64,000 nt of DNA from Blattamonas nauphoetae (lineage: Eukaryota; Preaxostyla; Oxymonadida): contig JARBJD010000304.1 of NCBI GenBank assembly GCA_033064195.1, positions 24,450 to 88,449 on the forward strand, read 5' to 3'. Of the stretch, positions 1 through 64,000 are shown in pieces. Numbering within the stretch: position 1 is the stretch's first letter; the number at the start of each line of letters is the position of its first letter. The notes beneath the pieces were generated by a model, which was given only the letters and a program-made list of their open reading frames with translations, did not search any database and was not told the DNA's origin. The translations under genes and the position numbers were made by a program.

Positions 1-660
1 CCTGTATAGTCTGTTCCTCCACTGAGAGCTCTCAACTTCCACTCCTCTCAGAGATACTGGAGGATCCGCGACGAAAAAGTGTGTTTTCTCTCTTCTTCAT
101 CCCTCTTCAGCCAGCTTTGTAAAGACATCAAACTCTCTCTCTGACGATGTTATTAAGTATTCTCACTTTCTCTCAATTGTAATGACCTGCTGTAGAGAAC
201 ATGAGATTCGCACATTTTCTCCCACATTTTTTCACACCAAAACTGTCAGCTTTCAATCGAACAAGGACAGAATAAGCATTCTGACGACAAGTTAAAGAGG
301 TTGGAAGAGTTGCACGGATGTCAGAAGAGGGATGAAGAAGAGAGAAAACACACTTTTTCGTCGCGGATCCTCCAGTATCTCTGAGAGGAGTGGAAGTTGA
401 GAGCTCTCAGTGGAGGAACAGACTATACAGGTCACATCTCCTCTTCTTGGAAGAGGAGACATATTGTGACATCCGCAATCAAAAGTGCCTCCCAGGGCAC
501 ATCAGTCAAATCTCTTGATTTCCACTTCACCACACTATTCTTGTTTTATATTTGAAAAATTACCGTCTTTCATGAATGTGAAGTGTTTACGAAAAAAGTG
601 TGAAAAATCATCTGTTCATAAATGCAGGAAGGGGTGGCCACTTACTTTTGTCCGTGACTG
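1..660. mobile_element. Foldback element, copy 1 (left end outside window)
   Basis: Bases 1-108 are the reverse complement of 324-431, with a 215-bp spacer. The right arm continues outward to 660, where it ends in CCGTGACTG, the same terminus as the complete element at 54879-55767. The outer arm sequence from 432 to 660 is clearly related to that element's arms, while the inner arms differ between the two copies. Adding the missing 229 bp of left arm predicts a total of 889 bp, the size of the complete copy. No transposase is present, so it is a non-autonomous unit. The terminal CAGTCACGGACAAAAGT resembles Tc1/mariner-type ends, but I cannot assign the superfamily. The flank after 660 matches DNA just downstream of the helical gene at 40993-42066 (position 42095), so the element sits in the 3' flank of a further, off-window copy of that gene. 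Confidence 0.8.
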
Positions 661-1570
661 ATGTTTCTGGCTTCTTTTGGACAACAAACGCTGTTTTCGT
701 GTGATATTTGTCGACGCTGGCATCACCTCATGGTTTAGTTTGCGGGAACGATTGGGATTCTCGCCGATCCATCGGATCGTGGCAACACGCACCGTTCACT
801 GTTTGTGTTTTGTCTTTGTTGGATGTGGCATCACCACATGGTTCCATTTGCAAGAACAGTTGCAATTCTCTCTCGCCAGTCTCGCTCGATGGTCGCCAAC
901 CTCTCCTTCTCCTTCGCCGCCACTCTCGCTCTGCTCCATCCTGGATGGCCATGCGTCGATCAATCGATGGATGGCGACGATTGGAGGGAGATTGTGCTTG
1001 CGTAATAGTTTGGGACTCGTTCACTTGTCCTTCTCCTCACCAATCCATCCCTCGTCCTTCTCCCACTTGAAAAGGATGAAGGACATAGAAACTCTGACTT
1101 CTCCGAGATTTCTCTCCAAGCGATGCCTTTTGCGATGTGTATTTGCTGTGGGAGTGATGATCTGACGAATCGCTGTTCCGCTCACTCTCTTCAGTCACCG
1201 TGCCTTGTTCGTTAATAAATCTTCGACAGACACCGTTCCGTCGATTGGGGTGCTCATCTCGTCGGCTAATCAGACCGTCACCAGCACGACGATGCTCTCC
1301 CCCGAACACATCACCCAACACTGTCCTGAACATCTTCCTCCACATCTCGAACTTCGTGAACTGAAGACAATGGATCGGTTCGGATTTTGTGACCAGCGAA
1401 GCATGACCCGTCCAGAACTCGAATAGAAACAGACAAGAACCAGCGAAGACACGAACAGAACAACACGCTTCGCTCTCCACTCTCAACCACCCTCCACCCC
1501 TCTTCCTCGTTCTCTCCCAATTTCAACACCACTCTCTCGCTCTCTTGATTTTGAAACGTGATTGACAAAT
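661..1570 (+). repeat. Duplicated 3' flank of the helical-repeat gene family
   Basis: This stretch is a degenerate copy of the DNA that follows the helical-repeat genes. It shares the 'catcacctcatggtttag' block (from about 714) with 43528 and 46985, and a second internal variant lies near 826. Positions 1465-1560 match 44100-44170. Three short open frames start at equivalent points (708, 43512, 46970) and share MS-L-SPHG near the N terminus, but they diverge and end at different lengths. I therefore read them as decayed sequence rather than genes. From 1571 to 1935 I see only pyrimidine-rich DNA with no supportable gene. Confidence 0.6.
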
Positions 1571-1935
1571 CACGAACATTTTATGAGAATCTATCGTGCC
1601 CAAGCACTCTCCACCACGCTGGACACACACTCTGATCTTCTTTTTCTCAGGTGGATAAAACATTTTGATTTGTGTGGGCATCTTCTGGCGATTGAAAGGA
1701 CGGATTCCTGACTGACTCAACAAAACCAACCCCATCAATATTCACACAGCAATGTCACTCCTTTCCCACCCCAATTCCCATCTCACCCGAATATTGCTGA
1801 TATGAATAAGAAGCGAATCTCTCCACCATTCTTATCAACACTTCAATCAAGTTTTTTTTTTCGTTCTGTGCCTCTAAAAAGATCATGAATGGAAACCACC
1901 AATTGCTTGAGCTGATCCGCGCTGATTCAATCAGA

Positions 1936-2067
1936 ATGACCGAGATTGCATTGAAAACAGTCACCTCCTCACGTACAGAACGCTCTGGGTCAATCTTAAA
2001 GTGGACAACCAGTAATTTAGTTTTTTCCCTATCTCGTTCTTTGAACGCTCGAACTGGTCCAAGATGA
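1936..2067 (+). CDS. Conserved 43-codon leader ORF upstream of receptor A
   Basis: This short ATG frame ends ARTGPR-stop. It has an equal-length counterpart at 47795-47926 in front of receptor B, with the same start, the same stop and mostly conservative differences. The first residues (MTE.A.KT.TSSR) resemble the N terminus of the helical-repeat genes downstream (MTG.NTKKPSSTDS), so it may be the truncated 5' end of such a gene left upstream of the receptor. It could instead be an upstream ORF in the receptor mRNA. It lacks the ACCCATAACGAG motif that precedes the copy-B version. I do not claim a function. Confidence 0.3.
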   Translation: MTEIALKTVTSSRTERSGSILKWTTSNLVFSLSRSLNARTGPR

Positions 2068-2397
2068 ATTGCTCACCCGCTTTGTTTCATGAAGTACCTC
2101 AGTTTTTGATCCTCAATGAGTGCAACCTCTGTCAGAATTGGGCCCTGTTCAACGTCTGAATTCTTTGATGAAAGTTTCTTTATAACCATCCTGAACTCAC
2201 ACTTCTGTGTTGTCTTTGCCACATGTTACAAAATAATGCAATTTTTTACGACGACGGAGGGGAAACATGTTTGCTGTATCTCCGTTAGAGACATGACACT
2301 TATCATGTCACCGGCTCGTTGGTACAGCCAAAATATTCAGGTTTTTGCGAATGTTCCAAGTGTTCGTACGTATTTTGGGCCACATTTCGTCGTCATC
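2068..2397 (+). repeat. Duplicated leader of receptor genes A and B
   Basis: This 5' leader is nearly identical to 47927-48255 in front of receptor B. In copy A it happens to be open in frame from an ATG at 2116, but in copy B the corresponding frame is shifted relative to the receptor start. The extra 94 N-terminal residues are therefore not conserved. I place the start of both receptors at the downstream ATG (2398 and 48256), which is immediately followed by a hydrophobic signal-peptide-like stretch. The unusually high conservation of the leader suggests a recent duplication or regulatory content. Confidence 0.6.
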
Positions 2398-3755
2398 ATG
2401 CACTTTATCGGCCTTCTGACTGTCCTCCTGACCTTCTCCAAGTCGCAACATCAAATTCCCTCCACAAAAGTGCTCCCGCTACAAATATTCATCTCCTATC
2501 AAGGAAATACTCCAACCCTCACTGAACTCGGCACAAAGTCGGACATAGTACTTCTGAATGGCCGATATCACGTGTCGAATTTTGAAATCACATCCACGAC
2601 CCTAAATCTGAACGGAAAGCAATCGTCCATTTTTCCATCATCAGCAACGAACGATGTAAATTTCTCAGCACATTCATTGTTGAATAGATTTGCAGATGAA
2701 AAGGAAGACAGGCAGAATCAACTTTTCCGAGTCTCGAACTCAACAATTTGGATGTCGGAACTGACATTCGAATGTGGATCAGCTGGTTCATCAATCGCAG
2801 CGATTTGTGGATCTTGTGTTCGGATTGGGGGGAGTCGGGTGATCTCGAACTCGGAACGAACACCTTTTGTGATTGTTGGAGGAGATTCGGGGAAAAGCAG
2901 TTCAAGCACGGTTATTGACTGCTCGCACACTTCATCGTGTTATCCTTCGCTTCTGCCTCTGACGAGCCTCGAAACGTCTGATTGTTGGACGACACAGAAT
3001 CAGGAATCATGTTGGATCGGATCGGAAGTGTCGGTGACGGGAAGTGGGATGTCAGTTTATGATGCTTGTCTGATTGGTGGAAGTGGAGCGCTGTTTGATT
3101 TTTGTGGATTGCCACCAACAAAGACAGATCGCTGTTCGGTCACGACAACACTGTCGTCGTCATTGCTTTTGAACACGACAAGCGACAGTGGAAGTGAAAG
3201 TGTCGATGTGAAGAAAGGAGGAAATGATTTTGGAAATTGTTGGTCAGTTTATCAAAAGATGATTGGAAGTTGTGTTTCTCGTTGCACGAACCATCTCTTT
3301 GGTACAGGGATTCGCGATCTGAACTTGGGAGGATCCGTTCTGTTCTCGAACTCATCCTTCACACACTGCACAACCTCAGAACACACAAATGAACATCGCT
3401 CTTCTCGAATGATCCTCTCTACAGCCAACACTCTCCACCACTTCTCCCTCTGCACTTTCAAGAGATGCTCCACCTCCTTACCTGGTGGAGCCATCTATTT
3501 AAGTGAAGTCAAGTCAGATCTGAAGCTTGAATCGTGTTCGTTCGAATCGTGCTCAGCTGATAGCTCAGGCGGAGCTGTCTATTTGTTCCAGACAACCAAA
3601 CAATCGTCCATCACTATTTCTTCGTCAGCATTCATATCCTCATCTAGTCATACTAGTGGGGGATCGCTCAATCTCAACAATGTGCAAGCACTCACCATTT
3701 CAGACTGTCTTTTTCTTGATTCTCGAACAAGCTATCGTGGAGGATTGGTCTGTTA

Positions 3756-6700
3756 AGTGGATTGGACACTATCCAGTGTTGGACTGGACAGCTGGCCTCG
3801 ATTGGACACTCATTTTTGATCTTGTTCATTTCACCCTAAATTCATCTTTTCTCTGAATTTCACAAAGAATTGATGATAATTACACAAGAAAGGGCGAAAT
3901 GGCTTGAATCGGAGTACATTCCGCGAACAGTGACGATCGGCTTGATCCACCCATGATTGGACACCATTGGACACAGTTGGACAATTCGATGGCAGCTTTT
4001 TTCTGAGGTCTCCTCAATTAGTGCAACCCGTTTTTTGAGGTTTTGAAGAGTCGGCCAAATTGGACTGTCCAATGGACTGTCCAGTCCTGGACTGTCCAAT
4101 CGACATGTATAAAGGGACACAGTTGCTTCCTCTTCTCTATTACGGTTTGATTTTACCTTCTTTTTTTCACATGTTCGACGTGTAGGATGACTCATCTCTG
4201 ATTCGAAATACAATAACGTCTTCAACTCGGCATCCTGCCTGTCGTGGAGATCTCATCTCTCACAATGGTTTGGTCAGCATTCACAGTGTGTTCTCTCTTT
4301 TTTCGCACATGATTTCAACTTTCATCTCAATTTCTCAACTTCTCTCATCCGAACAGAACACGTATTCCTCCGCCATTCGAGACGACCAAACAGTTGCTGA
4401 AGTGATGGCCATCTATGAAGACACATAATATCTCGAGTTAATTTACTCAAATTTCCTCTGTATTGCTGACCCAGTGCTCTTCTCTGATAGTCCATATGAC
4501 TAAACTTGCAGTTAAAGACGATCTTAGAATCAACAATCATCCTAGTTCTTCCTGTCTTGTGAGAGTCCAAAACACCCCATTTCCATGAACAAAATCACTA
4601 GAAAATCCAATTCGAAGACAGAACGTCCTCTTCTGGCCGAGGGAAACGAGATAAAATCCACAGAACTGATCCTCTCAGAAGTCTTGGAAAGAGGAATTGT
4701 CATTGATCCAAGGTTTGTTGGAATTGTTTCCCTGAAAATTCATTTCATCTTCATTCTCCTTTCAAGATATCTCTCCACTCTTCCTCTCTACTTGCTTTTT
4801 CTTCGTTTATTCCATCTCCTCTTTTCCTCATTCGCCTCCAGGGTTCAACTTTTTCACTACTCAACAATAGTAGAATGAAGTGATGAGATACAGTTCGAGG
4901 ACACGTGGAGTTCATTGGGTATCTGGTGAACCAGGGCATACTCCCACCGAACGTTGCGATCATCTGAATTCCCCACCTCCTCGCGGGATCGACACCAAAA
5001 CAGCTAATAAACTCTCATTTCCTGACATTGGCGCACTTTCCGAAGATGATCGGGCGATGATGCAGAGTCAGGCGTCAGTGAAATTCGAGTCGCTTTTGAA
5101 GAGCCAGAAGCCGAATATGATTGCTGAGAAGCTGGCCAGCAAGTGAAATATGCACTGCAGGATGTTTTTTTTCGATGTTAGAGGCACCTTCGTTCAACAT
5201 ATTTGAAGGGAGAGAACAGCAACGGAACAAGACTCAGTCTCCTCATCAACAAACATCGCCCACCTCGCAGGCACGGCACGCACAGCAGGACGACAACAGA
5301 AGCGGTGGGAGGCGGTTCTAAGTGTGGTGACGGCAGGATGGAAGATACAGTCGAGGGGCATTCGCGGGATCAACGAACTTTTTGCCGACTCGTGTGACAG
5401 CCAGTGGTACACAAAAAATCAAAGATTGTGCGCTCATCGTGAAGGAGAAGGCGGAACAGAAGGAGCAGCAGATGGAACGGCCGCAAGCGATGAGCAAGGG
5501 CGAGACAGACGAGGACAACTGGAGGAACGCTGAGAATGTGGTTGATTTTGGGAGCGACGAGAAAGTGGTGAGAGAGACGCTTCCTCTGCCCGAGCCGAGC
5601 CTGTCGACCAGCGGGGAGGAGCAGATTGCTGTGGAGTTGGAGGGTGTGTCTCTAATCATTCCAGCCAGGTTATAGCATTCACCCTCGCCATTTCGTTTTG
5701 TACTTGTTCGATATCATTGTTGTGAGAATCTGTTCGTGGAGTTGAGAATGCAAGGAGAAATGAATGACCTAATTCTGATCAGCCCATGTAAACAATGCAT
5801 ATCAGCTTCACCGACGCTAATTGATCTCAATCCACCGAAATGACTCTCATATACTTGCATCATGCCTTCCATTATCGTTACTTTAATCATTGTTGATGAT
5901 CGTCTTAGATCTCCCCAATACTCGGTTTTACGACAGTCTCAACTCCCAAATAGGAGACTGGACACTGGACTGGACAATCCCACCTCGACTGGACACAGCT
6001 TAACAGACCAAGTGGAGGAGCCGTGAATGTAATGTACAGTGCGGAAGATTAAACTGCAACGCCCACATGAGAAAGCTAGGGAGACCATACTGTGTTTATT
6101 TTCTTCCTTGGAGAGTTGGTAAGTGCTCCTTTGGACGCTCGCTGTCAAAACAGCCTGGTTGGTCTGTGAGGACCCAAAATGACCACTTGGGGTGAGATCG
6201 GATCTCAGTCGGATAAACTCGTTTTTATTGCTCAATTCGACTTACGCAAACAATTTCGGTAAGAATACAGATAAAAGTAAAATAAATGTCGAAATGGAGA
6301 GATAAACTGAGAAAAGGGGGAAAAGTTAAAAGTGAGAATCCACAATGGCATTATCCTTTTGAATGGATTAAAAAGAAGAAACGGACAAATGTAAATTGGT
6401 ATCTTTCTCACATATCTCGCTATTTTGTCCCTTCTTTCGAGTTTAAGAGTGTGAAACAGTCGCTGTATTTTTGAAGTTGCCTTTTCTGCTTTCAAAACGG
6501 AGTTTGACAATTGAATGACAGAATAATCTCAGACAAGGTATGCTTGAGTCAGGATTCGGAGCTGAAAGGTCAATTGACTCGAATATCGAAAGATCCTGTT
6601 TTTTCCTGTTCGCACAGAAAACTCTTCTGTGACGTCCGGGGTGATCCTCAAAATTATCTGATTCGACTGTGAGACATATTTCCGACAGAAATAGTTTCGA

Positions 6701-7300
6701 GATGTGTCAAAGCAGGAACAATTTCAGCTATAGTTGAGAGAGAGAAAGAAAGCAGGGCAAGAGAAAGGTGAGAGGAAAACATTCAGTACAAAAGTGGTGA
6801 GAAAAAGTGAGGACATACCATGAAAACGTGGAGTTTTGTTTGGTTCCATCGAAAAGCAACTTGATGGGAACTGTCGGCATGAGTCGCGTTCACTTCAGCT
6901 TGACTGCTATTCTTGTCTGGTGAGAGAGAAATTCTGAGAATAGCAGGATTGTTGTCAGATGTTCAAAACAAAGATGAACACAAAAACAATAAACACCTTG
7001 AATTGGCTGAACAGTTACAATTGTCGAATCTGGCTGAATAGCTTGTCTGATTGTGGAAGAAATTTGAAAAACAGTTTGAAAGAGTGTATTAAGTCAAACT
7101 GTGAAAGGAAGAGCGACTGGACGCGATTGGAGGAGAATGATTGGAAGATCAAACCATGTTGTTTCTTTTTCTCGTCACGTCAACAAGATTGTTTCTCAGC
7201 GTTTATTTTCTGAAACGATCATATGGATAAAAATCGTGAAATGGAGGCAAAATGGAAAAAGGACGCTTCTGTCAGCGTTGCAGTTTTGCCTTCCCCACTG
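3756..7300. mobile_element. 3.5-kb insertion 1 in receptor A, TA-flanked
   Basis: Comparison with receptor B shows coding sequence stopping after tgtTA (3755) and resuming after TA (7301-7302). Joining the two at a single TA restores the frame. The insert starts AGTGG and ends CCACTG, so the ends are only weakly inverted, reminiscent of Tc1/mariner termini. Near the left end and around 3950-4110 and 5950-6000 there are many 'ggactgtcca'-like repeats. No transposase is recognisable. The interior includes a decayed host-like gene fragment near 4.3-5.7 kb. The rest (5676-7300) is AT-rich with no supportable gene. It may be a composite of several insertions. Confidence 0.6.
4366..5675 (+). pseudogene. 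Decayed gene fragment(s) inside insertion 1, possibly MIF4G-like
   Basis: Short protein-like stretches appear in different frames. One is at 4366-4430. A second at 4887-4964 reads VRGHVEFIGYLVNQGILPP, similar in pattern to the helical MIF4G domain of eIF4G-type proteins, and ends at a TGA. A third at 5030-5146 is charged and helical (LSEDDRAMMQSQASVKF). A fourth at 5382-5675 is Glu/Lys-rich. They could be exons of one gene or relics broken by frameshifts. I cannot connect them with valid splice sites, so the MIF4G assignment is only a hint from a 19-residue stretch. Confidence 0.25.
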
Positions 7301-8886
7301 TATTGGGATCCTCGAATTTCCAATACTGGATTGTTCAACTGTCTCTTCAGGACTTGCGCGACTTGTTCGACGGCGTCGAATGGAGGAGGTGGCGCTCTGT
7401 ACTTCCAATTGTGCTCCTCCGTCCGACTCGATTATCTCAGCTTTCGAGACTGTTATTCAAAAACAGGGAATGGGCAGGATTTATACATCAACACGACACC
7501 ACATCCAACGGTCCTCACAACAGTTTCCAACTGCGATTCCACGTCAACCCCAAAAACAAGTCGAATTTTCCCAACAACCATTACAGTGGATGATGTTCTA
7601 CCAGATCCATCTGAAACGATCACACTCCTTTCACTGACCCATCAAGAAAGAACCTCGCTGACAGAGGACATTATTGTCACACTGGACAAGACAGTGACCG
7701 GAACCCTTCTTGTTTTGGTTTCGAACTCGGAAGGCACAACTCGGACAGAGAAAGGAAAGGCACCGAACATTGGTCGAGTGTTGCTGTTCCCAATTGAGTC
7801 ATCGAAGATTGGGGAATGCACAGCGAGCATTGGTGACACTGGTCTGCTGCAACTTCCTCTCGAAGAATACAAAATCGTCACTGCTTCTCTCTCCAAGCAC
7901 ACTGTCTCATTTTCTGGTGTATCACCAGGACTCGTCAACCAACCCACACTCACATCTGCAGATTGTATTTTGGATGAAAGCCACACTCGTGCTTTGTTGA
8001 TTCTGGAAGGGTCAGATTTGGATGATGCAACCTTCGAGCTGACACTTCAGGATGGATGGACACTCGAAGCGACATTCTCAGAAAACAAATCAACGATTGA
8101 CTTGGGAGTGATTGGAGTGAATTCGAGATGGCAAGAAAATCAAATGTTTGTGATCATGAGTGGAAAGAAGGTCGATGAATCGATTGTGGTCTCAATTCCA
8201 TTGCCACTTTATTTCATCATTCCAAAGGCAGCTCGTCTCACCAACATTGAAGTGAGAGATCTGAACGAAGCAATGACCGAAGTGACACTGTCGTTCTCAT
8301 CTCGACTTCTGAAAGCCAACCAAGAATACGAGATCACAATTGAACCAAAGAATGGAAGTGAAGAAGTTGTCGTAAAGTTGACAACAGACAACAACGGACT
8401 GATTGCTGAACAGACAGTGAAACTGTATCCATCGGACGAGAATGTGGAAGGATGGAAGAACTCGATTGGATTTGGGGAGGAATACGAAGTGGTTGGTGTG
8501 TCTGCGAAAGCAGAGGATGGAGATTATCCGATTCAGTTCTCTCCAATCATACTGACAATGCCGATTGAGCCAGTTCGAGTGAAGAAAGCAGAGTGTTCAA
8601 CAGATCAACCAACGACAACAATTGTTCGGATTGAAGGAAGTGGATTGATTGAATATGAGACGTACACACTCACTCTGAGAGGAACTCCGACCACAGATCC
8701 GCTTTCGTTGAATGTTCAGAACACGACGATCTCTGTTGTGGCCTTATTGCCAACGGAAGCAAAATCTACACCTCTCCCTCTCTCGTCCACTTCAGAATCA
8801 TCTTTGCTGTTCGGTCACACGTACACAATCACGGCGATCACAAATGGGTCAGTGACTGGGATCGTGGAAAACAATCCATATTTCAC

Positions 8887-9431
8887 GGGACAGACTATAG
8901 TTCATCAGCAGTTTCAACTATAGTTCATCACCATCCCATATTCTGATGACAGGGAGATGAATCATCTTCTTTTCGTCCAAGATGGAAAACTGACACCAAA
9001 AGAAGAACTCTGATATAGTTTTAATGTCAACCTCGATGAGTGGTGACGTCCGATCAGCTGTAGTGTCACTGTGGTTGATGTCTGGTGACCGAAGTGTGAT
9101 GAATGAGCTGCTGCTGGTGAGGCTCGTTTGTCGCCCGTCATGGATGGGTGAGAGAATACCAGATGCTGAGTGCTTGAACTTTCATTCCGGAGCAATCGAC
9201 TCAGAGAAGGCTGAAAAGTATATTGAAGGATCAAGTCTCGTTGTTTTCTCATCTTCATCACTACCATCGATTGTCTGTGATTGGAGATCGCTCGAAGATC
9301 CTTTCCAACGATTCGAACATCACACGAAATGGTGGTGGTCGATCTTCGAATGTCGACCGGATCTCTCGTCGCAATGATATGGGTCTCTGATGAACTATAG
9401 TTGGAAATGCTGATGAACTATAGACAGTCCC
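8887..9431. mobile_element. 545-bp insertion 2 in receptor A with 8-bp target duplication
   Basis: The insert begins GGGACAGACTATAGTTCATC and its reverse complement begins GGGACTGTCTATAGTTCATC. The inverted similarity continues for roughly 50 bp and contains a second 'actatagttcatca' on each side. It is flanked by TATTTCAC at 8879-8886 and 9432-9439. Receptor B has a single uninterrupted site here. Deleting the element plus one repeat rejoins the frame exactly (N-P-Y-F-T-T-R-S). The 117-aa frame inside (9024-9377) is unlike any protein I know. Eight-bp duplications and GG-starting ends fit Merlin or hAT-type non-autonomous elements, and I cannot choose between them. Confidence 0.9.
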
Positions 9432-9456
9432 TATTTCACGACTCGCTCAGCACCTT

Positions 9457-10698
9457 CTCAAGCATCACTGACCTCGATCTCATGCAATCTGAAAGATGGA
9501 GACCCGAAGACAGTGGAATTGTCGATTTCAGGGTCAGACATCCCTGATGGAGAATATCGACTGGTTTTGAAGGACGAAGTGAGCACGAAAGAAACAGTGT
9601 TGAAGATTAGCTTTGTGAACTCAGAAGGAAGAATGGACATTGAGATCTTCTCGACATCTGAGCTAGAGTATGGAGCTGAATACGAAGTGATGAGCCTGTC
9701 GAGCAGTTCGGTGACAGTTGCTCTGCCAACAGATGCGACAAAGCGATTGGTGGATGTGCCAGCACCATCTCGAGTTCGGTCAGCAACGTGCTTGGTTGGA
9801 GGGGAGATGAAGAGGCTTGTGGAAGTTGTGATTTGTGGAGAGAATCTGCCAGTCGGAGAGACGCTGTCAGTGAAAGTGAAAGAAGTGGGGTCAACGGGAA
9901 GCACGCTTGGGTCTGAGATTGCACTTCCTTCGACAACAATCGGCAGCAAAACCAGGACAGAAGGAATTTCAATTGAAGTTTACGAAGCTGAGGAGTTGTT
10001 GGTTGAGTACGGGAAGACATTCGAACTGACTTCGCTGACGATCTCAGGGACAACGTCATGGATTCTGGACGAGTGTGTGCGGTTTTCAGTTCCTTGCGAG
10101 CCAGTGCGAGTGACGTCAGCGTCGTGCACGAAAGTTGATGTAGACAAGACAGTTGTGTCGGTGGATGGATCTGGATTTGTGTTGGGAGAGTTCTACACAG
10201 TTTCGGTGTCTGGCCATCCGATTGGCTCTCCCTCGACTCCTTCGTCGTCACTGCACAACACGTCGTTTGTGGTTGTTGCATCATCTGCAAAGAAAGCGGG
10301 ATCGTCTGCTCTCCAACTGCATGCATCGGAAGGAAGCGAACTGAAATTTTCGTATTCATACTCGATTGTGGGAATGACGAATGGGACAGAAAGTGAGGAT
10401 GGAGTGATTGAGGGAGGACAGTTCAAGACTCCTACTCAAGCATCACTGACCTCGATCTCGTGCGATCTGAAAGATGGAGACCCGAAGACAGTGGAATTGT
10501 CGATTTCAGGGTCAGACATCCCTGATGGAGAATATCGACTGGTTTTGAAGGACGAAGTGAGCACGAAAGAAACAGTGTTGAAGATTAGCTTTGTGAACTC
10601 AGAAGGAAGAATGGACATTGAGATCTTCTCGACATCTGAGCTAGAGTATGGAGCTGAATACGAAGTGATGAGCCTGTCGAGCAGTTCGGTGACAGTTG
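9457..10698 (+). repeat. Internal 978-bp duplication in receptor A
   Basis: Positions 9457-9720 and 10435-10698 match at all but about two of 264 bases, at a period of 978 bp (326 codons). The remainder of the two units is much more diverged at both DNA and protein level. Each unit encodes Ig-like beta repeats of about 100 residues. Receptor B has a single unit (about 51195-52160), so A gained one. The sharp change from near identity to divergence inside one repeat suggests gene conversion after an older duplication. Confidence 0.85.
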
Positions 10699-11614
10699 TT
10701 CTGCAAACAGACGCGACAGCCCGATTGATGAAAGTGCCAGGAGTGCCAGCTCGAATTCAATCAGTCTCGTGTGTGCTTACTGAAGATTTGAAGACCCATG
10801 TGGAAGTTGAGATTTGTGGAGAGAATCTTCCAGTTGGAAAGGAACTGACAGTGAAAGTGAAAGAAGTGGATCCGTCGTCTGGAAGCTTGATAGGGTCTGA
10901 GATTGCACTTGCTTCAACACCGATCGCCAGCACAACCCAATCAGAGCCAATTGAGATTGAAGTTTACGACGTGTCCAACCCGTGTCTTAAGTATGGAAAG
11001 ACATACGAACTGACATCACTCGCCATTTCTGACACAACTTCATTCATTCTGGATGAATCCGTGCGCTTTTCTGTTCCTTCCGAGCCAGTTCGAATCGAAT
11101 CGGCATCTTGTACGACTGGCGATCCAAACTGGACGGTTGTGTCTGTGGACGGGTCGGGATTTGTGTCGGGAGAGTTCTACACAGTTTCGGTGTCTGGCCA
11201 TCCGATTAGCTCTCCCTCAACTCCTTCGTCGTCTCTGCACAACACGTCGTTTGTGGTGATTGCTGAATCATCTTCAAAAAAAGCGACATCCTCTCCTCTC
11301 CAACTGCATCCATCCGAAGAAAGCCAGCTGAAGTTTTCGTATTCGTACTCGATTGTTGGGGTCACGAATGGATCAGTGGAAGGAGTGGTGCACTCTGTCA
11401 TGTTCGAGACTCAACCAGACATCAATCGAGATGAAGCACTGGTCACCAAAATTGAGGTTTTTCCTGCGAGTTCACTGAACACATCGATCATGATTGAAGT
11501 TTGGGGATCGAATCTGCCAAGTGAGACAGTTGGGACGATTTCACTGAATGCTTCGTTCTCTTTCGACGTGTCTTTCAGTTCGTCCACGTTTGGTCGAAGT
11601 GCTGTGATCGAACT

Positions 11615-12712
11615 GTGCGAATCCACGATGACTACACACTTTCGAATTTTTTGAAATAAATCAGACATCAAAACCAAATAAGAAGTGAGATCATACTACG
11701 CATCTAAATTTCTCTTCTAACGAGCTCTATAGTGATAAACGGTCACAACTTTCTTCTGTCGTCATTATCTACGAACATGTGAGGTTTCTGTTTTGTTGAA
11801 CTGGAAATTATCAGACAGTGAATGTTTTGATGCTGAAACTGGAGCTTGAAGGACAAACAACCAAAACACGGTGATATCCGACATTGTGATCAGATCGCAG
11901 AAAATGACTTCCCAATGTCTCGTGTGTCATTCAAAAGAATCTTATTCGACTCTGTTCTTGTTTTTAGTGATATAACGTCCCGATTTTATTCTCGCAAAGG
12001 ATATGGTCGACTTCAGAAGTTGGTTCGAAGCAAACACGGGAACTGAATGGCGACTGACTATTGTCATGTCTGAAAATGTTGATAAAAGGGATCAAACACG
12101 ACCAAGTTGGATAAATATGTCTGGTTCCGTCTAAATGCGAATCGCAGTGAACTGTCGATTGGAGTCTGTTTCTTTTGTGATTGACTCCAGAATGGCATAG
12201 GTTGGGAGACGATTCCTGAAAACAGATAAGATTTGTGCGATTGTTTGATTGACCATGTCCTTTGGATGAGATTGAAGATAGAAATCGCCTGATTTTGACC
12301 GGATTGGTTTGAGGAGTGTATTGTCCGAAAAAATGTGTGAAATGAGTTGTCAACACCGATGATATGGTGTTTGGTTTGATCACTAGTTTACTTGTTGGAG
12401 ATCAGGATAAAAGAATGGACTTCCTTTTCTTGCGAACCAATATTCGACGAGAGAGCTGAATTTGTGAGATATTTGATGAGAATGTGACATAATCTGATAT
12501 TTATTAGTGGAAGACTGACTTTCTGCGATTGATAAGGTCTCAAAAGAAGATGCAATCGAAACCAATTTTCTGAAATGGGCGAGCGAAATGAAACGAACAA
12601 GGAATGAAATGGCAAAAGAAAGGTATGAGACGTGATCTCCTCTTCCTTCTATTGGTCACGACTCAATCTGGTGTGTTTTTGAGGATAGTGCGAAGTCATC
12701 GTGGATTCGCAC
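11615..12712. mobile_element. 1.1-kb insertion 3 in receptor A, 19-bp terminal inverted repeats
   Basis: The left end GTGCGAATCCACGATGACT (11615-11633) is perfectly inverted at 12694-12712. The insert is flanked by AACT at 11611-11614 and 12713-12716. Receptor B has the uninterrupted site 'gaacttggagtg' near 52371. Removing the element and one AACT restores the frame (V-I-E-L-G-V). No transposase-like ORF is present, so it is non-autonomous. A 4-bp duplication excludes Merlin/hAT and Tc1/mariner and would fit families such as Sola or Chapaev, but I cannot assign one. Confidence 0.88.
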
Positions 12713-14913
12713 AACTTGGAGTGAGTGGTTCTCTCGGATTTGGTTCAGAATACGAGATCTTAAGTCTCGAAGACTCGAACAAGAAAACAATCCAAATCCC
12801 AGAAATGACGATCACAACCCCACCAAAGCCGTCGAAATTGTCATTGTGTGTTTGTGGGAATGAAAAAAGAACAGGAATGGAGATGAGCGGAGCTGATCCA
12901 GAGACATGCAATTCAATCGCATCAACGTGGAACAGAGCGAGTTCTCTCGGGATCTTGGACACCACGATGCGAATTGTGGACTCGGCTGACCTCTCTTCTC
13001 CTCTCATCGTCACAACTCGCGTTCCATTCAATCTGATTTCACTGCAAATGGAACCAGCAACTCTTCGGACCAGCCCATCCTCGTCCCAACCAAGCTCAGT
13101 GCTGGTGTCAGTGGAGGAGGGAGGACTGTGCAGACTGACACTGCTCACAATCACAACCGACGTGTCAGTCTCGACATTGAGACTTGTGTCAGCCTTGAAA
13201 GGGACAGTTGTGATTCGAAGCTGCTCGATTGAAGGAAAACGTCAGAGCGAGTCCAACAACGAGGATATGTCGATTTGTGGATGGTCGAGAGGATTGATTG
13301 AGCTGTTCGAGACAGACACAGAGCTGAATGGTGTGACGATGAAAGAGATTGAAGTGGGAGGGATCTGGATGCGAGGAGGGAAGCTGAAAGTGACAGCTGG
13401 AGTGTTCACTCAAAACGGACCATCAGTCGCCGACTTCCCCTCCGCTCGCCAGAACATCCACTGCGAGGGTGAAGGCGTTGTCACAATCCAAAGTCTGTCG
13501 GAAGGTGATGGGACGAAGAATTCTCTGTCTGCATGGTTGGATGTGTCGGAATGCAGGATGGAAGGAGATGAAGACATTATTAGTTCTCCGCTCTTTGTTC
13601 CGACTCTGAACTCCACAGAATCGACAGTTGAGATAGACAAGAGTGGAAAACAGGCAGTGAAAGTGGTTGGGAAGACTCTGATGCCGTGTGGACTGTCGTT
13701 CGAAGTGTTTGAGTGGGATTCGTCCAAAAATGTGGAAGGGAAGAGCGAACTTGTTGATCTCTCAACATCAACAGCGACACATTGGAATGAAACCGAAATC
13801 ATAATTCCTCTCTATGAATTGGATGTGTCGAAACTGAACACCAAAATGGAATGGCGAGGACGTCTTGTGTTTGGAAATGAAGAACGAACTTGGAATTGGA
13901 TAGTTGTGTCTGGATTGAATTCAGGAAACAAATCGCTTGGAGGAACAGAATCGAAATGGTGGATTCCTATTCTGATTTGTGTGTCATGTGCGCTTCTTGT
14001 TTCGCTGATGATCATTGTGTGTGTCTGTTTACATCGAAAGCGACACTCGAATCAGAAAGAACTTCTGTCGAACGAAGAAATGTCGCCCGCACAAGTTGAA
14101 GAAGAGGAGAAGATGGAAGAGAACGATTCCATCACAAATCCGCCAAACAGCGCGATCTCTTCTCTTCCGTCAGAACGATCCAAAAATCGCACATTAGTTG
14201 GAGAGACTCGATTTGCGAGTGATGTCGGGATTTCACCTTCACAATCGTGTGTGGAAGTGATTGTGTGCAACGAGAGCATGGAGCGTTCGGTGGCAGTGGA
14301 GACAGACACGCTGTTCAACGCTCTTCACAATCCTCACTCAACACGATTTGTGGAGAAGCGAAAAGTGAATCAGGCGATTGCTCGTGGACTTGTGAGTCTT
14401 GTGGAGATGAAAGTGATTGCTGATGTGTTGACTCACCTGTCACCGCACTGGGTTCTGTTCGACCAGAACGATCGAGTGAGTCTGAAGACGCGCGAGAGCC
14501 AGAGTGTTGTTTTGGGTGAGAGTGGAATTGTAAAAGAAGGGAAGAAGACATCGGAAGATGGTCAGCGATGGATGGCGCCAGAAGTGTTGCAGGAGAGTTG
14601 GAAACCGACGAAAGAGAATGCTGACCACGGGGCAGTTTTTAGTCTTGGCCTCGTCTTGTGGGAAATTGAGACTGGTTCTGTGCCCTTTGGGGAAGTTGAT
14701 GGAGCGACAGCTCAGCGTCGACTGGCCTCGTCCGAGAAGCCTCTGATGGAGAAAGTGAGTGAGTCGATGGAGGCGATCATCGTTCGCTGCCTCTCGCTGG
14801 ACCCAACACAACGCCCAACACTGAAAACAGTTCTGTCCCAACTGAACGAACTGAACAACGTTCCTCAACCATCGAACGAGAAGGAAATGAACATCATGTC
14901 AAAGATTGGATGA

Positions 14914-16409
14914 CAATTCCATCCACCCATTTCACTTTGAGGCAAGCCACACCCTTCTTCATTTGACAACATCTTCCTTTCAACATCAATGTCTATTGAT
15001 CTTCATTCAAATGTCACCACGTCTCTGACACATTTTTCGTCGCCTTCCATCAACATTCTGTTTCACGTCACCCTCTCTCGAATCAGTTCACTTGTCTCCT
15101 CTCTGACCGATCACAACGGATGATCTTCATCATTGCTCACGCTCGACTGGAGAGAGTTCACATCACGCGAAGATCAACTCAGCTGTGTGAACAAAGCTGC
15201 TTCGCCACAACTACCTTCGGTCACACGACACACTCGCACAGTCACACTACAATTCCTCTCTTCTCGTCTAAGCCATTCTTTTGAACAATCGTTCACTCGT
15301 CAATACGACGATAATCATCATTCTTGTGGATTTGAATAGGGGATGGACATTCTTTGTTCGGAACTGTCTTGTTTTGTTTCTTCTTTTTCGCGATGAGCGA
15401 GCTTGTTCTTCTCTTTCGTGTTGCCGTGTTCTTCATCCTGGCTGCTGGCTTTGGATGGTTCGACTGTTGTGTTGTTCAGAGTCGTCTTTCCTCGACTCTG
15501 CCACGTCACTCATCTCTCCATCTCTCATGACAGTCACTTCGTATTGTCTTTCTTTCAGTGCCCTACCCTACATTTATGAAGGAATAAACCCTGAATGAAG
15601 GCGCTGGCGGTTGAAAGGCATTCGATGAACTCTGCCCCGCTGTAGTTTGCATGAACTATTGGAGCACTGGGCGCTGGTTGAAGTTGCAGTTGAAGCATCA
15701 TGACGATTGAAGACTGTCATGTGAAATGGAGAAACAATGACAGAAAAAAGAAAAATGTTGAAGGTGATCCAACAAGGAAGGAGAAACACTTGTCCAGCAG
15801 AAACTGATGGAGAAGTGGTGTTTGAGTGTATGGAAGTGGCGACAGAACAGGAAAAGACGCAATAGATGATAAGATATGAGATTCAGGGGAATCCACGGTA
15901 TCGAAAAAGTGATTGAGCTCAGAGAACAGAGATGACGACGAAATATGGCAGAATTTGGAATGATGGACAATCCAACATGAAGAAACACACTCTCCAGTCT
16001 GTGGGACAAACAAAAGAGAACGAATTGCGCTGAACAACAATCAAGACTGATCAGTCAGGGGATCAGTGAGATGATCGACAATGAGCTGTAGCACGAAACG
16101 CGAGTGGAAAGATGTGACGCAGATGGAGAGTGTGAGGTGACATGAAAGTCAGAAAACTGAAGATGATGGTCATCAAAAGACCGATAGATTGGCAGATCAG
16201 AATGAGAGAGAAACGCAATGAAGACTCAGTGAGATGAGGTGGTGGTTCTAAAGATGATCAGACGAGTGATGCGGACTTTCAGAATGAAATATCGGCAGTT
16301 AGTGATGGTGAGATGTGAACGGAAGAGAAAGAAGAAAGTTAGGTGATCAGTGTTTGGAATGAAGACAGGTTGACGTGCAGATGTGAAGTGAGGTTGTCAT
16401 CGAGGCTGG
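14914..16409. other. Convergent intergenic region
   Basis: Receptor A ends at 14913 on the plus strand and the 2,866-aa gene ends at 16410 on the minus strand. No supportable gene lies between them. The plus strand is strongly pyrimidine-rich from 14914 to about 15600 and purine-rich from about 15700 to 16400. Each gene therefore has a pyrimidine-rich sense-strand 3' flank, and the switch near 15600-15700 probably marks the border between the two 3' regions. Confidence 0.6.
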
Positions 16410-19400
16410 TCAACCAATGACTGTGATGGATGCGATTGGTTGTTGTTGAATGGGTGAAGGATCAGGATTGGTTGATGAGGATGAGAAGTGTTTTTGGAGA
16501 TCGGAGAGCGTGGGGCGTTCGTTCGGGTCGAAAGAGAGGCACTCCTCAACAATCGACGCCAGCGATGTGTCTTCCCAATTCGAGATAAGTGGGACTTGGC
16601 CTCCTTTCACTTGTCGACTCGCATTAACTGCATCCAGCTCTCCAAACGGCACAAGACCAGTCTCCAATTCCCACAAGACGAGGCCAAGCCTAAAAACTGA
16701 CGCTTTCAGAGGATCAAATGGAACTGCGTGTGGTTCTTTCTCATCTTTGTTGTGGCCTCTGTCCTCTTCATCAATCTGTTCAGGTGCACTCCATCGGCAG
16801 TCCTCTTCTCTCATCTTCTTCCGATTCGCAATCTGGTGCGCTGTCAGATCCGTCTCGTTGAAGTTCCGATCCAGTTTGAGACAGACTGAGCCAGAAGAGT
16901 CAACGAGGATCCAGTGCGACGAGAGTTGGGTGAGGACATCGCTGAAAGGATTGTGTTGGACGAGTCGATTCAGTCCAACCACCAACTGTCTTCTGATCTC
17001 CGTTTTCGGCAGAGCAAGAGCTTTCTCAAAGTGGAGTGCTGAATAAAGCGTCTTCTTCGCATCAACACGAATCACTGCCGGCTCGCCCTCACATTTCAAT
17101 GCATCAACATGTTCGATGAACTGCTGTCGAAATGATGAGACTTCTTGCTGGCCCTGATCGACACCGTTGCTGATCATGTTGAGTGAGCTCGGATGGAGTG
17201 TCACATCGGACGTGTTTAGGAGTGGTCGGATGGTCGAATTGACGTCCATTTCTTCGTCTTTCACTTCGATTTGACATTCGTCCAGCTCGCTCATCGCTTT
17301 TGGCTTCTCTTCCTCCTTCTTCTTTTGTTGACGTCGACAAACCAGAACGAGCACAACGATCAGAAAGATGAGGAGGAGAATGACTGAACAGACAATCGGA
17401 ATCACAATCGACACAACTCGACCAGCCTGCGACATGTTCCCTTTCAATCCTGTCAACGAGAACGAGTCTGTCTTTCCATTCTCTCCGAACAGCACTCGAC
17501 AGTGAAGATCGTGTTTTATGTTCAGCTCAGCGAGCGATGACTGATGGAGAGACAGTTCGATTGTGTCTTCTTTCCACGATTTCACTTCGGAAGGATCCAA
17601 CTCCACAAAAATATGGTCGCCTTCCGAGAATTCTGTTTCGGAGAGCGCAAGTCTTTCAAACACCTCGAGAGACAAGCCACATGGAATCAATGTCTCCCCT
17701 TTCAACACAATCTCATACATCTCCTGTGTTGTGTCGAACTTGGAGGTTGATTTTGAGGACGAAAGGGTTGGGACGAAGAAGGGAGCAGGAAGGATCTTGT
17801 CTTCCTTCTCGACTGAGCAGTCGTTCGTCGAGATCCAATGATGAGGCGACGAAAGACCATCTCCCCCTCCAATCGTCTCAATCGACACTTTTCCATCCGA
17901 ACACAACACATTCCGACAGAGCGAAGGGAAGTCAGCGTTTGATGGAGAGTTGTCGATGAACGTGCAAGATGTCAGTGTCAGCTCGCCTCCGACAATCGAC
18001 ACAGCTCCCTGTGGAAGATGTTTCATTTCGACCGAGTGGAATGCAGATGAACAATTGTCGAGGGTGATGTGAGAGTCTTTCCACCAACAAATGTCTGACA
18101 TTTCCTCGTTTGGTTCAGGTTTGATTTTGGTTGGTCTGGAAAAGCGGCTCGATTCAATGTCGAGTGATTTCACGTCTGTCCCTTCAATCAGAGCTCCTGA
18201 CGAGAAATCAGTGATCGACACATTCGAAAGGGAACATGATTCGAGAGAGGAAAAGAGGAAGGGAGCGGACGAGAAGGAGATGTGAGAGAGAGCGATGTCT
18301 TTCACACGAGCTGAGGTTCCTGATGCATGAATTAGGCAACCCGAGATTGACGAAACTCCAACTATCGACATTTCAGACACACTCACTATTCCAGCCTTCA
18401 TCCACACAATCGATGAGTTCAACGCAATCCCATTCTCCGCTCGAAGTGTGTCCACACTGACTTTCCCATCAATGATCTCCATCAGGTTGGTGTTTTCTTT
18501 CATCTCGGATTCCATCACCAAATCTGTGATGTCTGCCCTTCCTCCTGTCACACAAACAAGAGTTGCATCACTCCCTCCCGTCGATCTCACCACAATCGTG
18601 TTGAGAGTCGCTGAACCAGAAGGAGCGACGATGATCACTGCTTCAGCCGTTTGAGTTTGTGGAAGGCTGATCGACAGTTCTTCCATCAGCAGCGAGCGGT
18701 GTGGGGTAGTCATCAGAGATCCGTCTGATGAAGCATGCAGAATTGCTTGTTCTTCTCCTTTTGTGAGTGAAACATTGTTTGATAGTGAAACTGCCAATGA
18801 CAAATCGGAATCTCCTAAAATAACAATTTCGGACAGAACACGGTCTGTGGTCCTTGAAATCGCTCGCTCAACTGAGCTGCACCACACATTTCGGTATCCA
18901 CATCTGTCAATGTCAAACCCTCTTCGCTTAACTCGCACTGGGCCTTCCTGTGGGAGAAGATAGAACAGCAGCGAGACTGACAAGTTCAAGTCTTCGTCGA
19001 CACTCCACAGATAGTCCACATTCGAGTCATTCGAATATGATCCCGAGAATCTGGTGTCTCCCTCACAAATGAAGTTCGAAATGTTCCGACCAACAATCTC
19101 AACATAATGATCTTTCGGCTCAAGTCGAAATCCTTCAAATCTCAGATTGGTCAGAGAGAACGAAGGGAATGGAGAGGGAAGTGTGATTGACGAGAAATTG
19201 AGCAGAACAGCGGGAGACTCAGACGAACAAGGCATCGAATACAACTGCACACCATCCATCGTCAATATCATCTCACTCGTCATCGTTGTCGACAGAATCG
19301 ATCCTTTTCCCGAAACTCGCTCGATCGATCTCAACTCGCATGAGATCAGCGAGAGCGACCCAGATGTGTGAGAGATCAGCGGACACGACGCGAGTGTGAA

Positions 19401-22400
19401 CGACGACAGTGAGCAGGAGTTCAGCGAAAGAGATCCCGAATGCACAACGAAGAGTGAGCCAGTGTGAACGGTCTCACCATTCGAGAATGCTGACGAGCTG
19501 GCAGAGGTGAACTGGATGCTGTGAAACGTGAGCTCCCCTTCTTTGACTGAGATCCCTGAATCGAGAGCGACAGCGACTTTTCGCTGTGTGGTGTCCGATG
19601 ATCGAACCGTTCGTGTGCCTTCCACTGTCATCACTCGTTCCAACGAGGAAGGCGACGAGAGAGTGATCACTTCGAGAGAGTTGAGAGAGGCCGATTCCAA
19701 TGCTGCGTCGAGTGTGGTGCATTTGAACTTCGCTGATCCACAATTCGGATGATCGACTGCGGATGAATCAGTGGCATTCACAACAATGACATCCGAAGGG
19801 GAGAACAGCCAATACACAATTGATCCGTTCCTCCACTTGTGGTTCTCAGCGAGAGACGCATCCTCGCCGAGATGTGTGGCGTGTTGATCACTTTGGAAAC
19901 TGCTGTCCCAATTCTCAGGAATGATTTGTCGTTTGAAGTTGTCGCCTTTGAGATACAGAAAGATCCCTCTCTCCGACTCTTTCTGAACTGCAGTGAAATT
20001 GAGATTCTGAAATATGACATCGCCTGATGTCTCGACGACGATGATTGACGAATTGAGAAGAGTCAGATTTCTGAAGGAGCTGTTGGTGATGGAGAAAGGA
20101 GCTGATCCAAGTCCTCCGACTTGTGACGGTGTTGGGTGAAAAGAGATCAGTGGGACGGTGAATGTGACAAGTGGTGAGTTGTAGTCTTTGTTGAAGCGAA
20201 AAGAAGAAAGAGAGAGCCCACTCCCGACAGACGAGACGAGAGATTGAGAGTAAGTGCCTGATTGGATGGTCACCTCACAACTAACCATCTCCAACCAGCT
20301 CTCACTGGACATGACTGAGACGAATGTGTGATTGCCGTGATGGTGGAACTTGAAAGACTGCATTGTGAGACGAGAATCTCCCAGAATGATGAACATGCTC
20401 GACCCTTCCGGACCTGTTGTGTTGAGCTTGATGTTCTGACCTCCTCTGAGCTTCATGTTTTCGTCTTCGAAAGACATCGAGTTGAACGTCGCATTTTCTT
20501 TCACAACAACGGAACGGGGATAGACTGTGCCGTTTGGATAGAACAATTGGAGATATCGAAAGGCATATTCGAGAGTTTTGCAGTCAGAGAACGAAAATCG
20601 GCACTGGGAGTCATTGGATCCGAAGCGAGGGTTTATGTTAATTTCGGGATAAGCGATGAAAGTGGCGATTCGGGTCCATTCATCTTTGTTGTGTTCTTTG
20701 GTTATTCCTTCCACTTCGAGGTGAGGCCAGTCACTCCGCGATTCTCCTCCGCATCCCTTCAGACGATCAGGTCCTTCCTCGCCCAGAACAGATTCCTCAA
20801 CAAAAACATCGTTTCCGAATGCTGCCGTGTTGTTCTCAAACGCGACACAGACTAAATTCACAGGAGTCTTCGCAGTTGTGGTTCCTTTCACACAAATTGC
20901 TCCTCCTCTCCCCACATCCACTCCATTCTCATCAGTCGCTGTGGCCCTGCTGCTCTTGATGAGAGAGTAGAATGCTGAACTGTACTCCGACGAGAGCTGA
21001 TTGTCTTCGTCCAGTTCCACAAAAAGCACACCACCATGCTGTGCTGAACAAGAAGAGAATTCAGATCGTCGGATTGTCACGTTGCATGAAGTGAAGAATG
21101 CGAAACCACCACGCTGGGCTGAACATGACGAGACTTTCAGAGTTGAGAGGGTGACATTGGATTGCTTTGCGAACAGAAAACTTCCATCGCATTTCGAGTT
21201 GATGTTCGTGATTTGATAATAAGAATCGTGTTCGATTTGAAAAGTACTCATTCCTTCGAGATGAAGAAACGGCTGAGTTGTGAGAGAAACAGAGGACACA
21301 GGGGTTGTTTTCCAAGTGAAGTTTCCATCATTTGCTGATCGAATGTGTTGGACAAAAGAGACACCATTCAGAGTCAGACCAGATGGGATGGTGACACGCC
21401 AGAAGAGTGTGGATCGTCCTGCAGAATCGACAAAAGAGTGAGTGAGTGTTTTATTTGTGAATGTGATTCCAACATAATTCAGCGATATGGACGAAGCTTG
21501 ATCGATGGAGAAAGCAGTGTTCTTTAGCTCTGAGACGGAAAGGTCAAGACTACTTAGTAAAAGTGAGGCGTTGAGAAGACAACAGAATATCTCGTTGCTT
21601 GGTTGTGTGATGGTGATTGTACAGCCAGAGTTGAGAGAAGCACTAACTGATGCATTCTTGAGAGAGAATGGTGTCATCGTGTCGTTGTACGTTAAACTGG
21701 TGATGATGGCTGTGTGGACGTTGTTGTGGAGACGAGAGCCGAGGAGGAACTGGAGTGTGAGATCAGACAGACGAGATTCGTGAAGCATGTTTGGAGAGGA
21801 CCAAGCGAGTGGCATGTCGAGTCCGTTGGGTGCAAAGTGGAGGGTGTGAGGCGGTGGAACGTGTGGATGTGAATCATTGACGAGGAAGGGGAGTTTAGAG
21901 AAGGATTCAATCGTTGTGAAATTGAGATTGAGTTGGTCGTCTGAGAACTTTTTCAGAACAACATCGTCTCCCCTCTCTGCCTCGTTCAGTCCCGTCCCTG
22001 CTGAGTTCTGATCAAATTGGCATCCTTCCATTGAAAGGCTGCTTGTTGTGTTTGTCGACACAATGTCAATCGCTCCTGCTCGACCATTCGATGAGCATCC
22101 TCCAAATTTGCAGAATTGGATGGAAATTGATCCACTCGTTCGACCTTCCACACAACTCCCACTTTGCAGCGATCCATCGATAGGTGGTGTGGGAGGGTGG
22201 GTGCGAGAGGTACTCAAGAAGACTGTGTCTTTCAGGAACATTGATCCATTTCCCGACACAATGATCAACGCTGACGAACCAGCGATGAAAGAGAAACGAG
22301 AATGGAAGAAGCGAATCGTTCCAGCTGAAAGACAAAACAACTCCTTCGTTCGATCCTGTTTGGCATAAACCACAATCGTCTTCAAGGAGAGGTTTCCTTC

Positions 22401-25010
22401 TTCGTTCATTGAGACAAGTGGACAGGAGGACGAGGAAGGAATGAGAGTAATCGAGCGAAGTGTCAGACTGGCACCAGCCTCCACCTCGAGTTCGGCTGTC
22501 AACTGTGTTGTGTGAGGACGAGGCGATTCGTCAGACGTCACGTGCACAGTTTCTGTTCCGTTTCCGACAATCTCGACGTCGGTTTGGATGGAAAGAATTG
22601 CGTTTTCGGTGAAAGGTCCATCGGAAAGTGAGAGGATTGTTGAACTGTCTGGCACAAGTGACTGAATTGCTTGTCGAAGTTTGTCGTTTGTCTCCACTGG
22701 ATTCCCATCTTCATCTGCATCCACCTTCAGTTTGATCTCATCCTTTGCTTTTGGAGTCCGAATGACTTCGAAGAGAGGGCATTCTGTGATTGTGTTTCTG
22801 TCAGTTGTCACTCCGATCGACCGAGTCGACGTGCAGTTGATCACCGAAGACTCGTTGAGGAATGATCGACCGGCCTGGATGAATTCGAAATCAGCCTTTG
22901 TTGTCTGTTCGAGCTCAAATCGACAGTCTTCCAAAAGAACTGATCCATTCGTCGTGAAGACAAGGAAATTCGAGTATGGTCCGAAGACAGTGCAGAAAGT
23001 GGATGAAAACGCGTTGAAAGCTGACTCGAATAATTTGAACAGCGTTGAACCTGAACGTGACAGTTTGCAGTCGTTCATTGTGCACGTGTCCAGAGTGAGA
23101 GATGTCTTATAAGAACACTGCATCAACTCATCTTTATGAAAGTCACAACAATCGAACAGGCAGCTCTGGAAGATCACGAAACAAGGTCCCCTCGTCTCGA
23201 GGAGACGATCTGAATTTGGAATGGGGAGTGTGTGGAAGACGGTTCCGAGAAAACATAAGTTGGGTGAGTCTTTCGTGGATTGGATTCCGAACTGGTCGAA
23301 CGTGGAATCGACAAAGAGGAGAGGGTCGTGCGGAGTGACAACATTATACTCGACAACCAACGAACCGTCTTCAAGATTCGATCGAGTCACCACGAGTGGT
23401 TGGGCACCCGAAACTGAAGAGAGACTGAAGAGCGATGCTCTGTTGACGATTTCGGTGTCAGAGACGCTCAATCCGCCAGATCCGAAGTCACAGTAGCGGA
23501 TGTTGAGAGAAGAGCCACTTGAATTTCCATCTCCCTGAAGACGGCAGTTGCTGATGGTGACATGTGAGGATGTGTCTCTCAGATTGTGAATGGCGACGAA
23601 CCCTCCGTTTTCCTGACGGGATTTCCCTCCGGAAAGAGTGAAGTTGGAGTCAACAATGGAGTGAGATGCTGATGTGTACGAAATCCCAACCCCTCCACCA
23701 AATTGGTCTCTGTTCACTTCATTTCCGGGATACCAATCTTTGAAGGAACACGACGAGACGAAAAGAGAGGATCGGATGAATGTGAAGTCTAATCCTTTCA
23801 AAAGAATGCATCCCCCAGAAACGGCCCAATAGGAGTCTGGGACAGTCACTGAGCAGTTGATGAAGGAACAATTATGAACAGTGAGAGATGTTGAATCTGT
23901 GGTGAGGATCAACGCTGATCCGCCATCGCGGTTCACGCTTGGGTTGTAGTTCATGTTCTGGAAGGTGCAGTTGTCGAATGTTGTGGTGGTTGTGATGTTC
24001 AGGCGAGAGTGGTTCAGCTTGACATCGAATGTTTTGTTTTTGACGAGATCATCGTTGGAGGAGAGTGAGGAAGGGTGGAGATGAGAGGAGACAGGTCGCT
24101 CCTCGGATGATGTGCTGCACCATCTGAATGTCGTGTTCGAGCACAGCACGCTCCCTCCGCTGTTCATGTCCCGCACTGTCGATCCGCTCAGATGGTTGTT
24201 GCTCCCCCAAACCGAGCTCCCAATCATTTGTTGACGAAACGAAGGCGAGGCAGAAGTGACAGAACCAGGAAGCGACGAAACATTGCGAAACGAAATTCCG
24301 ATGAATGCTGTTGTGACACCAGAAAACATCAAAAATTCCGTTCGGTCCGCTCCTTCCCCCACTCCAATCCCATCTTGTCCAATGACATGCTGGTTCTCCA
24401 CATTGCTGTTCAACATTGACAGGAAGATCCGTTCATGTCCCTCCAATCCCCGAAAATCTGACAAAATTGCCCCCACTCTGCCTGATTTTGAGTGGATCGC
24501 ACAGCTGGTGAGTGTGATTGTCGTGTCCAGGTCCGAGAACTCCTCCATCCTCTCGACTGTCATCAATGGTCCCTCACCACTTCGAATGAACTCAATGTGC
24601 GATGCACGAACAGTGGATGAACAGATCGAGGCGAATAACACTTCTGAGTTTGTCGTTTTGTGATCGAGTTCCATTCTCACTTGGGAGAGAGAAAATGTTG
24701 AATTTCTGGCAGTGAACAGGCGAAATTGATAAGATTGAAGATTTGACCGTTGTTGAGAAAGTGAGAATTGTTCATTAGAACTTGGCGATTCGAGAATGAT
24801 GGACGTGTCGTTCTGCCCATTCAACGACAGAACCGACGATATCACTTCGAAATTCAAACATTTTACTTCGGTGTTAGGCAGTTGGAGAATATAATCAGCA
24901 GCACAATATTCGTCCTTTCGAACAAACGACCGAAGAAAATCTGTGAGTCCAACCGTTGCAGATGGTGGCAATACGCATGATATCGACATAAAAATGAGGA
25001 GGATGCACAT
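16410..25010 (-). CDS. 2,866-aa beta-helix transmembrane protein with pseudokinase tail
   Basis: This is an intact single-exon gene ending in TGA. I start it at the ATG at 25010, because the 21 codons further upstream begin only with TTG and the ATG opens directly into a hydrophobic signal peptide (MCILLIFMSISCVLPP). The ectodomain of about 2,500 residues consists of repeated short Ser/Asn/Cys-rich beta strands typical of right-handed parallel beta-helix (pectin-lyase-fold) proteins, with many N-glycosylation-type NxS/T sites. One membrane span lies near residues 2531-2557, followed by basic RRQQKKKEEE. The cytosolic tail keeps kinase C-lobe landmarks (RWSAPEQ near residue 2738, FRLGLVLWELETG, ERPTLSDL) but has no recognisable glycine loop, VAIK lysine, HRD or DFG. 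I infer a surface recognition or adhesion protein with a non-catalytic signalling tail. A giant transposon lies 128 bp upstream of the start. Confidence 0.88.
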   Translation of the reverse strand: MCILLIFMSISCVLPPSATVGLTDFLRSFVRKDEYCAADYILQLPNTEVKCLNFEVISSVLSLNGQNDTSIILESPSSNEQFSLSQQRSNLQSYQFRLFTARNSTFSLSQVRMELDHKTTNSEVLFASICSSTVRASHIEFIRSGEGPLMTVERMEEFSDLDTTITLTSCAIHSKSGRVGAILSDFRGLEGHERIFLSMLNSNVENQHVIGQDGIGVGEGADRTEFLMFSGVTTAFIGISFRNVSSLPGSVTSASPSFRQQMIGSSVWGSNNHLSGSTVRDMNSGGSVLCSNTTFRWCSTSSEERPVSSHLHPSSLSSNDDLVKNKTFDVKLNHSRLNITTTTTFDNCTFQNMNYNPSVNRDGGSALILTTDSTSLTVHNCSFINCSVTVPDSYWAVSGGCILLKGLDFTFIRSSLFVSSCSFKDWYPGNEVNRDQFGGGVGISYTSASHSIVDSNFTLSGGKSRQENGGFVAIHNLRDTSSHVTISNCRLQGDGNSSGSSLNIRYCDFGSGGLSVSDTEIVNRASLFSLSSVSGAQPLVVTRSNLEDGSLVVEYNVVTPHDPLLFVDSTFDQFGIQSTKDSPNLCFLGTVFHTLPIPNSDRLLETRGPCFVIFQSCLFDCCDFHKDELMQCSYKTSLTLDTCTMNDCKLSRSGSTLFKLFESAFNAFSSTFCTVFGPYSNFLVFTTNGSVLLEDCRFELEQTTKADFEFIQAGRSFLNESSVINCTSTRSIGVTTDRNTITECPLFEVIRTPKAKDEIKLKVDADEDGNPVETNDKLRQAIQSLVPDSSTILSLSDGPFTENAILSIQTDVEIVGNGTETVHVTSDESPRPHTTQLTAELEVEAGASLTLRSITLIPSSSSCPLVSMNEEGNLSLKTIVVYAKQDRTKELFCLSAGTIRFFHSRFSFIAGSSALIIVSGNGSMFLKDTVFLSTSRTHPPTPPIDGSLQSGSCVEGRTSGSISIQFCKFGGCSSNGRAGAIDIVSTNTTSSLSMEGCQFDQNSAGTGLNEAERGDDVVLKKFSDDQLNLNFTTIESFSKLPFLVNDSHPHVPPPHTLHFAPNGLDMPLAWSSPNMLHESRLSDLTLQFLLGSRLHNNVHTAIITSLTYNDTMTPFSLKNASVSASLNSGCTITITQPSNEIFCCLLNASLLLSSLDLSVSELKNTAFSIDQASSISLNYVGITFTNKTLTHSFVDSAGRSTLFWRVTIPSGLTLNGVSFVQHIRSANDGNFTWKTTPVSSVSLTTQPFLHLEGMSTFQIEHDSYYQITNINSKCDGSFLFAKQSNVTLSTLKVSSCSAQRGGFAFFTSCNVTIRRSEFSSCSAQHGGVLFVELDEDNQLSSEYSSAFYSLIKSSRATATDENGVDVGRGGAICVKGTTTAKTPVNLVCVAFENNTAAFGNDVFVEESVLGEEGPDRLKGCGGESRSDWPHLEVEGITKEHNKDEWTRIATFIAYPEININPRFGSNDSQCRFSFSDCKTLEYAFRYLQLFYPNGTVYPRSVVVKENATFNSMSFEDENMKLRGGQNIKLNTTGPEGSSMFIILGDSRLTMQSFKFHHHGNHTFVSVMSSESWLEMVSCEVTIQSGTYSQSLVSSVGSGLSLSSFRFNKDYNSPLVTFTVPLISFHPTPSQVGGLGSAPFSITNSSFRNLTLLNSSIIVVETSGDVIFQNLNFTAVQKESERGIFLYLKGDNFKRQIIPENWDSSFQSDQHATHLGEDASLAENHKWRNGSIVYWLFSPSDVIVVNATDSSAVDHPNCGSAKFKCTTLDAALESASLNSLEVITLSSPSSLERVMTVEGTRTVRSSDTTQRKVAVALDSGISVKEGELTFHSIQFTSASSSAFSNGETVHTGSLFVVHSGSLSLNSCSLSSFTLASCPLISHTSGSLSLISCELRSIERVSGKGSILSTTMTSEMILTMDGVQLYSMPCSSESPAVLLNFSSITLPSPFPSFSLTNLRFEGFRLEPKDHYVEIVGRNISNFICEGDTRFSGSYSNDSNVDYLWSVDEDLNLSVSLLFYLLPQEGPVRVKRRGFDIDRCGYRNVWCSSVERAISRTTDRVLSEIVILGDSDLSLAVSLSNNVSLTKGEEQAILHASSDGSLMTTPHRSLLMEELSISLPQTQTAEAVIIVAPSGSATLNTIVVRSTGGSDATLVCVTGGRADITDLVMESEMKENTNLMEIIDGKVSVDTLRAENGIALNSSIVWMKAGIVSVSEMSIVGVSSISGCLIHASGTSARVKDIALSHISFSSAPFLFSSLESCSLSNVSITDFSSGALIEGTDVKSLDIESSRFSRPTKIKPEPNEEMSDICWWKDSHITLDNCSSAFHSVEMKHLPQGAVSIVGGELTLTSCTFIDNSPSNADFPSLCRNVLCSDGKVSIETIGGGDGLSSPHHWISTNDCSVEKEDKILPAPFFVPTLSSSKSTSKFDTTQEMYEIVLKGETLIPCGLSLEVFERLALSETEFSEGDHIFVELDPSEVKSWKEDTIELSLHQSSLAELNIKHDLHCRVLFGENGKTDSFSLTGLKGNMSQAGRVVSIVIPIVCSVILLLIFLIVVLVLVCRRQQKKKEEEKPKAMSELDECQIEVKDEEMDVNSTIRPLLNTSDVTLHPSSLNMISNGVDQGQQEVSSFRQQFIEHVDALKCEGEPAVIRVDAKKTLYSALHFEKALALPKTEIRRQLVVGLNRLVQHNPFSDVLTQLSSHWILVDSSGSVCLKLDRNFNETDLTAHQIANRKKMREEDCRWSAPEQIDEEDRGHNKDEKEPHAVPFDPLKASVFRLGLVLWELETGLVPFGELDAVNASRQVKGGQVPLISNWEDTSLASIVEECLSFDPNERPTLSDLQKHFSSSSTNPDPSPIQQQPIASITVIG

Positions 25011-25138
25011 GGAGGGAAGTAGAATTGTTGGGAAGGGGATTCTCGCCCACGCTAAGGAAATGGAGATGTTCAAACACAGAATGGTTTGATCGATCCCAAG
25101 TTCACTCTTTCATGGATCGTCTCGGTCTAAGTTTATTG

Positions 25139-25300
25139 GGCATAATCCGACCCCGTGCCCCCCTCCGGTATTTTGACAGCAGCTCTGTAACATTGCACTT
25201 CGCAGTGATTTTAGAAGCATACATCTATTTGAGACCGGGTTTTCGACTTACAGACCAAATCTTAAAAATTACTGCTCGATCAAACTCACCACATGAAAAC
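25139..25300 (+). repeat. Left 162-bp terminal inverted repeat of the giant element
   Basis: This is the inverse of 38477-38638 with about four mismatches. It contains a G/C-run block near the tip (CCCCGTGCCCCCCTCCGG). The outer neighbour is the target duplicate GTTTATTG at 25131-25138. Confidence 0.93.
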
Positions 25301-25344
25301 ACACCATTACACAAATTTCTAGTACCAACAATCACAAATATGAA

Positions 25345-26637
25345 TCATGAGATGATACAATGAAACAGAGCAAGAATAAAGTTGAGAATATCGACGTGAC
25401 GAAAAATGAAGTAAGGCGGTATCGGGAACAACAGGCTGAGGATAGAAAAGCGATCACGAACAAGAGGAATGCACAAAATGACGTGAATTCCTGTTTTATC
25501 GCTTGAAACACGGAAGGCGTGTCCATACAGATGACGTCCGAGTTGTGCCTCCAAATCGGTGTTTCCTCCGGCTCGAACAATCATAGCTTGGATGCAGTGC
25601 GTTCCGAATGGATGGAGACAGATTTCGAAGGCTGTAGATGCTGTTAAGAGGTTGCCAAATTGGCGGAGAAGATCTTTGCTCGAAAGGTGGATTAAGATCT
25701 GCATGGTAAAGTGTCCAAAGCGATCCGAACATCAAAACACAAATTTCGGCCAAATTTCGGCGAAACTCAGTTGGAGAGTGAGCGAGAGGAGCGAAACGGA
25801 TTCCGCTGACATTCCCACACGCGCTGCGAGAATGACCATGTCTGCCCGCGTCCCACGACCGTCTTTGTCCTGTCCTTCGATGCTTGTGAGTACTTCTTGA
25901 TAAAATCGGCACCATTGCTGGGAAGAGAGGAGTGTTTCGGTTTGATCAACAACTGCTGAAAAAGAACGGAATGGGTCTTGAATATCAACGTCAATTGGTG
26001 TCCGAAGAGCGTTGAAGTTGTGGGCGTTCACAGGGTGAAGAATGGAGATCGCTGGAGAGGTGTAGTTCGGAGTGACATGAAATGATGTTTGTTTCAGAAT
26101 AACGAGCGGATGAAATTGGGGGATTTGTTGCGGAGGGTGCACAAAAGGGACTTGAAGGGTATTTTTTGGATGCGGCCAAGATATTGTGTTTGGAGCTGAC
26201 GAGAAAGAGGGTGTGAACTGTGGAGAGGAGATTTGCAGTTTAGAGTGAGAAGTGTCTTGCGGGCAATATGGTGTTGTGAATTTGGATCCTTGTTGGGGTG
26301 GGAAAACATATTTGGGAGTGGATAAATCATGCAAATGACTAGATTGAAAGTGGGGATGGGATGTCGAAGGGGACGCTATAGCAAGCTTTGGGTGATGCGA
26401 TCCCGTCTTGATTCGAGGAACAAAACGTTTTACAACAGTTGGTGCAGTTCCTGTCGGTTCCGATGTCGATAGGCTTGGCAAAGGAACAATGGTTGGTTGA
26501 GGATTGGCGAGTGTTGTTGGCTGAATTTGATGGAGTGTTGGAGTCCTGTTTCGTTCACCATTGCCCATATCGTCGGTTGGATGTGGAAATATTTGTGTTG
26601 TTTCAGAGTCACTCTCCATTTTGCTTGAAGAAGACAT
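25345..26637 (-). pseudogene. Pumilio (Puf) repeat protein, in-frame TGA
   Basis: Reading from 26637 downward, the first 301 codons begin Ser/Pro/Thr/His-rich, as in the low-complexity N-terminal parts of Puf RNA-binding proteins, and then become helical. After a TGA at 25734-25732 the same frame continues with clear Puf repeats: DRFGHFTMQILI, then HPFGTHCIQAMI, then DKTGIHVILCI. In the family, such repeats bind one RNA base each through the aromatic/small/polar triplet on helix 2. Only about three repeats are visible, whereas a full Puf domain has eight, so the gene is truncated or continues past an intron I cannot place. The TGA suggests decay, although a short intron over it is possible. 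It lies just inside the left end of the giant element. Confidence 0.55.
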
Positions 26638-26941
26638 CGGTGAAGTGTCCGTGAACGTCGCTCTCCTGTGGACTCATGATCATCAAACAGTGGTGTACCA
26701 GCATCTGAAAAACGATATTGGGAACCGCAAGTGTCATTGTCATTAATTTGATTCGGGCTGGCTGAGAAAGATGGGTTGACCGATTTGCGAGGGATGACCT
26801 GTTGTTTGTGCGTGTGGTCGGTCTGGATCAACTGTGTCGCTTGAGAATATTCTCGGTGTCAGGCTGAGAGTTGATAATGTCTGCACATGGTCATAATCTT
26901 GTTGACATGGGGAGATTAATCCGTTAATTAAGGCATCGATA

Positions 26942-28100
26942 TCATATGTTTTCGTGATGGAGTTGAAGAATGGGGGCTCGGAGGATTGGTCTGATAGAGA
27001 AGACTGGACATGTGAGCCTGAACACTGTTGAGGATAACCGGGAAAATGGTATCCATGTGGGATGTCTTGCCTTGGTAGAGGACTGCTGGCTCAGAAGCTG
27101 CCAGGAATGATATTTTCTAGTCAAAGAACACACCTCAGGATCCCAGCCTGAACAATGTGCACGGGAGCGATGATTCGATGTGCCTGTTGGTGGGGCTGAT
27201 GCATTTGCAGATACACACCAAATTGGTACTGTTGGGCAAAGAAGCAGTACGCGTGCTGTATTAGCGCTTCGGACACTTCTACAGGAACCAGATGACAACT
27301 CCCAGGTTGGTGACACCGACTTTGATGAATACGTCCTGATTTGTGAGATGGATCGCGACGAGATATAAGAGTATTGTTCGCCGATCATGTTGGGAGAGAA
27401 AGCGTGGGTGTCTTCACCTGGAAGGGTGTTTGGCGGTTGATAATCTCCGTTCTGTAAGTTGGCTTCCAGTTGGAACGATCTGCGTTGAACAGGAAGTAGA
27501 GTGTATGACTGCTGGTTGTCCAGTTGTGGGGCTTATTGTTTTAGGTGAGATGGAGACTGTTTGATTTGATGTGACGGAAAATGGGATCGGTGGGAACCTG
27601 CTCGTTGTTTGGGCTGAAGTGATAGACTGAAAAGAAGAAAATGAGGGAATGATGGATGCTGAATACGATTGGTTGTCCGTAGACGTCGAATCCTGGTGGA
27701 TGGGTGCAGTTGGCAGCATGTTTCACGTTTTTGAACACCCAACCTTGATACTCCTTCCACGCATCATGTATTTCTGAGAACAAAGAAGATGAAGCAATGA
27801 CAGTGAGAGATGAGGCTGAAACAGACCTTGAATTGTGCGGTGCGAAATGATAAGCAGAGTTGTTGTATTGAACGGTAGAATCTGGTGTTATTCCCACGTT
27901 CGTTCTGAACTGTTGATAAACGAGACAGAAAGCTAGACATACAAATGAGGTGATTTCGGTTGTCCAATTGTACGAATCCTGGAGTAACATTTGCGACAAG
28001 GATGAGCATAAGAGTTCAAAAATGGATGAGGAAGATGATTGACGAAGATGGTCAACGAAAGATTGTATTTCTTGTGACGTATGATTGATTGAATGGTGGT
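26942..28100 (-). pseudogene. Upstream exons or relics of the Puf-type gene
   Basis: Protein-like segments on the minus strand point to a multi-exon gene upstream of the Puf repeats. One segment (about 28080-27827) is a helical region containing SQEIQSFVDHLRQSSSSIF. It is followed by a 53-bp pyrimidine-rich GT...CAG stretch (27826-27774) that looks like a short spliceosomal intron. Another segment (27719-27414) is Ser/Thr/Gln/Pro-rich, and a third (about 27245-27140) is Gln/His-rich. The frames do not join without gaps, so I cannot give a gene model. The order (helical, then low-complexity, then Puf) would suit one large RNA-binding protein. Confidence 0.35.
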
Positions 28101-28729
28101 AGACAGTTCTGGAAGTTCATCCCGCAACCCCAGAATCGCTTGAGGCAGAGAAAAAAATAGGTTGTTTCCTTTCTCATCAGCTGTGTTTTAGCATCGTCAA
28201 AGTGTGTTCGGTTTGAATCTTTTGATTTCTAGCTGACTCAGGAGCTTTTACAGACAAATGATGCGGCATGAAGGAAATGCCAAGGAAGGCAACTACCAAT
28301 TACTGTGCAGAGAGTGTTCTGAATGGTTTGGAGTGTGCGCAATACAGTTACTTGTTGTACTTTTTTCTTCGATTTCGGTCTTGCCTAGTGCTGTTGTGAC
28401 CACTTCATACGCTATCGTCAGTTTCGATTCTTTCGTCGAATGAGAATCTCCGATTTGCGGCTGTATCCATTGAACGAGGGAAACAGGAGGGTGAGTGTTG
28501 TGTGAGGCAGGTCCGAATTGTTGAAGGATGATAAGGTTCGTTAGGACACATGAGGGAATTGCGTTGATTGGGATGATTGAGTTGAATGTGGTCAGCGCTT
28601 GTGAGAACGTTTATCGGACAAGGCTGAGGTATTGTGAAGGGGATGAAGAAAGGGGATCTTGAAAAAGCAGTGAAAGCGCTGGATATTTTGGTGGTGGAGT
28701 GCGTTGAGCATCAGGTGGGTCGATCTAAC

Positions 28730-29416
28730 TCAATGGATGAGGCGTGTCCAGATCTCAGGTATTGAGATGAAGAGCAGAAACTTCTGACATGAGCGATGCT
28801 TTGACTGCTTCGCATCTCCAAACATGGTTCGGAGCGTGAACAGGACAGGTTTCACATCAATTTCGTTCACGTGTGGACCACAAGCTTCCACACTTTGATA
28901 AATCGAGGCAACTGGCTTGGTCCAGCAGCATGCGAAGAGTTCTTTTAAGAAGTCCGCAATCATGTTGAAGGGTATGCTGCGGACATTCAAAACGCGATCG
29001 CCAAGTTTGATCAATCTCAGATCCCATGTTTACGCTGATCTGGGGAGATAGTCGCTGAGGTCGGACAGAAGCAAGAGAATAGATCGCATACCAGGCTCAG
29101 CAGGATCCATTTTCTCTTGTTTTGACTGGGTCATCTGGAAGGAGTGGACGGAGTTCAGCTTCTCATATGCATTTCTTCTCGTGTCGATCGCATTCGAGTG
29201 TGTGGAGGGTGTGATGGAGAACACGTTGCACGAATTATCCACCAAAATTTTGAGATATGTCGACAGATGCGACCGAAAGTTTGTCGGCTGGTTCGTCAGG
29301 CAAGTGGACCCAAAGAAGTTTGTTTTGCTGTGATGGTACGTGCAGTCCTTCAGTACGGAAGGGATGAGAGTGAACATTTGATGAAAGTTGGAGAATATCA
29401 GCTGTCCGTTTCTCAC
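28730..29416 (-). pseudogene. Unrecognised reading frame with one internal TAA
   Basis: Two minus-strand frames (29416-29030 and 29014-28730) lie in the same phase, separated by a single TAA. Together they would encode about 229 residues with helical segments such as MIADFLKELFACCW. A plus-strand frame over 29144-29476 is also open, and I cannot decide which strand was coding. I do not recognise a family. The neighbouring stretches 28101-28729 and 29417-29903 show nothing convincing. Confidence 0.2.
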
Positions 29417-29903
29417 TGGACAGATCCGCTTCGATTCAGGTGTTCAGCACGCGCCCGGCCTTTCCCATATGTCTAGCCTGTAGAGACGAGAACGGTGAGA
29501 AGACGTTGTCGATTGTGATCTGAAAATAATTGAGGTTCGCCATTGGCAGTTGTTGGATGGTCGTCGATAAAAAAGAGTTCCGGGTGGTGGAAAAGCAAAT
29601 TCAGGAGTTGGGGTTTGACGAAAACATCGACCGATCGAGAAGTCCTTGCAGTGGAATTTTTACTGACAGAGGAAGAGGACGTGTCGTCGATGATATGTTC
29701 AAAAGAAAGAAACGTTGCGAGTGTGAACGTTGTGATTGTGTTGTTAAAGAAAGAATGGCACAGAGAATGACTAGATGAGTGACTAAATCAGTGACGTGTG
29801 GTTTGGTGGTGTAAATGCTTCGACTCGTGGATGAGAATGTGGGATGAAGAGTTGTCTAAATCAATGTGAAGAATGTATGAAAACAAAGAGTGAAACGAGA
29901 GAT

Positions 29904-30920
29904 CTATGCGAAATCAGACGCAGACGCGCCATCACCAGCTCCATCTGATCCATCCTCCATGATACTGTCCTGCTGGATTTCCCGGAGTTCGGGGATCTCG
30001 TCCGAGGAGATGTCATCCTCTTCCTCTCTATCTGATGCATCTGGTTTGTAATGTAGTAACAGTCCGACCATCTCCTCGAATGTCAATAGCGAATGGCGTT
30101 GTACCAGCCATAGAGCTAAATAATCAACTAAAAATTGTTTTCTTACCCCATAACGAGGTAAGAAACCTCTTAACTGCGACCACATACTTTCTACATGATT
30201 GGTGCATGCCCCGGTCTCGGGGTCGACGAAATGCCGTTTGTGGCAGACGGTTTGATGTGTATATCCTAGATCCTTTAAACAGTCGTACGCTTTCCATTCA
30301 TCACTTAAGATGAGAGTTCCGGGTCGAATTTTTTGCTGAATAATAGGAATTAGAGTTGCTTTGTTCTGATTTCGGACTATCGTTACAAAACTCCTGCCCT
30401 TTCTTCCTCCTTCATTTCTCTCAATTCCACCAAATATCCATATCTGTTTCTTTGCTCTCCCCCTATGATATTTTTGTCTTCTCCAGATTGCCTCATCGAT
30501 TTCTACCACTCGCCCTTCCCCACCCAACATTTCTTGCTTTTCGTTCCAGACTTGAACACAGACGCACCGAATCAGACTCCGCCAATACCCAATGGTGTCT
30601 TCCCCAATATGCAAAAGAACCGAGGTGTGCCGAGCTGTCACACCAGTCCAGAGAAATAAGAGGATTGCGAGAATTTGACCGATTTCAAGGTTTGTATCTT
30701 GAAATGTTGTCCCAGTTAGGACGGAACGTGTTCTGGGGCATCCCGAGCATTTCCAAAACGGATTTCGGCCAGCCCTGTGTGTTAATCGTGTTGGAATTCT
30801 GCATTTACCACAAACGTGAGTGTTTGGGACGTATCGTGAAAGAAACCATTCACAAGCCGCTTCAGAATTGAGAAAAATGGGAAGATAAGAAGATTGAGGA
30901 GCCTCCCGATCAATTTCCAT
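29904..30920 (-). CDS. IS1595/ISXO2-like (Merlin) DDE transposase
   Basis: This intact 338-aa frame has an ATG start and a TAG stop. It opens with a zinc-ribbon-like module (C37-x2-C40 and C58-x2-C61, in HVCGKC and FWKCSGC) typical of the IS1595 group's N terminus. A ribonuclease-H-fold catalytic region follows: EIDEAIW places D142, LSDEWKAY places D207, and NHVESMWSQLRGFLPR places E244, the expected DDE triad and spacing. The C terminus is acidic. The enzyme should excise and insert DNA by cut-and-paste, recognising the element's terminal repeats. It sits roughly centrally in the 13.5-kb unit, and I found no closer inverted repeats around it, which argues that the giant unit's ends are its substrate. 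It is the only undamaged gene I can see within the element. Confidence 0.9.
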   Translation of the reverse strand: MEIDREAPQSSYLPIFLNSEAACEWFLSRYVPNTHVCGKCRIPTRLTHRAGRNPFWKCSGCPRTRSVLTGTTFQDTNLEIGQILAILLFLWTGVTARHTSVLLHIGEDTIGYWRSLIRCVCVQVWNEKQEMLGGEGRVVEIDEAIWRRQKYHRGRAKKQIWIFGGIERNEGGRKGRSFVTIVRNQNKATLIPIIQQKIRPGTLILSDEWKAYDCLKDLGYTHQTVCHKRHFVDPETGACTNHVESMWSQLRGFLPRYGVRKQFLVDYLALWLVQRHSLLTFEEMVGLLLHYKPDASDREEEDDISSDEIPELREIQQDSIMEDGSDGAGDGASASDFA

Positions 30921-33389
30921 GAGGATCGACTTGAAGAGAAAAAAAGAGTATGGTCGACCCCATGATAAAAAAACCTACGTCCAAACATGGCTCTATTCGA
31001 TTCGAATTCAACATGAAAGTCTTGAGCAGACCTTAGAAACAGTCTGATCACTCGGCGAAAGGTGTGATCAGCTGAACAGACCAAACGAATTTTGGGTCTG
31101 ATCAACCTCCTATTTTGGAGATTCAAGAACTGACTCATTTTTTTGTCAGAACTCATTCAATCGATCATTTCATCACAAGGAATTCCACCGGAATTGCCTC
31201 TATTGTTTGTGAGATCGTGAAATTGGCGGGTAAAAAGAGAGAATTGACCAAAACAGCGCTAAATCGAACTCTTTGATTCCTGTTTCCGCTTCACTTGTTC
31301 TCATGGATTACGAACAATTGAGAACCAAGTGAACTGAAGTGTGCAGCGATCTCGACGTTGTGATCAAAAAAGCTGTGATCAATCAGATCTGTATCAGGAG
31401 TCTGACGATGGTGACAAGTGGGTGAGACTGTTTGAAATCAGAGAATAGTTCTTCCAGCAATTTTCGAATCTCGTCTCATCACATAGTCGAGACGGACAAT
31501 ATCCATTCTCTTAGATTCGCTTGAGACATCATTCATCGTTGTTTTCGTGAAATAAGACAAACCATTGACAAGCGGGATTCGTCTTGTTTTATAATTCTGA
31601 TTCTCGAACATTTCTATGATCTCAACAATTCTCTTCAGACACCATTCAACGTCGTTCTCGAGACATGAGACTAAACTCTGACTCACTTTCCTCGACACAG
31701 ATGGAATCGACCGTCCATTGTTTTGAGAAATGAGACAGAACACGACACTTTTTCAGAGTTCGAATTATTTCTGAGATGTTGGAAAACCCCCTTTTTTGTC
31801 AAAACCCTATCTCTAGACAAGGGGGGCATAATTTTCGACATCATTCAAAAATGGACTGTCGTGGATAGTAAACCAACTTGATCACCCTTGACATTGCTCT
31901 AGAAATGATATCAGAAAAGGTGTTCAATCAGGTCATAGACCACTTTGAGAGGATACTAATTATGAATGGATGAACTCGAACATCTGAATAATGTTAAATA
32001 GCAAACCCAAATACAAATTATGGAAACTCCATCCCGTAGTTTTTAGCATTATTTGCTAGTCTTAGTGGTGGGTGATTGAAAACCTTCGGATTTTTCCTTT
32101 ACAATCACGTTTTTCTGATCGGTAAATTCCACTGTCGGCGTTTTCATTCTGATTCACATTTCTAAGGATAAACAGGATTCGTCCTAATCCACAGAAAACC
32201 ACAATCTCGCCTTCAAAAGTTCGGAGACCCGAAAATACCATTCTCCTATAATGATTGAGAAACGAATCGTCTTTCGTCTCAGGTTGGTGAAAGATTTGTT
32301 TGAACAGCATGATGGTGATTGATGATCGAGCCGTGGAAATAGAGGTCTGTTTCGTTTCTTGACGGGTCTTCAATTGGGTGTGAACTTTTCATGTCAGAAA
32401 AAAGTTCGAAGACAGAACTTCGAATCTCGCCTCATCAAACAGCAGAGATATTCATTGTCCATTCTCAAAGATGAGTTTGGAGACACCATTCAACGTCATT
32501 CTCTTGTAAACAGGCCAGAGACTGACACAAATCGACTGCCAAAAGTGAAAACAAGAGATCACACTCCATCCAATTCTGGAAGTTTGTTGGGTTTTATTCC
32601 ATTCTGGTTGTCACACGGAGTCACAGAGAGTTTCTTGTCTTGAGCTAGAGAAGTTGTATAGGACTGGTGAATGATATGCAGGAAGAAAGAACGCGGTTTC
32701 TACAAAAGAGAGAAGCAACAATGCACGGCGTGTCATTCATCGGTCATTTTCTCTGAGACCAGAGAGGACCTTGCTTGTGAGATTGTGGAAAATGTGATAG
32801 TGTCCAAAAATGCCTCCTTCAAGAGAACAACACGAGTAGGGACTTCAAAGTGGATGTGATTCTCATCGAACATCAAAACAAAGACAGATAAGAGAGTTTT
32901 TAGAACGCCAAATGGTTCTTTAGAATAGTTTAAACTGAATCTGAACTGAACAGACGCAGTTAGCATCTCAAGGTCATTTCTGAATTTCAGTTTCAATTAT
33001 GCATCCGATCAACACACAAAATAATAAAAGCTCATTCTCATCATTCTGATGATTAAAGAGCAATATAGGCTGTCGAGAAGACATTTTTCATTGTCTCGCC
33101 TGACTCACTTGTTTGTTTGAGCACATCAATCTCGATTGGACGAGGTTGAACCACACCAAAGCCCGAACCACCAAATTGCGTTCTATCATATGGACATGTT
33201 CACATTCGATATGCCTTTATTGATTCGTTCTAGCCAGCCATTGACACTCAATCACAGATGTGAACAGCATCAAACCTGCCTCTCGAAAATGGAGGACACT
33301 GTGTTGATGGTGTAGGGAGGAAAGTCATGTTTTTGCATCTGTATCCTTAGAGCAACCAGAGTCGGTGTCTTTCCATCTTTCATCATGTT
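30921..33389. other. Gene-free interior of the giant element
   Basis: No supportable gene is present. A hairpin-like inverted G/C run lies at about 31785-31829 (ccccc...gacaagggggg). Two diverged direct copies of a roughly 150-bp sequence lie around 31465-31690 and 32415-32540, sharing blocks such as 'agacaccattcaacgtc'. The open frames here are short and unlike proteins. Confidence 0.5.
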
Positions 33390-34914
33390 TTGTTTATCTC
33401 CATTTGTCCTCTTCTTTCGTTATCTCTCACAGCGGATGATAGACTCATCGCTGATCTTGTGAATCAAGTGGACCCACCTGCAATCAGAAGCACATTATTC
33501 ACACATGTTTGCATCTGTGAAGGGAACAGAAAGGAATTGAGTGATGAGTCCCGTTCTTATACCTTCGGGCTCTCATCAATCATCCAGTCGCGAAGATCAT
33601 CCCCAGTCCAACATGATAGACCTTCGGCAGAAAGAGAATGGAGGTGGAACAACCAGAACTTGGAAGAAGTGAGAGAGGACAGAAGGAGGGGACAAGTCTG
33701 TGGATTACAGAAACCCCAAACAAGAAACTATGGGTGGCAGTTGCTTTGATCTCAAGCTGTTGAAGCCAATGAGGATGGGAAATGACTATCAATGAAGAAA
33801 TGGTGCCCCCACTCATGACTGCCCCTCCTGTGCCTCTCGGCCTACGGATGGTGTCGCTGTTTGGAGACTAGCAATCAACAAAATAATCAGATCTAACCAA
33901 AGCAGACAATGTGATCGCCACCGCAGTGGGCGACGCACAAATTTAAGAACAAAGCAACACGAGTGGTTACATTGCACAGGCGTACGCTTGGATCCATTTT
34001 GTTGTGTCGAGGCACTACATCTTCCAAGATCCCAACTCCCCTGTCCTGTTTTCACGAACAAACAAGTCATTCAAGCTCATTCCAAGCAAATTAAGCACAA
34101 TGTCGGCACAGGGTCACTTGGAGTCCCCTTTCCTGGCGTTCACATCTCACGAAATCAACTGACTGTATCAGCTACTGGGTTTGCTGGGGATCGAATGGGT
34201 CATCCGATTCATCAACATGAACATGATTCCTCGGTGTCTGGAACAGGTACATCAGTATCTGGAGATGAACGCTCCGATCTTCACCACGATGCACGATCGG
34301 AAGATTCAGACAGAAAGGACTTCAATGATGTGAACAGACAGGTGATGGGAAGGGAATCCTCTGAACCTGCTCAGCCACTCACGATTCTGGGAGTTATGGT
34401 GACAGTTTGCGACATGTTCTCGTTGTTGCTGAGAGGAGTGCTTCAAGAACAACACAGCCTCCTGACTCGCGCAATTGAAGCATTGTGTGGCCAAATCACT
34501 GAGAAGTCGTCGGACTCAGTAGATTCTGGTACTATTCTTGAATTCTCTCCTCTTTGGGTCGTTGCCCGAATCTCCAAAATCCCCACGAGCCCCGCGACTA
34601 GATTCTGTATCCATCGTTCATCTCGGTCTTCCCGTCGCTGGTGGGACGGTTCGACAACGAAACGTTGGCATATAACCTGCATCCTTCCTTCAACACACTT
34701 CTGTGGTCGGAAACTTGGAACACAGCTTGTCGCTGATCATGCGAGTGCACAACGCAGCACAGAATGCACAGTGGGGCGGGAGTGTGCAGTTCATGAGAGA
34801 AGAATGGAGGAGAGCCAACGAACAAGCATGATTTGCAGAATTGGAGGACGATTAGCGAGCTGTCGTTTCTTCTGTTTCTTACTGCACACCTTTCCTCCCA
34901 TCACCGCTCCATAA
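33390..34914 (+). pseudogene. Frameshifted helical-protein gene, part 1
   Basis: Protein-like segments occur in all three frames. One is helical after a TGA at 34160-34162 (LYQLLGLLGIEWVIRFINMN). Another frame at about 34340-34530 contains ILGVMVTVCDMFSLLLRGVL. A third at about 34615-34730 contains FPSLVGRFDNETLAYNL. The first frame returns at 34728-34828 (SLSLIMRVHNAAQNAQWGG) and is ended by another TGA at 34829. This is what a large alpha-helical protein gene looks like after indels and nonsense changes, unless unplaced introns explain some shifts. I do not recognise the family. The 308-aa frame from 33988 is only partly real coding sequence. Confidence 0.35.
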
Positions 34915-34972
34915 ACTCTCTTTCAGCGTCACTGATACGTCAGCTTCTCCACTCAATCAGTGATTCTTACAG

Positions 34973-36191
34973 ATGAGGGATCGTCGAGCGGAAGAGGACA
35001 CCGTGATGGACAATAAGAAGAATCGCCAAGATCTGATATTGAGGACACTATTCAAACAGTTTTTTCTCTTTTTGAGTTTCATGTCTGTCTTTCTATTCTC
35101 AGATCTTGTCGACAATCACATCGACGCAAACGGCGTTCTCACAATCGGGACTCTCACTCGACCGGTATTATGACACACTTAGCGATGTTCAAGACACGCT
35201 TGGTGATGTTATTGAGGAACAAACAAAAGAATCAGAGGAGATGACCGTTCAAATTGAAAAGTTGGGAAAGATGCTGCTGAGTGTGGATAAGAAACTGGAA
35301 GAGAAACCAGATGACACGGAATTGCTGGGGTTGAAGGAGTAGATGCGTTTGTTGAACCAACTCCGCACATTGGAGAAGGCCAAAATCATCTAATTATTCT
35401 GTCATTTATCCGCTGTCTCAGCAAAACTATCTTCCTCTTTTGCAAAAATTGCATTCGAATGTGAATCGACAATGCTTGAATGCGCTCGAAATGTTGAATG
35501 TTTGTGCTTTTCCTGTGAATCGTTTTCAGGCAGAAAATGTGGAGATCCAAGATCTTGTCAACCAAAAGGCGGAAGACGCTGAGACCAAACAAACAGCAGA
35601 GCCCCCGCAGGATGCATCGGATGCGAACGACAGTCAGACCCCGAAGCGTCTTGATAGTGAGCATTCTTCGAAGGACACTTCGGCTGAACCAGAATCGGGT
35701 CCTGCGGTCTTTGCTCAACATTCCGGCCCCTCTTCCCATTCGTCCAGCCACAGCAGCTCTCCCGTCTTCACTCGGCGTCCTTCTCTTCCTGGATCTGGGA
35801 CGCCCACGATCCTCCTGCCTGTGAATGCGGATTTGCATGGCTCATCTTCAAGCCAGTTCTCGCCGTCTGCATCGTCGGGGAGTCTGAGGTCGTTGTCGCA
35901 GACTTTGGATCCGAATGACGAACAAGCAGTGCAGTTGAAGGAGCTGAAGGAAAGAACGGTGTTTCTGGAGAAGTAGCTTCGGATCTATGCAGAGAGAGTG
36001 CGATGGATGGAAGAAAGCAAGAAGCAAGGAGAGCGTGAATTGATGACGCTGAAAGAAGAAATTAGCGAAGCAAACCGACGCGACCGAGAATCGACCAGAA
36101 TCATCGGGAAGCTGATTGAGGTGGTGCGAACGGGGCAAGATCTGTGTAGAAAGAAAGTTGTCCACATGAAATCAACAATGATCCGTGAATA
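34973..36191 (+). pseudogene. Coiled-coil gene remnant with in-frame TAGs
   Basis: An exon-like start (34973-35060) is followed by a pyrimidine-rich stretch ending in ttctcag at 35101. Coiled-coil coding then runs to 35393 (QIEKLGKMLLSVDKKLEEK) with a TAG at 35339-35341. A second block from 35440 is Ser/Pro-rich, then returns to coiled coil, with a TAG at 35974-35976 between FLEK and LRIYAERV, and ends at a TAG at 36190-36192 after MIRE. All three TAGs fall where glutamine would fit a coiled coil, so they could be CAG-to-TAG nonsense changes. The gene is probably continuous with the helical fragments on either side. Confidence 0.4.
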
Positions 36192-36192
36192 G

Positions 36193-36806
36193 AAGTTCCG
36201 AACGTTGTTGTTCAGACAGAGATTTGCGAATGAAGGTCCTGATCCAATCTCACCATTTCACGTATCTCCTCGGATCAATCATGGCATTCTCACCCTTCCT
36301 GGAACAGATGACTCAATCCATCTTGTCTTCTCCAGCTGCGATTGCCTGCATCGACAGCCTTCTCTTTTTCGAAACTGAACAAATGACGAACCAGCTCATC
36401 GGGACTCTCTTGGACGAACTGCCTGTCTCGCTGAAGAAAGGGACAGCTGTTCAACACCTATACAAGTTGGTGTTTGGACACCTGCGCACAGAAGGGCTCT
36501 CCGATGTACTTGATCTGCATGGCAGAGGATGCTCTCTCAGAACATGACATCCGGTTGAACAGACTCAACACAATTCTGAGATTGGTCGAGAAATGGATCA
36601 AAATGGCCAAAACACTTGCCAAACAGCCCCCACCACAGTCAACTCCACGTCCGAGCCCGTCGGAACGAAAAGCACTTCAAACGCCATTTTTGGCGATCGC
36701 GGGAACTGCACCCGTGACTATCCCTCCAACCCTCAAAGCTGAGCAAGAAATGATCACACTGGAAGCAAATCAACCCCTCGAACCACCCATTAGATGGCCA
36801 AATTGA
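36193..36806 (+). pseudogene. Helical gene remnant, frameshifted
   Basis: Helical protein sequence (SPFLEQMTQSILSSPAAIA and on to GHLRTEGLSDVL) runs to about 36510. It then shifts to a second frame (AEDALSEHDIRLNRLNTILR), followed by a Pro-rich linker. The overlap of the two frames near 36474-36547 marks a likely frameshift. This is presumably the same decayed gene as the coiled-coil segment upstream. No family is recognised. Confidence 0.35.
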
Positions 36807-36998
36807 CCGACTTCTCTCCCTTTTTTCTCTCGAAAATGGGATTTCAGTCGAACCGACTAAAATACAAGAAGAAGTCAATGTTGAGCACGCTCACAGCAAA
36901 AAAGAAGAGAAAGAACGAAAAGAGCGAGAAAACATGCAAAATCATCTTATCCAAGTTCAGAAAGCAATGGAAACTGATTTCTCTGGCTCGACGTTATA

Positions 36999-38067
36999 TT
37001 TTCTAGGTCGCCTCATCTTCAGCATCGGCCAGTCTGTCGGCCTCACCCCACACACCATGCTAACCTCGCTCTCTCACTCCGAAGTAAAGGGAGAGGATGG
37101 AGAAGCATCTCTGTCGCCCATCGCAGCGACGATCTTGTCTGACCTGACCTCCCCAACCCTTCTCGATCTCACTGGCGGCGTTGTATTCACTGCAGTGTGC
37201 TCCAAGCGGTTCGTATGCAGTGTGTGGAGCTGAAGGGGAGAGTGGCGGTGAGACTGCATCACTCCCTGCGGCAACGATGACGCCTTTAGTGAAGAAGACA
37301 GAGAAAGAGATGGAAGAGAAGAAGAAGGGGAAGGAGGGAAACAAGGAAGAGAAGGCCCTTGTTGTTCTGAGAAGGAAGAGGGTTCCCGACTGGTCGGATG
37401 GGCAGAACCCGAAAACCCATTGGAAGGCTGGCAGAAAGGACTCGTCGTTTGGGACTACCCGTTCGAAGTCTATTTGGAAGCATCGGCGCCTCAACCTCCA
37501 TCCACTTCTGATCCAGACGAGTCTGATCTCTTCTCTTATCAACTCGATCCCACTCCAACTCACGTCATCTCCAATCCCATCACCATCTCCCTTCACGTCA
37601 TCTTCAGACCACCTCAATCTCTCGCCCCAACTCCAATACATTCTCCCATCTTTCCCTTCTTCATTTCCAACGTTGTCACTTCCTCTGTTCGAATTTACAT
37701 TCATCTCGTCTCTGCTTCAATTCATCTCATCAACTTTCTTTGGCGAACCAGCACATTCGCAACCGATCCGCAACTCCCCTCGCTTCGACCATCCACCCAA
37801 TCCTTCATGTTTGGGCCGTCTTCACTTCATCTCATCGTGGCATTCTTCCATCGACTCGCCTCTGCCTTGTCTACTCTTCTTCTGACAATCACTTCGCCCA
37901 CATTCGTTGGAGTTGAGATCGCAGCAGACGACGCAAACGACAGGTCTCTCTCCGAACAAGAAAACGAGAAGAAAGGGAAGATTCGAAAAAGAAGAAGGAT
38001 GCAAAGAAGGAGCTGGAAGCAAACAAACTGGAAGCATCGAAAACTCTCAACAAGGACAAGCGAGTGA
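36999..38067 (+). pseudogene. Low-complexity gene remnant at the right end of the giant element
   Basis: Short coding-like stretches are present: 36999-37233, a Lys/Glu-rich block at 37270-37380, and a 215-codon frame at 37420-38067 that starts acidic-hydrophobic, becomes Ser/Pro-rich and ends very basic (KKGKIRKRRRMQRRSWK). A competing frame (37181-37885) overlaps it. Neither matches a family I know. The remaining 400 bp up to the right terminal repeat hold nothing I can support. Confidence 0.25.
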
Positions 38068-38476
38068 CACGGAAGGACCGCAGTTTGGGATTGTCTGAAA
38101 TAGCAAAAGATCTCCTCAATCATGTCTTAAAATTCCAAAAAAGAAACAAAAATGCATTGAAATAAACACCTATAGACCGTTTTCTCCATAGTAGGAGTCT
38201 TGATCACTTGTTTTCGGCATCGTTGTCTCGAAGAAAAGATCGCGCCTTATTCTCTGTGAAATAGTGTCTCACCCTTGTATCACGCAACAGACGCTTCTCT
38301 CTGTTGAAATATTGAAGAGAAAATGAACAAAAGATCAGGAGACACTTCATTTCTTGATTGATGGAGGATTTAAGTCATCACACCGTTTGTGGAGCTTGTG
38401 ACCAGTATGAGATCATTTTACTCTAAAAATACCATTCATGGATTCTTGTTTTCCTTGATTGAAAAGAGAAGGATGA

Positions 38477-38638
38477 GTTTTCATGTGATAAGTTTGATCG
38501 AACAGTAATTTTTAAGATTTGGTCTGTAAGTCGAAAACCCGGTCTCAAATAGATGTATGCTTCTAAAATCACTGCGAAGTGCAATGTTACAGAGCTGCTG
38601 TCAAAATACCGGAGGGGGGCACGGGGTAGGATTATGCC
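38477..38638 (-). repeat. Right 162-bp terminal inverted repeat of the giant element
   Basis: This is the inverse of 25139-25300. It ends GGATTATGCC and is followed immediately by the target duplicate GTTTATTG at 38639-38646. The plus strand carries clustered G runs (ggaggggggcacgggg) that might fold. Confidence 0.93.
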
Positions 38639-38682
38639 GTTTATTGTGTTTTCTTCTTCCTTATGGACGAATATTTTCTCTA

Positions 38683-40929
38683 AATAGACCCAAACTGAAT
38701 GAAGTATGGTATTTTAAAACAAGTGGGTATATTTGAATAGAACTATGGGAAATTTGAAATAACTAAGTTATTTTGAAATACGCCACTTATTTCAGAAAGG
38801 CCAAACTTATTTTAAATAAGGCACCATAACATTTTTTGAACTCCCTTTCGTCATTATCTAATTCAAAGATATCTCAAAAGCGTACCAGAAGTGACAAAAT
38901 GTGATGAGAACGATGGAAAATGTTGAAATGTTCGAAATTAATCACTTTGGTGGCATCACTTCAGATCCGCCCCACTTCACTTTTCATTCCTTCTGAGTCT
39001 TTTTCTAACAGGAATGGACACTGTTCTCTGTCATGTTTTGATCAGCTACAGATTGCACATATGCAGGACACATGAAAAAAGAAAAACTGTACAGCGAAAT
39101 GAGAAATCGTGAAAAATAGAACTGTTCTCCAACCACGACGCTCCTTCGGAATGAATGAGGTCAATCTGGTGATCAGAATGGTCAACTTTCAGAGTTTGAT
39201 GTCCACATGGACTGTCAGCAGATGACCAGCCTATTCACAATGAGCACTGAGCAGGTTTGGTGTGAGATGTGATGGCTTTGCATGGGCAGCAGAGTGTTTG
39301 ATTTGACGACGTATTTGTTCTCCATCGGAGCCTTCACGCCCAACTATTCTTTGAGGCCATCGTCCTCCGATGGTTGGAACAGTTGAGGAATTGTTCTAAA
39401 AGCGGTGTCCTGCAAACCAACCAACACTTTGTCGTCGTCGTCATCTCCTCCACTCAGCCCTTCCTCGCTCGACACAAGATCGTTCGAATTGTGTCTTTTC
39501 TTCTTCTCCGATTTTTCCTGTTCGAGCAGTTCCTTCTGTTCTCGCTCGAATTCTTCATCCTCCAGCGACCTCGTTTTGTGCCACCATTTGTGAAGTCTTC
39601 TCTCCAACTGCTTCCGCTGCCTCTTCGCCTTGATCGCCTGCACAAGCTCCCTCTGTCTGTGTCTGTTTCTTGTCTTCGACATCTCTTTCCGACTCCGTCT
39701 TCTGATTGGCTGAGTCAGTCAATTCGATTGACCTGAGCAATGTTTCCAGACGAGGATCGTGACAATGGACGTGTTTGTGTTGTGCGAGTGGTTTGTTGTC
39801 AGTGGGAGGCAATGACATTGTTATGGCGTGAAGAGAGATAAGATCAGTGATATATTCGGTGGACATGGAAGTGGCAGAGGGTGACCATCGCTCTCTGACA
39901 AACTGGACAGCTTCAGCTCCTTCCCTGACTCGATCTGCCATTGTGAAGAGAAGCAAAGTGTCGGATCCAACAGCCTCCGAATCGGAAGAAGGGCTTTGTC
40001 GACTGAGCTCTTCATACAATCGAATTCTGGGACGTGGTGATCGAATGGTGTGGCTCCCTCGCTCGGCGGCGGTGAAGAGGAATCTATCAGAGCAATTGAG
40101 AGACCAGACACCGCCCGTGCTCCCATCAACCCGCTCTCCGCCGACCTGGTTCTGGTGATGAGATGCTACGTGTAGAATGTCCCAAGTGATTCCGATGAAG
40201 ATCCTCGACGTTGCAATGTCCAGCAGATGAGTGAACTGTGGAAGTGGGGCGATGGGATGTGTGAGGTTGGGAGAGATCCACACATCTTCTGGCTCTGAAC
40301 CAGTTTTGTAAGGCACCTCTGCTCGGAAGAATTCAGCGTTGTCTGTCTTATTTTTTGTGATTGAGATTGGACGATGCATAAATGATTGCCTGTTCAGATG
40401 TCTGGGGGCTAAATTCAGGATTGAACACTGTGTTTCTTCTTGCTATGAGAGATCAAACATTTCTGAAAGGATTGATTGAAAGAGGAGACCAACTCACGAT
40501 ATTATGGTAAGATTACGGAGTCAATGTCATCGTTTCTTAACATATTGGTTGAGTCTCTCGGAGATCAGCTGTCGGTAATGAAAAAGGAAAAAATGAATGG
40601 GATGGTCAACTGATCGTCCTTGAAACAAAAAAAACACGCTTTTTCCCGTACACACACTGTCTGAGAATGTTTATAAATGGATCTCAGGCGAATTATAAGT
40701 GAAAACTGGGAAAAATGTTTTGTTGTGGGTCTTAATTTGAAAGAACTTGGTTATTTTGAAAGAACTGTGTTATTTTGAAAGAGCTCTTTCGATTCAATTA
40801 GGATCGTACCCTATTCAAATAGAAGTCACTTCATTCAGATTTATCGACCGTATATTTAAAATAACCCCCGTAAATTTACATCAACCTTAACATTTCAAAA
40901 AACCATACTTCATTCGGTTTGGGTCTATT
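38683..40929. mobile_element. 2.2-kb inverted-repeat-bounded unit carrying a gene
   Basis: The left end AATAGACCCAAACTGAATGA (from 38683) is inverted at the right end (to 40929) with one mismatch in the first 28 bp. Similarity fades over the next 10 bp. Both sub-terminal regions are AT-rich with repeated 'ttattttgaaa' or its complement. The right boundary falls where the native leader of the helical gene resumes ('tcattgtttc', shared with 45772), which supports an insertion. A clean target duplication is not obvious, although ttctc occurs near both ends. No transposase is seen, and the interior carries a minus-strand gene. Confidence 0.55.
39344..40379 (-). CDS. Unrecognised gene: soluble N-terminal region, basic coil, acidic tail
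   Basis: A 274-codon frame (40379-39555, ATG start) overlaps a 112-codon frame (39682-39344). The second is the more protein-like at the C terminus: Arg/Lys-rich helix (AIKAKRQRKQLERRLHKWW), Glu/Lys coiled coil, then a poly-Asp acidic stretch and stop. The upstream frame supplies plausible sequence as far as about 39690. I suspect one gene joined by a short intron or a frameshift in the overlap, but cannot choose the junction. The basic-plus-acidic architecture suits a nuclear or RNA-associated protein, and that is only inference. Confidence 0.4.
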
Positions 40930-40956
40930 CTCATTGTTTCTGTTTTGATTTCAACG

Positions 40957-40968
40957 ACCCATAACGAG
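40957..40968 (+). promoter_or_regulatory. ACCCATAACGAG start-proximal motif 1
   Basis: The motif ends 24 bases before the ATG of the gene at 40993. The same 12-mer, at the same distance from an ATG, occurs at 42330, 45787 and 47759. It may be an initiator-type promoter element or part of the 5' leader. Confidence 0.55.
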
Positions 40969-40992
40969 TCCTGATTAAGCTCCTCTGAAAGA

Positions 40993-42066
40993 ATGACAGC
41001 TTTAGACACGACGCAATCCGTCTCCACTGATTTCCATTGTCCTGGTATCTCTTTCCACCACTTTTCATATTCTCCAGATTGTTCACCTTTCTTGAATTGG
41101 GACATAGACCAATTTGTTTCAGAATACGAAAATATTGTTGTGTTTGAGTCTCTCGTGACAACATTGAAATTGCAGGCTGAACTTGATGACTCTCTGGAAG
41201 CGAAGGCCGTGAATGTTCTGGAATTTGTGACTCCAGATGATCGCAAATCAGCCGATGATTTTGTGAGCAGCCATGGGCGAGCGATTGATGATTCTTCGAG
41301 CAACTTTGTCCAGTCAATTGTGGTGCTGATTTCTTCTACCAGTCAGGCGATCACAACTGCAGCAATGAAGATGCTCTATCGTGTGTTCTGGCTCTGTTCA
41401 GCTGGAGTTCGCTATCCTCTCGTCCAGGCTGATCTGATCCCTCAACTCATCATGACCCTTCATCCACAGTCTCTTTCGTTTGTAGAAACAGAAGATATCC
41501 ACACCTCCCTCATGGGAATCATCACCACTTCTCTCTCGTTCGCATCTGCATATGGTCTCACAGAACTCGAAATTAAAAATGAGAACGAACAACAAGCTGT
41601 TCACGAGACGGTATTTTTACAAGTTATTGTCCCTTCGGAGAAGTATATTCGCCACATGTGCGTGAACCGCTTTTCGATCGTCGATAGCGAGCAATCAACG
41701 GAATTCATGACACTCCTCACCAGACTCCTCCAAATATCTCCTTCTTATCAACCAACAATGGATTTCGTCCTGAATATGCCCATATTTGCCACGATTCCAA
41801 GTTGTCTCACATTCTTCGGGACTAATCACACAATCTGGGCTTTTCTGTACTCAATGGTTGATATCCAGCAGAAATGGAACGAAAAAGGCGGATACGCGCA
41901 ATTTATGTGGAAGAACGTACAGCGATTGTTGAGAACGGAGGGCAGCGAAGATGTGATGGAGGAGAAGCTGCGGAACGACAAAAACGAATATTTCGGAAGA
42001 TATATTGTTGACGACTCGATCAAATGGGGCAATCTGCTGGGCATGAACCTTCCGCAGCGTGAATAG
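40993..42066 (+). CDS. Helical-repeat family protein 1 (357 aa)
   Basis: This is an intact ATG-to-TAG frame. The protein is acidic and almost entirely alpha-helical in pattern (repeated LI..L.P.S..F...ED.H and FVQSIVVLISSTSQAITTA), consistent with ARM/HEAT-like stacking of helices. It has no signal peptide or membrane span. Its N terminus carries the family hallmark CSPFLNWD. Paralogues lie at 42366-43438 and 45823-46896. I recall this as a very large hypothetical-protein family in Blattamonas with no known function. A five-codon extension past the TAG to a TGA exists here and in copy 2 but not in copy 3, so TAG is taken as the true stop. Confidence 0.85.
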   Translation: MTALDTTQSVSTDFHCPGISFHHFSYSPDCSPFLNWDIDQFVSEYENIVVFESLVTTLKLQAELDDSLEAKAVNVLEFVTPDDRKSADDFVSSHGRAIDDSSSNFVQSIVVLISSTSQAITTAAMKMLYRVFWLCSAGVRYPLVQADLIPQLIMTLHPQSLSFVETEDIHTSLMGIITTSLSFASAYGLTELEIKNENEQQAVHETVFLQVIVPSEKYIRHMCVNRFSIVDSEQSTEFMTLLTRLLQISPSYQPTMDFVLNMPIFATIPSCLTFFGTNHTIWAFLYSMVDIQQKWNEKGGYAQFMWKNVQRLLRTEGSEDVMEEKLRNDKNEYFGRYIVDDSIKWGNLLGMNLPQRE

Positions 42067-42329
42067 AAACAGATCTGAGCCATCGATCGTTTCGGCATGT
42101 TTCTGGCTTCCTTTGGACAATACTCTTTCTTCACTGCCATTTTCGCATCCCCCATCTTTCCCGCGTCTTTTCATCTCTCCAATCTTGATTTCACGCCGAT
42201 GCATCAACTCATCCACCAGTCGTCTCTCACAATCACCTGGATCGTCTCGCTATTCAGGATGCGATGTTTTATTCTTCGTTTTTGGACAATTCTTTCATCG
42301 AAGTGATATTGTTTCAGACTTTTATTTTA

Positions 42330-42341
42330 ACCCATAACGAG
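42330..42341 (+). promoter_or_regulatory. ACCCATAACGAG start-proximal motif 2
   Basis: The motif lies 24 bases before the ATG at 42366. The preceding 90 bp (from about 42238) are closely matched at 45698-45786, so the whole promoter region was duplicated with the gene. Confidence 0.55.
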
Positions 42342-42365
42342 TGGTTGAACTCTGAATCCAAAAGA

Positions 42366-43438
42366 ATGACTGATTTAGTGACGAATCCATCCTCCTGTAC
42401 TGATTACCCTAGCTCTGGTATCTCTTCACACAGCTTTTCATTATCTGCAGATTGTTCTCCTTTCGTTAATTGGAGCGAAGAACAACTTGTCGCTGATTCC
42501 AAAATGCCACTTTATTTCTATCTCTTGTTGCAACTATCAAGTTACAACCTGTTCTTGATGACTCTCTTAAAGCGAAAGCAGTGAAATTCCTCGAATCAGT
42601 TCATGTGGATGAAGAAAAATCAGCAGATGCTTTTCTCCACAGCCTTCAGCGAAACACAGATGAATCGTTGACAAACTTCGTACAATCCATTGTGGTGCTC
42701 ATTTCCATCCCCAATGAGGACATCACCAAAGCAACAATGAAGATGCTCAAAACTCTGCTCAGTCACTGTTCCGCTCAACACCTATTTACCCTCGTCCAAG
42801 CTGATCTGATCCCTCGACTCATCAACAGTCTCAATCCACAGTCTCTTTCTTTTGAAGAAGCAGTCGATATCCGCACTTTCCTCATTTCAACCATCGCTGA
42901 TTCTGTCCATCTCTCAACAACGTATGGTCTCGAACGACTCGAAATTGAGGATGGGCATGAACAACAATCTGTTCACGAGACTGTTTTTCAGCAGGTTGTG
43001 GGACATTCGGAGCAGTATATCAACCATTTGTGCGTGAACCGCTGTTCGATCATCGATGGAGACCAATCCCAGCTTTTTCTGGATCTCCTCACCAACCTCA
43101 TCCGAATATCTGCTACTTATCAACCGATGATGGATTTTGTCCTTCATATGCCCGTCGTACTCGCAATACCAAGTTGTCTGACATTCTTCGAAGATGCTCG
43201 CACAGTCTGGTATTTTCTGGTTGACATGAACAGTACCCAGCGAGATTGGAACGAAAAAAGCGGATACGCGCAACAGATGGGGAAGATAGTGCATCGAATG
43301 CTGCGAATGGAGGGCATCGAAGATGTGATTGAGGAAACGCTGCAAAACAACAAAGGCGGATTCTTCGGCGCATTTATTGTTGGTAGCTCGATCAAATTAA
43401 ACAACTTGCTGGGCATGAACCTTCCGCGGCGTGAATAG
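42366..43438 (+). pseudogene. Helical-repeat family member 2, one-base frameshift
   Basis: From ATG to TAG the locus is 1,073 bp, exactly one base shorter than its 1,074-bp paralogues. The frame starts normally (MTDLVTNP... SPFVNWSEEQL), breaks at about 42500-42501 in 'gattccaaaa' where a base is missing, and continues in the next frame from about 42505 to the end with full family similarity. Read as is, the first frame ends at 42584. It is either a recent pseudogene or a sequencing or assembly error at a short A run. The downstream 285 codons are undamaged. Confidence 0.8.
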
Positions 43439-45786
43439 AAACAGGCATGAACCATCCAAGGCTTCGACCTGTTTCTGCCTTACTTTGGACAGCACTGGTT
43501 GTGTGTGATCTTTGTCGGCTCTGACATCACCTCATGGTTTCGATTGCCGAAACAATTGGGGTTCTCTCTCGCCAGTCACCCTCGATGGTCACACACACTC
43601 TCAATCTTCGTCGCCGCCACTCTCGCCATCGTCGTGTCTGCAGACTGAGCGGGCACAACGAGATGACGAGAGATTCCAGAACACAAGTGGATCTCCATTC
43701 GGTTGAGTCGACCATGCGGTTCAATACATCCATCTTGCACCAGAATCAGAACAAACCGACAGATCTGATGGAATCTTCACAAAACTAGCATTCCGAAGGA
43801 ATTCAACCACAAAGAATCAACCTCACCTCACTCCATCTCCCTGACTCCCTCTTCGTCACAACTGATTGATCGACACCAGCGACTGCATTTGTCAGCCCCC
43901 ACTTTAGGTTTGTTGAGAATTGACCTCGCCGTCAGCCACCCTTCTGCTGATTTGTTGGAGAATGGAAGGGTTGGAAGATGTGTCGGAGCAAAGAGTCCAA
44001 CACAACAAGCGCGGATGAGTTGGTTGAGGGAACATTGTTGATTGTTCGATCGACTTGAACTTCACGAATGGACTGAACTAGCCGAACTTGAATGGAATCA
44101 AGTCTAACCGTTCGCTCTCCACACTCAGCCATCTCCCGCCCCTCAACCTCATTTTCTTGCGATTTCAACACCACTCCACTGGCCAGGCTGACAACTGTGG
44201 ATGGACTTCAAAATGTCGAAAACGAACAAACCGTCGAACGACAGACGATTCCTGGAATCTTCTTGGAGCACGTTCTGGTTTCAAGCAGCCTGTCGTTTCA
44301 GACACATCCTCTCGTCGAGACAGTCGATATGATTCAGTCACAGAATCCGCCATCGACAGTGGATCTCCAGTCAATTGAATTGAACATGTCGTTCAATCCG
44401 TCCAACTTGCACCAGAATCAGAACAGAACCACCAGTCACGCCTGTGTGTCGTCCTTTGAATCGACTTCTTCACATTGAAAAGTGATTGACCAATTACGAA
44501 CGACTTCGCGCTCATCGACATCTGCCTCATCGCTGCACAACATTCGCTGTTCCTGTGACTGTTGGTTCTCGCGTGATGATAAAGAGCACTGATGAGATGG
44601 CATTTCAGAATCGATCCCACATCGACCCTCGTCCTCGACTCCTCGACAAGACGGCAGAGTCAAAATTCTTCTTTCTTGAACTCCAACCAATTGCGGTTCA
44701 CACTCCCCGCGAAGAGGGATGAAGAGTGAAAGAAAGCACAATTCTCGAAGTGGCACTCAACGCATTGAACAGTCATCGCATGGAAGGGATCGGGTGCTCA
44801 CGGAAGACAAATGTACCGACACAAGTTCGCTGAGCTCCAGCGGGTTGATGGAGCGGACAGTGGGATGGGCACTGCAAGACAGCACAGAACGGGTCGCTCG
44901 GAAATTGGGCACCACCTCTCCAAGACTCTGGTCGAGAGGAACAAGGCGTGCCTGTCGAAGATCCAGCTGCGCCGACAAACGAACCACCTCGTCAAGACTG
45001 TTGTTGTGTGAAGGTCGTGTTTCGCGTCTTCGCTGGGCTGAACTGGCTTCGGAGATGAATCGGGAATTGTACTTCACCACACACCCTCTTCCTGTTCCTC
45101 TTCCACGCCGAATCCATTGGATGCTTGCTGGGGCGAGTGAGAGAGTGGACGTGAGAGAAGGGGGAGAAAACAGAGAAGTTGCTCTGCTGATGGCTAGAAA
45201 AGAGGGAAAATATCGAAGGAAGAGACTGCGTTGGGATGGGGCGAGCGGTCAGAAGGCATCGGGACGGATCCGACTCCTCTTCTGCTCGACAGAATCGTGA
45301 AGACCTCAACCGAAGTGTTTGGCCGAGATTAATTCCACATTCTCGACTTGTCAGCTTCTGATTCGCAGACATCACATACATCCTCCTCCACATCGCCTTC
45401 CCGTGCTTCCGCTGAGCAGACGAGTAGGATTTGTTCGGAAGTCCCCATCAGCTGTCGTTCGTCACTGTCTCATTCGAAGAAGAAATGAACGAAAACAACG
45501 AGGAGCGACGAACCTGAACGTTACATCTCTTCTTCTGTCGTCCGTCACTGTCCCATTCGAAAAAATTAGTCACGAGCTTTGACGCATGAATCTCTTCTTC
45601 CGTCCTCATGCATGGTCTTACTCGTTACCTCGTCGTTCACCATCATTTTGAAATTAACAACACGTTTTGTGTCGTTCAAGGCTAAGTCTTCATCCCTGGA
45701 TCGTCTCGCTAATCAGGATGCGATGTTTTATTCTTTTTTGGACAATTCTATCATCTAAGTGTCATTGTTTCACTCTTTTTCTCTTG
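43439..45786. other. Flank repeats and decayed sequence between family members 2 and 3
   Basis: 43440-43800 repeats the post-gene flank also found at 661-1000 and 46918-47150. 44090-44480 matches part of 1465-1570 and another internal flank block. From 44486 to 45300 there are short competing frames, one at 44811-45011 coiled-coil-like (HHLSKTLVERNKACLSKIQL), but no gene I can defend. From 45690 the promoter duplicate of the helical family begins. Confidence 0.45.
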
Positions 45787-45798
45787 ACCCATAACGAG
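45787..45798 (+). promoter_or_regulatory. ACCCATAACGAG start-proximal motif 3
   Basis: The motif lies 24 bases before the ATG at 45823, with the same upstream context as motif 2. Confidence 0.55.
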
Positions 45799-45822
45799 TG
45801 ATTGAACTCCGAATCCAAACAA

Positions 45823-46896
45823 ATGACAGGTTTAAACACGAAGAAACCCTCATCCACTGATTCTCCTTGCCCTGGTATCTCTTTTCACCACTTTTCATTT
45901 TCTCCAGATTGCTCACCTTTCGTTAATTGGAGCGAAGAACATCTTGAATCTGAATCCGAAAAGGCTGTTATCTTTCAGGCTCTCGTGACAAATTTGCAGT
46001 TACAGCCTGCTATTGACGACTCTCTGGAAGCTAAAGCGGTGAACTTTCTCAAATCTGTGGATCCGCTGACACAATCATCAGCACATGCTTTTCTCAGCAG
46101 TCTTACATCGAACTCTGACGATTCATTGACAGACTTCATCAAATCAATGATTGTGCTCATTTCTTCAACCAGTCAGGCCATCACAACTGCAGCAATGAAG
46201 ATGCTCGATTCTGTGTTCTGGAAATATTCCACACAGGTCCGACTTGACCTCGTCAGAGCTGATCTGATCTCTCAACTCGTCATCGCTCTCAATCCACAGT
46301 CTATTTCCTTTGCGGAAGCAGAAGATACCCACATTTGTCTCCTCTCAATCATCAACCGCACTTTCTGGCTGATAACTCCGTCTAGTCTTGCAGAACTCGG
46401 AATTCAAGATGAAAATAAACAACAAGCTGTTCACGAGACGATTGTGAAGCAAGTTGTTGTCCCTTCGGAGAAGTATATTCGCCATTTGTGCGTGAACCGA
46501 TTTTCGATCGTCGATGGAGACCAATCCCAGCTTTTTCTGGATCTCCTTACCAACCGCCTCAAAATATCTCCTCATTATCAACCAACAATGGATTTTGTCC
46601 TTCATATGCCTATCGTTCTCACGATTCCAAGTTGTCTCGCATTCTTCGAAAATGATTACACAATGTGGCGTTTTCTGAATAGAATGAACAATACCCAGGA
46701 AGATTGGAACAGAACAAGGGGCAAAACTCGACATATGAAGAAGAAAGTGCATCAAATCTTGAGAATGGAGGGCATCGAAGATGTGATTGAGGAAAGGCTA
46801 CGAAACGACAAAAAAGAATACAACGGAAGATGGACTGTTGCATACTCGATTCAATGGAACAACATGCAGGGAATGAACGCTCCGCAACGACCGTAG
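45823..46896 (+). CDS. Helical-repeat family protein 3 (357 aa)
   Basis: This is an intact frame of exactly the same length as family protein 1. The ATG at 45823 is preferred over an in-frame TTG at 45802, because eukaryotic initiation and the conserved 24-base spacing to ACCCATAACGAG both point to it. It shares CSPFVNWSEEHLESESEKAV, the central helices and the C-terminal RMEGIEDVIEERLRNDKKE block with its paralogues. It is predicted soluble with no recognised catalytic motif. It ends in TAG, and the sequence after the stop is the family flank repeat. Confidence 0.85.
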   Translation: MTGLNTKKPSSTDSPCPGISFHHFSFSPDCSPFVNWSEEHLESESEKAVIFQALVTNLQLQPAIDDSLEAKAVNFLKSVDPLTQSSAHAFLSSLTSNSDDSLTDFIKSMIVLISSTSQAITTAAMKMLDSVFWKYSTQVRLDLVRADLISQLVIALNPQSISFAEAEDTHICLLSIINRTFWLITPSSLAELGIQDENKQQAVHETIVKQVVVPSEKYIRHLCVNRFSIVDGDQSQLFLDLLTNRLKISPHYQPTMDFVLHMPIVLTIPSCLAFFENDYTMWRFLNRMNNTQEDWNRTRGKTRHMKKKVHQILRMEGIEDVIEERLRNDKKEYNGRWTVAYSIQWNNMQGMNAPQRP

Positions 46897-47758
46897 AAAT
46901 AGACAAGAACCAGCGAACATTTCGAACTGTATCTGCCTTATTTTGGATAGCACTGGTTGTATGTGATCTTTGTCGGCACTGGCATCACCTCACGGTTTGG
47001 TTTGCCGGATCGATTCGGATTCTCTCTTGCCAGTCTGCCTCTCTCGATGGTTGCCACACTCTCCTTCGCCGCCGCTACTCTCGTTCTGCTCGTTTGTGGA
47101 AGGCAATGCGTTGATCGATGGATCGATTGTAATGATTTGGGACACTTTGTGCATGTCCCCATCCCCCCTCCGCATTCTGGATCTCCCTCGCTCGTCAGCT
47201 GTCACTTCATCGGACGATTGGGAAGGATGGGAAGATTTGGTGGCCGAACTGATGCAAACGATGGAAGGGATAGTACCTGCATCCCACATTAGTTCATCCA
47301 TTGAAAATGGGTGGGAGGAGAGGCGAAGCGAAGTGGAGCATCGATTCTTCAGGTTTCTTCCAAGATCGTCTCGACATCCGGAAAAAGGGCAATGAAGGTT
47401 GGGAAGAGGCACAGATGGGCTCAACGACACCCCTCGTCCATCTCCATCTTCTCGAACCACTGTTCGCACTGTCTGGCGCACACCTGCTTCTGGTCTCGCC
47501 GATCACGTTGTCGACGAACGTCCTGATGTGCGACTGTGAAGTAGAGACAGGTTTTCTGCCACAAGAGGCAGAGAATGAATGAAACTCCATCCAGCAAGGC
47601 AAAGCCATGCCGAACCCTCGACACCTTTATCTTTCGGACATCCTTTTTGGAGATCGACTGAAATGAGAAATTCCCTCAGTCTTTGTTGTCTGTTTTCGTT
47701 CCTAGTTCACGACGTCTATTTCATCTCAATCTCTTTCTTTCACACTTTCTTGTTTCTC
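46897..47758 (+). repeat. Post-gene flank repeat before receptor B
   Basis: This is the counterpart of 661-1570, with the same catcacctca block and the MS-L-SPHG open frame (46970-47395). A second frame (47301-47582) overlaps it. The frames are not conserved in length between copies, so I do not call genes. From about 47660 the sequence becomes the pyrimidine-rich leader region of receptor B. Confidence 0.5.
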
Positions 47759-47770
47759 ACCCATAACGAG
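47759..47770 (+). promoter_or_regulatory. ACCCATAACGAG motif 4, upstream of receptor B leader
   Basis: The motif lies 24 bases before the ATG of the 43-codon ORF at 47795. It shows that the receptor's leader carries a helical-family promoter. Confidence 0.5.
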
Positions 47771-47794
47771 CATTTTGTTTCAGATTCCATCGGA

Positions 47795-47926
47795 ATGACC
47801 GAGAATGCAATGAAAACAGCCACCTCCTCACGTGCAGAATGCTCTGGGTCAACCAGAAAGTGGACAACCAATAATTTTGTTTTTTCACAATCTCGTTCTA
47901 TGTACGCTCGAACTGGTCCAAGATGA
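47795..47926 (+). CDS. Conserved 43-codon leader ORF upstream of receptor B
   Basis: It has the same length, start and ARTGPR-stop as 1936-2067. It starts at the position where a helical-family protein would start relative to motif 4, so it may be the remaining N terminus of such a gene, truncated by a stop and followed by the receptor. Whether it is translated is unknown. Confidence 0.35.
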   Translation: MTENAMKTATSSRAECSGSTRKWTTNNFVFSQSRSMYARTGPR

Positions 47927-48255
47927 ATTGCTCACCCGCTTTGTTTCATGAAGTACCTCAGTTTTTGATCCTCAATGAGTGCAACCTCTGTCAGAATTGG
48001 GCCCTGTTCAACGTCTGAATTCTTTGATGAAAGTTTCTTTATAACCATCCTGAACTCACACTTCTGTGTTGTCTTTGCCACATGTTACAAAATAATGCAA
48101 ATTTTTACGACGACGGAGGGGAAACATGTTTGCTGTATCTCCGTTAGAGACATGACACTTATCATGTCACCGTCCCGTTGGTACAGCCTTAATATTCGGG
48201 TTTTACGAATGTTCGTTGCATTCGTACGTATTTTGGGCCACATTTCGACCTCGCA
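47927..48255 (+). repeat. Leader of receptor B, duplicate of 2068-2397
   Basis: Near identity with the receptor A leader holds through most of its length, diverging in the last 80 bp or so. An ATG frame from 47975 covers it but is out of phase with the receptor, so it is not part of the protein. Confidence 0.6.
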
Positions 48256-51200
48256 ATGCTGTTTATCTGCCTTCTGACTGTCCTCCTGACCATCTCCGCA
48301 TCGTATCTTCAAATTCCCTCTACAACAGTGCTCCCGTTGGAATCACTCATCCCCCAGCAAAGAAATACCAAAATCATCCTTACATCGAAAACAAAGTCCG
48401 AGATAGTGCTTCCGATTGGCCGATATCACGTGTCAAATTTTGACGTCACATCCACGACCCTAAATCTGAATGGAAAGCAATCGTCAATTTTTCCATCAAC
48501 AACGAACGATGAAGCTTACTCAGAAAATTCCGAATCGAACATCTTTGCAGATGAAAAGGAAGACAAGCGGAATCAGCTTTTCCGAATCTCAAACTCGACA
48601 CTTTGGATGTCGGAACTGACATTCGAATGTGCGTCAGCTGGTTCATCAATCGCAACGATTTGTGGATCTTGTGTTCGGATTGGGGTGAGTCGGGTGATCT
48701 CGAACTCTGAACGGACGCCATTGGTGATTGTTGGAGGAGATTCTGGGAAAAGCAGTTCGATCACGATTATTGCCTGCTCGCACACTTCATCGTGTTTCCC
48801 ATCGCTTCTGCCTCTGACGAGCCTTGAAACGTCTGATTCTTGGATGACACACAAACAGGAATCGCATTGGATCGACACGAAAGTATCGGTGACGGGAAGT
48901 AAGATATCAGTTCTTGATGCTTGTCTGATTGGTGGAAGTGGGGCGTTGTTTGATTTTTGTGGATTGGGGCAAACCCTGACGGATGGCTGTTCGATCTCGA
49001 CAACACTCTCGTCGTCGTTGCTTTTGAACACCACAAGCTCCGTTGGAAGTGTCGATGTCGATGTGAATGAAGGAGAAAGAGATTTTGGGAATTGTTGGTC
49101 AGTTTCACAAAAGATGATTGGGAGTTGTGTTTCTGACAGCACGAACTATCTTTATGGAACAGGAATTCGCGATCTGAATTCGGGAGGATCAATTCTTTGC
49201 TCGAACACCTCCTTCACACACTGCACAACAACGACAGAATATTCAAATCAACATTTCGTAGAACAGACGAACATCTCTTTGGCAAACACTCTACACCTCT
49301 TCTCCCTCTGCACTTTCAAAGAATGCTCGACCACCAATGGCGGAGGAGGAGCCATATTTTTGTCCTCCATCGCTGCTGCTGTCGAGATTGACTCGTGTTC
49401 GTTCGACTCATGCTCAAGTTGGCTTGGAGGAGCTGTATATTTCTATCAGCCGAAAGTGCTATCGTTATCACTAACCATCTCTTCATCATCGTTCGTCAAG
49501 TGCTCCTCCAATAACAATGCTGGGGGATCACTCTTTCTCCTCGAAATACATACACTCTCCATTTCAGACTGTGTGTTTCTTGATTCTCAAACGAGCGCGT
49601 TTGGAGGAGCTGTCTGCATCAGCGGATGGGATGCTGAACTGTCCAACACTGGACTATCCAACTGTCTCTTCGAGAATTGTTCGACTAACATGTCGTCGTC
49701 GACTGGAGGTGGTGGAGCTCTTGCTTTCGATGAATGTTCCTCTGTCCAATTCGATTCTCTCCAATTTCGAGAATGTGTTGCTGCGACAGGGAATGGACAT
49801 GACGTATACTGCAGATTAACATTCCCAGGAGTCACTCTCTCAACAACGTCCAACTGCGATTCCACATCAACCCCAAAAGCAGAACGGATCTACCCAACGA
49901 CCAGTACAGTGGGTGCAATTCTACCAGATCCATCTGAAACTGCAACAATCCTGTCATTGGATTATGAACATGAGTCGACGACTGGAGTGATTGCTGCGAA
50001 ATTGAACAAGGAAGTGACAGGATCGCTTCTTGTTTTGGTTTCGAACTCGGAAGGGTCAGCTCAGCCAGCTGGAACGGCACCAAACATTGGTCGAGTGTTG
50101 CTGTTCTCGATTGAATCATCGACGCTCGGAATCTGCGCAGTGAGTGTTGGAGACACTGGTCTGCTCCAACTTCCTCTTGAAGACTACAAAATTGTTACTT
50201 CTTCTTTTTCAAAATGGATCGTCGAATGTCCCACACTCACATCTGCAGAGTGTGTTCTGGACGAAACTAACACTCGTGCGCTGTTGATTCTGGAAGGGTC
50301 TGATTTGGAGGATGAGACATTCGAGTTGACACTTCAGGATGACTGGATATTCGAAGCGAGATTCTCAGAAAACAAAGCAACGATTGACTTGGGAGCGATT
50401 GGAGTGAACTCGAGATGGAAAGAAACTCAACTGTTTGTGATTATGAGTGGAAAGAAGAAGGTCGAAGAATCGATTGTGGTCTTAATCCCATTGCCACTTT
50501 CTTTCACAATTCCATTGGCAGCTCGTCTCACCAACATTGAAGTGAGTGAACTGAAGGAGACTCAGACAGCAGTGACACTGTCGTTCTCATCTCGACTTCT
50601 GAAAGCCAACCAAGAATACGAGATCACAATTGAACCAAAAGATGGAAGTGAGAGAGTTGTGATGTCTGTGACAACAGACAACGACGTACTGATTGCTGAC
50701 CAGACAGTGAAGCTGTATCCATCGAACGGGAATGAGGAAGGATGGAAGAACTTGATTGGATTTGGGGAGGAAAACGAAGTGATTGGAATCTCAGCGAAAC
50801 CAGGAGATACGAAGTATCCGATTCAATTCTCTTCGATCACTATCACCACACCAGAAGAACCAGCTCGAGTGATTAATGCAGGATGTTCGACAGATCAACC
50901 TGCAACAACAATTGTGAGGATTGTCGGAAGCAGATTGATTGAACATGAGACGTACACACTCACTCTGAGTGGAAAACCGTCCACCGATCCAGATTCGTTG
51001 GATGTTCACGACACAACGATCTCTGTTATGGCATCATCGTCAACCGAAGCCAAATCTCCTTCTCTTCCTCTCTCGGAATCTTCATCTTCATCTCTCCTAT
51101 TCGGTCACACGTACACAATCACAGCGATCACAAATGGGTCAGTGACTGGGATCGTCGTTGGCACACCATCGTTCACAATTCGCTCAGCACCTTCTCAACC

Positions 51201-54200
51201 ATCACTGACCTCGATCTCGTGCGATCTGAAAGAGGGAGACCCGAAAGCAGTTGAATTGTCGATTTCTGGATCGAACATGCCAAATGGAGAATATCGACTT
51301 ATCTTGAAGAACAAAGTGAGCACGAAAGAAACAGTGTTGAAGATTGAGATTGTGAATTCAGAAGGAAGAATGGAAATTGATGTTTTTTCGTCTTCGACAC
51401 TAGAATATGGAGCGATGTACGAAGTGGTCAGTCTGTGGAGCAGTTCGGTGACAGTTGCTCTGCCGACAGATGCGACAAAGCGATTGTTGGAAGTGCCAGA
51501 AGCACCAGCTCGAGTTCGATCGGTGTCGTGTGTGCTTGCGGAAGATTTGAAAACACACGTTGAAGTTGTGATTTGTGGAGAGAATCTGCCAGTTGGAGAG
51601 GCGCTGACAGTGAAAGTGAAAGAAGTGGATTCATTAGGAACTACGACTGGGTCTGAGATTGACATTCCTTCGACATCGATCGCCAGCAAAACCAGTACCG
51701 AAGGCATTTCAATTGAAGTTTACGAAGTGACCAGCCCGAGCCTCAAGTTCGGGAAGACATACGAAGTGAGCTCACTCACCATTTCTGGAACAGACCCGTT
51801 CATTCTGGATGACTCTGTGCGCTTTTCAGTTCCTTGCGAGCCAGTTCGAGTGACGTCTGCGTTGTGCACTCGAAAGGATGCAGACAGGGTGATTGTGTCG
51901 TTGGAAGGATCGGGATTTGTGTTGGGAGAGTTCTACACAGTTTTGGTGTCTGGCCATCCGATTGGTTCTCCCTCGACTCCTTCGTCGTCACTGCACAACA
52001 CATCGTTTGTTGTGATTGCATCGTCGTCGAAAAACGCAATGTCATCTACTCTCCAACTGCATCCATCCGAAGGAAGCGAACTGAAGTTTTCGTATTCGTA
52101 CAGGATTGTTGGGATGACGAATGGGACAGAGGATGAGGATGGGGTGATTGAGGGAGGTGAGTTCGAGACTCAAGCAAATATCAAGCGAGACGAAGCACTG
52201 ATCACCAAAATTGAAGTTGATTCCGCGAATTCTCTGAACACTTCGGTGGTGATTGAAGTTTCTGGAACGAATCTTCCGAGCGAAACAGTTGGAAAGCTGA
52301 CAATGGATGCTTCATACTCTTTCGACCTGTCTTTCACTTCGTCATCGTTTGGTCGAAGTGCTGTGATCGAACTTGGAGTGAATGGTTCTCTCGGATTTGG
52401 TTCAGAATTTGAGATCACATCACTCACAGACTCGAACAAGCAGCCAATTCAAATTCCAGAAACGACTCTCACAACACCACTGAAACCAACGAAGTTGTCT
52501 TTGTGTGTTTGTGGGAATGAAGAGAAAGCAGGATTGGAGATGAGTGGAGCTGATCCTGAAACATGCAATTCAATCAAAGCAGTGTGGAACACCGCGACTT
52601 CTCTCGGGATCTTGGACACGACAATGCGAATTGTGGACTCGGCTGACCTCTCTTCTCCTCTTATCGTCACAACTCGCGTTCCGTTCAATCTGATTTCGTT
52701 CCAGATGGAGCCAGCAACTCTTCGGACCAGCCCATCCTCATCCCAATCGAGCTCAGTGCTGGTGTCGGTGGAGGAGGGAGGGCTGTGTAGACTGACACTG
52801 CTCACAATCACAGCCGACTTGTCAGTCTCAACTTTCAGACTTGTGTCAGCGTCGAAAGGGACAGTTGTGCTTCAATACTGTTCGATTGAAGGAACGCGAC
52901 CGAGCAAGTCGAACAGTGAAGATGGATCGATTTGTGGATGGTCGAGAGGATTGCTTGAGCTGATCGAGACAGATACAGAGCTGAATGGTGTGACGATGAA
53001 AGAGATTGAAGTGGGAGGGATCTGGATGAAGGGAGGGAAGCTGAAAGTGACCGCTGGAGTGTTCTCGCAAAACGGGCCATCGCTCGCCAACTTCACCTCT
53101 GCTCGACAGAACATCCACTGCGAAGGAGAAGGAACAATCTCGATCGACAAGCAGACGATTGCTGAAACCGATTCGATGTGGATTGATGCAAACGAATGCT
53201 CAATCGACGGAAGAGAATCACTCATCGCGTCGCCTCTTTTCGTCCCAACTCTGAGCTCGGACGAATCAACAGTTGAGACAGATAAGAGTGGAAAACAGAC
53301 AGTGAAAGTGGTTGGGACGACACTGATGCCGTGTGGACTGTCGTTGGAAGTGTTTGAGTGGGATTCGTCCAAGAACATTGAAGGCAACAGCGTGATTGTT
53401 GATCTCTCACCATCAACCGCGACACATTGGAACGAAACGGAAATCACCCTACCTTTCTCAGAATCGGAAGTTGCGAAACTGAACAGAAAGATGGAATGGC
53501 GAGGTCGTCTTGTGTTTGGAAATGGAGAGCGAACTTCGAATTGGATGGTTGTGTCTGGATTGATATCAGGAAACAAATCGCTTGGAGGAACAGAATCGAA
53601 ATGGTGGATTCCTGTGATCATTTCTCTGTCGTGTGCTCTTCTTGTTTCGCTGGTGATCGTTGTGTGTGTCTGTTTGCTTCGGAAACGACACTTGACTCGT
53701 AAAGAGCATCTGTCGAACGAAGAAATGGTACCAGCTCAAGTTGAATTCGATGAGAAGATGGAAGAGAACGATTCCATCACAAATCCGCCAAACAGCGCGA
53801 TCTCATCACTACCGTCTGAAAATTCGAAACATGCCACTTTATTTGGTGAGACACGATTTGCGAGTGAGGAAGTGATTCCCCCAGTTCAGTCGTGTGTGGA
53901 AGTGATTGTGTGCAACGAGAACATGGAGCGTTCAGTGGCAGTGGAGACAGACACGCTGTTCAATGCTCTGCACAATCCTCACACGACACGATGTGTGGAG
54001 AAGCGAAAAGTGGGTCAGGCGATTGCTCGTGGACTTGTGAGTCTTGTGGAGATGAACGTGATTGCTGACGTGTTGTCTCGACTTTCACCACACTGGGTTC
54101 TGTTCGACAAGAACGATCGAGTGAGTTTGAAGACGCGAGAGAACCAGAGTGTTATTGTAGGAGGGAGTGTAATTGGTGAAGGAGGAAGGAAGACATCAGA

Positions 54201-54558
54201 AGATGGCCAGCGATGGATGGCACCAGAAGTGTTGCAGGAGAATTGGAAACCGACGAAAGAGAATGCTGACCACGGGGCAGTTTTTAGTCTTGGCCTCGTC
54301 TTGTGGGAAATTGAGACTGGTTCTGTGCCCTTCGGGGAAGTTGATGGAGCGACAGCTCAGCGTCGACTGGCATCGTCCGAGAAGCCTCGAATGGAGAAAG
54401 TGAGTGAGTCGATGGAGGCGATCATCGTTCCTTGCCTCTCGCTGGATCCATCACAACGCCCAACACTGAAAACAGTTCTGTCCCAATTGGATGCCCTGAA
54501 CAGCGTTCCTCAACCATCGAACGGGAAGGAAGGGAATGTGATGTCAAAGATTGGATGA
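48256..54558 (+). CDS. Receptor gene B: beta-helix, TM, pseudokinase (2,100 aa)
   Basis: This is an intact single-exon gene with a TGA stop. The signal peptide is MLFICLLTVLLTISA. Residues about 60-560 are short Ser/Cys/Gly-rich beta rungs of a right-handed beta-helix (for example GGAIFLSSIAAAVEIDSCSF). About 560-1410 are Ig-like beta repeats of roughly 100 residues, and about 1410-1775 are a second beta-rich region. A membrane span lies near 1783-1809 (WWIPVIISLSCALLVSLVIV), followed by basic RKRH. The tail (about 1900-2085) has the C-lobe signs of a tyrosine-kinase-like domain (RWMAPE near 1986, FSLGLVLWEIETG, QRPT) but lacks the lysine, HRD and DFG needed for phosphotransfer. I infer a surface recognition or adhesion receptor with a scaffold-type tail. 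It is the uninterrupted paralogue of receptor A and has one fewer internal repeat unit. Confidence 0.9.
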   Translation: MLFICLLTVLLTISASYLQIPSTTVLPLESLIPQQRNTKIILTSKTKSEIVLPIGRYHVSNFDVTSTTLNLNGKQSSIFPSTTNDEAYSENSESNIFADEKEDKRNQLFRISNSTLWMSELTFECASAGSSIATICGSCVRIGVSRVISNSERTPLVIVGGDSGKSSSITIIACSHTSSCFPSLLPLTSLETSDSWMTHKQESHWIDTKVSVTGSKISVLDACLIGGSGALFDFCGLGQTLTDGCSISTTLSSSLLLNTTSSVGSVDVDVNEGERDFGNCWSVSQKMIGSCVSDSTNYLYGTGIRDLNSGGSILCSNTSFTHCTTTTEYSNQHFVEQTNISLANTLHLFSLCTFKECSTTNGGGGAIFLSSIAAAVEIDSCSFDSCSSWLGGAVYFYQPKVLSLSLTISSSSFVKCSSNNNAGGSLFLLEIHTLSISDCVFLDSQTSAFGGAVCISGWDAELSNTGLSNCLFENCSTNMSSSTGGGGALAFDECSSVQFDSLQFRECVAATGNGHDVYCRLTFPGVTLSTTSNCDSTSTPKAERIYPTTSTVGAILPDPSETATILSLDYEHESTTGVIAAKLNKEVTGSLLVLVSNSEGSAQPAGTAPNIGRVLLFSIESSTLGICAVSVGDTGLLQLPLEDYKIVTSSFSKWIVECPTLTSAECVLDETNTRALLILEGSDLEDETFELTLQDDWIFEARFSENKATIDLGAIGVNSRWKETQLFVIMSGKKKVEESIVVLIPLPLSFTIPLAARLTNIEVSELKETQTAVTLSFSSRLLKANQEYEITIEPKDGSERVVMSVTTDNDVLIADQTVKLYPSNGNEEGWKNLIGFGEENEVIGISAKPGDTKYPIQFSSITITTPEEPARVINAGCSTDQPATTIVRIVGSRLIEHETYTLTLSGKPSTDPDSLDVHDTTISVMASSSTEAKSPSLPLSESSSSSLLFGHTYTITAITNGSVTGIVVGTPSFTIRSAPSQPSLTSISCDLKEGDPKAVELSISGSNMPNGEYRLILKNKVSTKETVLKIEIVNSEGRMEIDVFSSSTLEYGAMYEVVSLWSSSVTVALPTDATKRLLEVPEAPARVRSVSCVLAEDLKTHVEVVICGENLPVGEALTVKVKEVDSLGTTTGSEIDIPSTSIASKTSTEGISIEVYEVTSPSLKFGKTYEVSSLTISGTDPFILDDSVRFSVPCEPVRVTSALCTRKDADRVIVSLEGSGFVLGEFYTVLVSGHPIGSPSTPSSSLHNTSFVVIASSSKNAMSSTLQLHPSEGSELKFSYSYRIVGMTNGTEDEDGVIEGGEFETQANIKRDEALITKIEVDSANSLNTSVVIEVSGTNLPSETVGKLTMDASYSFDLSFTSSSFGRSAVIELGVNGSLGFGSEFEITSLTDSNKQPIQIPETTLTTPLKPTKLSLCVCGNEEKAGLEMSGADPETCNSIKAVWNTATSLGILDTTMRIVDSADLSSPLIVTTRVPFNLISFQMEPATLRTSPSSSQSSSVLVSVEEGGLCRLTLLTITADLSVSTFRLVSASKGTVVLQYCSIEGTRPSKSNSEDGSICGWSRGLLELIETDTELNGVTMKEIEVGGIWMKGGKLKVTAGVFSQNGPSLANFTSARQNIHCEGEGTISIDKQTIAETDSMWIDANECSIDGRESLIASPLFVPTLSSDESTVETDKSGKQTVKVVGTTLMPCGLSLEVFEWDSSKNIEGNSVIVDLSPSTATHWNETEITLPFSESEVAKLNRKMEWRGRLVFGNGERTSNWMVVSGLISGNKSLGGTESKWWIPVIISLSCALLVSLVIVVCVCLLRKRHLTRKEHLSNEEMVPAQVEFDEKMEENDSITNPPNSAISSLPSENSKHATLFGETRFASEEVIPPVQSCVEVIVCNENMERSVAVETDTLFNALHNPHTTRCVEKRKVGQAIARGLVSLVEMNVIADVLSRLSPHWVLFDKNDRVSLKTRENQSVIVGGSVIGEGGRKTSEDGQRWMAPEVLQENWKPTKENADHGAVFSLGLVLWEIETGSVPFGEVDGATAQRRLASSEKPRMEKVSESMEAIIVPCLSLDPSQRPTLKTVLSQLDALNSVPQPSNGKEGNVMSKIG

Positions 54559-54878
54559 CTCTTCCATCCACCCATTTCACTCTCAGAAAAACCACGCTCT
54601 TCTTCATTGGATAACGTCTTCATTTTCAAATCTCTGTATTTTCATCTTCATTCGTACATTCACACACTGTCGACACATATAGGGGGTTTACTAAGTATGT
54701 CCCCTCGAGTTTTCTCGCTGTCGACCAGGTCAATTGAGTTAATTTTTTGTCAAGAGTCTTACACTGAGTCAATTCATATTTTAAGCAAAGATTTTCAATA
54801 TCGTATTCATTAAGTCACTCAAATCGCACAAATCTCAAAATGATTCACTGATTTTTCATTCTATGTGAAACGATAGCT
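54559..54878. other. 3' flank of receptor B
   Basis: The first 60-80 bp match the start of receptor A's 3' flank ('ccatccacccatttcact'). The remainder is AT-rich with no supportable gene, and the foldback element is inserted at 54879. Confidence 0.5.
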
Positions 54879-55767
54879 CAGTCACGGACAAAAGTTTACG
54901 GGCACCCAGGTCTGCATTTATGAACAGGTGATTTTTTCTCATTTTTTCTTAACCACTTCACCCCATTGAAAGACAACAATTTTTCAAATATAAAACCAAA
55001 TAAGTGTAGTGAAGTGAAAATCGAGATGTTCGACTGATGTGCCCTGGGAGGCACATCCGATCGCGGCCATCACGAAATGTCTCCTCTTCCGAGAAGAGGA
55101 GATGTGACCTGTATAGTCTGTTCCTCCAGTAAGAACCGATTGGTTCCTCTCCGTACTGAGATCCTGGAGGATCTGTGACAAAAAAGTGCATTTCCTTTCT
55201 TCCTCATCTCTGTTCAACTCACGGTGTAACTCTACCAACCTCTCTAACTGGTTGTGAGAATGCTTATTATACCCCTGTCCGACGCGGTGCTGACAAATGT
55301 GGAAGATTGGAATGCATGCGAACTTCTCCGAATCTCGAAATCTCTGCAGCATGTCAGTGTTTGTGAGATGAATAAAGAAATATCTTTATTTGAGTCAGAC
55401 AAATCGTTTGGTAGAGTTACACCGTGAGTTGAACAGAGATGAGGAAGAAAGGAAATGCACTTTTTTGTCACAGATCCTCCAGGATCTCAGTACGGAGAGG
55501 AACCAATCGGTTCTTACTGGAGGAACAGACTATACAGGTCACATCTCCTCTTCTCGGAAGAGGAGACATTTCGTGATGGCCGCGATCGGATGTGCCTCCC
55601 AGGGCACATCAGTCGAACATCTCGATTTTCACTTCACCACACTAATTTAGTTTTATATTTGAAAAATTGTTGTCTTTCAATGGGGTGAAGTGGTTAAGAA
55701 AAAATGAGAAAAAATCACCTGTTCATAAATGCAGACCTGGGTGCCCGTAAACTTTTGTCCGTGACTG
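54879..55767. mobile_element. Complete 889-bp foldback element, 360-bp inverted arms
   Basis: The left arm 54879-55238 is the inverse of 55408-55767 with very few differences, leaving a 169-bp unique centre. The ends are CAGTCACGGACAAAAGT. GCT occurs on both sides (54876-54878 and 55768-55770) and may be a 3-bp target duplication. Because the arms are inverted copies, each encodes the same 77-codon frame (LYRSHLLFSEEE...). A relative of that frame survives in the copy at 1-660, so the arm may derive from a former coding region. There is no transposase, so it is non-autonomous. Strong hairpin potential may make it hard to sequence or replicate. Confidence 0.92.
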
Positions 55768-57227
55768 GCTGTGTCAAACTTCTAATTGGAGTGATTATCA
55801 CCTTTTTCTCTTGATTTTTGCTCTAAACATGCAAAAAAGTCAGATAGATTCGCTGATCTGGTCGAAACAGTGGATTTCGTTCTGACATCACTCGAATGTT
55901 TGTTCAACTCATTTGACTCTATGAATCACCTATTTTATCCACTTTAAAAATAGGTGAAGTTATGAATTAGAAGAAAAGGACCTTTGATCGCAGTCTCTGG
56001 CACTCTTTTTGATTTCACACGGCAAAACTCTAACCAAGAATGCAAAAAGTTACATTTGAGGAAACGTGTGAAGTTTCACGTTTTTCCAGAAATTCCATCT
56101 CATTCTTTAAACTTCAACACAGTACTATCAGAATCGAAGTCTTGTGAGAATCACTCTGGAAAGTGAACGAGATCAGATTTGAATCGACTCTCTGATGAAG
56201 AATGACAAACTTTCCTTGTTTTAACCTCACTTTTTAGAATGTATTGGACGATAGACATCTGTCATGTTGTCCTGTCATGATTGTCAAGGATCCTCCGGTT
56301 CTCTCCAACCAAGATGATATGGGACAATATTTTTGAGATCATCGATCGCAATGGAAAAAGTTCGAGCGACATTTCGATTTTCAAATATCCTTTTATCCTT
56401 CACACATTCAGATTGATTGCATTTCTAAATGGAGATTCCAGACGTTCTGACCTCCAAAGTCGTTCTGTCAATGAACGTTGTGTGATCAACAGGCATCTGA
56501 GTAGTCCCATCAAAATAGGTAAAACTGGGATCAATTGATGTCAGTGCCTAAATTTGTACTGAGATCATATTTCAACTCTTTTCCTTTGAGATTTTCTCAT
56601 TATCACTTCATTAATCATGTTCAATTCACTTCTTGTTTTCACATAATGCTCTTCAATATTTCAGACAGCTCTTATTTCCCAAAAACACGCACGATCACAA
56701 TCACCAACACTTCTTTTTTCGATGTATTCCCTTCATTGACTTTTGTCAGTGAGAAAAAACCATCAAAGAAGACATAATAACGCATTATCGACTTGTTTTT
56801 ATAATTATTGTTGTAGAACAAACTGAAACAGCAGCACCCAAAGTTTGCATTTTCATGATCTATGAAGTGACCATTTTCCTTTTTACTTTTTTTTCCATTC
56901 AAATATCATATATAAGAAGACTTTTTTGAAATGAAAGAAACGAAATGGTATTGTAGGTATTTAGTGGGATCAGATCCGACTGGGATCACTGGGATCAAAT
57001 CAGAAGCCTGGTGATCAAACCATAATCGTGCGTTTTTGTCTATCTTCTCTGATTGAATCGTTTTTTTTCGATTTTGCTGCCTGTGAAATATATCGTTGTC
57101 ACGAATGAAAGAGTTTTCAATAAATGTTGTTCATGATTGTTCATCTACTTAGTCATTTCAAATCAATCCGTTTCAATGATGCAAAAGACAACGTATTCTG
57201 GAACTATGTGCACAGTTTCAGTAAAAC
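55768..57227. other. AT-rich intergenic stretch
   Basis: I see nothing supportable here. All open frames are under 100 codons and unlike proteins. There are scattered 'gatca' clusters near 56970-57020. Confidence 0.5.
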
Positions 57228-59040
57228 ATGGTTCATGGAACCAATACAGTGAAATGGATTAAAGATGAATATGTGTTCTTCGACGCCTGGAGTGCTTATG
57301 TGCCCTCGCCGTTGTTTTCGGAAGCACGCATGTTGCCGGAGCAATTATCGAAAAGCTGTCGCCTCTGCGCGTCTCTTGAAACTGCATTGGACGCTGTTCT
57401 GGCCGCTCTCCGCGGTCCGTCGGTGGATGGCACAGAAAACAGGAATTTGGGAACTTTGGATTGCCTCTGCTGTTGTCGTTTGGTCTGCTGTCCCTTCTCC
57501 ACCGCCGAACGTGGTGTCGCTGTTTGACGAGCTGGTTCTGCCGTTTCTGTCCTCTTCCGATCGATGCTGTCATTCTTCCACTCGTTGCTCGCTTTCTTCT
57601 CGCCGAACATGCCGTCGCTGGTATTCCCTGCTCTGCACTCGCTGAGCCATCTGCACGCCACTGCTAGGTGTTGTGCATGGGGTTCTGGCGACGTCCTCGG
57701 AAACGCTGTTGCAGATGAACTTTCTGCTGTTCTGGTCTGAACTGCAGACGGCACTGAGCAGTTTCGCTTCGTCGATCGAGCAAGACGCGTCGCTTCATGT
57801 TTCGCAGCCTCTTTCGGAGTTGGTGGAGGAGTGGGTTGTGGAGGAAGGCCTGCGTGCGATGTGTGCGTTGGAGCTGTTTCACTTTGTGTTGGCGTTGGAC
57901 GGAGACAAACAGTCGGAGCTGTCGAAACTGCTGCACACCGACTCGATCTGCACGGAGTTCATTTTGCTGGCGAATCAGCTGGTGACTTCACTGCGCACGT
58001 TCTTCGAAGCTGACCGCTCTGTCGCCCCCACTCGCCACACCCGCCCTTCCTCGCTAACTTCCGAAGCCCCCGCACGCAGCCGCACTGCTTGTCGATTGGA
58101 TTGTGACAGGCTGTTCCAGACGAATGTTGTTCTTTCGGAAGGAGGAGCTACGATTGTTCGGATTGAGTTTGGGATGCTTCTCCAAACACTCTGCTGGTTT
58201 GTTCATCTGTCGCTGGTGAAGCTGGACGCTCTGATGCAGCTGCTTCATCTGACGCTGTCGTCGTTCATCCCACACCCTCTCGCAAATCTGGTGCCCACAT
58301 TCGCACCTGAGCACGAGCCTCGCCAGATCGGGCCGAAGATCCGGCACTTCCTTCTGTCGCCGTGGGTGGAGACAGGGCGGAGTGGAGAAGGGTTGGTAGG
58401 GGCTGAGGGGCGGGCGTTCCCGCTGAGTCTGAGTGTGGAAGTGTCGACGACTGCGATTGTGTTGATTCTGATTCACAAAATTCACCGAAAACCTTCGAAC
58501 CAGCGATTCTGGGCACGGCTCTGCCTTTGCTGTTGTCGGTGCGTCTGTTGTCGCCGTCGATGGATGTGTGCTGGCAGATGTGGCATCGGAAGAGAGGAGG
58601 TATGCGACTTTGCGATTCTCTCGTTGTTGGACTTGACCACTTCGTAGATTATCTCCACATGCGACGGCACAGAACTAAATTGGTGGAAAGTGTGAATTGG
58701 ATTGTGGTGTTGGGGAGGTGGTGGACGATGTGGTTTGTGGGAATGAAGTTGGAGAGCGCGAACTGAACGAGCTGTCCAAATTGAAGATCCCGTCGCTGCT
58801 CAGCCCTCTCTTCCCCATCATCACATCCACCACTCGCAGCATCAGCCGCTTTGCCTGAAGTCCCTCGCTTCGTTTCTATCATCACTCGGTGCTGTTCACT
58901 GATGAGGTTCTGATGTCGCTGGCTCGGATTCTGCGCTCGCTGCTTGGGACGTTCGACGATAAGTGGAGGACAATCGAGTCGATTTTCATTTCTGTGTGGA
59001 CGTTGTTGCTCATAGTGATTGGAGGAGTGAGTTCAGCAGA
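57228..59040 (+). pseudogene. Large helical-protein gene, broken by frameshifts or introns
   Basis: Leu-rich helical coding sequence extends through several frames: 57265-57560 (SLFDELVLPFLSSSDR), about 57563-57660 (FHSLLAFFSPNMPSLVF), a 324-codon frame at 57673-58647 (strong until about 58400, e.g. LRAMCALELFHFVLALDGDK), about 58500-58760 in another frame (ILGTALPLLLSVRLLSPSM), and 58890-59040 (DEVLMSLARILRSLLGTFDD). The GC content and codon use are higher than in the flanks. It resembles a HEAT-like scaffold protein, family unknown. The shifts between segments could be short introns, but I cannot place convincing splice pairs for all of them. Confidence 0.4.
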
Positions 59041-59051
59041 AAGAAGAAACT

Positions 59052-59856
59052 GACGAGAATGATCGTGTCGACAGGGCTGTTGGAGATGTTTGGAGAATAC
59101 ATCAATCGCTTCTGGACGACACAGATTAAAGGCGAAGTCCTTCGCATTGTCCCAATACTCCAGCGTCGTGTTCTCGTCGAAATGTGAGTCTTCAAAGAAA
59201 ATCAGGTCTGGCTGATTGAAGTTGTGTGTGCCGCCTCTTTCAGCGGCTGTGTTCTTCCGAAAGATGCATCGGTGGAAAGTGTGGTCGGAATAATGCGTTG
59301 AGATGCACCTCCCTTCTTCCCTGCCTAGTTGTTCTCGAAAAGCGAGTCGAAGGCACGGAGGACGTGAAACGTTCCACTTACTAAAAACAACACCGCTCCC
59401 AGAAAATGTCTGATCGGAGAACTGGCAGTTGGAGACTTGAATGAAGGCAATTGAATCAGCTTCTTGAAGTGTCCGAGTTCGCGAGGCTCCATCCAGCGAT
59501 GTGAATTCGGAGTTCGAATCATCTGTGCTCACAGAATGATGAGTGATGATCTGGTGTTCGCTGTCGGGAAGAGTGGTGGCTTTGTCACACGAGATATTGG
59601 ACGAATCAATGACGAGGCGAGGATTGGGGTTCAGATTTCCTCGCAGGTCCATCAGAAAAACATGATGTTTTGTGCAGTTGATTGCGAACGTGGTGCGTGT
59701 GGTGGACCACAATCGGCGATGCCAGCTGGCCCAGTCGGAGAACAGAGTCCTAAATGACACACAGGATGTCTCCACAATCGCACATCGCGACGGCGAGGAC
59801 AGTGTCGGAGAGGGGATGGCCAGCTTTTGCGTTCGTGCAACCAAGAGACTCCACAT
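59052..59856 (-). pseudogene. Fragment of a beta-helix surface protein
   Basis: A minus-strand frame of 324 codons runs to 58882, but only the part above about 59050 looks like beta-helix protein (FIQVSNCQFSDQTFSGSGV, HRCIFRKNTAAERGGTHNF, DSHFDENTTLEYWDN). The last 50 or so codons are the antisense of the helical gene's coding sequence. No signal peptide, membrane span or kinase-like tail follows. I read it as a truncated piece of a receptor-type gene fused by rearrangement to the end of the neighbouring gene. The 59857-60300 stretch upstream holds no clear gene. Confidence 0.45.
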
Positions 59857-60314
59857 CGAAAATCAGAGCGTCAAGCGAAAGCGTTGAGTTCACAATATTA
59901 AAAGGCAGTTCTGATGAGTCCTGAGCCGAGAAACTTCACTTGAGATGGGTTGCTCTCTGTTGAGTCGCACGAGTGTTGACTTCGTGATTGATGTTCTTGT
60001 TTCTCCCTTCAGTGTGAGGTCCACAGATTCAAAATGTTGGAATGCTCATCCGTTCTGCTTGTTCTCGAGTCTGATGATAGGTTGCGAATCATACCCGTGT
60101 CTCTGCCTCCTTGATTCCTGCCAGAACCCGAAGAGAAAGAAAATGACGGATAGAAGGGAGGAAATGAACTGCCGAAGGTGTTGTGTGCAGATGGGATGCG
60201 GCGAAAGGCCCTTCTTCTGTCGATCAGCCCTCACAAAAGTGGCAATTGTTTCGATGTCGCCTGTGGAGAGGAGTGAGGCATCAAAGGAAGAGCTGGATCG
60301 AAGTCCTTCCTCCC

Positions 60315-61436
60315 TTACCATCGATACTCTTCGCAACGAACGAGTCCTGCTCGTCCAGAGACTCGCTGCGGGGGAGTGCGGCGAAGGAGTCGTGCTGCCA
60401 GCGGGTGGAGATGCAGACGAGCCGCGGTTGCCAGGCGTGGTCGGTGTCTGGTCAGCCCGATCGCGTGTCGACTGTTTCCAGTTTTGACGAGTTCTTCGGT
60501 GTTGACCAGAATCTGCTCTGGTTCAGATAAGACTGCGACCGCAGCGTCGAGAGCGACAGCGCGTTCGTCAGCCTCACGAAGTGCTGAATCTGCGGCGAAA
60601 TCGGCGGGTTGGCAGGAATATCGTCGTTTTCTCTTTTGGACTTTCGCGTGCTTGTATCGCCACCGTTTCTCTTGGAGGGGACAACAAAGAGCGACGAAGA
60701 GATCGAGTTTTGGAGGAGGTCCGTTTGGTTCGGAAAGAAGAGGGGGTGTCCCGAATGCGTGGGTGGATGAACAGATACTGGAAAGGGGAAAGAGACGGGA
60801 CAATGGGTGGATCTGGCGCTGGAGAATCAGTAGGTAGACGAGATCTGAAAGAGATGGGGATGGTTGTGATTGTTTGGTCGGAGAGACAGATGAAACCGGT
60901 TGAGGTGGGGTGGGGAGGGACTCTGTCGTCGAGAGAGACGTATTGCTGGGAGAATCGTGAGAAATGATGGAGACGGTCATCGACGTGCATTGTTCCTTAC
61001 TATAGTGATATTCGTGATGGCCATTCGGTTTTTCTTGTTTTGATTGTATTTCGGGTGATGTTGACCTGAATTCCAGTAATTGACGTGCTCGTCCGCGAGT
61101 CACCGCGCGATGGAAATGGTGAAACAAGTCTGATAAACTACAGTTGAACAAACCGGCTTATTCTGAAAAATAGCCATCCACACGATGATCCAAGTTCCAC
61201 AAACTTGTAATAAACACATTTTTCAACATCCGAATATATCGGACGAGATCCTCCCGAGTCAAGATCGTGTGGTAAACTGGCGGTTGTCCCGTCTGCTTCG
61301 TCGAGTATCTTCTGACCGTGTGGTTGGCAATAAAGTTGTACGCGCTCAACGTGAAGAGCTTCATCGGAAGAATGGGTGGAGAGGGAGAGGGCTCGACTCT
61401 TTGTGAACAAGAACCCAGCCTTCGCAACTTTCGCAT
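60315..61436 (-). pseudogene. Unrecognised gene with a likely intron donor and an in-frame TAA
   Basis: Minus-strand coding-like sequence starts near 61436 (DLVRYIRMLKNVFITSLWNL), meets a TAA at 61160-61158, and continues in the same frame (LFNCSLSDLFHHFHRAVTRG), a Ser/Pro-rich linker, then an acidic helical part (ADERAVALDAAVAVLSEPEQ). A second frame at about 60445-60320 (AWQPRLVCISTRWQHDSFAA) ends at GGTAAGG (60319-60313), a textbook 5' splice site. The gene is therefore probably intron-bearing, and the TAA may be a lesion. No family is recognised. Confidence 0.35.
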
Positions 61437-61632
61437 GTCTCAGCTGAAGCTGTGAAGAGGCGTCCATCCCAGTGCTGTTGTATGAACACAGCAGGTCTGG
61501 GTCGAGAAACTGGTTTTGGGGAGATCGATGGGAAGATGCAGAACGGAATGAAATGCGCGTCAGCTACCGGGATCTTCGCGTTGATGTAATTCCTCAGAAG
61601 TGTGATTCTGTGGAAGGGAGGTCAGGATCAAC

Positions 61633-62338
61633 TCAAGAAGGGAAGAGTTCAGAGTGTGGTCTGACAGACGGTGCATCAGAAAAGTGGCGATGAGGAGGAA
61701 GAACAGCTTTGTTCAGGCGAATGAGGGGTGGTCGAGGAGAGCAATGCGGGAGGAACGACGAAGGGTTACATTGGTCTTGCAAAGAAAGAGGTGGATGAGA
61801 GTCAAATCCCGAAATGGACGGAAGTGTCATATTTGGCGTATTTTTAAGGAAAGAATAGAGTCAAGAATGTGTTGGAGGAATGGAGGGTCGTTCGAAGGAA
61901 GCGGAGGGTGAGTAAACCCGAGTTGGAGAAGAAAGAGAACCTGCTGATGACTTGTGACGACAAAATGGTACGTATGTACACGGAGTTGCTGGAGGAGAGA
62001 AGAGGGATGGGTATGATATTATTTTGGTGAAGACTGTGATGATGAACATGAAAGGGAATTGAGGAGGATGAGACGAAGCAAACGACGTTGGGTCCTGGAG
62101 CGAAGAGTAAGGATTGAACAGCCGAAAGAGGGAGATAATTGGAGGTATAGAGAAGATATTAGAGGCAGAGACATAACTGAACTCAATTTGGAAGGGTTGT
62201 AGTTGTTGTTGAATGGTATTGAGATCGTTGGGTGGTTGAACGTGACCTAGATCAGAATCATCAAAGTTGACTATCTCGAATGGAACATCTTCAGCATGTG
62301 TTTCAATAATGGTTTGTTCAGGGGAATATCAAGGCCGG
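61633..62338 (-). pseudogene. Ser/Pro-rich reading frame with an in-frame TGA
   Basis: A minus-strand frame without a clear ATG runs from about 62338 to a TGA at 61863-61861. It is acidic then Gln-rich (EIVNFDDSDLGHVQPPNDL) and then Ser/Pro-rich. The same frame stays open beyond the TGA from 61860 to 61633, still Ser/Pro-rich. It may be the low-complexity N-terminal part of the gene at 60315-61436. I do not recognise it. Confidence 0.25.
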
Positions 62339-62825
62339 CTTGGGAAATTGTGGGCGAACACGACTGAGCCATCGGGGAACTGATCCCAGGAGACGAAGAT
62401 GGAACAATATGTTCAATTGAAGGTGAATGAGTTTGTGGTGGAGACGAAACTGTGGTTGGAGAGGCAGACTGACCATTTGAGATCGATTATTGTTGGTGAA
62501 GGGTGTGGATGTCCCCATTCGTGATTGCGGTCACAGTAGTTGCTTTGTATTGAACTGTGTGATTCAGGGAGGAGATTTGTTAGTCTTGAATGGCCTTCCT
62601 CATCATTGGCGGAGACCCTTTGATTTGAACATCACAGATTTGAAACGATATCAACTTTGTGTGTTTATAACGTCTCTTCGGGAGACTTCGCACGGACGGG
62701 GAGTTGTTATCCATTGGAAGTGGCGGGAGACCAGTTCAGATAATAAGCGACAGGATGGGTTTGCGATGAGAGTTGAGTGCTTTGTTATCTCTCGTCCAAG
62801 AGCTATGATTGTCGGAGAAGATTGG

Positions 62826-63673
62826 GATGGGTGGAGGGAGGAAGGAGGTGAATTTGCGATGGGTGGAGGGAGGAAGGAGGTGAATTTGGGATGGGTGGAG
62901 GGAGGAGGAGGTCAATTTGTGATGGGTGGAGGGAGGAAGGAGGTGAATTTGTGATGGGTGGAGGGAGGAAGGAGGTGAATTTGCGATGGGTGGAGGGAGG
63001 AAGGAGGTGAATTGTGATGGGTGGAGGGAGGAAGGAGGTGAATTTGTGGATGGGTGGAGGGAGGAAGGAGGTGAATTTGCGATGGGTGGAGGGAGGAAGG
63101 AGGTGAATTTGCGATGGGTGGAGGGAGGAAGGAGGTGAATTTGTGATGGGTGGAGGGAGGAAGGAGGTGGAATTTGTGATGGGTGGAGGGAGGAAGGAGT
63201 GTGAATTTTGCGATGGGTGGAGGGAGGGAAGGAGGTGAATTTGCGATGGGTAGAGGAGGAAGGAGGTGAATTTGCGATGGGTGGAGGGAGGAAGGAGGTA
63301 GATTTGCGATGGGTGGAGGAGGGAGGAAGGAGGTGAATTTGCGATGGGTGGAGGGAGGAAGGTGGTGCGATGGGTGGAGGAGGAAGAGGTGAATTTGTGA
63401 TGGGTGGAGGGAGGAAGAGGGAGTGAATTTGGTACGATGGGTGGAGGAGGGAGGAAGGAGGTGAATTTGCGATGGGTGGAGGGAGGAAGGGAGGTGAATT
63501 TGTGATGGGTGGAGGGAGGAAGGAGGTGGGTGTGATGGGTGGAGGGAGGAAGGAGGTGGTACGATGGGTGGAGGGAGGAAGGAGGTGAATTTGCGATGGG
63601 TAGAGGGAGGAAGGAGTGAATTTGCGATGGGTGGAGGGAGGAAGGAGGTAGATTTGCGATGGGTGGGAGGGAG
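62826..63673 (+). repeat. 32-bp minisatellite, about 26 units
   Basis: The unit is gatgggtggagggaggaagg plus aggtgaatttgc, repeated imperfectly with 1-4 bp indels and t/c, g/a variants at its last positions. The strand is purine-rich. Because 32 is not a multiple of three, the long Pro/Ser frame on the opposite strand (62736-63680) is a by-product of the array, not a gene. Confidence 0.93.
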
Positions 63674-64000
63674 TTCTCACTCTCGAATAGAAGTCAGAGA
63701 AGTTGATGACCCAGACGTAGGTCGTGAAGACAGATTTCTCAAATCTTCATACAACTAGAAATATTCAAAGCAAAACTCGAAAATTCTTATCCCATCATAT
63801 CTTCTCAACCATGGGAAATATATTACAAGGCAAATCAACCATCAGCACGGGAGAGGATTTACGACTATAAAAACATGAGCAATCGCGACTATCACCAGCA
63901 TCAAAGCTCTGGATAGTCGTCATGAACTCATACCAATCAAGGAGATTGTCCTTGCTCATTACAATAGTTTGGCTCTTTTTCTCTCATTCTTTCTCTCTTT
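63674..64000. other. Unannotated right edge
   Basis: No gene, repeat or RNA is recognisable in the last 327 bp. Confidence 0.5.

Follow-up and report, generated by a model that had tools for sequence, protein, structure and literature searches.

The window analysed here, 64,000 nucleotides of Blattamonas nauphoetae DNA, very probably contains an autonomous-looking, gene-capturing Merlin transposon with its own transposase and a decayed cargo of host origin, the copy in this window being a recombinant. That copy is referred to below by its contig as the C229 copy, and the sister copies are likewise named by contig (C452, C717, C22 and so on). The unit has the following borders.

25131..25138, no strand: left target-site duplication, GTTTATTG
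25139..25300, forward strand: left terminal inverted repeat (TIR), starting GGCATAATCC
38477..38638, reverse strand: right TIR
38639..38646, no strand: right target-site duplication, GTTTATTG

The two repeats are identical at 158 of 162 positions, and their arms reach 170 nt at 96% identity. Both the 162-bp repeats and the identical 8-bp words just outside them had been placed here by a first-pass annotation made from the letters alone, and both are borne out. Merlins, the eukaryotic relatives of IS1595/IS1016, have inverted repeats of 24–462 bp that begin with GG, according to PMC8101967. The ends of the unit begin with GG and, at 162–170 bp, lie within this range; the annotation's view that such long repeats are unusual for Merlin does not hold. 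The target-site duplication of a Merlin is 8 or 9 bp, and the 8 bp of the unit fits. With up to four mismatches allowed, the 20-base tip of the end is found at just two places in the window, namely the two extremities of the unit. The repeats are therefore not the ends of two separate small elements with their own duplications, an alternative that the annotation had itself raised. No relics of the ends were found inside three copies at E 0.05.

The 162-bp end recurs elsewhere in the genome. Forty end matches were scored among 101 candidates, and 15 of the 40 are 88–100% identical and lie on nine contigs. Flanking sequences resolve the copies to six insertion sites: C229; C22; C2; C452, which is the same site as C234 (flanks 99.7% identical); C717, which is the same site as C337 and C38 (99.7–99.9%); and C66. 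Four of the six sites have perfect 8-bp duplications, each different (GTTTATTG, GAGCTTCC, AGAATATC and AAGTATAG). Chance is therefore not an issue. The duplications of the C2 copy do not match, and C66 has a single end only. Paired ends are ~12–21 kb apart; the C22 copy, read in part, measures 21 kb and has an extra 8 kb. The C452 and C717 copies were read whole, and their main cargo blocks are common to both and to the window copy at 97–99% identity.

Empty sites were found for two of the four sites checked. The one for C229, on C76, carries a single GTTTATTG, as foreseen in the first-pass annotation; it is paralogous and short (70 bp, 83%). The one for C22 is present at three places (98–99%). 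No spanning empty site for the C452 and C717 sites was found among the best 40 of 279 candidates, most of which were matches to a repeat flanking the C717 copy. Because sister copies elsewhere hold the same cargo with their own duplications, and because GTTTATTG is found once at an empty site, the 13.5-kb unit can be taken to be delimited by one pair of ends and to have moved whole, in agreement with the annotation.

Inside the unit lies an open transposase gene.

29904..30920, reverse strand: Merlin/IS1595 DDE transposase, 338 aa, with D142, D207 and E244 and a putative zinc ribbon (C37, C40, C58, C61)

The 338-aa frame matches PF12762, DDE_Tnp_IS1595 (E 2.7e-21, 76.6 bits, cut-off 27), and the NCBIfam model transpos_IS1595, NF033547 (4.3e-30, 105 bits, cut-off 75). 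In an alignment of 18 rows, D142, D207 and E244 are kept in every row that covers them. Together these results confirm the intact IS1595-type DDE transposase of the annotation. Residues C37, C40 and C58 are present in 15 of 15 covering rows and C61 in 13 of 16, seven rows being copies of this element. The PF12760 profile (Zn_Tnp_IS1595) reaches only E 0.3 against the transposase, below its cut-off, and Merlin is stated to be without this domain (PMC8101967). The eight best transposase matches (66–100%) are located in seven of the nine contigs bearing the ends; C38 comes next, with rows 24 and 28, and C66 has no match. Transposase fragments of 71–85% identity are found outside these units on C146, C68 and C336, at C2:497872 and elsewhere, which indicates that more, older members of the element exist in the genome.

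It is unlikely that the element is non-autonomous and was moved by another Merlin, its transposase being a relic or itself captured. The transposase frame is broken in most other copies, 108 of 123 matches to the transposase are found elsewhere than in these copies, and the same genome has small Merlins of 1.4–1.7 kb. A strict scan for the latter found ends plus duplication in six of 30 loci, two of the six looking like one insertion on two contigs; it covered 1.5 kb either side of each locus, so larger elements would be missed. However, C229 and C22, alone among the copies read, keep the whole frame with its D, D, E, the dN/dS between them is 0.19, and divergence of the transposase core goes hand in hand with that of the TIRs. 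We therefore prefer an element that is served by its own enzyme: the 338-aa transposase would bind the 162-bp ends, excise the 13.5-kb unit and insert it with an 8-bp duplication.

The cargo of the unit consists of captured, decayed pieces of at least four host loci and not of working genes.

25467..27014, reverse strand: captured fragment of a Puf-type gene, 88–92% identical to its host counterpart on C200; one in-frame stop
27072..28335, no strand: stretch common to the other copies that hold it, 98–99%
28336..29574, reverse strand: piece B of captured Nckap1, ~75% identical to its host counterpart on C201; contains stops and frameshifts
33806..34711, forward strand: piece A of captured Nckap1, 82% identical to its host counterpart on C201; contains stops and frameshifts
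35052..36520, forward strand: piece captured from a multicopy host sequence (C825, C103, C257, C320 and others)
36512..38112, forward strand: piece captured from a C154 host sequence, 81–96%

The Puf-repeat, coiled-coil and helical genes that had been annotated as cargo are fragments with stops and frameshifts. The stop in the Puf piece is the same codon in all three copies compared. Nckap1 is present twice, with pieces A and B in opposite orientation around the transposase; the first part of piece B (28336–28686) is found at 98–99% in sister copies, where the remainder is different or missing. The stretch at 27072–28335 has no host counterpart beyond weak matches of at most ~170 bp at 74–80%. 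The multicopy piece matches host copies at 93–95% over a main block of 1.1 kb, and on C825 the parts that match it are 1.6 kb apart from one another. On C154 the host sequence has a frame that stays open for at least 1,266 codons. The end tip is missing from four of the five donor stretches examined; the fifth, which is at the same locus as one of the other four, has a 412-bp MITE adjoining the gene. These host loci may not be the true donors but paralogues.

The Puf gene on C200 holds a 3.8-kb insert with ends CAGGGCTTTCCA and an 8-bp duplication CTGTGGAG, which we take to be hAT-like by its features. A second capture event was rejected as its origin, the element being without the insert, and we interpret it as having entered the host gene later.

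The cargo probably hitch-hikes. It is improbable that its genes have a function in the element, for example as regulators or helpers, and are maintained by selection, as happens in other large transposons: persistence of the same pieces in sister copies at 97–99% and the 267-codon frame of the multicopy piece, with its single stop, would suit such a role, but all four kinds of cargo piece contain stops or frameshifts, and the cargo pN/pS between C229 and C452 is 0.80 over 52 differences (21:13:18 by codon position). Moreover, C229 is without five stretches of 63–400 bp that C452 retains, and sister copies miss other parts of the unit. The overlaps at the five joins are 6, 14, 11, 9 and 1 bp. 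Intron loss or passage through RNA was rejected for these stretches, as no GT-AG is present on either strand in any of the 7, 15, 12, 10 and 2 placements. Given this and the overlaps at the joins, at least four of the five losses are more likely to be deletions between short direct repeats.

The dS values to the donors are 0.42 and 0.65 for Nckap1 piece A, 0.15 for Puf, 0.10 for C825 and 0.07–0.16 for C154. Piece B (dS 0.29, dN 0.30) was left out of the dating, because 41 of its 74 differences fall at second codon positions, an odd excess that suggests a slipped frame. Codon counts were made on ten blocks for the C452 comparison and on eight of these for the donor comparison, and some blocks overlap by a few codons. 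Divergence from the host counterpart is greatest for the Nckap1 pieces, next to the transposase, and lower for the pieces farther out, a pattern suggesting that the element grew outwards from its centre; this age order is tentative because of the possible paralogy.

The window copy has a core that differs strongly from that of its sisters.

28687..33800, no strand: diverged core with the transposase gene and its surroundings; 72–96% identical to C452 where well aligned, with some stretches unshared

The ends differ strongly as well, whereas the cargo differs by ~1–3%. The transposase dS is 0.46 overall and >1.1 in the C-terminal part, against ~0.02 in the cargo. Synonymous differences number 14.5 of 789 in the cargo and 79 of 228 in the transposase (Fisher test on rounded counts, p 3e-42); against C452 alone, with transposase codons 1–270 only, the latter figure is 49 of 182 (p 3e-26). 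The edges of divergence are sharp. On the left there are 12 mismatches to C452 in 25167–25291 and then one up to 25700; on the right there are 15 from 38474 on versus four in 38200–38473. Global alignment is unreliable near 36.5–37.5 kb, where local alignment gives 97% blocks. Among themselves the sister copies are 98.4–100% alike, TIRs excluded, in both cargo and core; this range omits a single C66 entry in the piece B row (~70%), which seems to be a match to piece A.

These data, which mainly set one copy against the rest, argue that the window copy is a recombinant, its core and both TIRs, which have to fit one another, coming from a long-diverged lineage and its cargo being near-identical to that of the others. 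It seems to have exchanged its transposase and the ends that go with it for a different set, with the cargo retained. The core was probably exchanged via the Nckap1 pieces that flank it, together with conversion of the TIRs. Neither the mosaic nor the host counterparts of the cargo were part of the first-pass annotation. Simple fast evolution of the TIRs and transposase, with no exchange, is very unlikely; ends and enzyme could co-evolve rapidly, but the excess lies at synonymous sites, whole stretches beside the transposase are unshared, and the sister copies are nearly uniform in both compartments. An assembly join or a segmental duplication is more improbable still: some sites do have duplicate contigs (C452/C234, C717/C337/C38), but four sites have differing flanks and differing perfect 8-bp duplications, two have single-duplication empty sites, and the same arrangement is present on further contigs between different flanking sequences.

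The recombinant, gene-capturing element is like Merlin in its DDE_Tnp_IS1595 transposase, its 8-bp duplication, its GG ends and its repeat length, and the oxymonad Monocercomonoides has more than 100 Merlin copies (PMC8101967). It is unlike known Merlin in its captured host pieces and mosaic structure, and perhaps in its putative zinc ribbon. It also differs from the small Merlins of its own genome, being ~8–10 times their size, with ~12–21 kb and not 1.4–1.7 kb between paired ends. Pack-TYPE elements (Pack-MULE, Pack-CACTA, Pack-hAT, Pack-PIF and Pack-Mariner) are defined as non-autonomous and are found in plants; like them, the unit holds pieces of host genes between its ends, from several loci per element, and moves them along (PMC8903248, available part). 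Unlike them, it carries an open transposase with D, D, E, is a Merlin and resides in a protist; the word Merlin is absent from the main text of that paper. The unit would thus work like a Pack-TYPE element and, with its transposase open, is not classed as one. Transduplicating elements of grapevine (Mutator, CACTA, PIF and hAT) likewise have captured gene fragments common to several copies, some with a transposase, but belong to other superfamilies and another host, and exchange of core and ends is not in their description (PMC2528002, available part).

Gene capture is already known in other transposon superfamilies; a gene-capturing Merlin is not named in the titles or abstract openings listed by searches of an open-licence library. 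Bacterial IS1595-family elements with passenger genes exist. They have the same transposase family as the unit but are prokaryotic.

In the course of time the element has acquired pieces of a Puf-type gene, Nckap1, a multicopy sequence and the C154 frame. As a tentative generalization, Merlins here might grow by stepwise capture, oldest inside and youngest outside, and might exchange ends and transposase together yet retain kilobases of cargo, which would thereby move between diverged transposon lineages. With this finding, the range of gene capture by cut-and-paste transposons would come to include Merlin and a protist, in an element that still carries its transposase. The mosaic would be a natural case of swapping an enzyme and the ends it reads while the cargo is kept, and the co-evolution of transposase and ends, as well as the stepwise growth of cargo, would become testable on copies in one genome.

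The 162-bp terminal inverted repeats (TIRs; 25139-25300 and 38477-38638) proposed in the first-pass annotation were borne out as a pair, with 158 of 162 bases identical. GTTTATTG does flank both ends, and the IS1595-type transposase lies inside the unit. Its DDE triad is D142-D207-E244. Between the window copy (contig C229) and the copy on C22, dN is 0.086 and dS 0.464, a ratio of 0.19 that indicates constraint on the transposase. A putative zinc ribbon (C37, C40, C58, and C61; window 30531-30920, minus strand) is observed at its N-terminus. Among aligned relatives covering each position, these cysteines are conserved in 15/15, 15/15, 15/15, and 13/16 cases, respectively, and the Pfam match is below the cut-off. 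The Zn_Tnp_IS1595 domain is stated to be absent from Merlin in PMC8101967.

The window corresponds to C229:24450-88449 in a genome of 88.31 Mb and 837 contigs, which was searched with the left end. Of the best 40 of 101 candidates, 15 match at 88-100% and lie on nine contigs; the other 25 are weaker. A facing pair of ends is present on six contigs and one end on three. C452 and C234 share flanks and represent one site, and the left flank of C717 recurs on C337 and its right one on C38; the nine contigs thus represent six sites. Perfect and mutually different 8-bp duplications are present at four of these. The C2 site has no matching 8-bp duplication and its right end is two bases short, and on C66 a single end is visible. 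A paralogous empty site for the window copy, with one GTTTATTG, is found on C76 (70 bp at 83%). The C22 site, whose copy spans 21 kb, has three empty sites (98-99%). No empty site for the C452 and C717 sites was found among the best 40 of 279 candidates. The DDE triad, ends, duplications, and empty sites are the demonstrated part of the mechanism; the unit would move by cut-and-paste with its own transposase.

The unit carries the following pieces, listed with their host counterparts.

25467-27014, Puf piece (C200, 88-92%)
28336-29574, Nckap1 piece B (C201, 75%)
29904-30920, minus strand, transposase gene (338 aa)
33806-34711, inverted, Nckap1 piece A (C201, 82%)
35052-36520, multicopy-sequence piece (matches on C825, C103, C257, C320, and others)
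36512-38112, C154-type piece (C154 open frame, 1,266 codons or more)

The C200 Puf frame matches PF00806 above the cut-off (3.7e-7), and the element's own Puf exon falls below it (E 0.0067). The C201 Nckap1 open frame has 1,206 codons and matches PF09735 at 2.5e-25. On C825, three parts matching 35052-36520 stand about 1.6 kb apart. The tip of the transposon ends was not found in the donor stretches L076, L077, L078, and L079. L075 (C200, same locus as L078) contains a 412-bp MITE (397-808), which is separated from the Puf match by about 2 kb. The host Puf gene there also holds a 3.8-kb hAT-like insertion (L075:3600-7407) with an internal tandem repeat, ends CAGGGCTTTCCA, and duplication CTGTGGAG.

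Read in host frames, the cargo pieces carry stops or frameshifts, and the Puf stop is an identical codon in all three copies compared. The 52 cargo differences between C229 and C452 are distributed 21:13:18 over codon positions with a pN/pS of 0.80, suggesting no clear constraint. The C452 and C717 copies were read whole and the others compared by segments. The main cargo blocks of the window copy are 97-99% identical to both (92-95% in short blocks of 53 and 62 bp). In the segments compared, the sister copies are 98.4-100% identical to one another outside the TIRs and 95-100% within them. The exception is one C66 entry at about 70% for Nckap1 piece B, apparently matching piece A instead.

C229 and C452 are 97-99.5% identical along the arms of the unit. 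Identity falls to about 90% in the TIRs, and the core (28687-33800) is either at 72-96% or cannot be aligned. The global alignment of the two copies fails near 36.5-37.5 kb, where their deletions differ. Stretches of the unit would have been lost by deletion between short direct repeats. The edges of this mosaic are sharp. The left TIR has 12 mismatches between 25167 and 25291, with one more up to 25700; the right has 15 from 38474 on, compared with 4 in 38200-38473. The close arm match stops at 28687 within piece B and resumes at 33800, where piece A starts. Synonymous differences amount to 14.5/789 in the cargo (vs C452) and 79/228 in the transposase (vs C22; Fisher test on rounded counts, p 3e-42); against C452 alone, transposase codons 1-270 give 49/182 (p 3e-26). 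The core itself is patchy, because dS within the transposase jumps from 0.14-0.22 in codons 1-200 to >1.1 beyond. The simplest reading is that the core and ends were exchanged with a diverged lineage already holding the older Nckap1 pieces.

Against the host loci, two blocks of piece A have dS values of 0.42 and 0.65; dS is 0.15 for the Puf piece, 0.10 against C825, and 0.07-0.16 against C154. Piece B (dS 0.29, dN 0.30) was left out of dating because 41/74 differences are at second codon positions, suggesting that its frame has slipped. These values fit an order of capture with the oldest inside and the youngest outside, the host loci compared being possible paralogues.

Among the 25 weaker end matches, the first 15 (L016-L030) are all 412-bp elements whose ends are related, and a perfect 8-bp duplication is present in 14 of them. 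The best 40 of 196 candidates for this MITE all have alignments covering 389 or more of the 412 bases, and six reach the top score. It was probably active recently, since 15 of those 40 round to 100% identity. The genome also contains small Merlins (1.41-1.69 kb) that have 8-bp duplications (6/30 loci, strict scan).

Other features neighbor the unit. A further inverted-repeat element with 37-bp arms (38683-40929) follows 36 bp after the unit's right-hand duplication; the left part of this element has matches at 21 scored places (89-100%). At 41077-46998 is a repeated family of related frames, with relatives near Nckap1 on C201 (71-73%); a Pfam scan of one frame gave no significant match. Directly to the left of the unit, a 2,887-aa open frame (16410-25073, minus strand) has, by eye, a membrane segment and, at its end, a kinase-like region.

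Among the open-licence papers listed, no title or abstract opening mentions a gene-capturing Merlin, and a report elsewhere is possible. The unit has the structural features given for Merlin in PMC8101967. Capture could have occurred by gap repair or by re-mobilization of neighboring insertions, the latter proposed for Pack-TYPE elements in PMC8903248. The unit shares captured host pieces with Pack-TYPE elements but, unlike them, looks autonomous.
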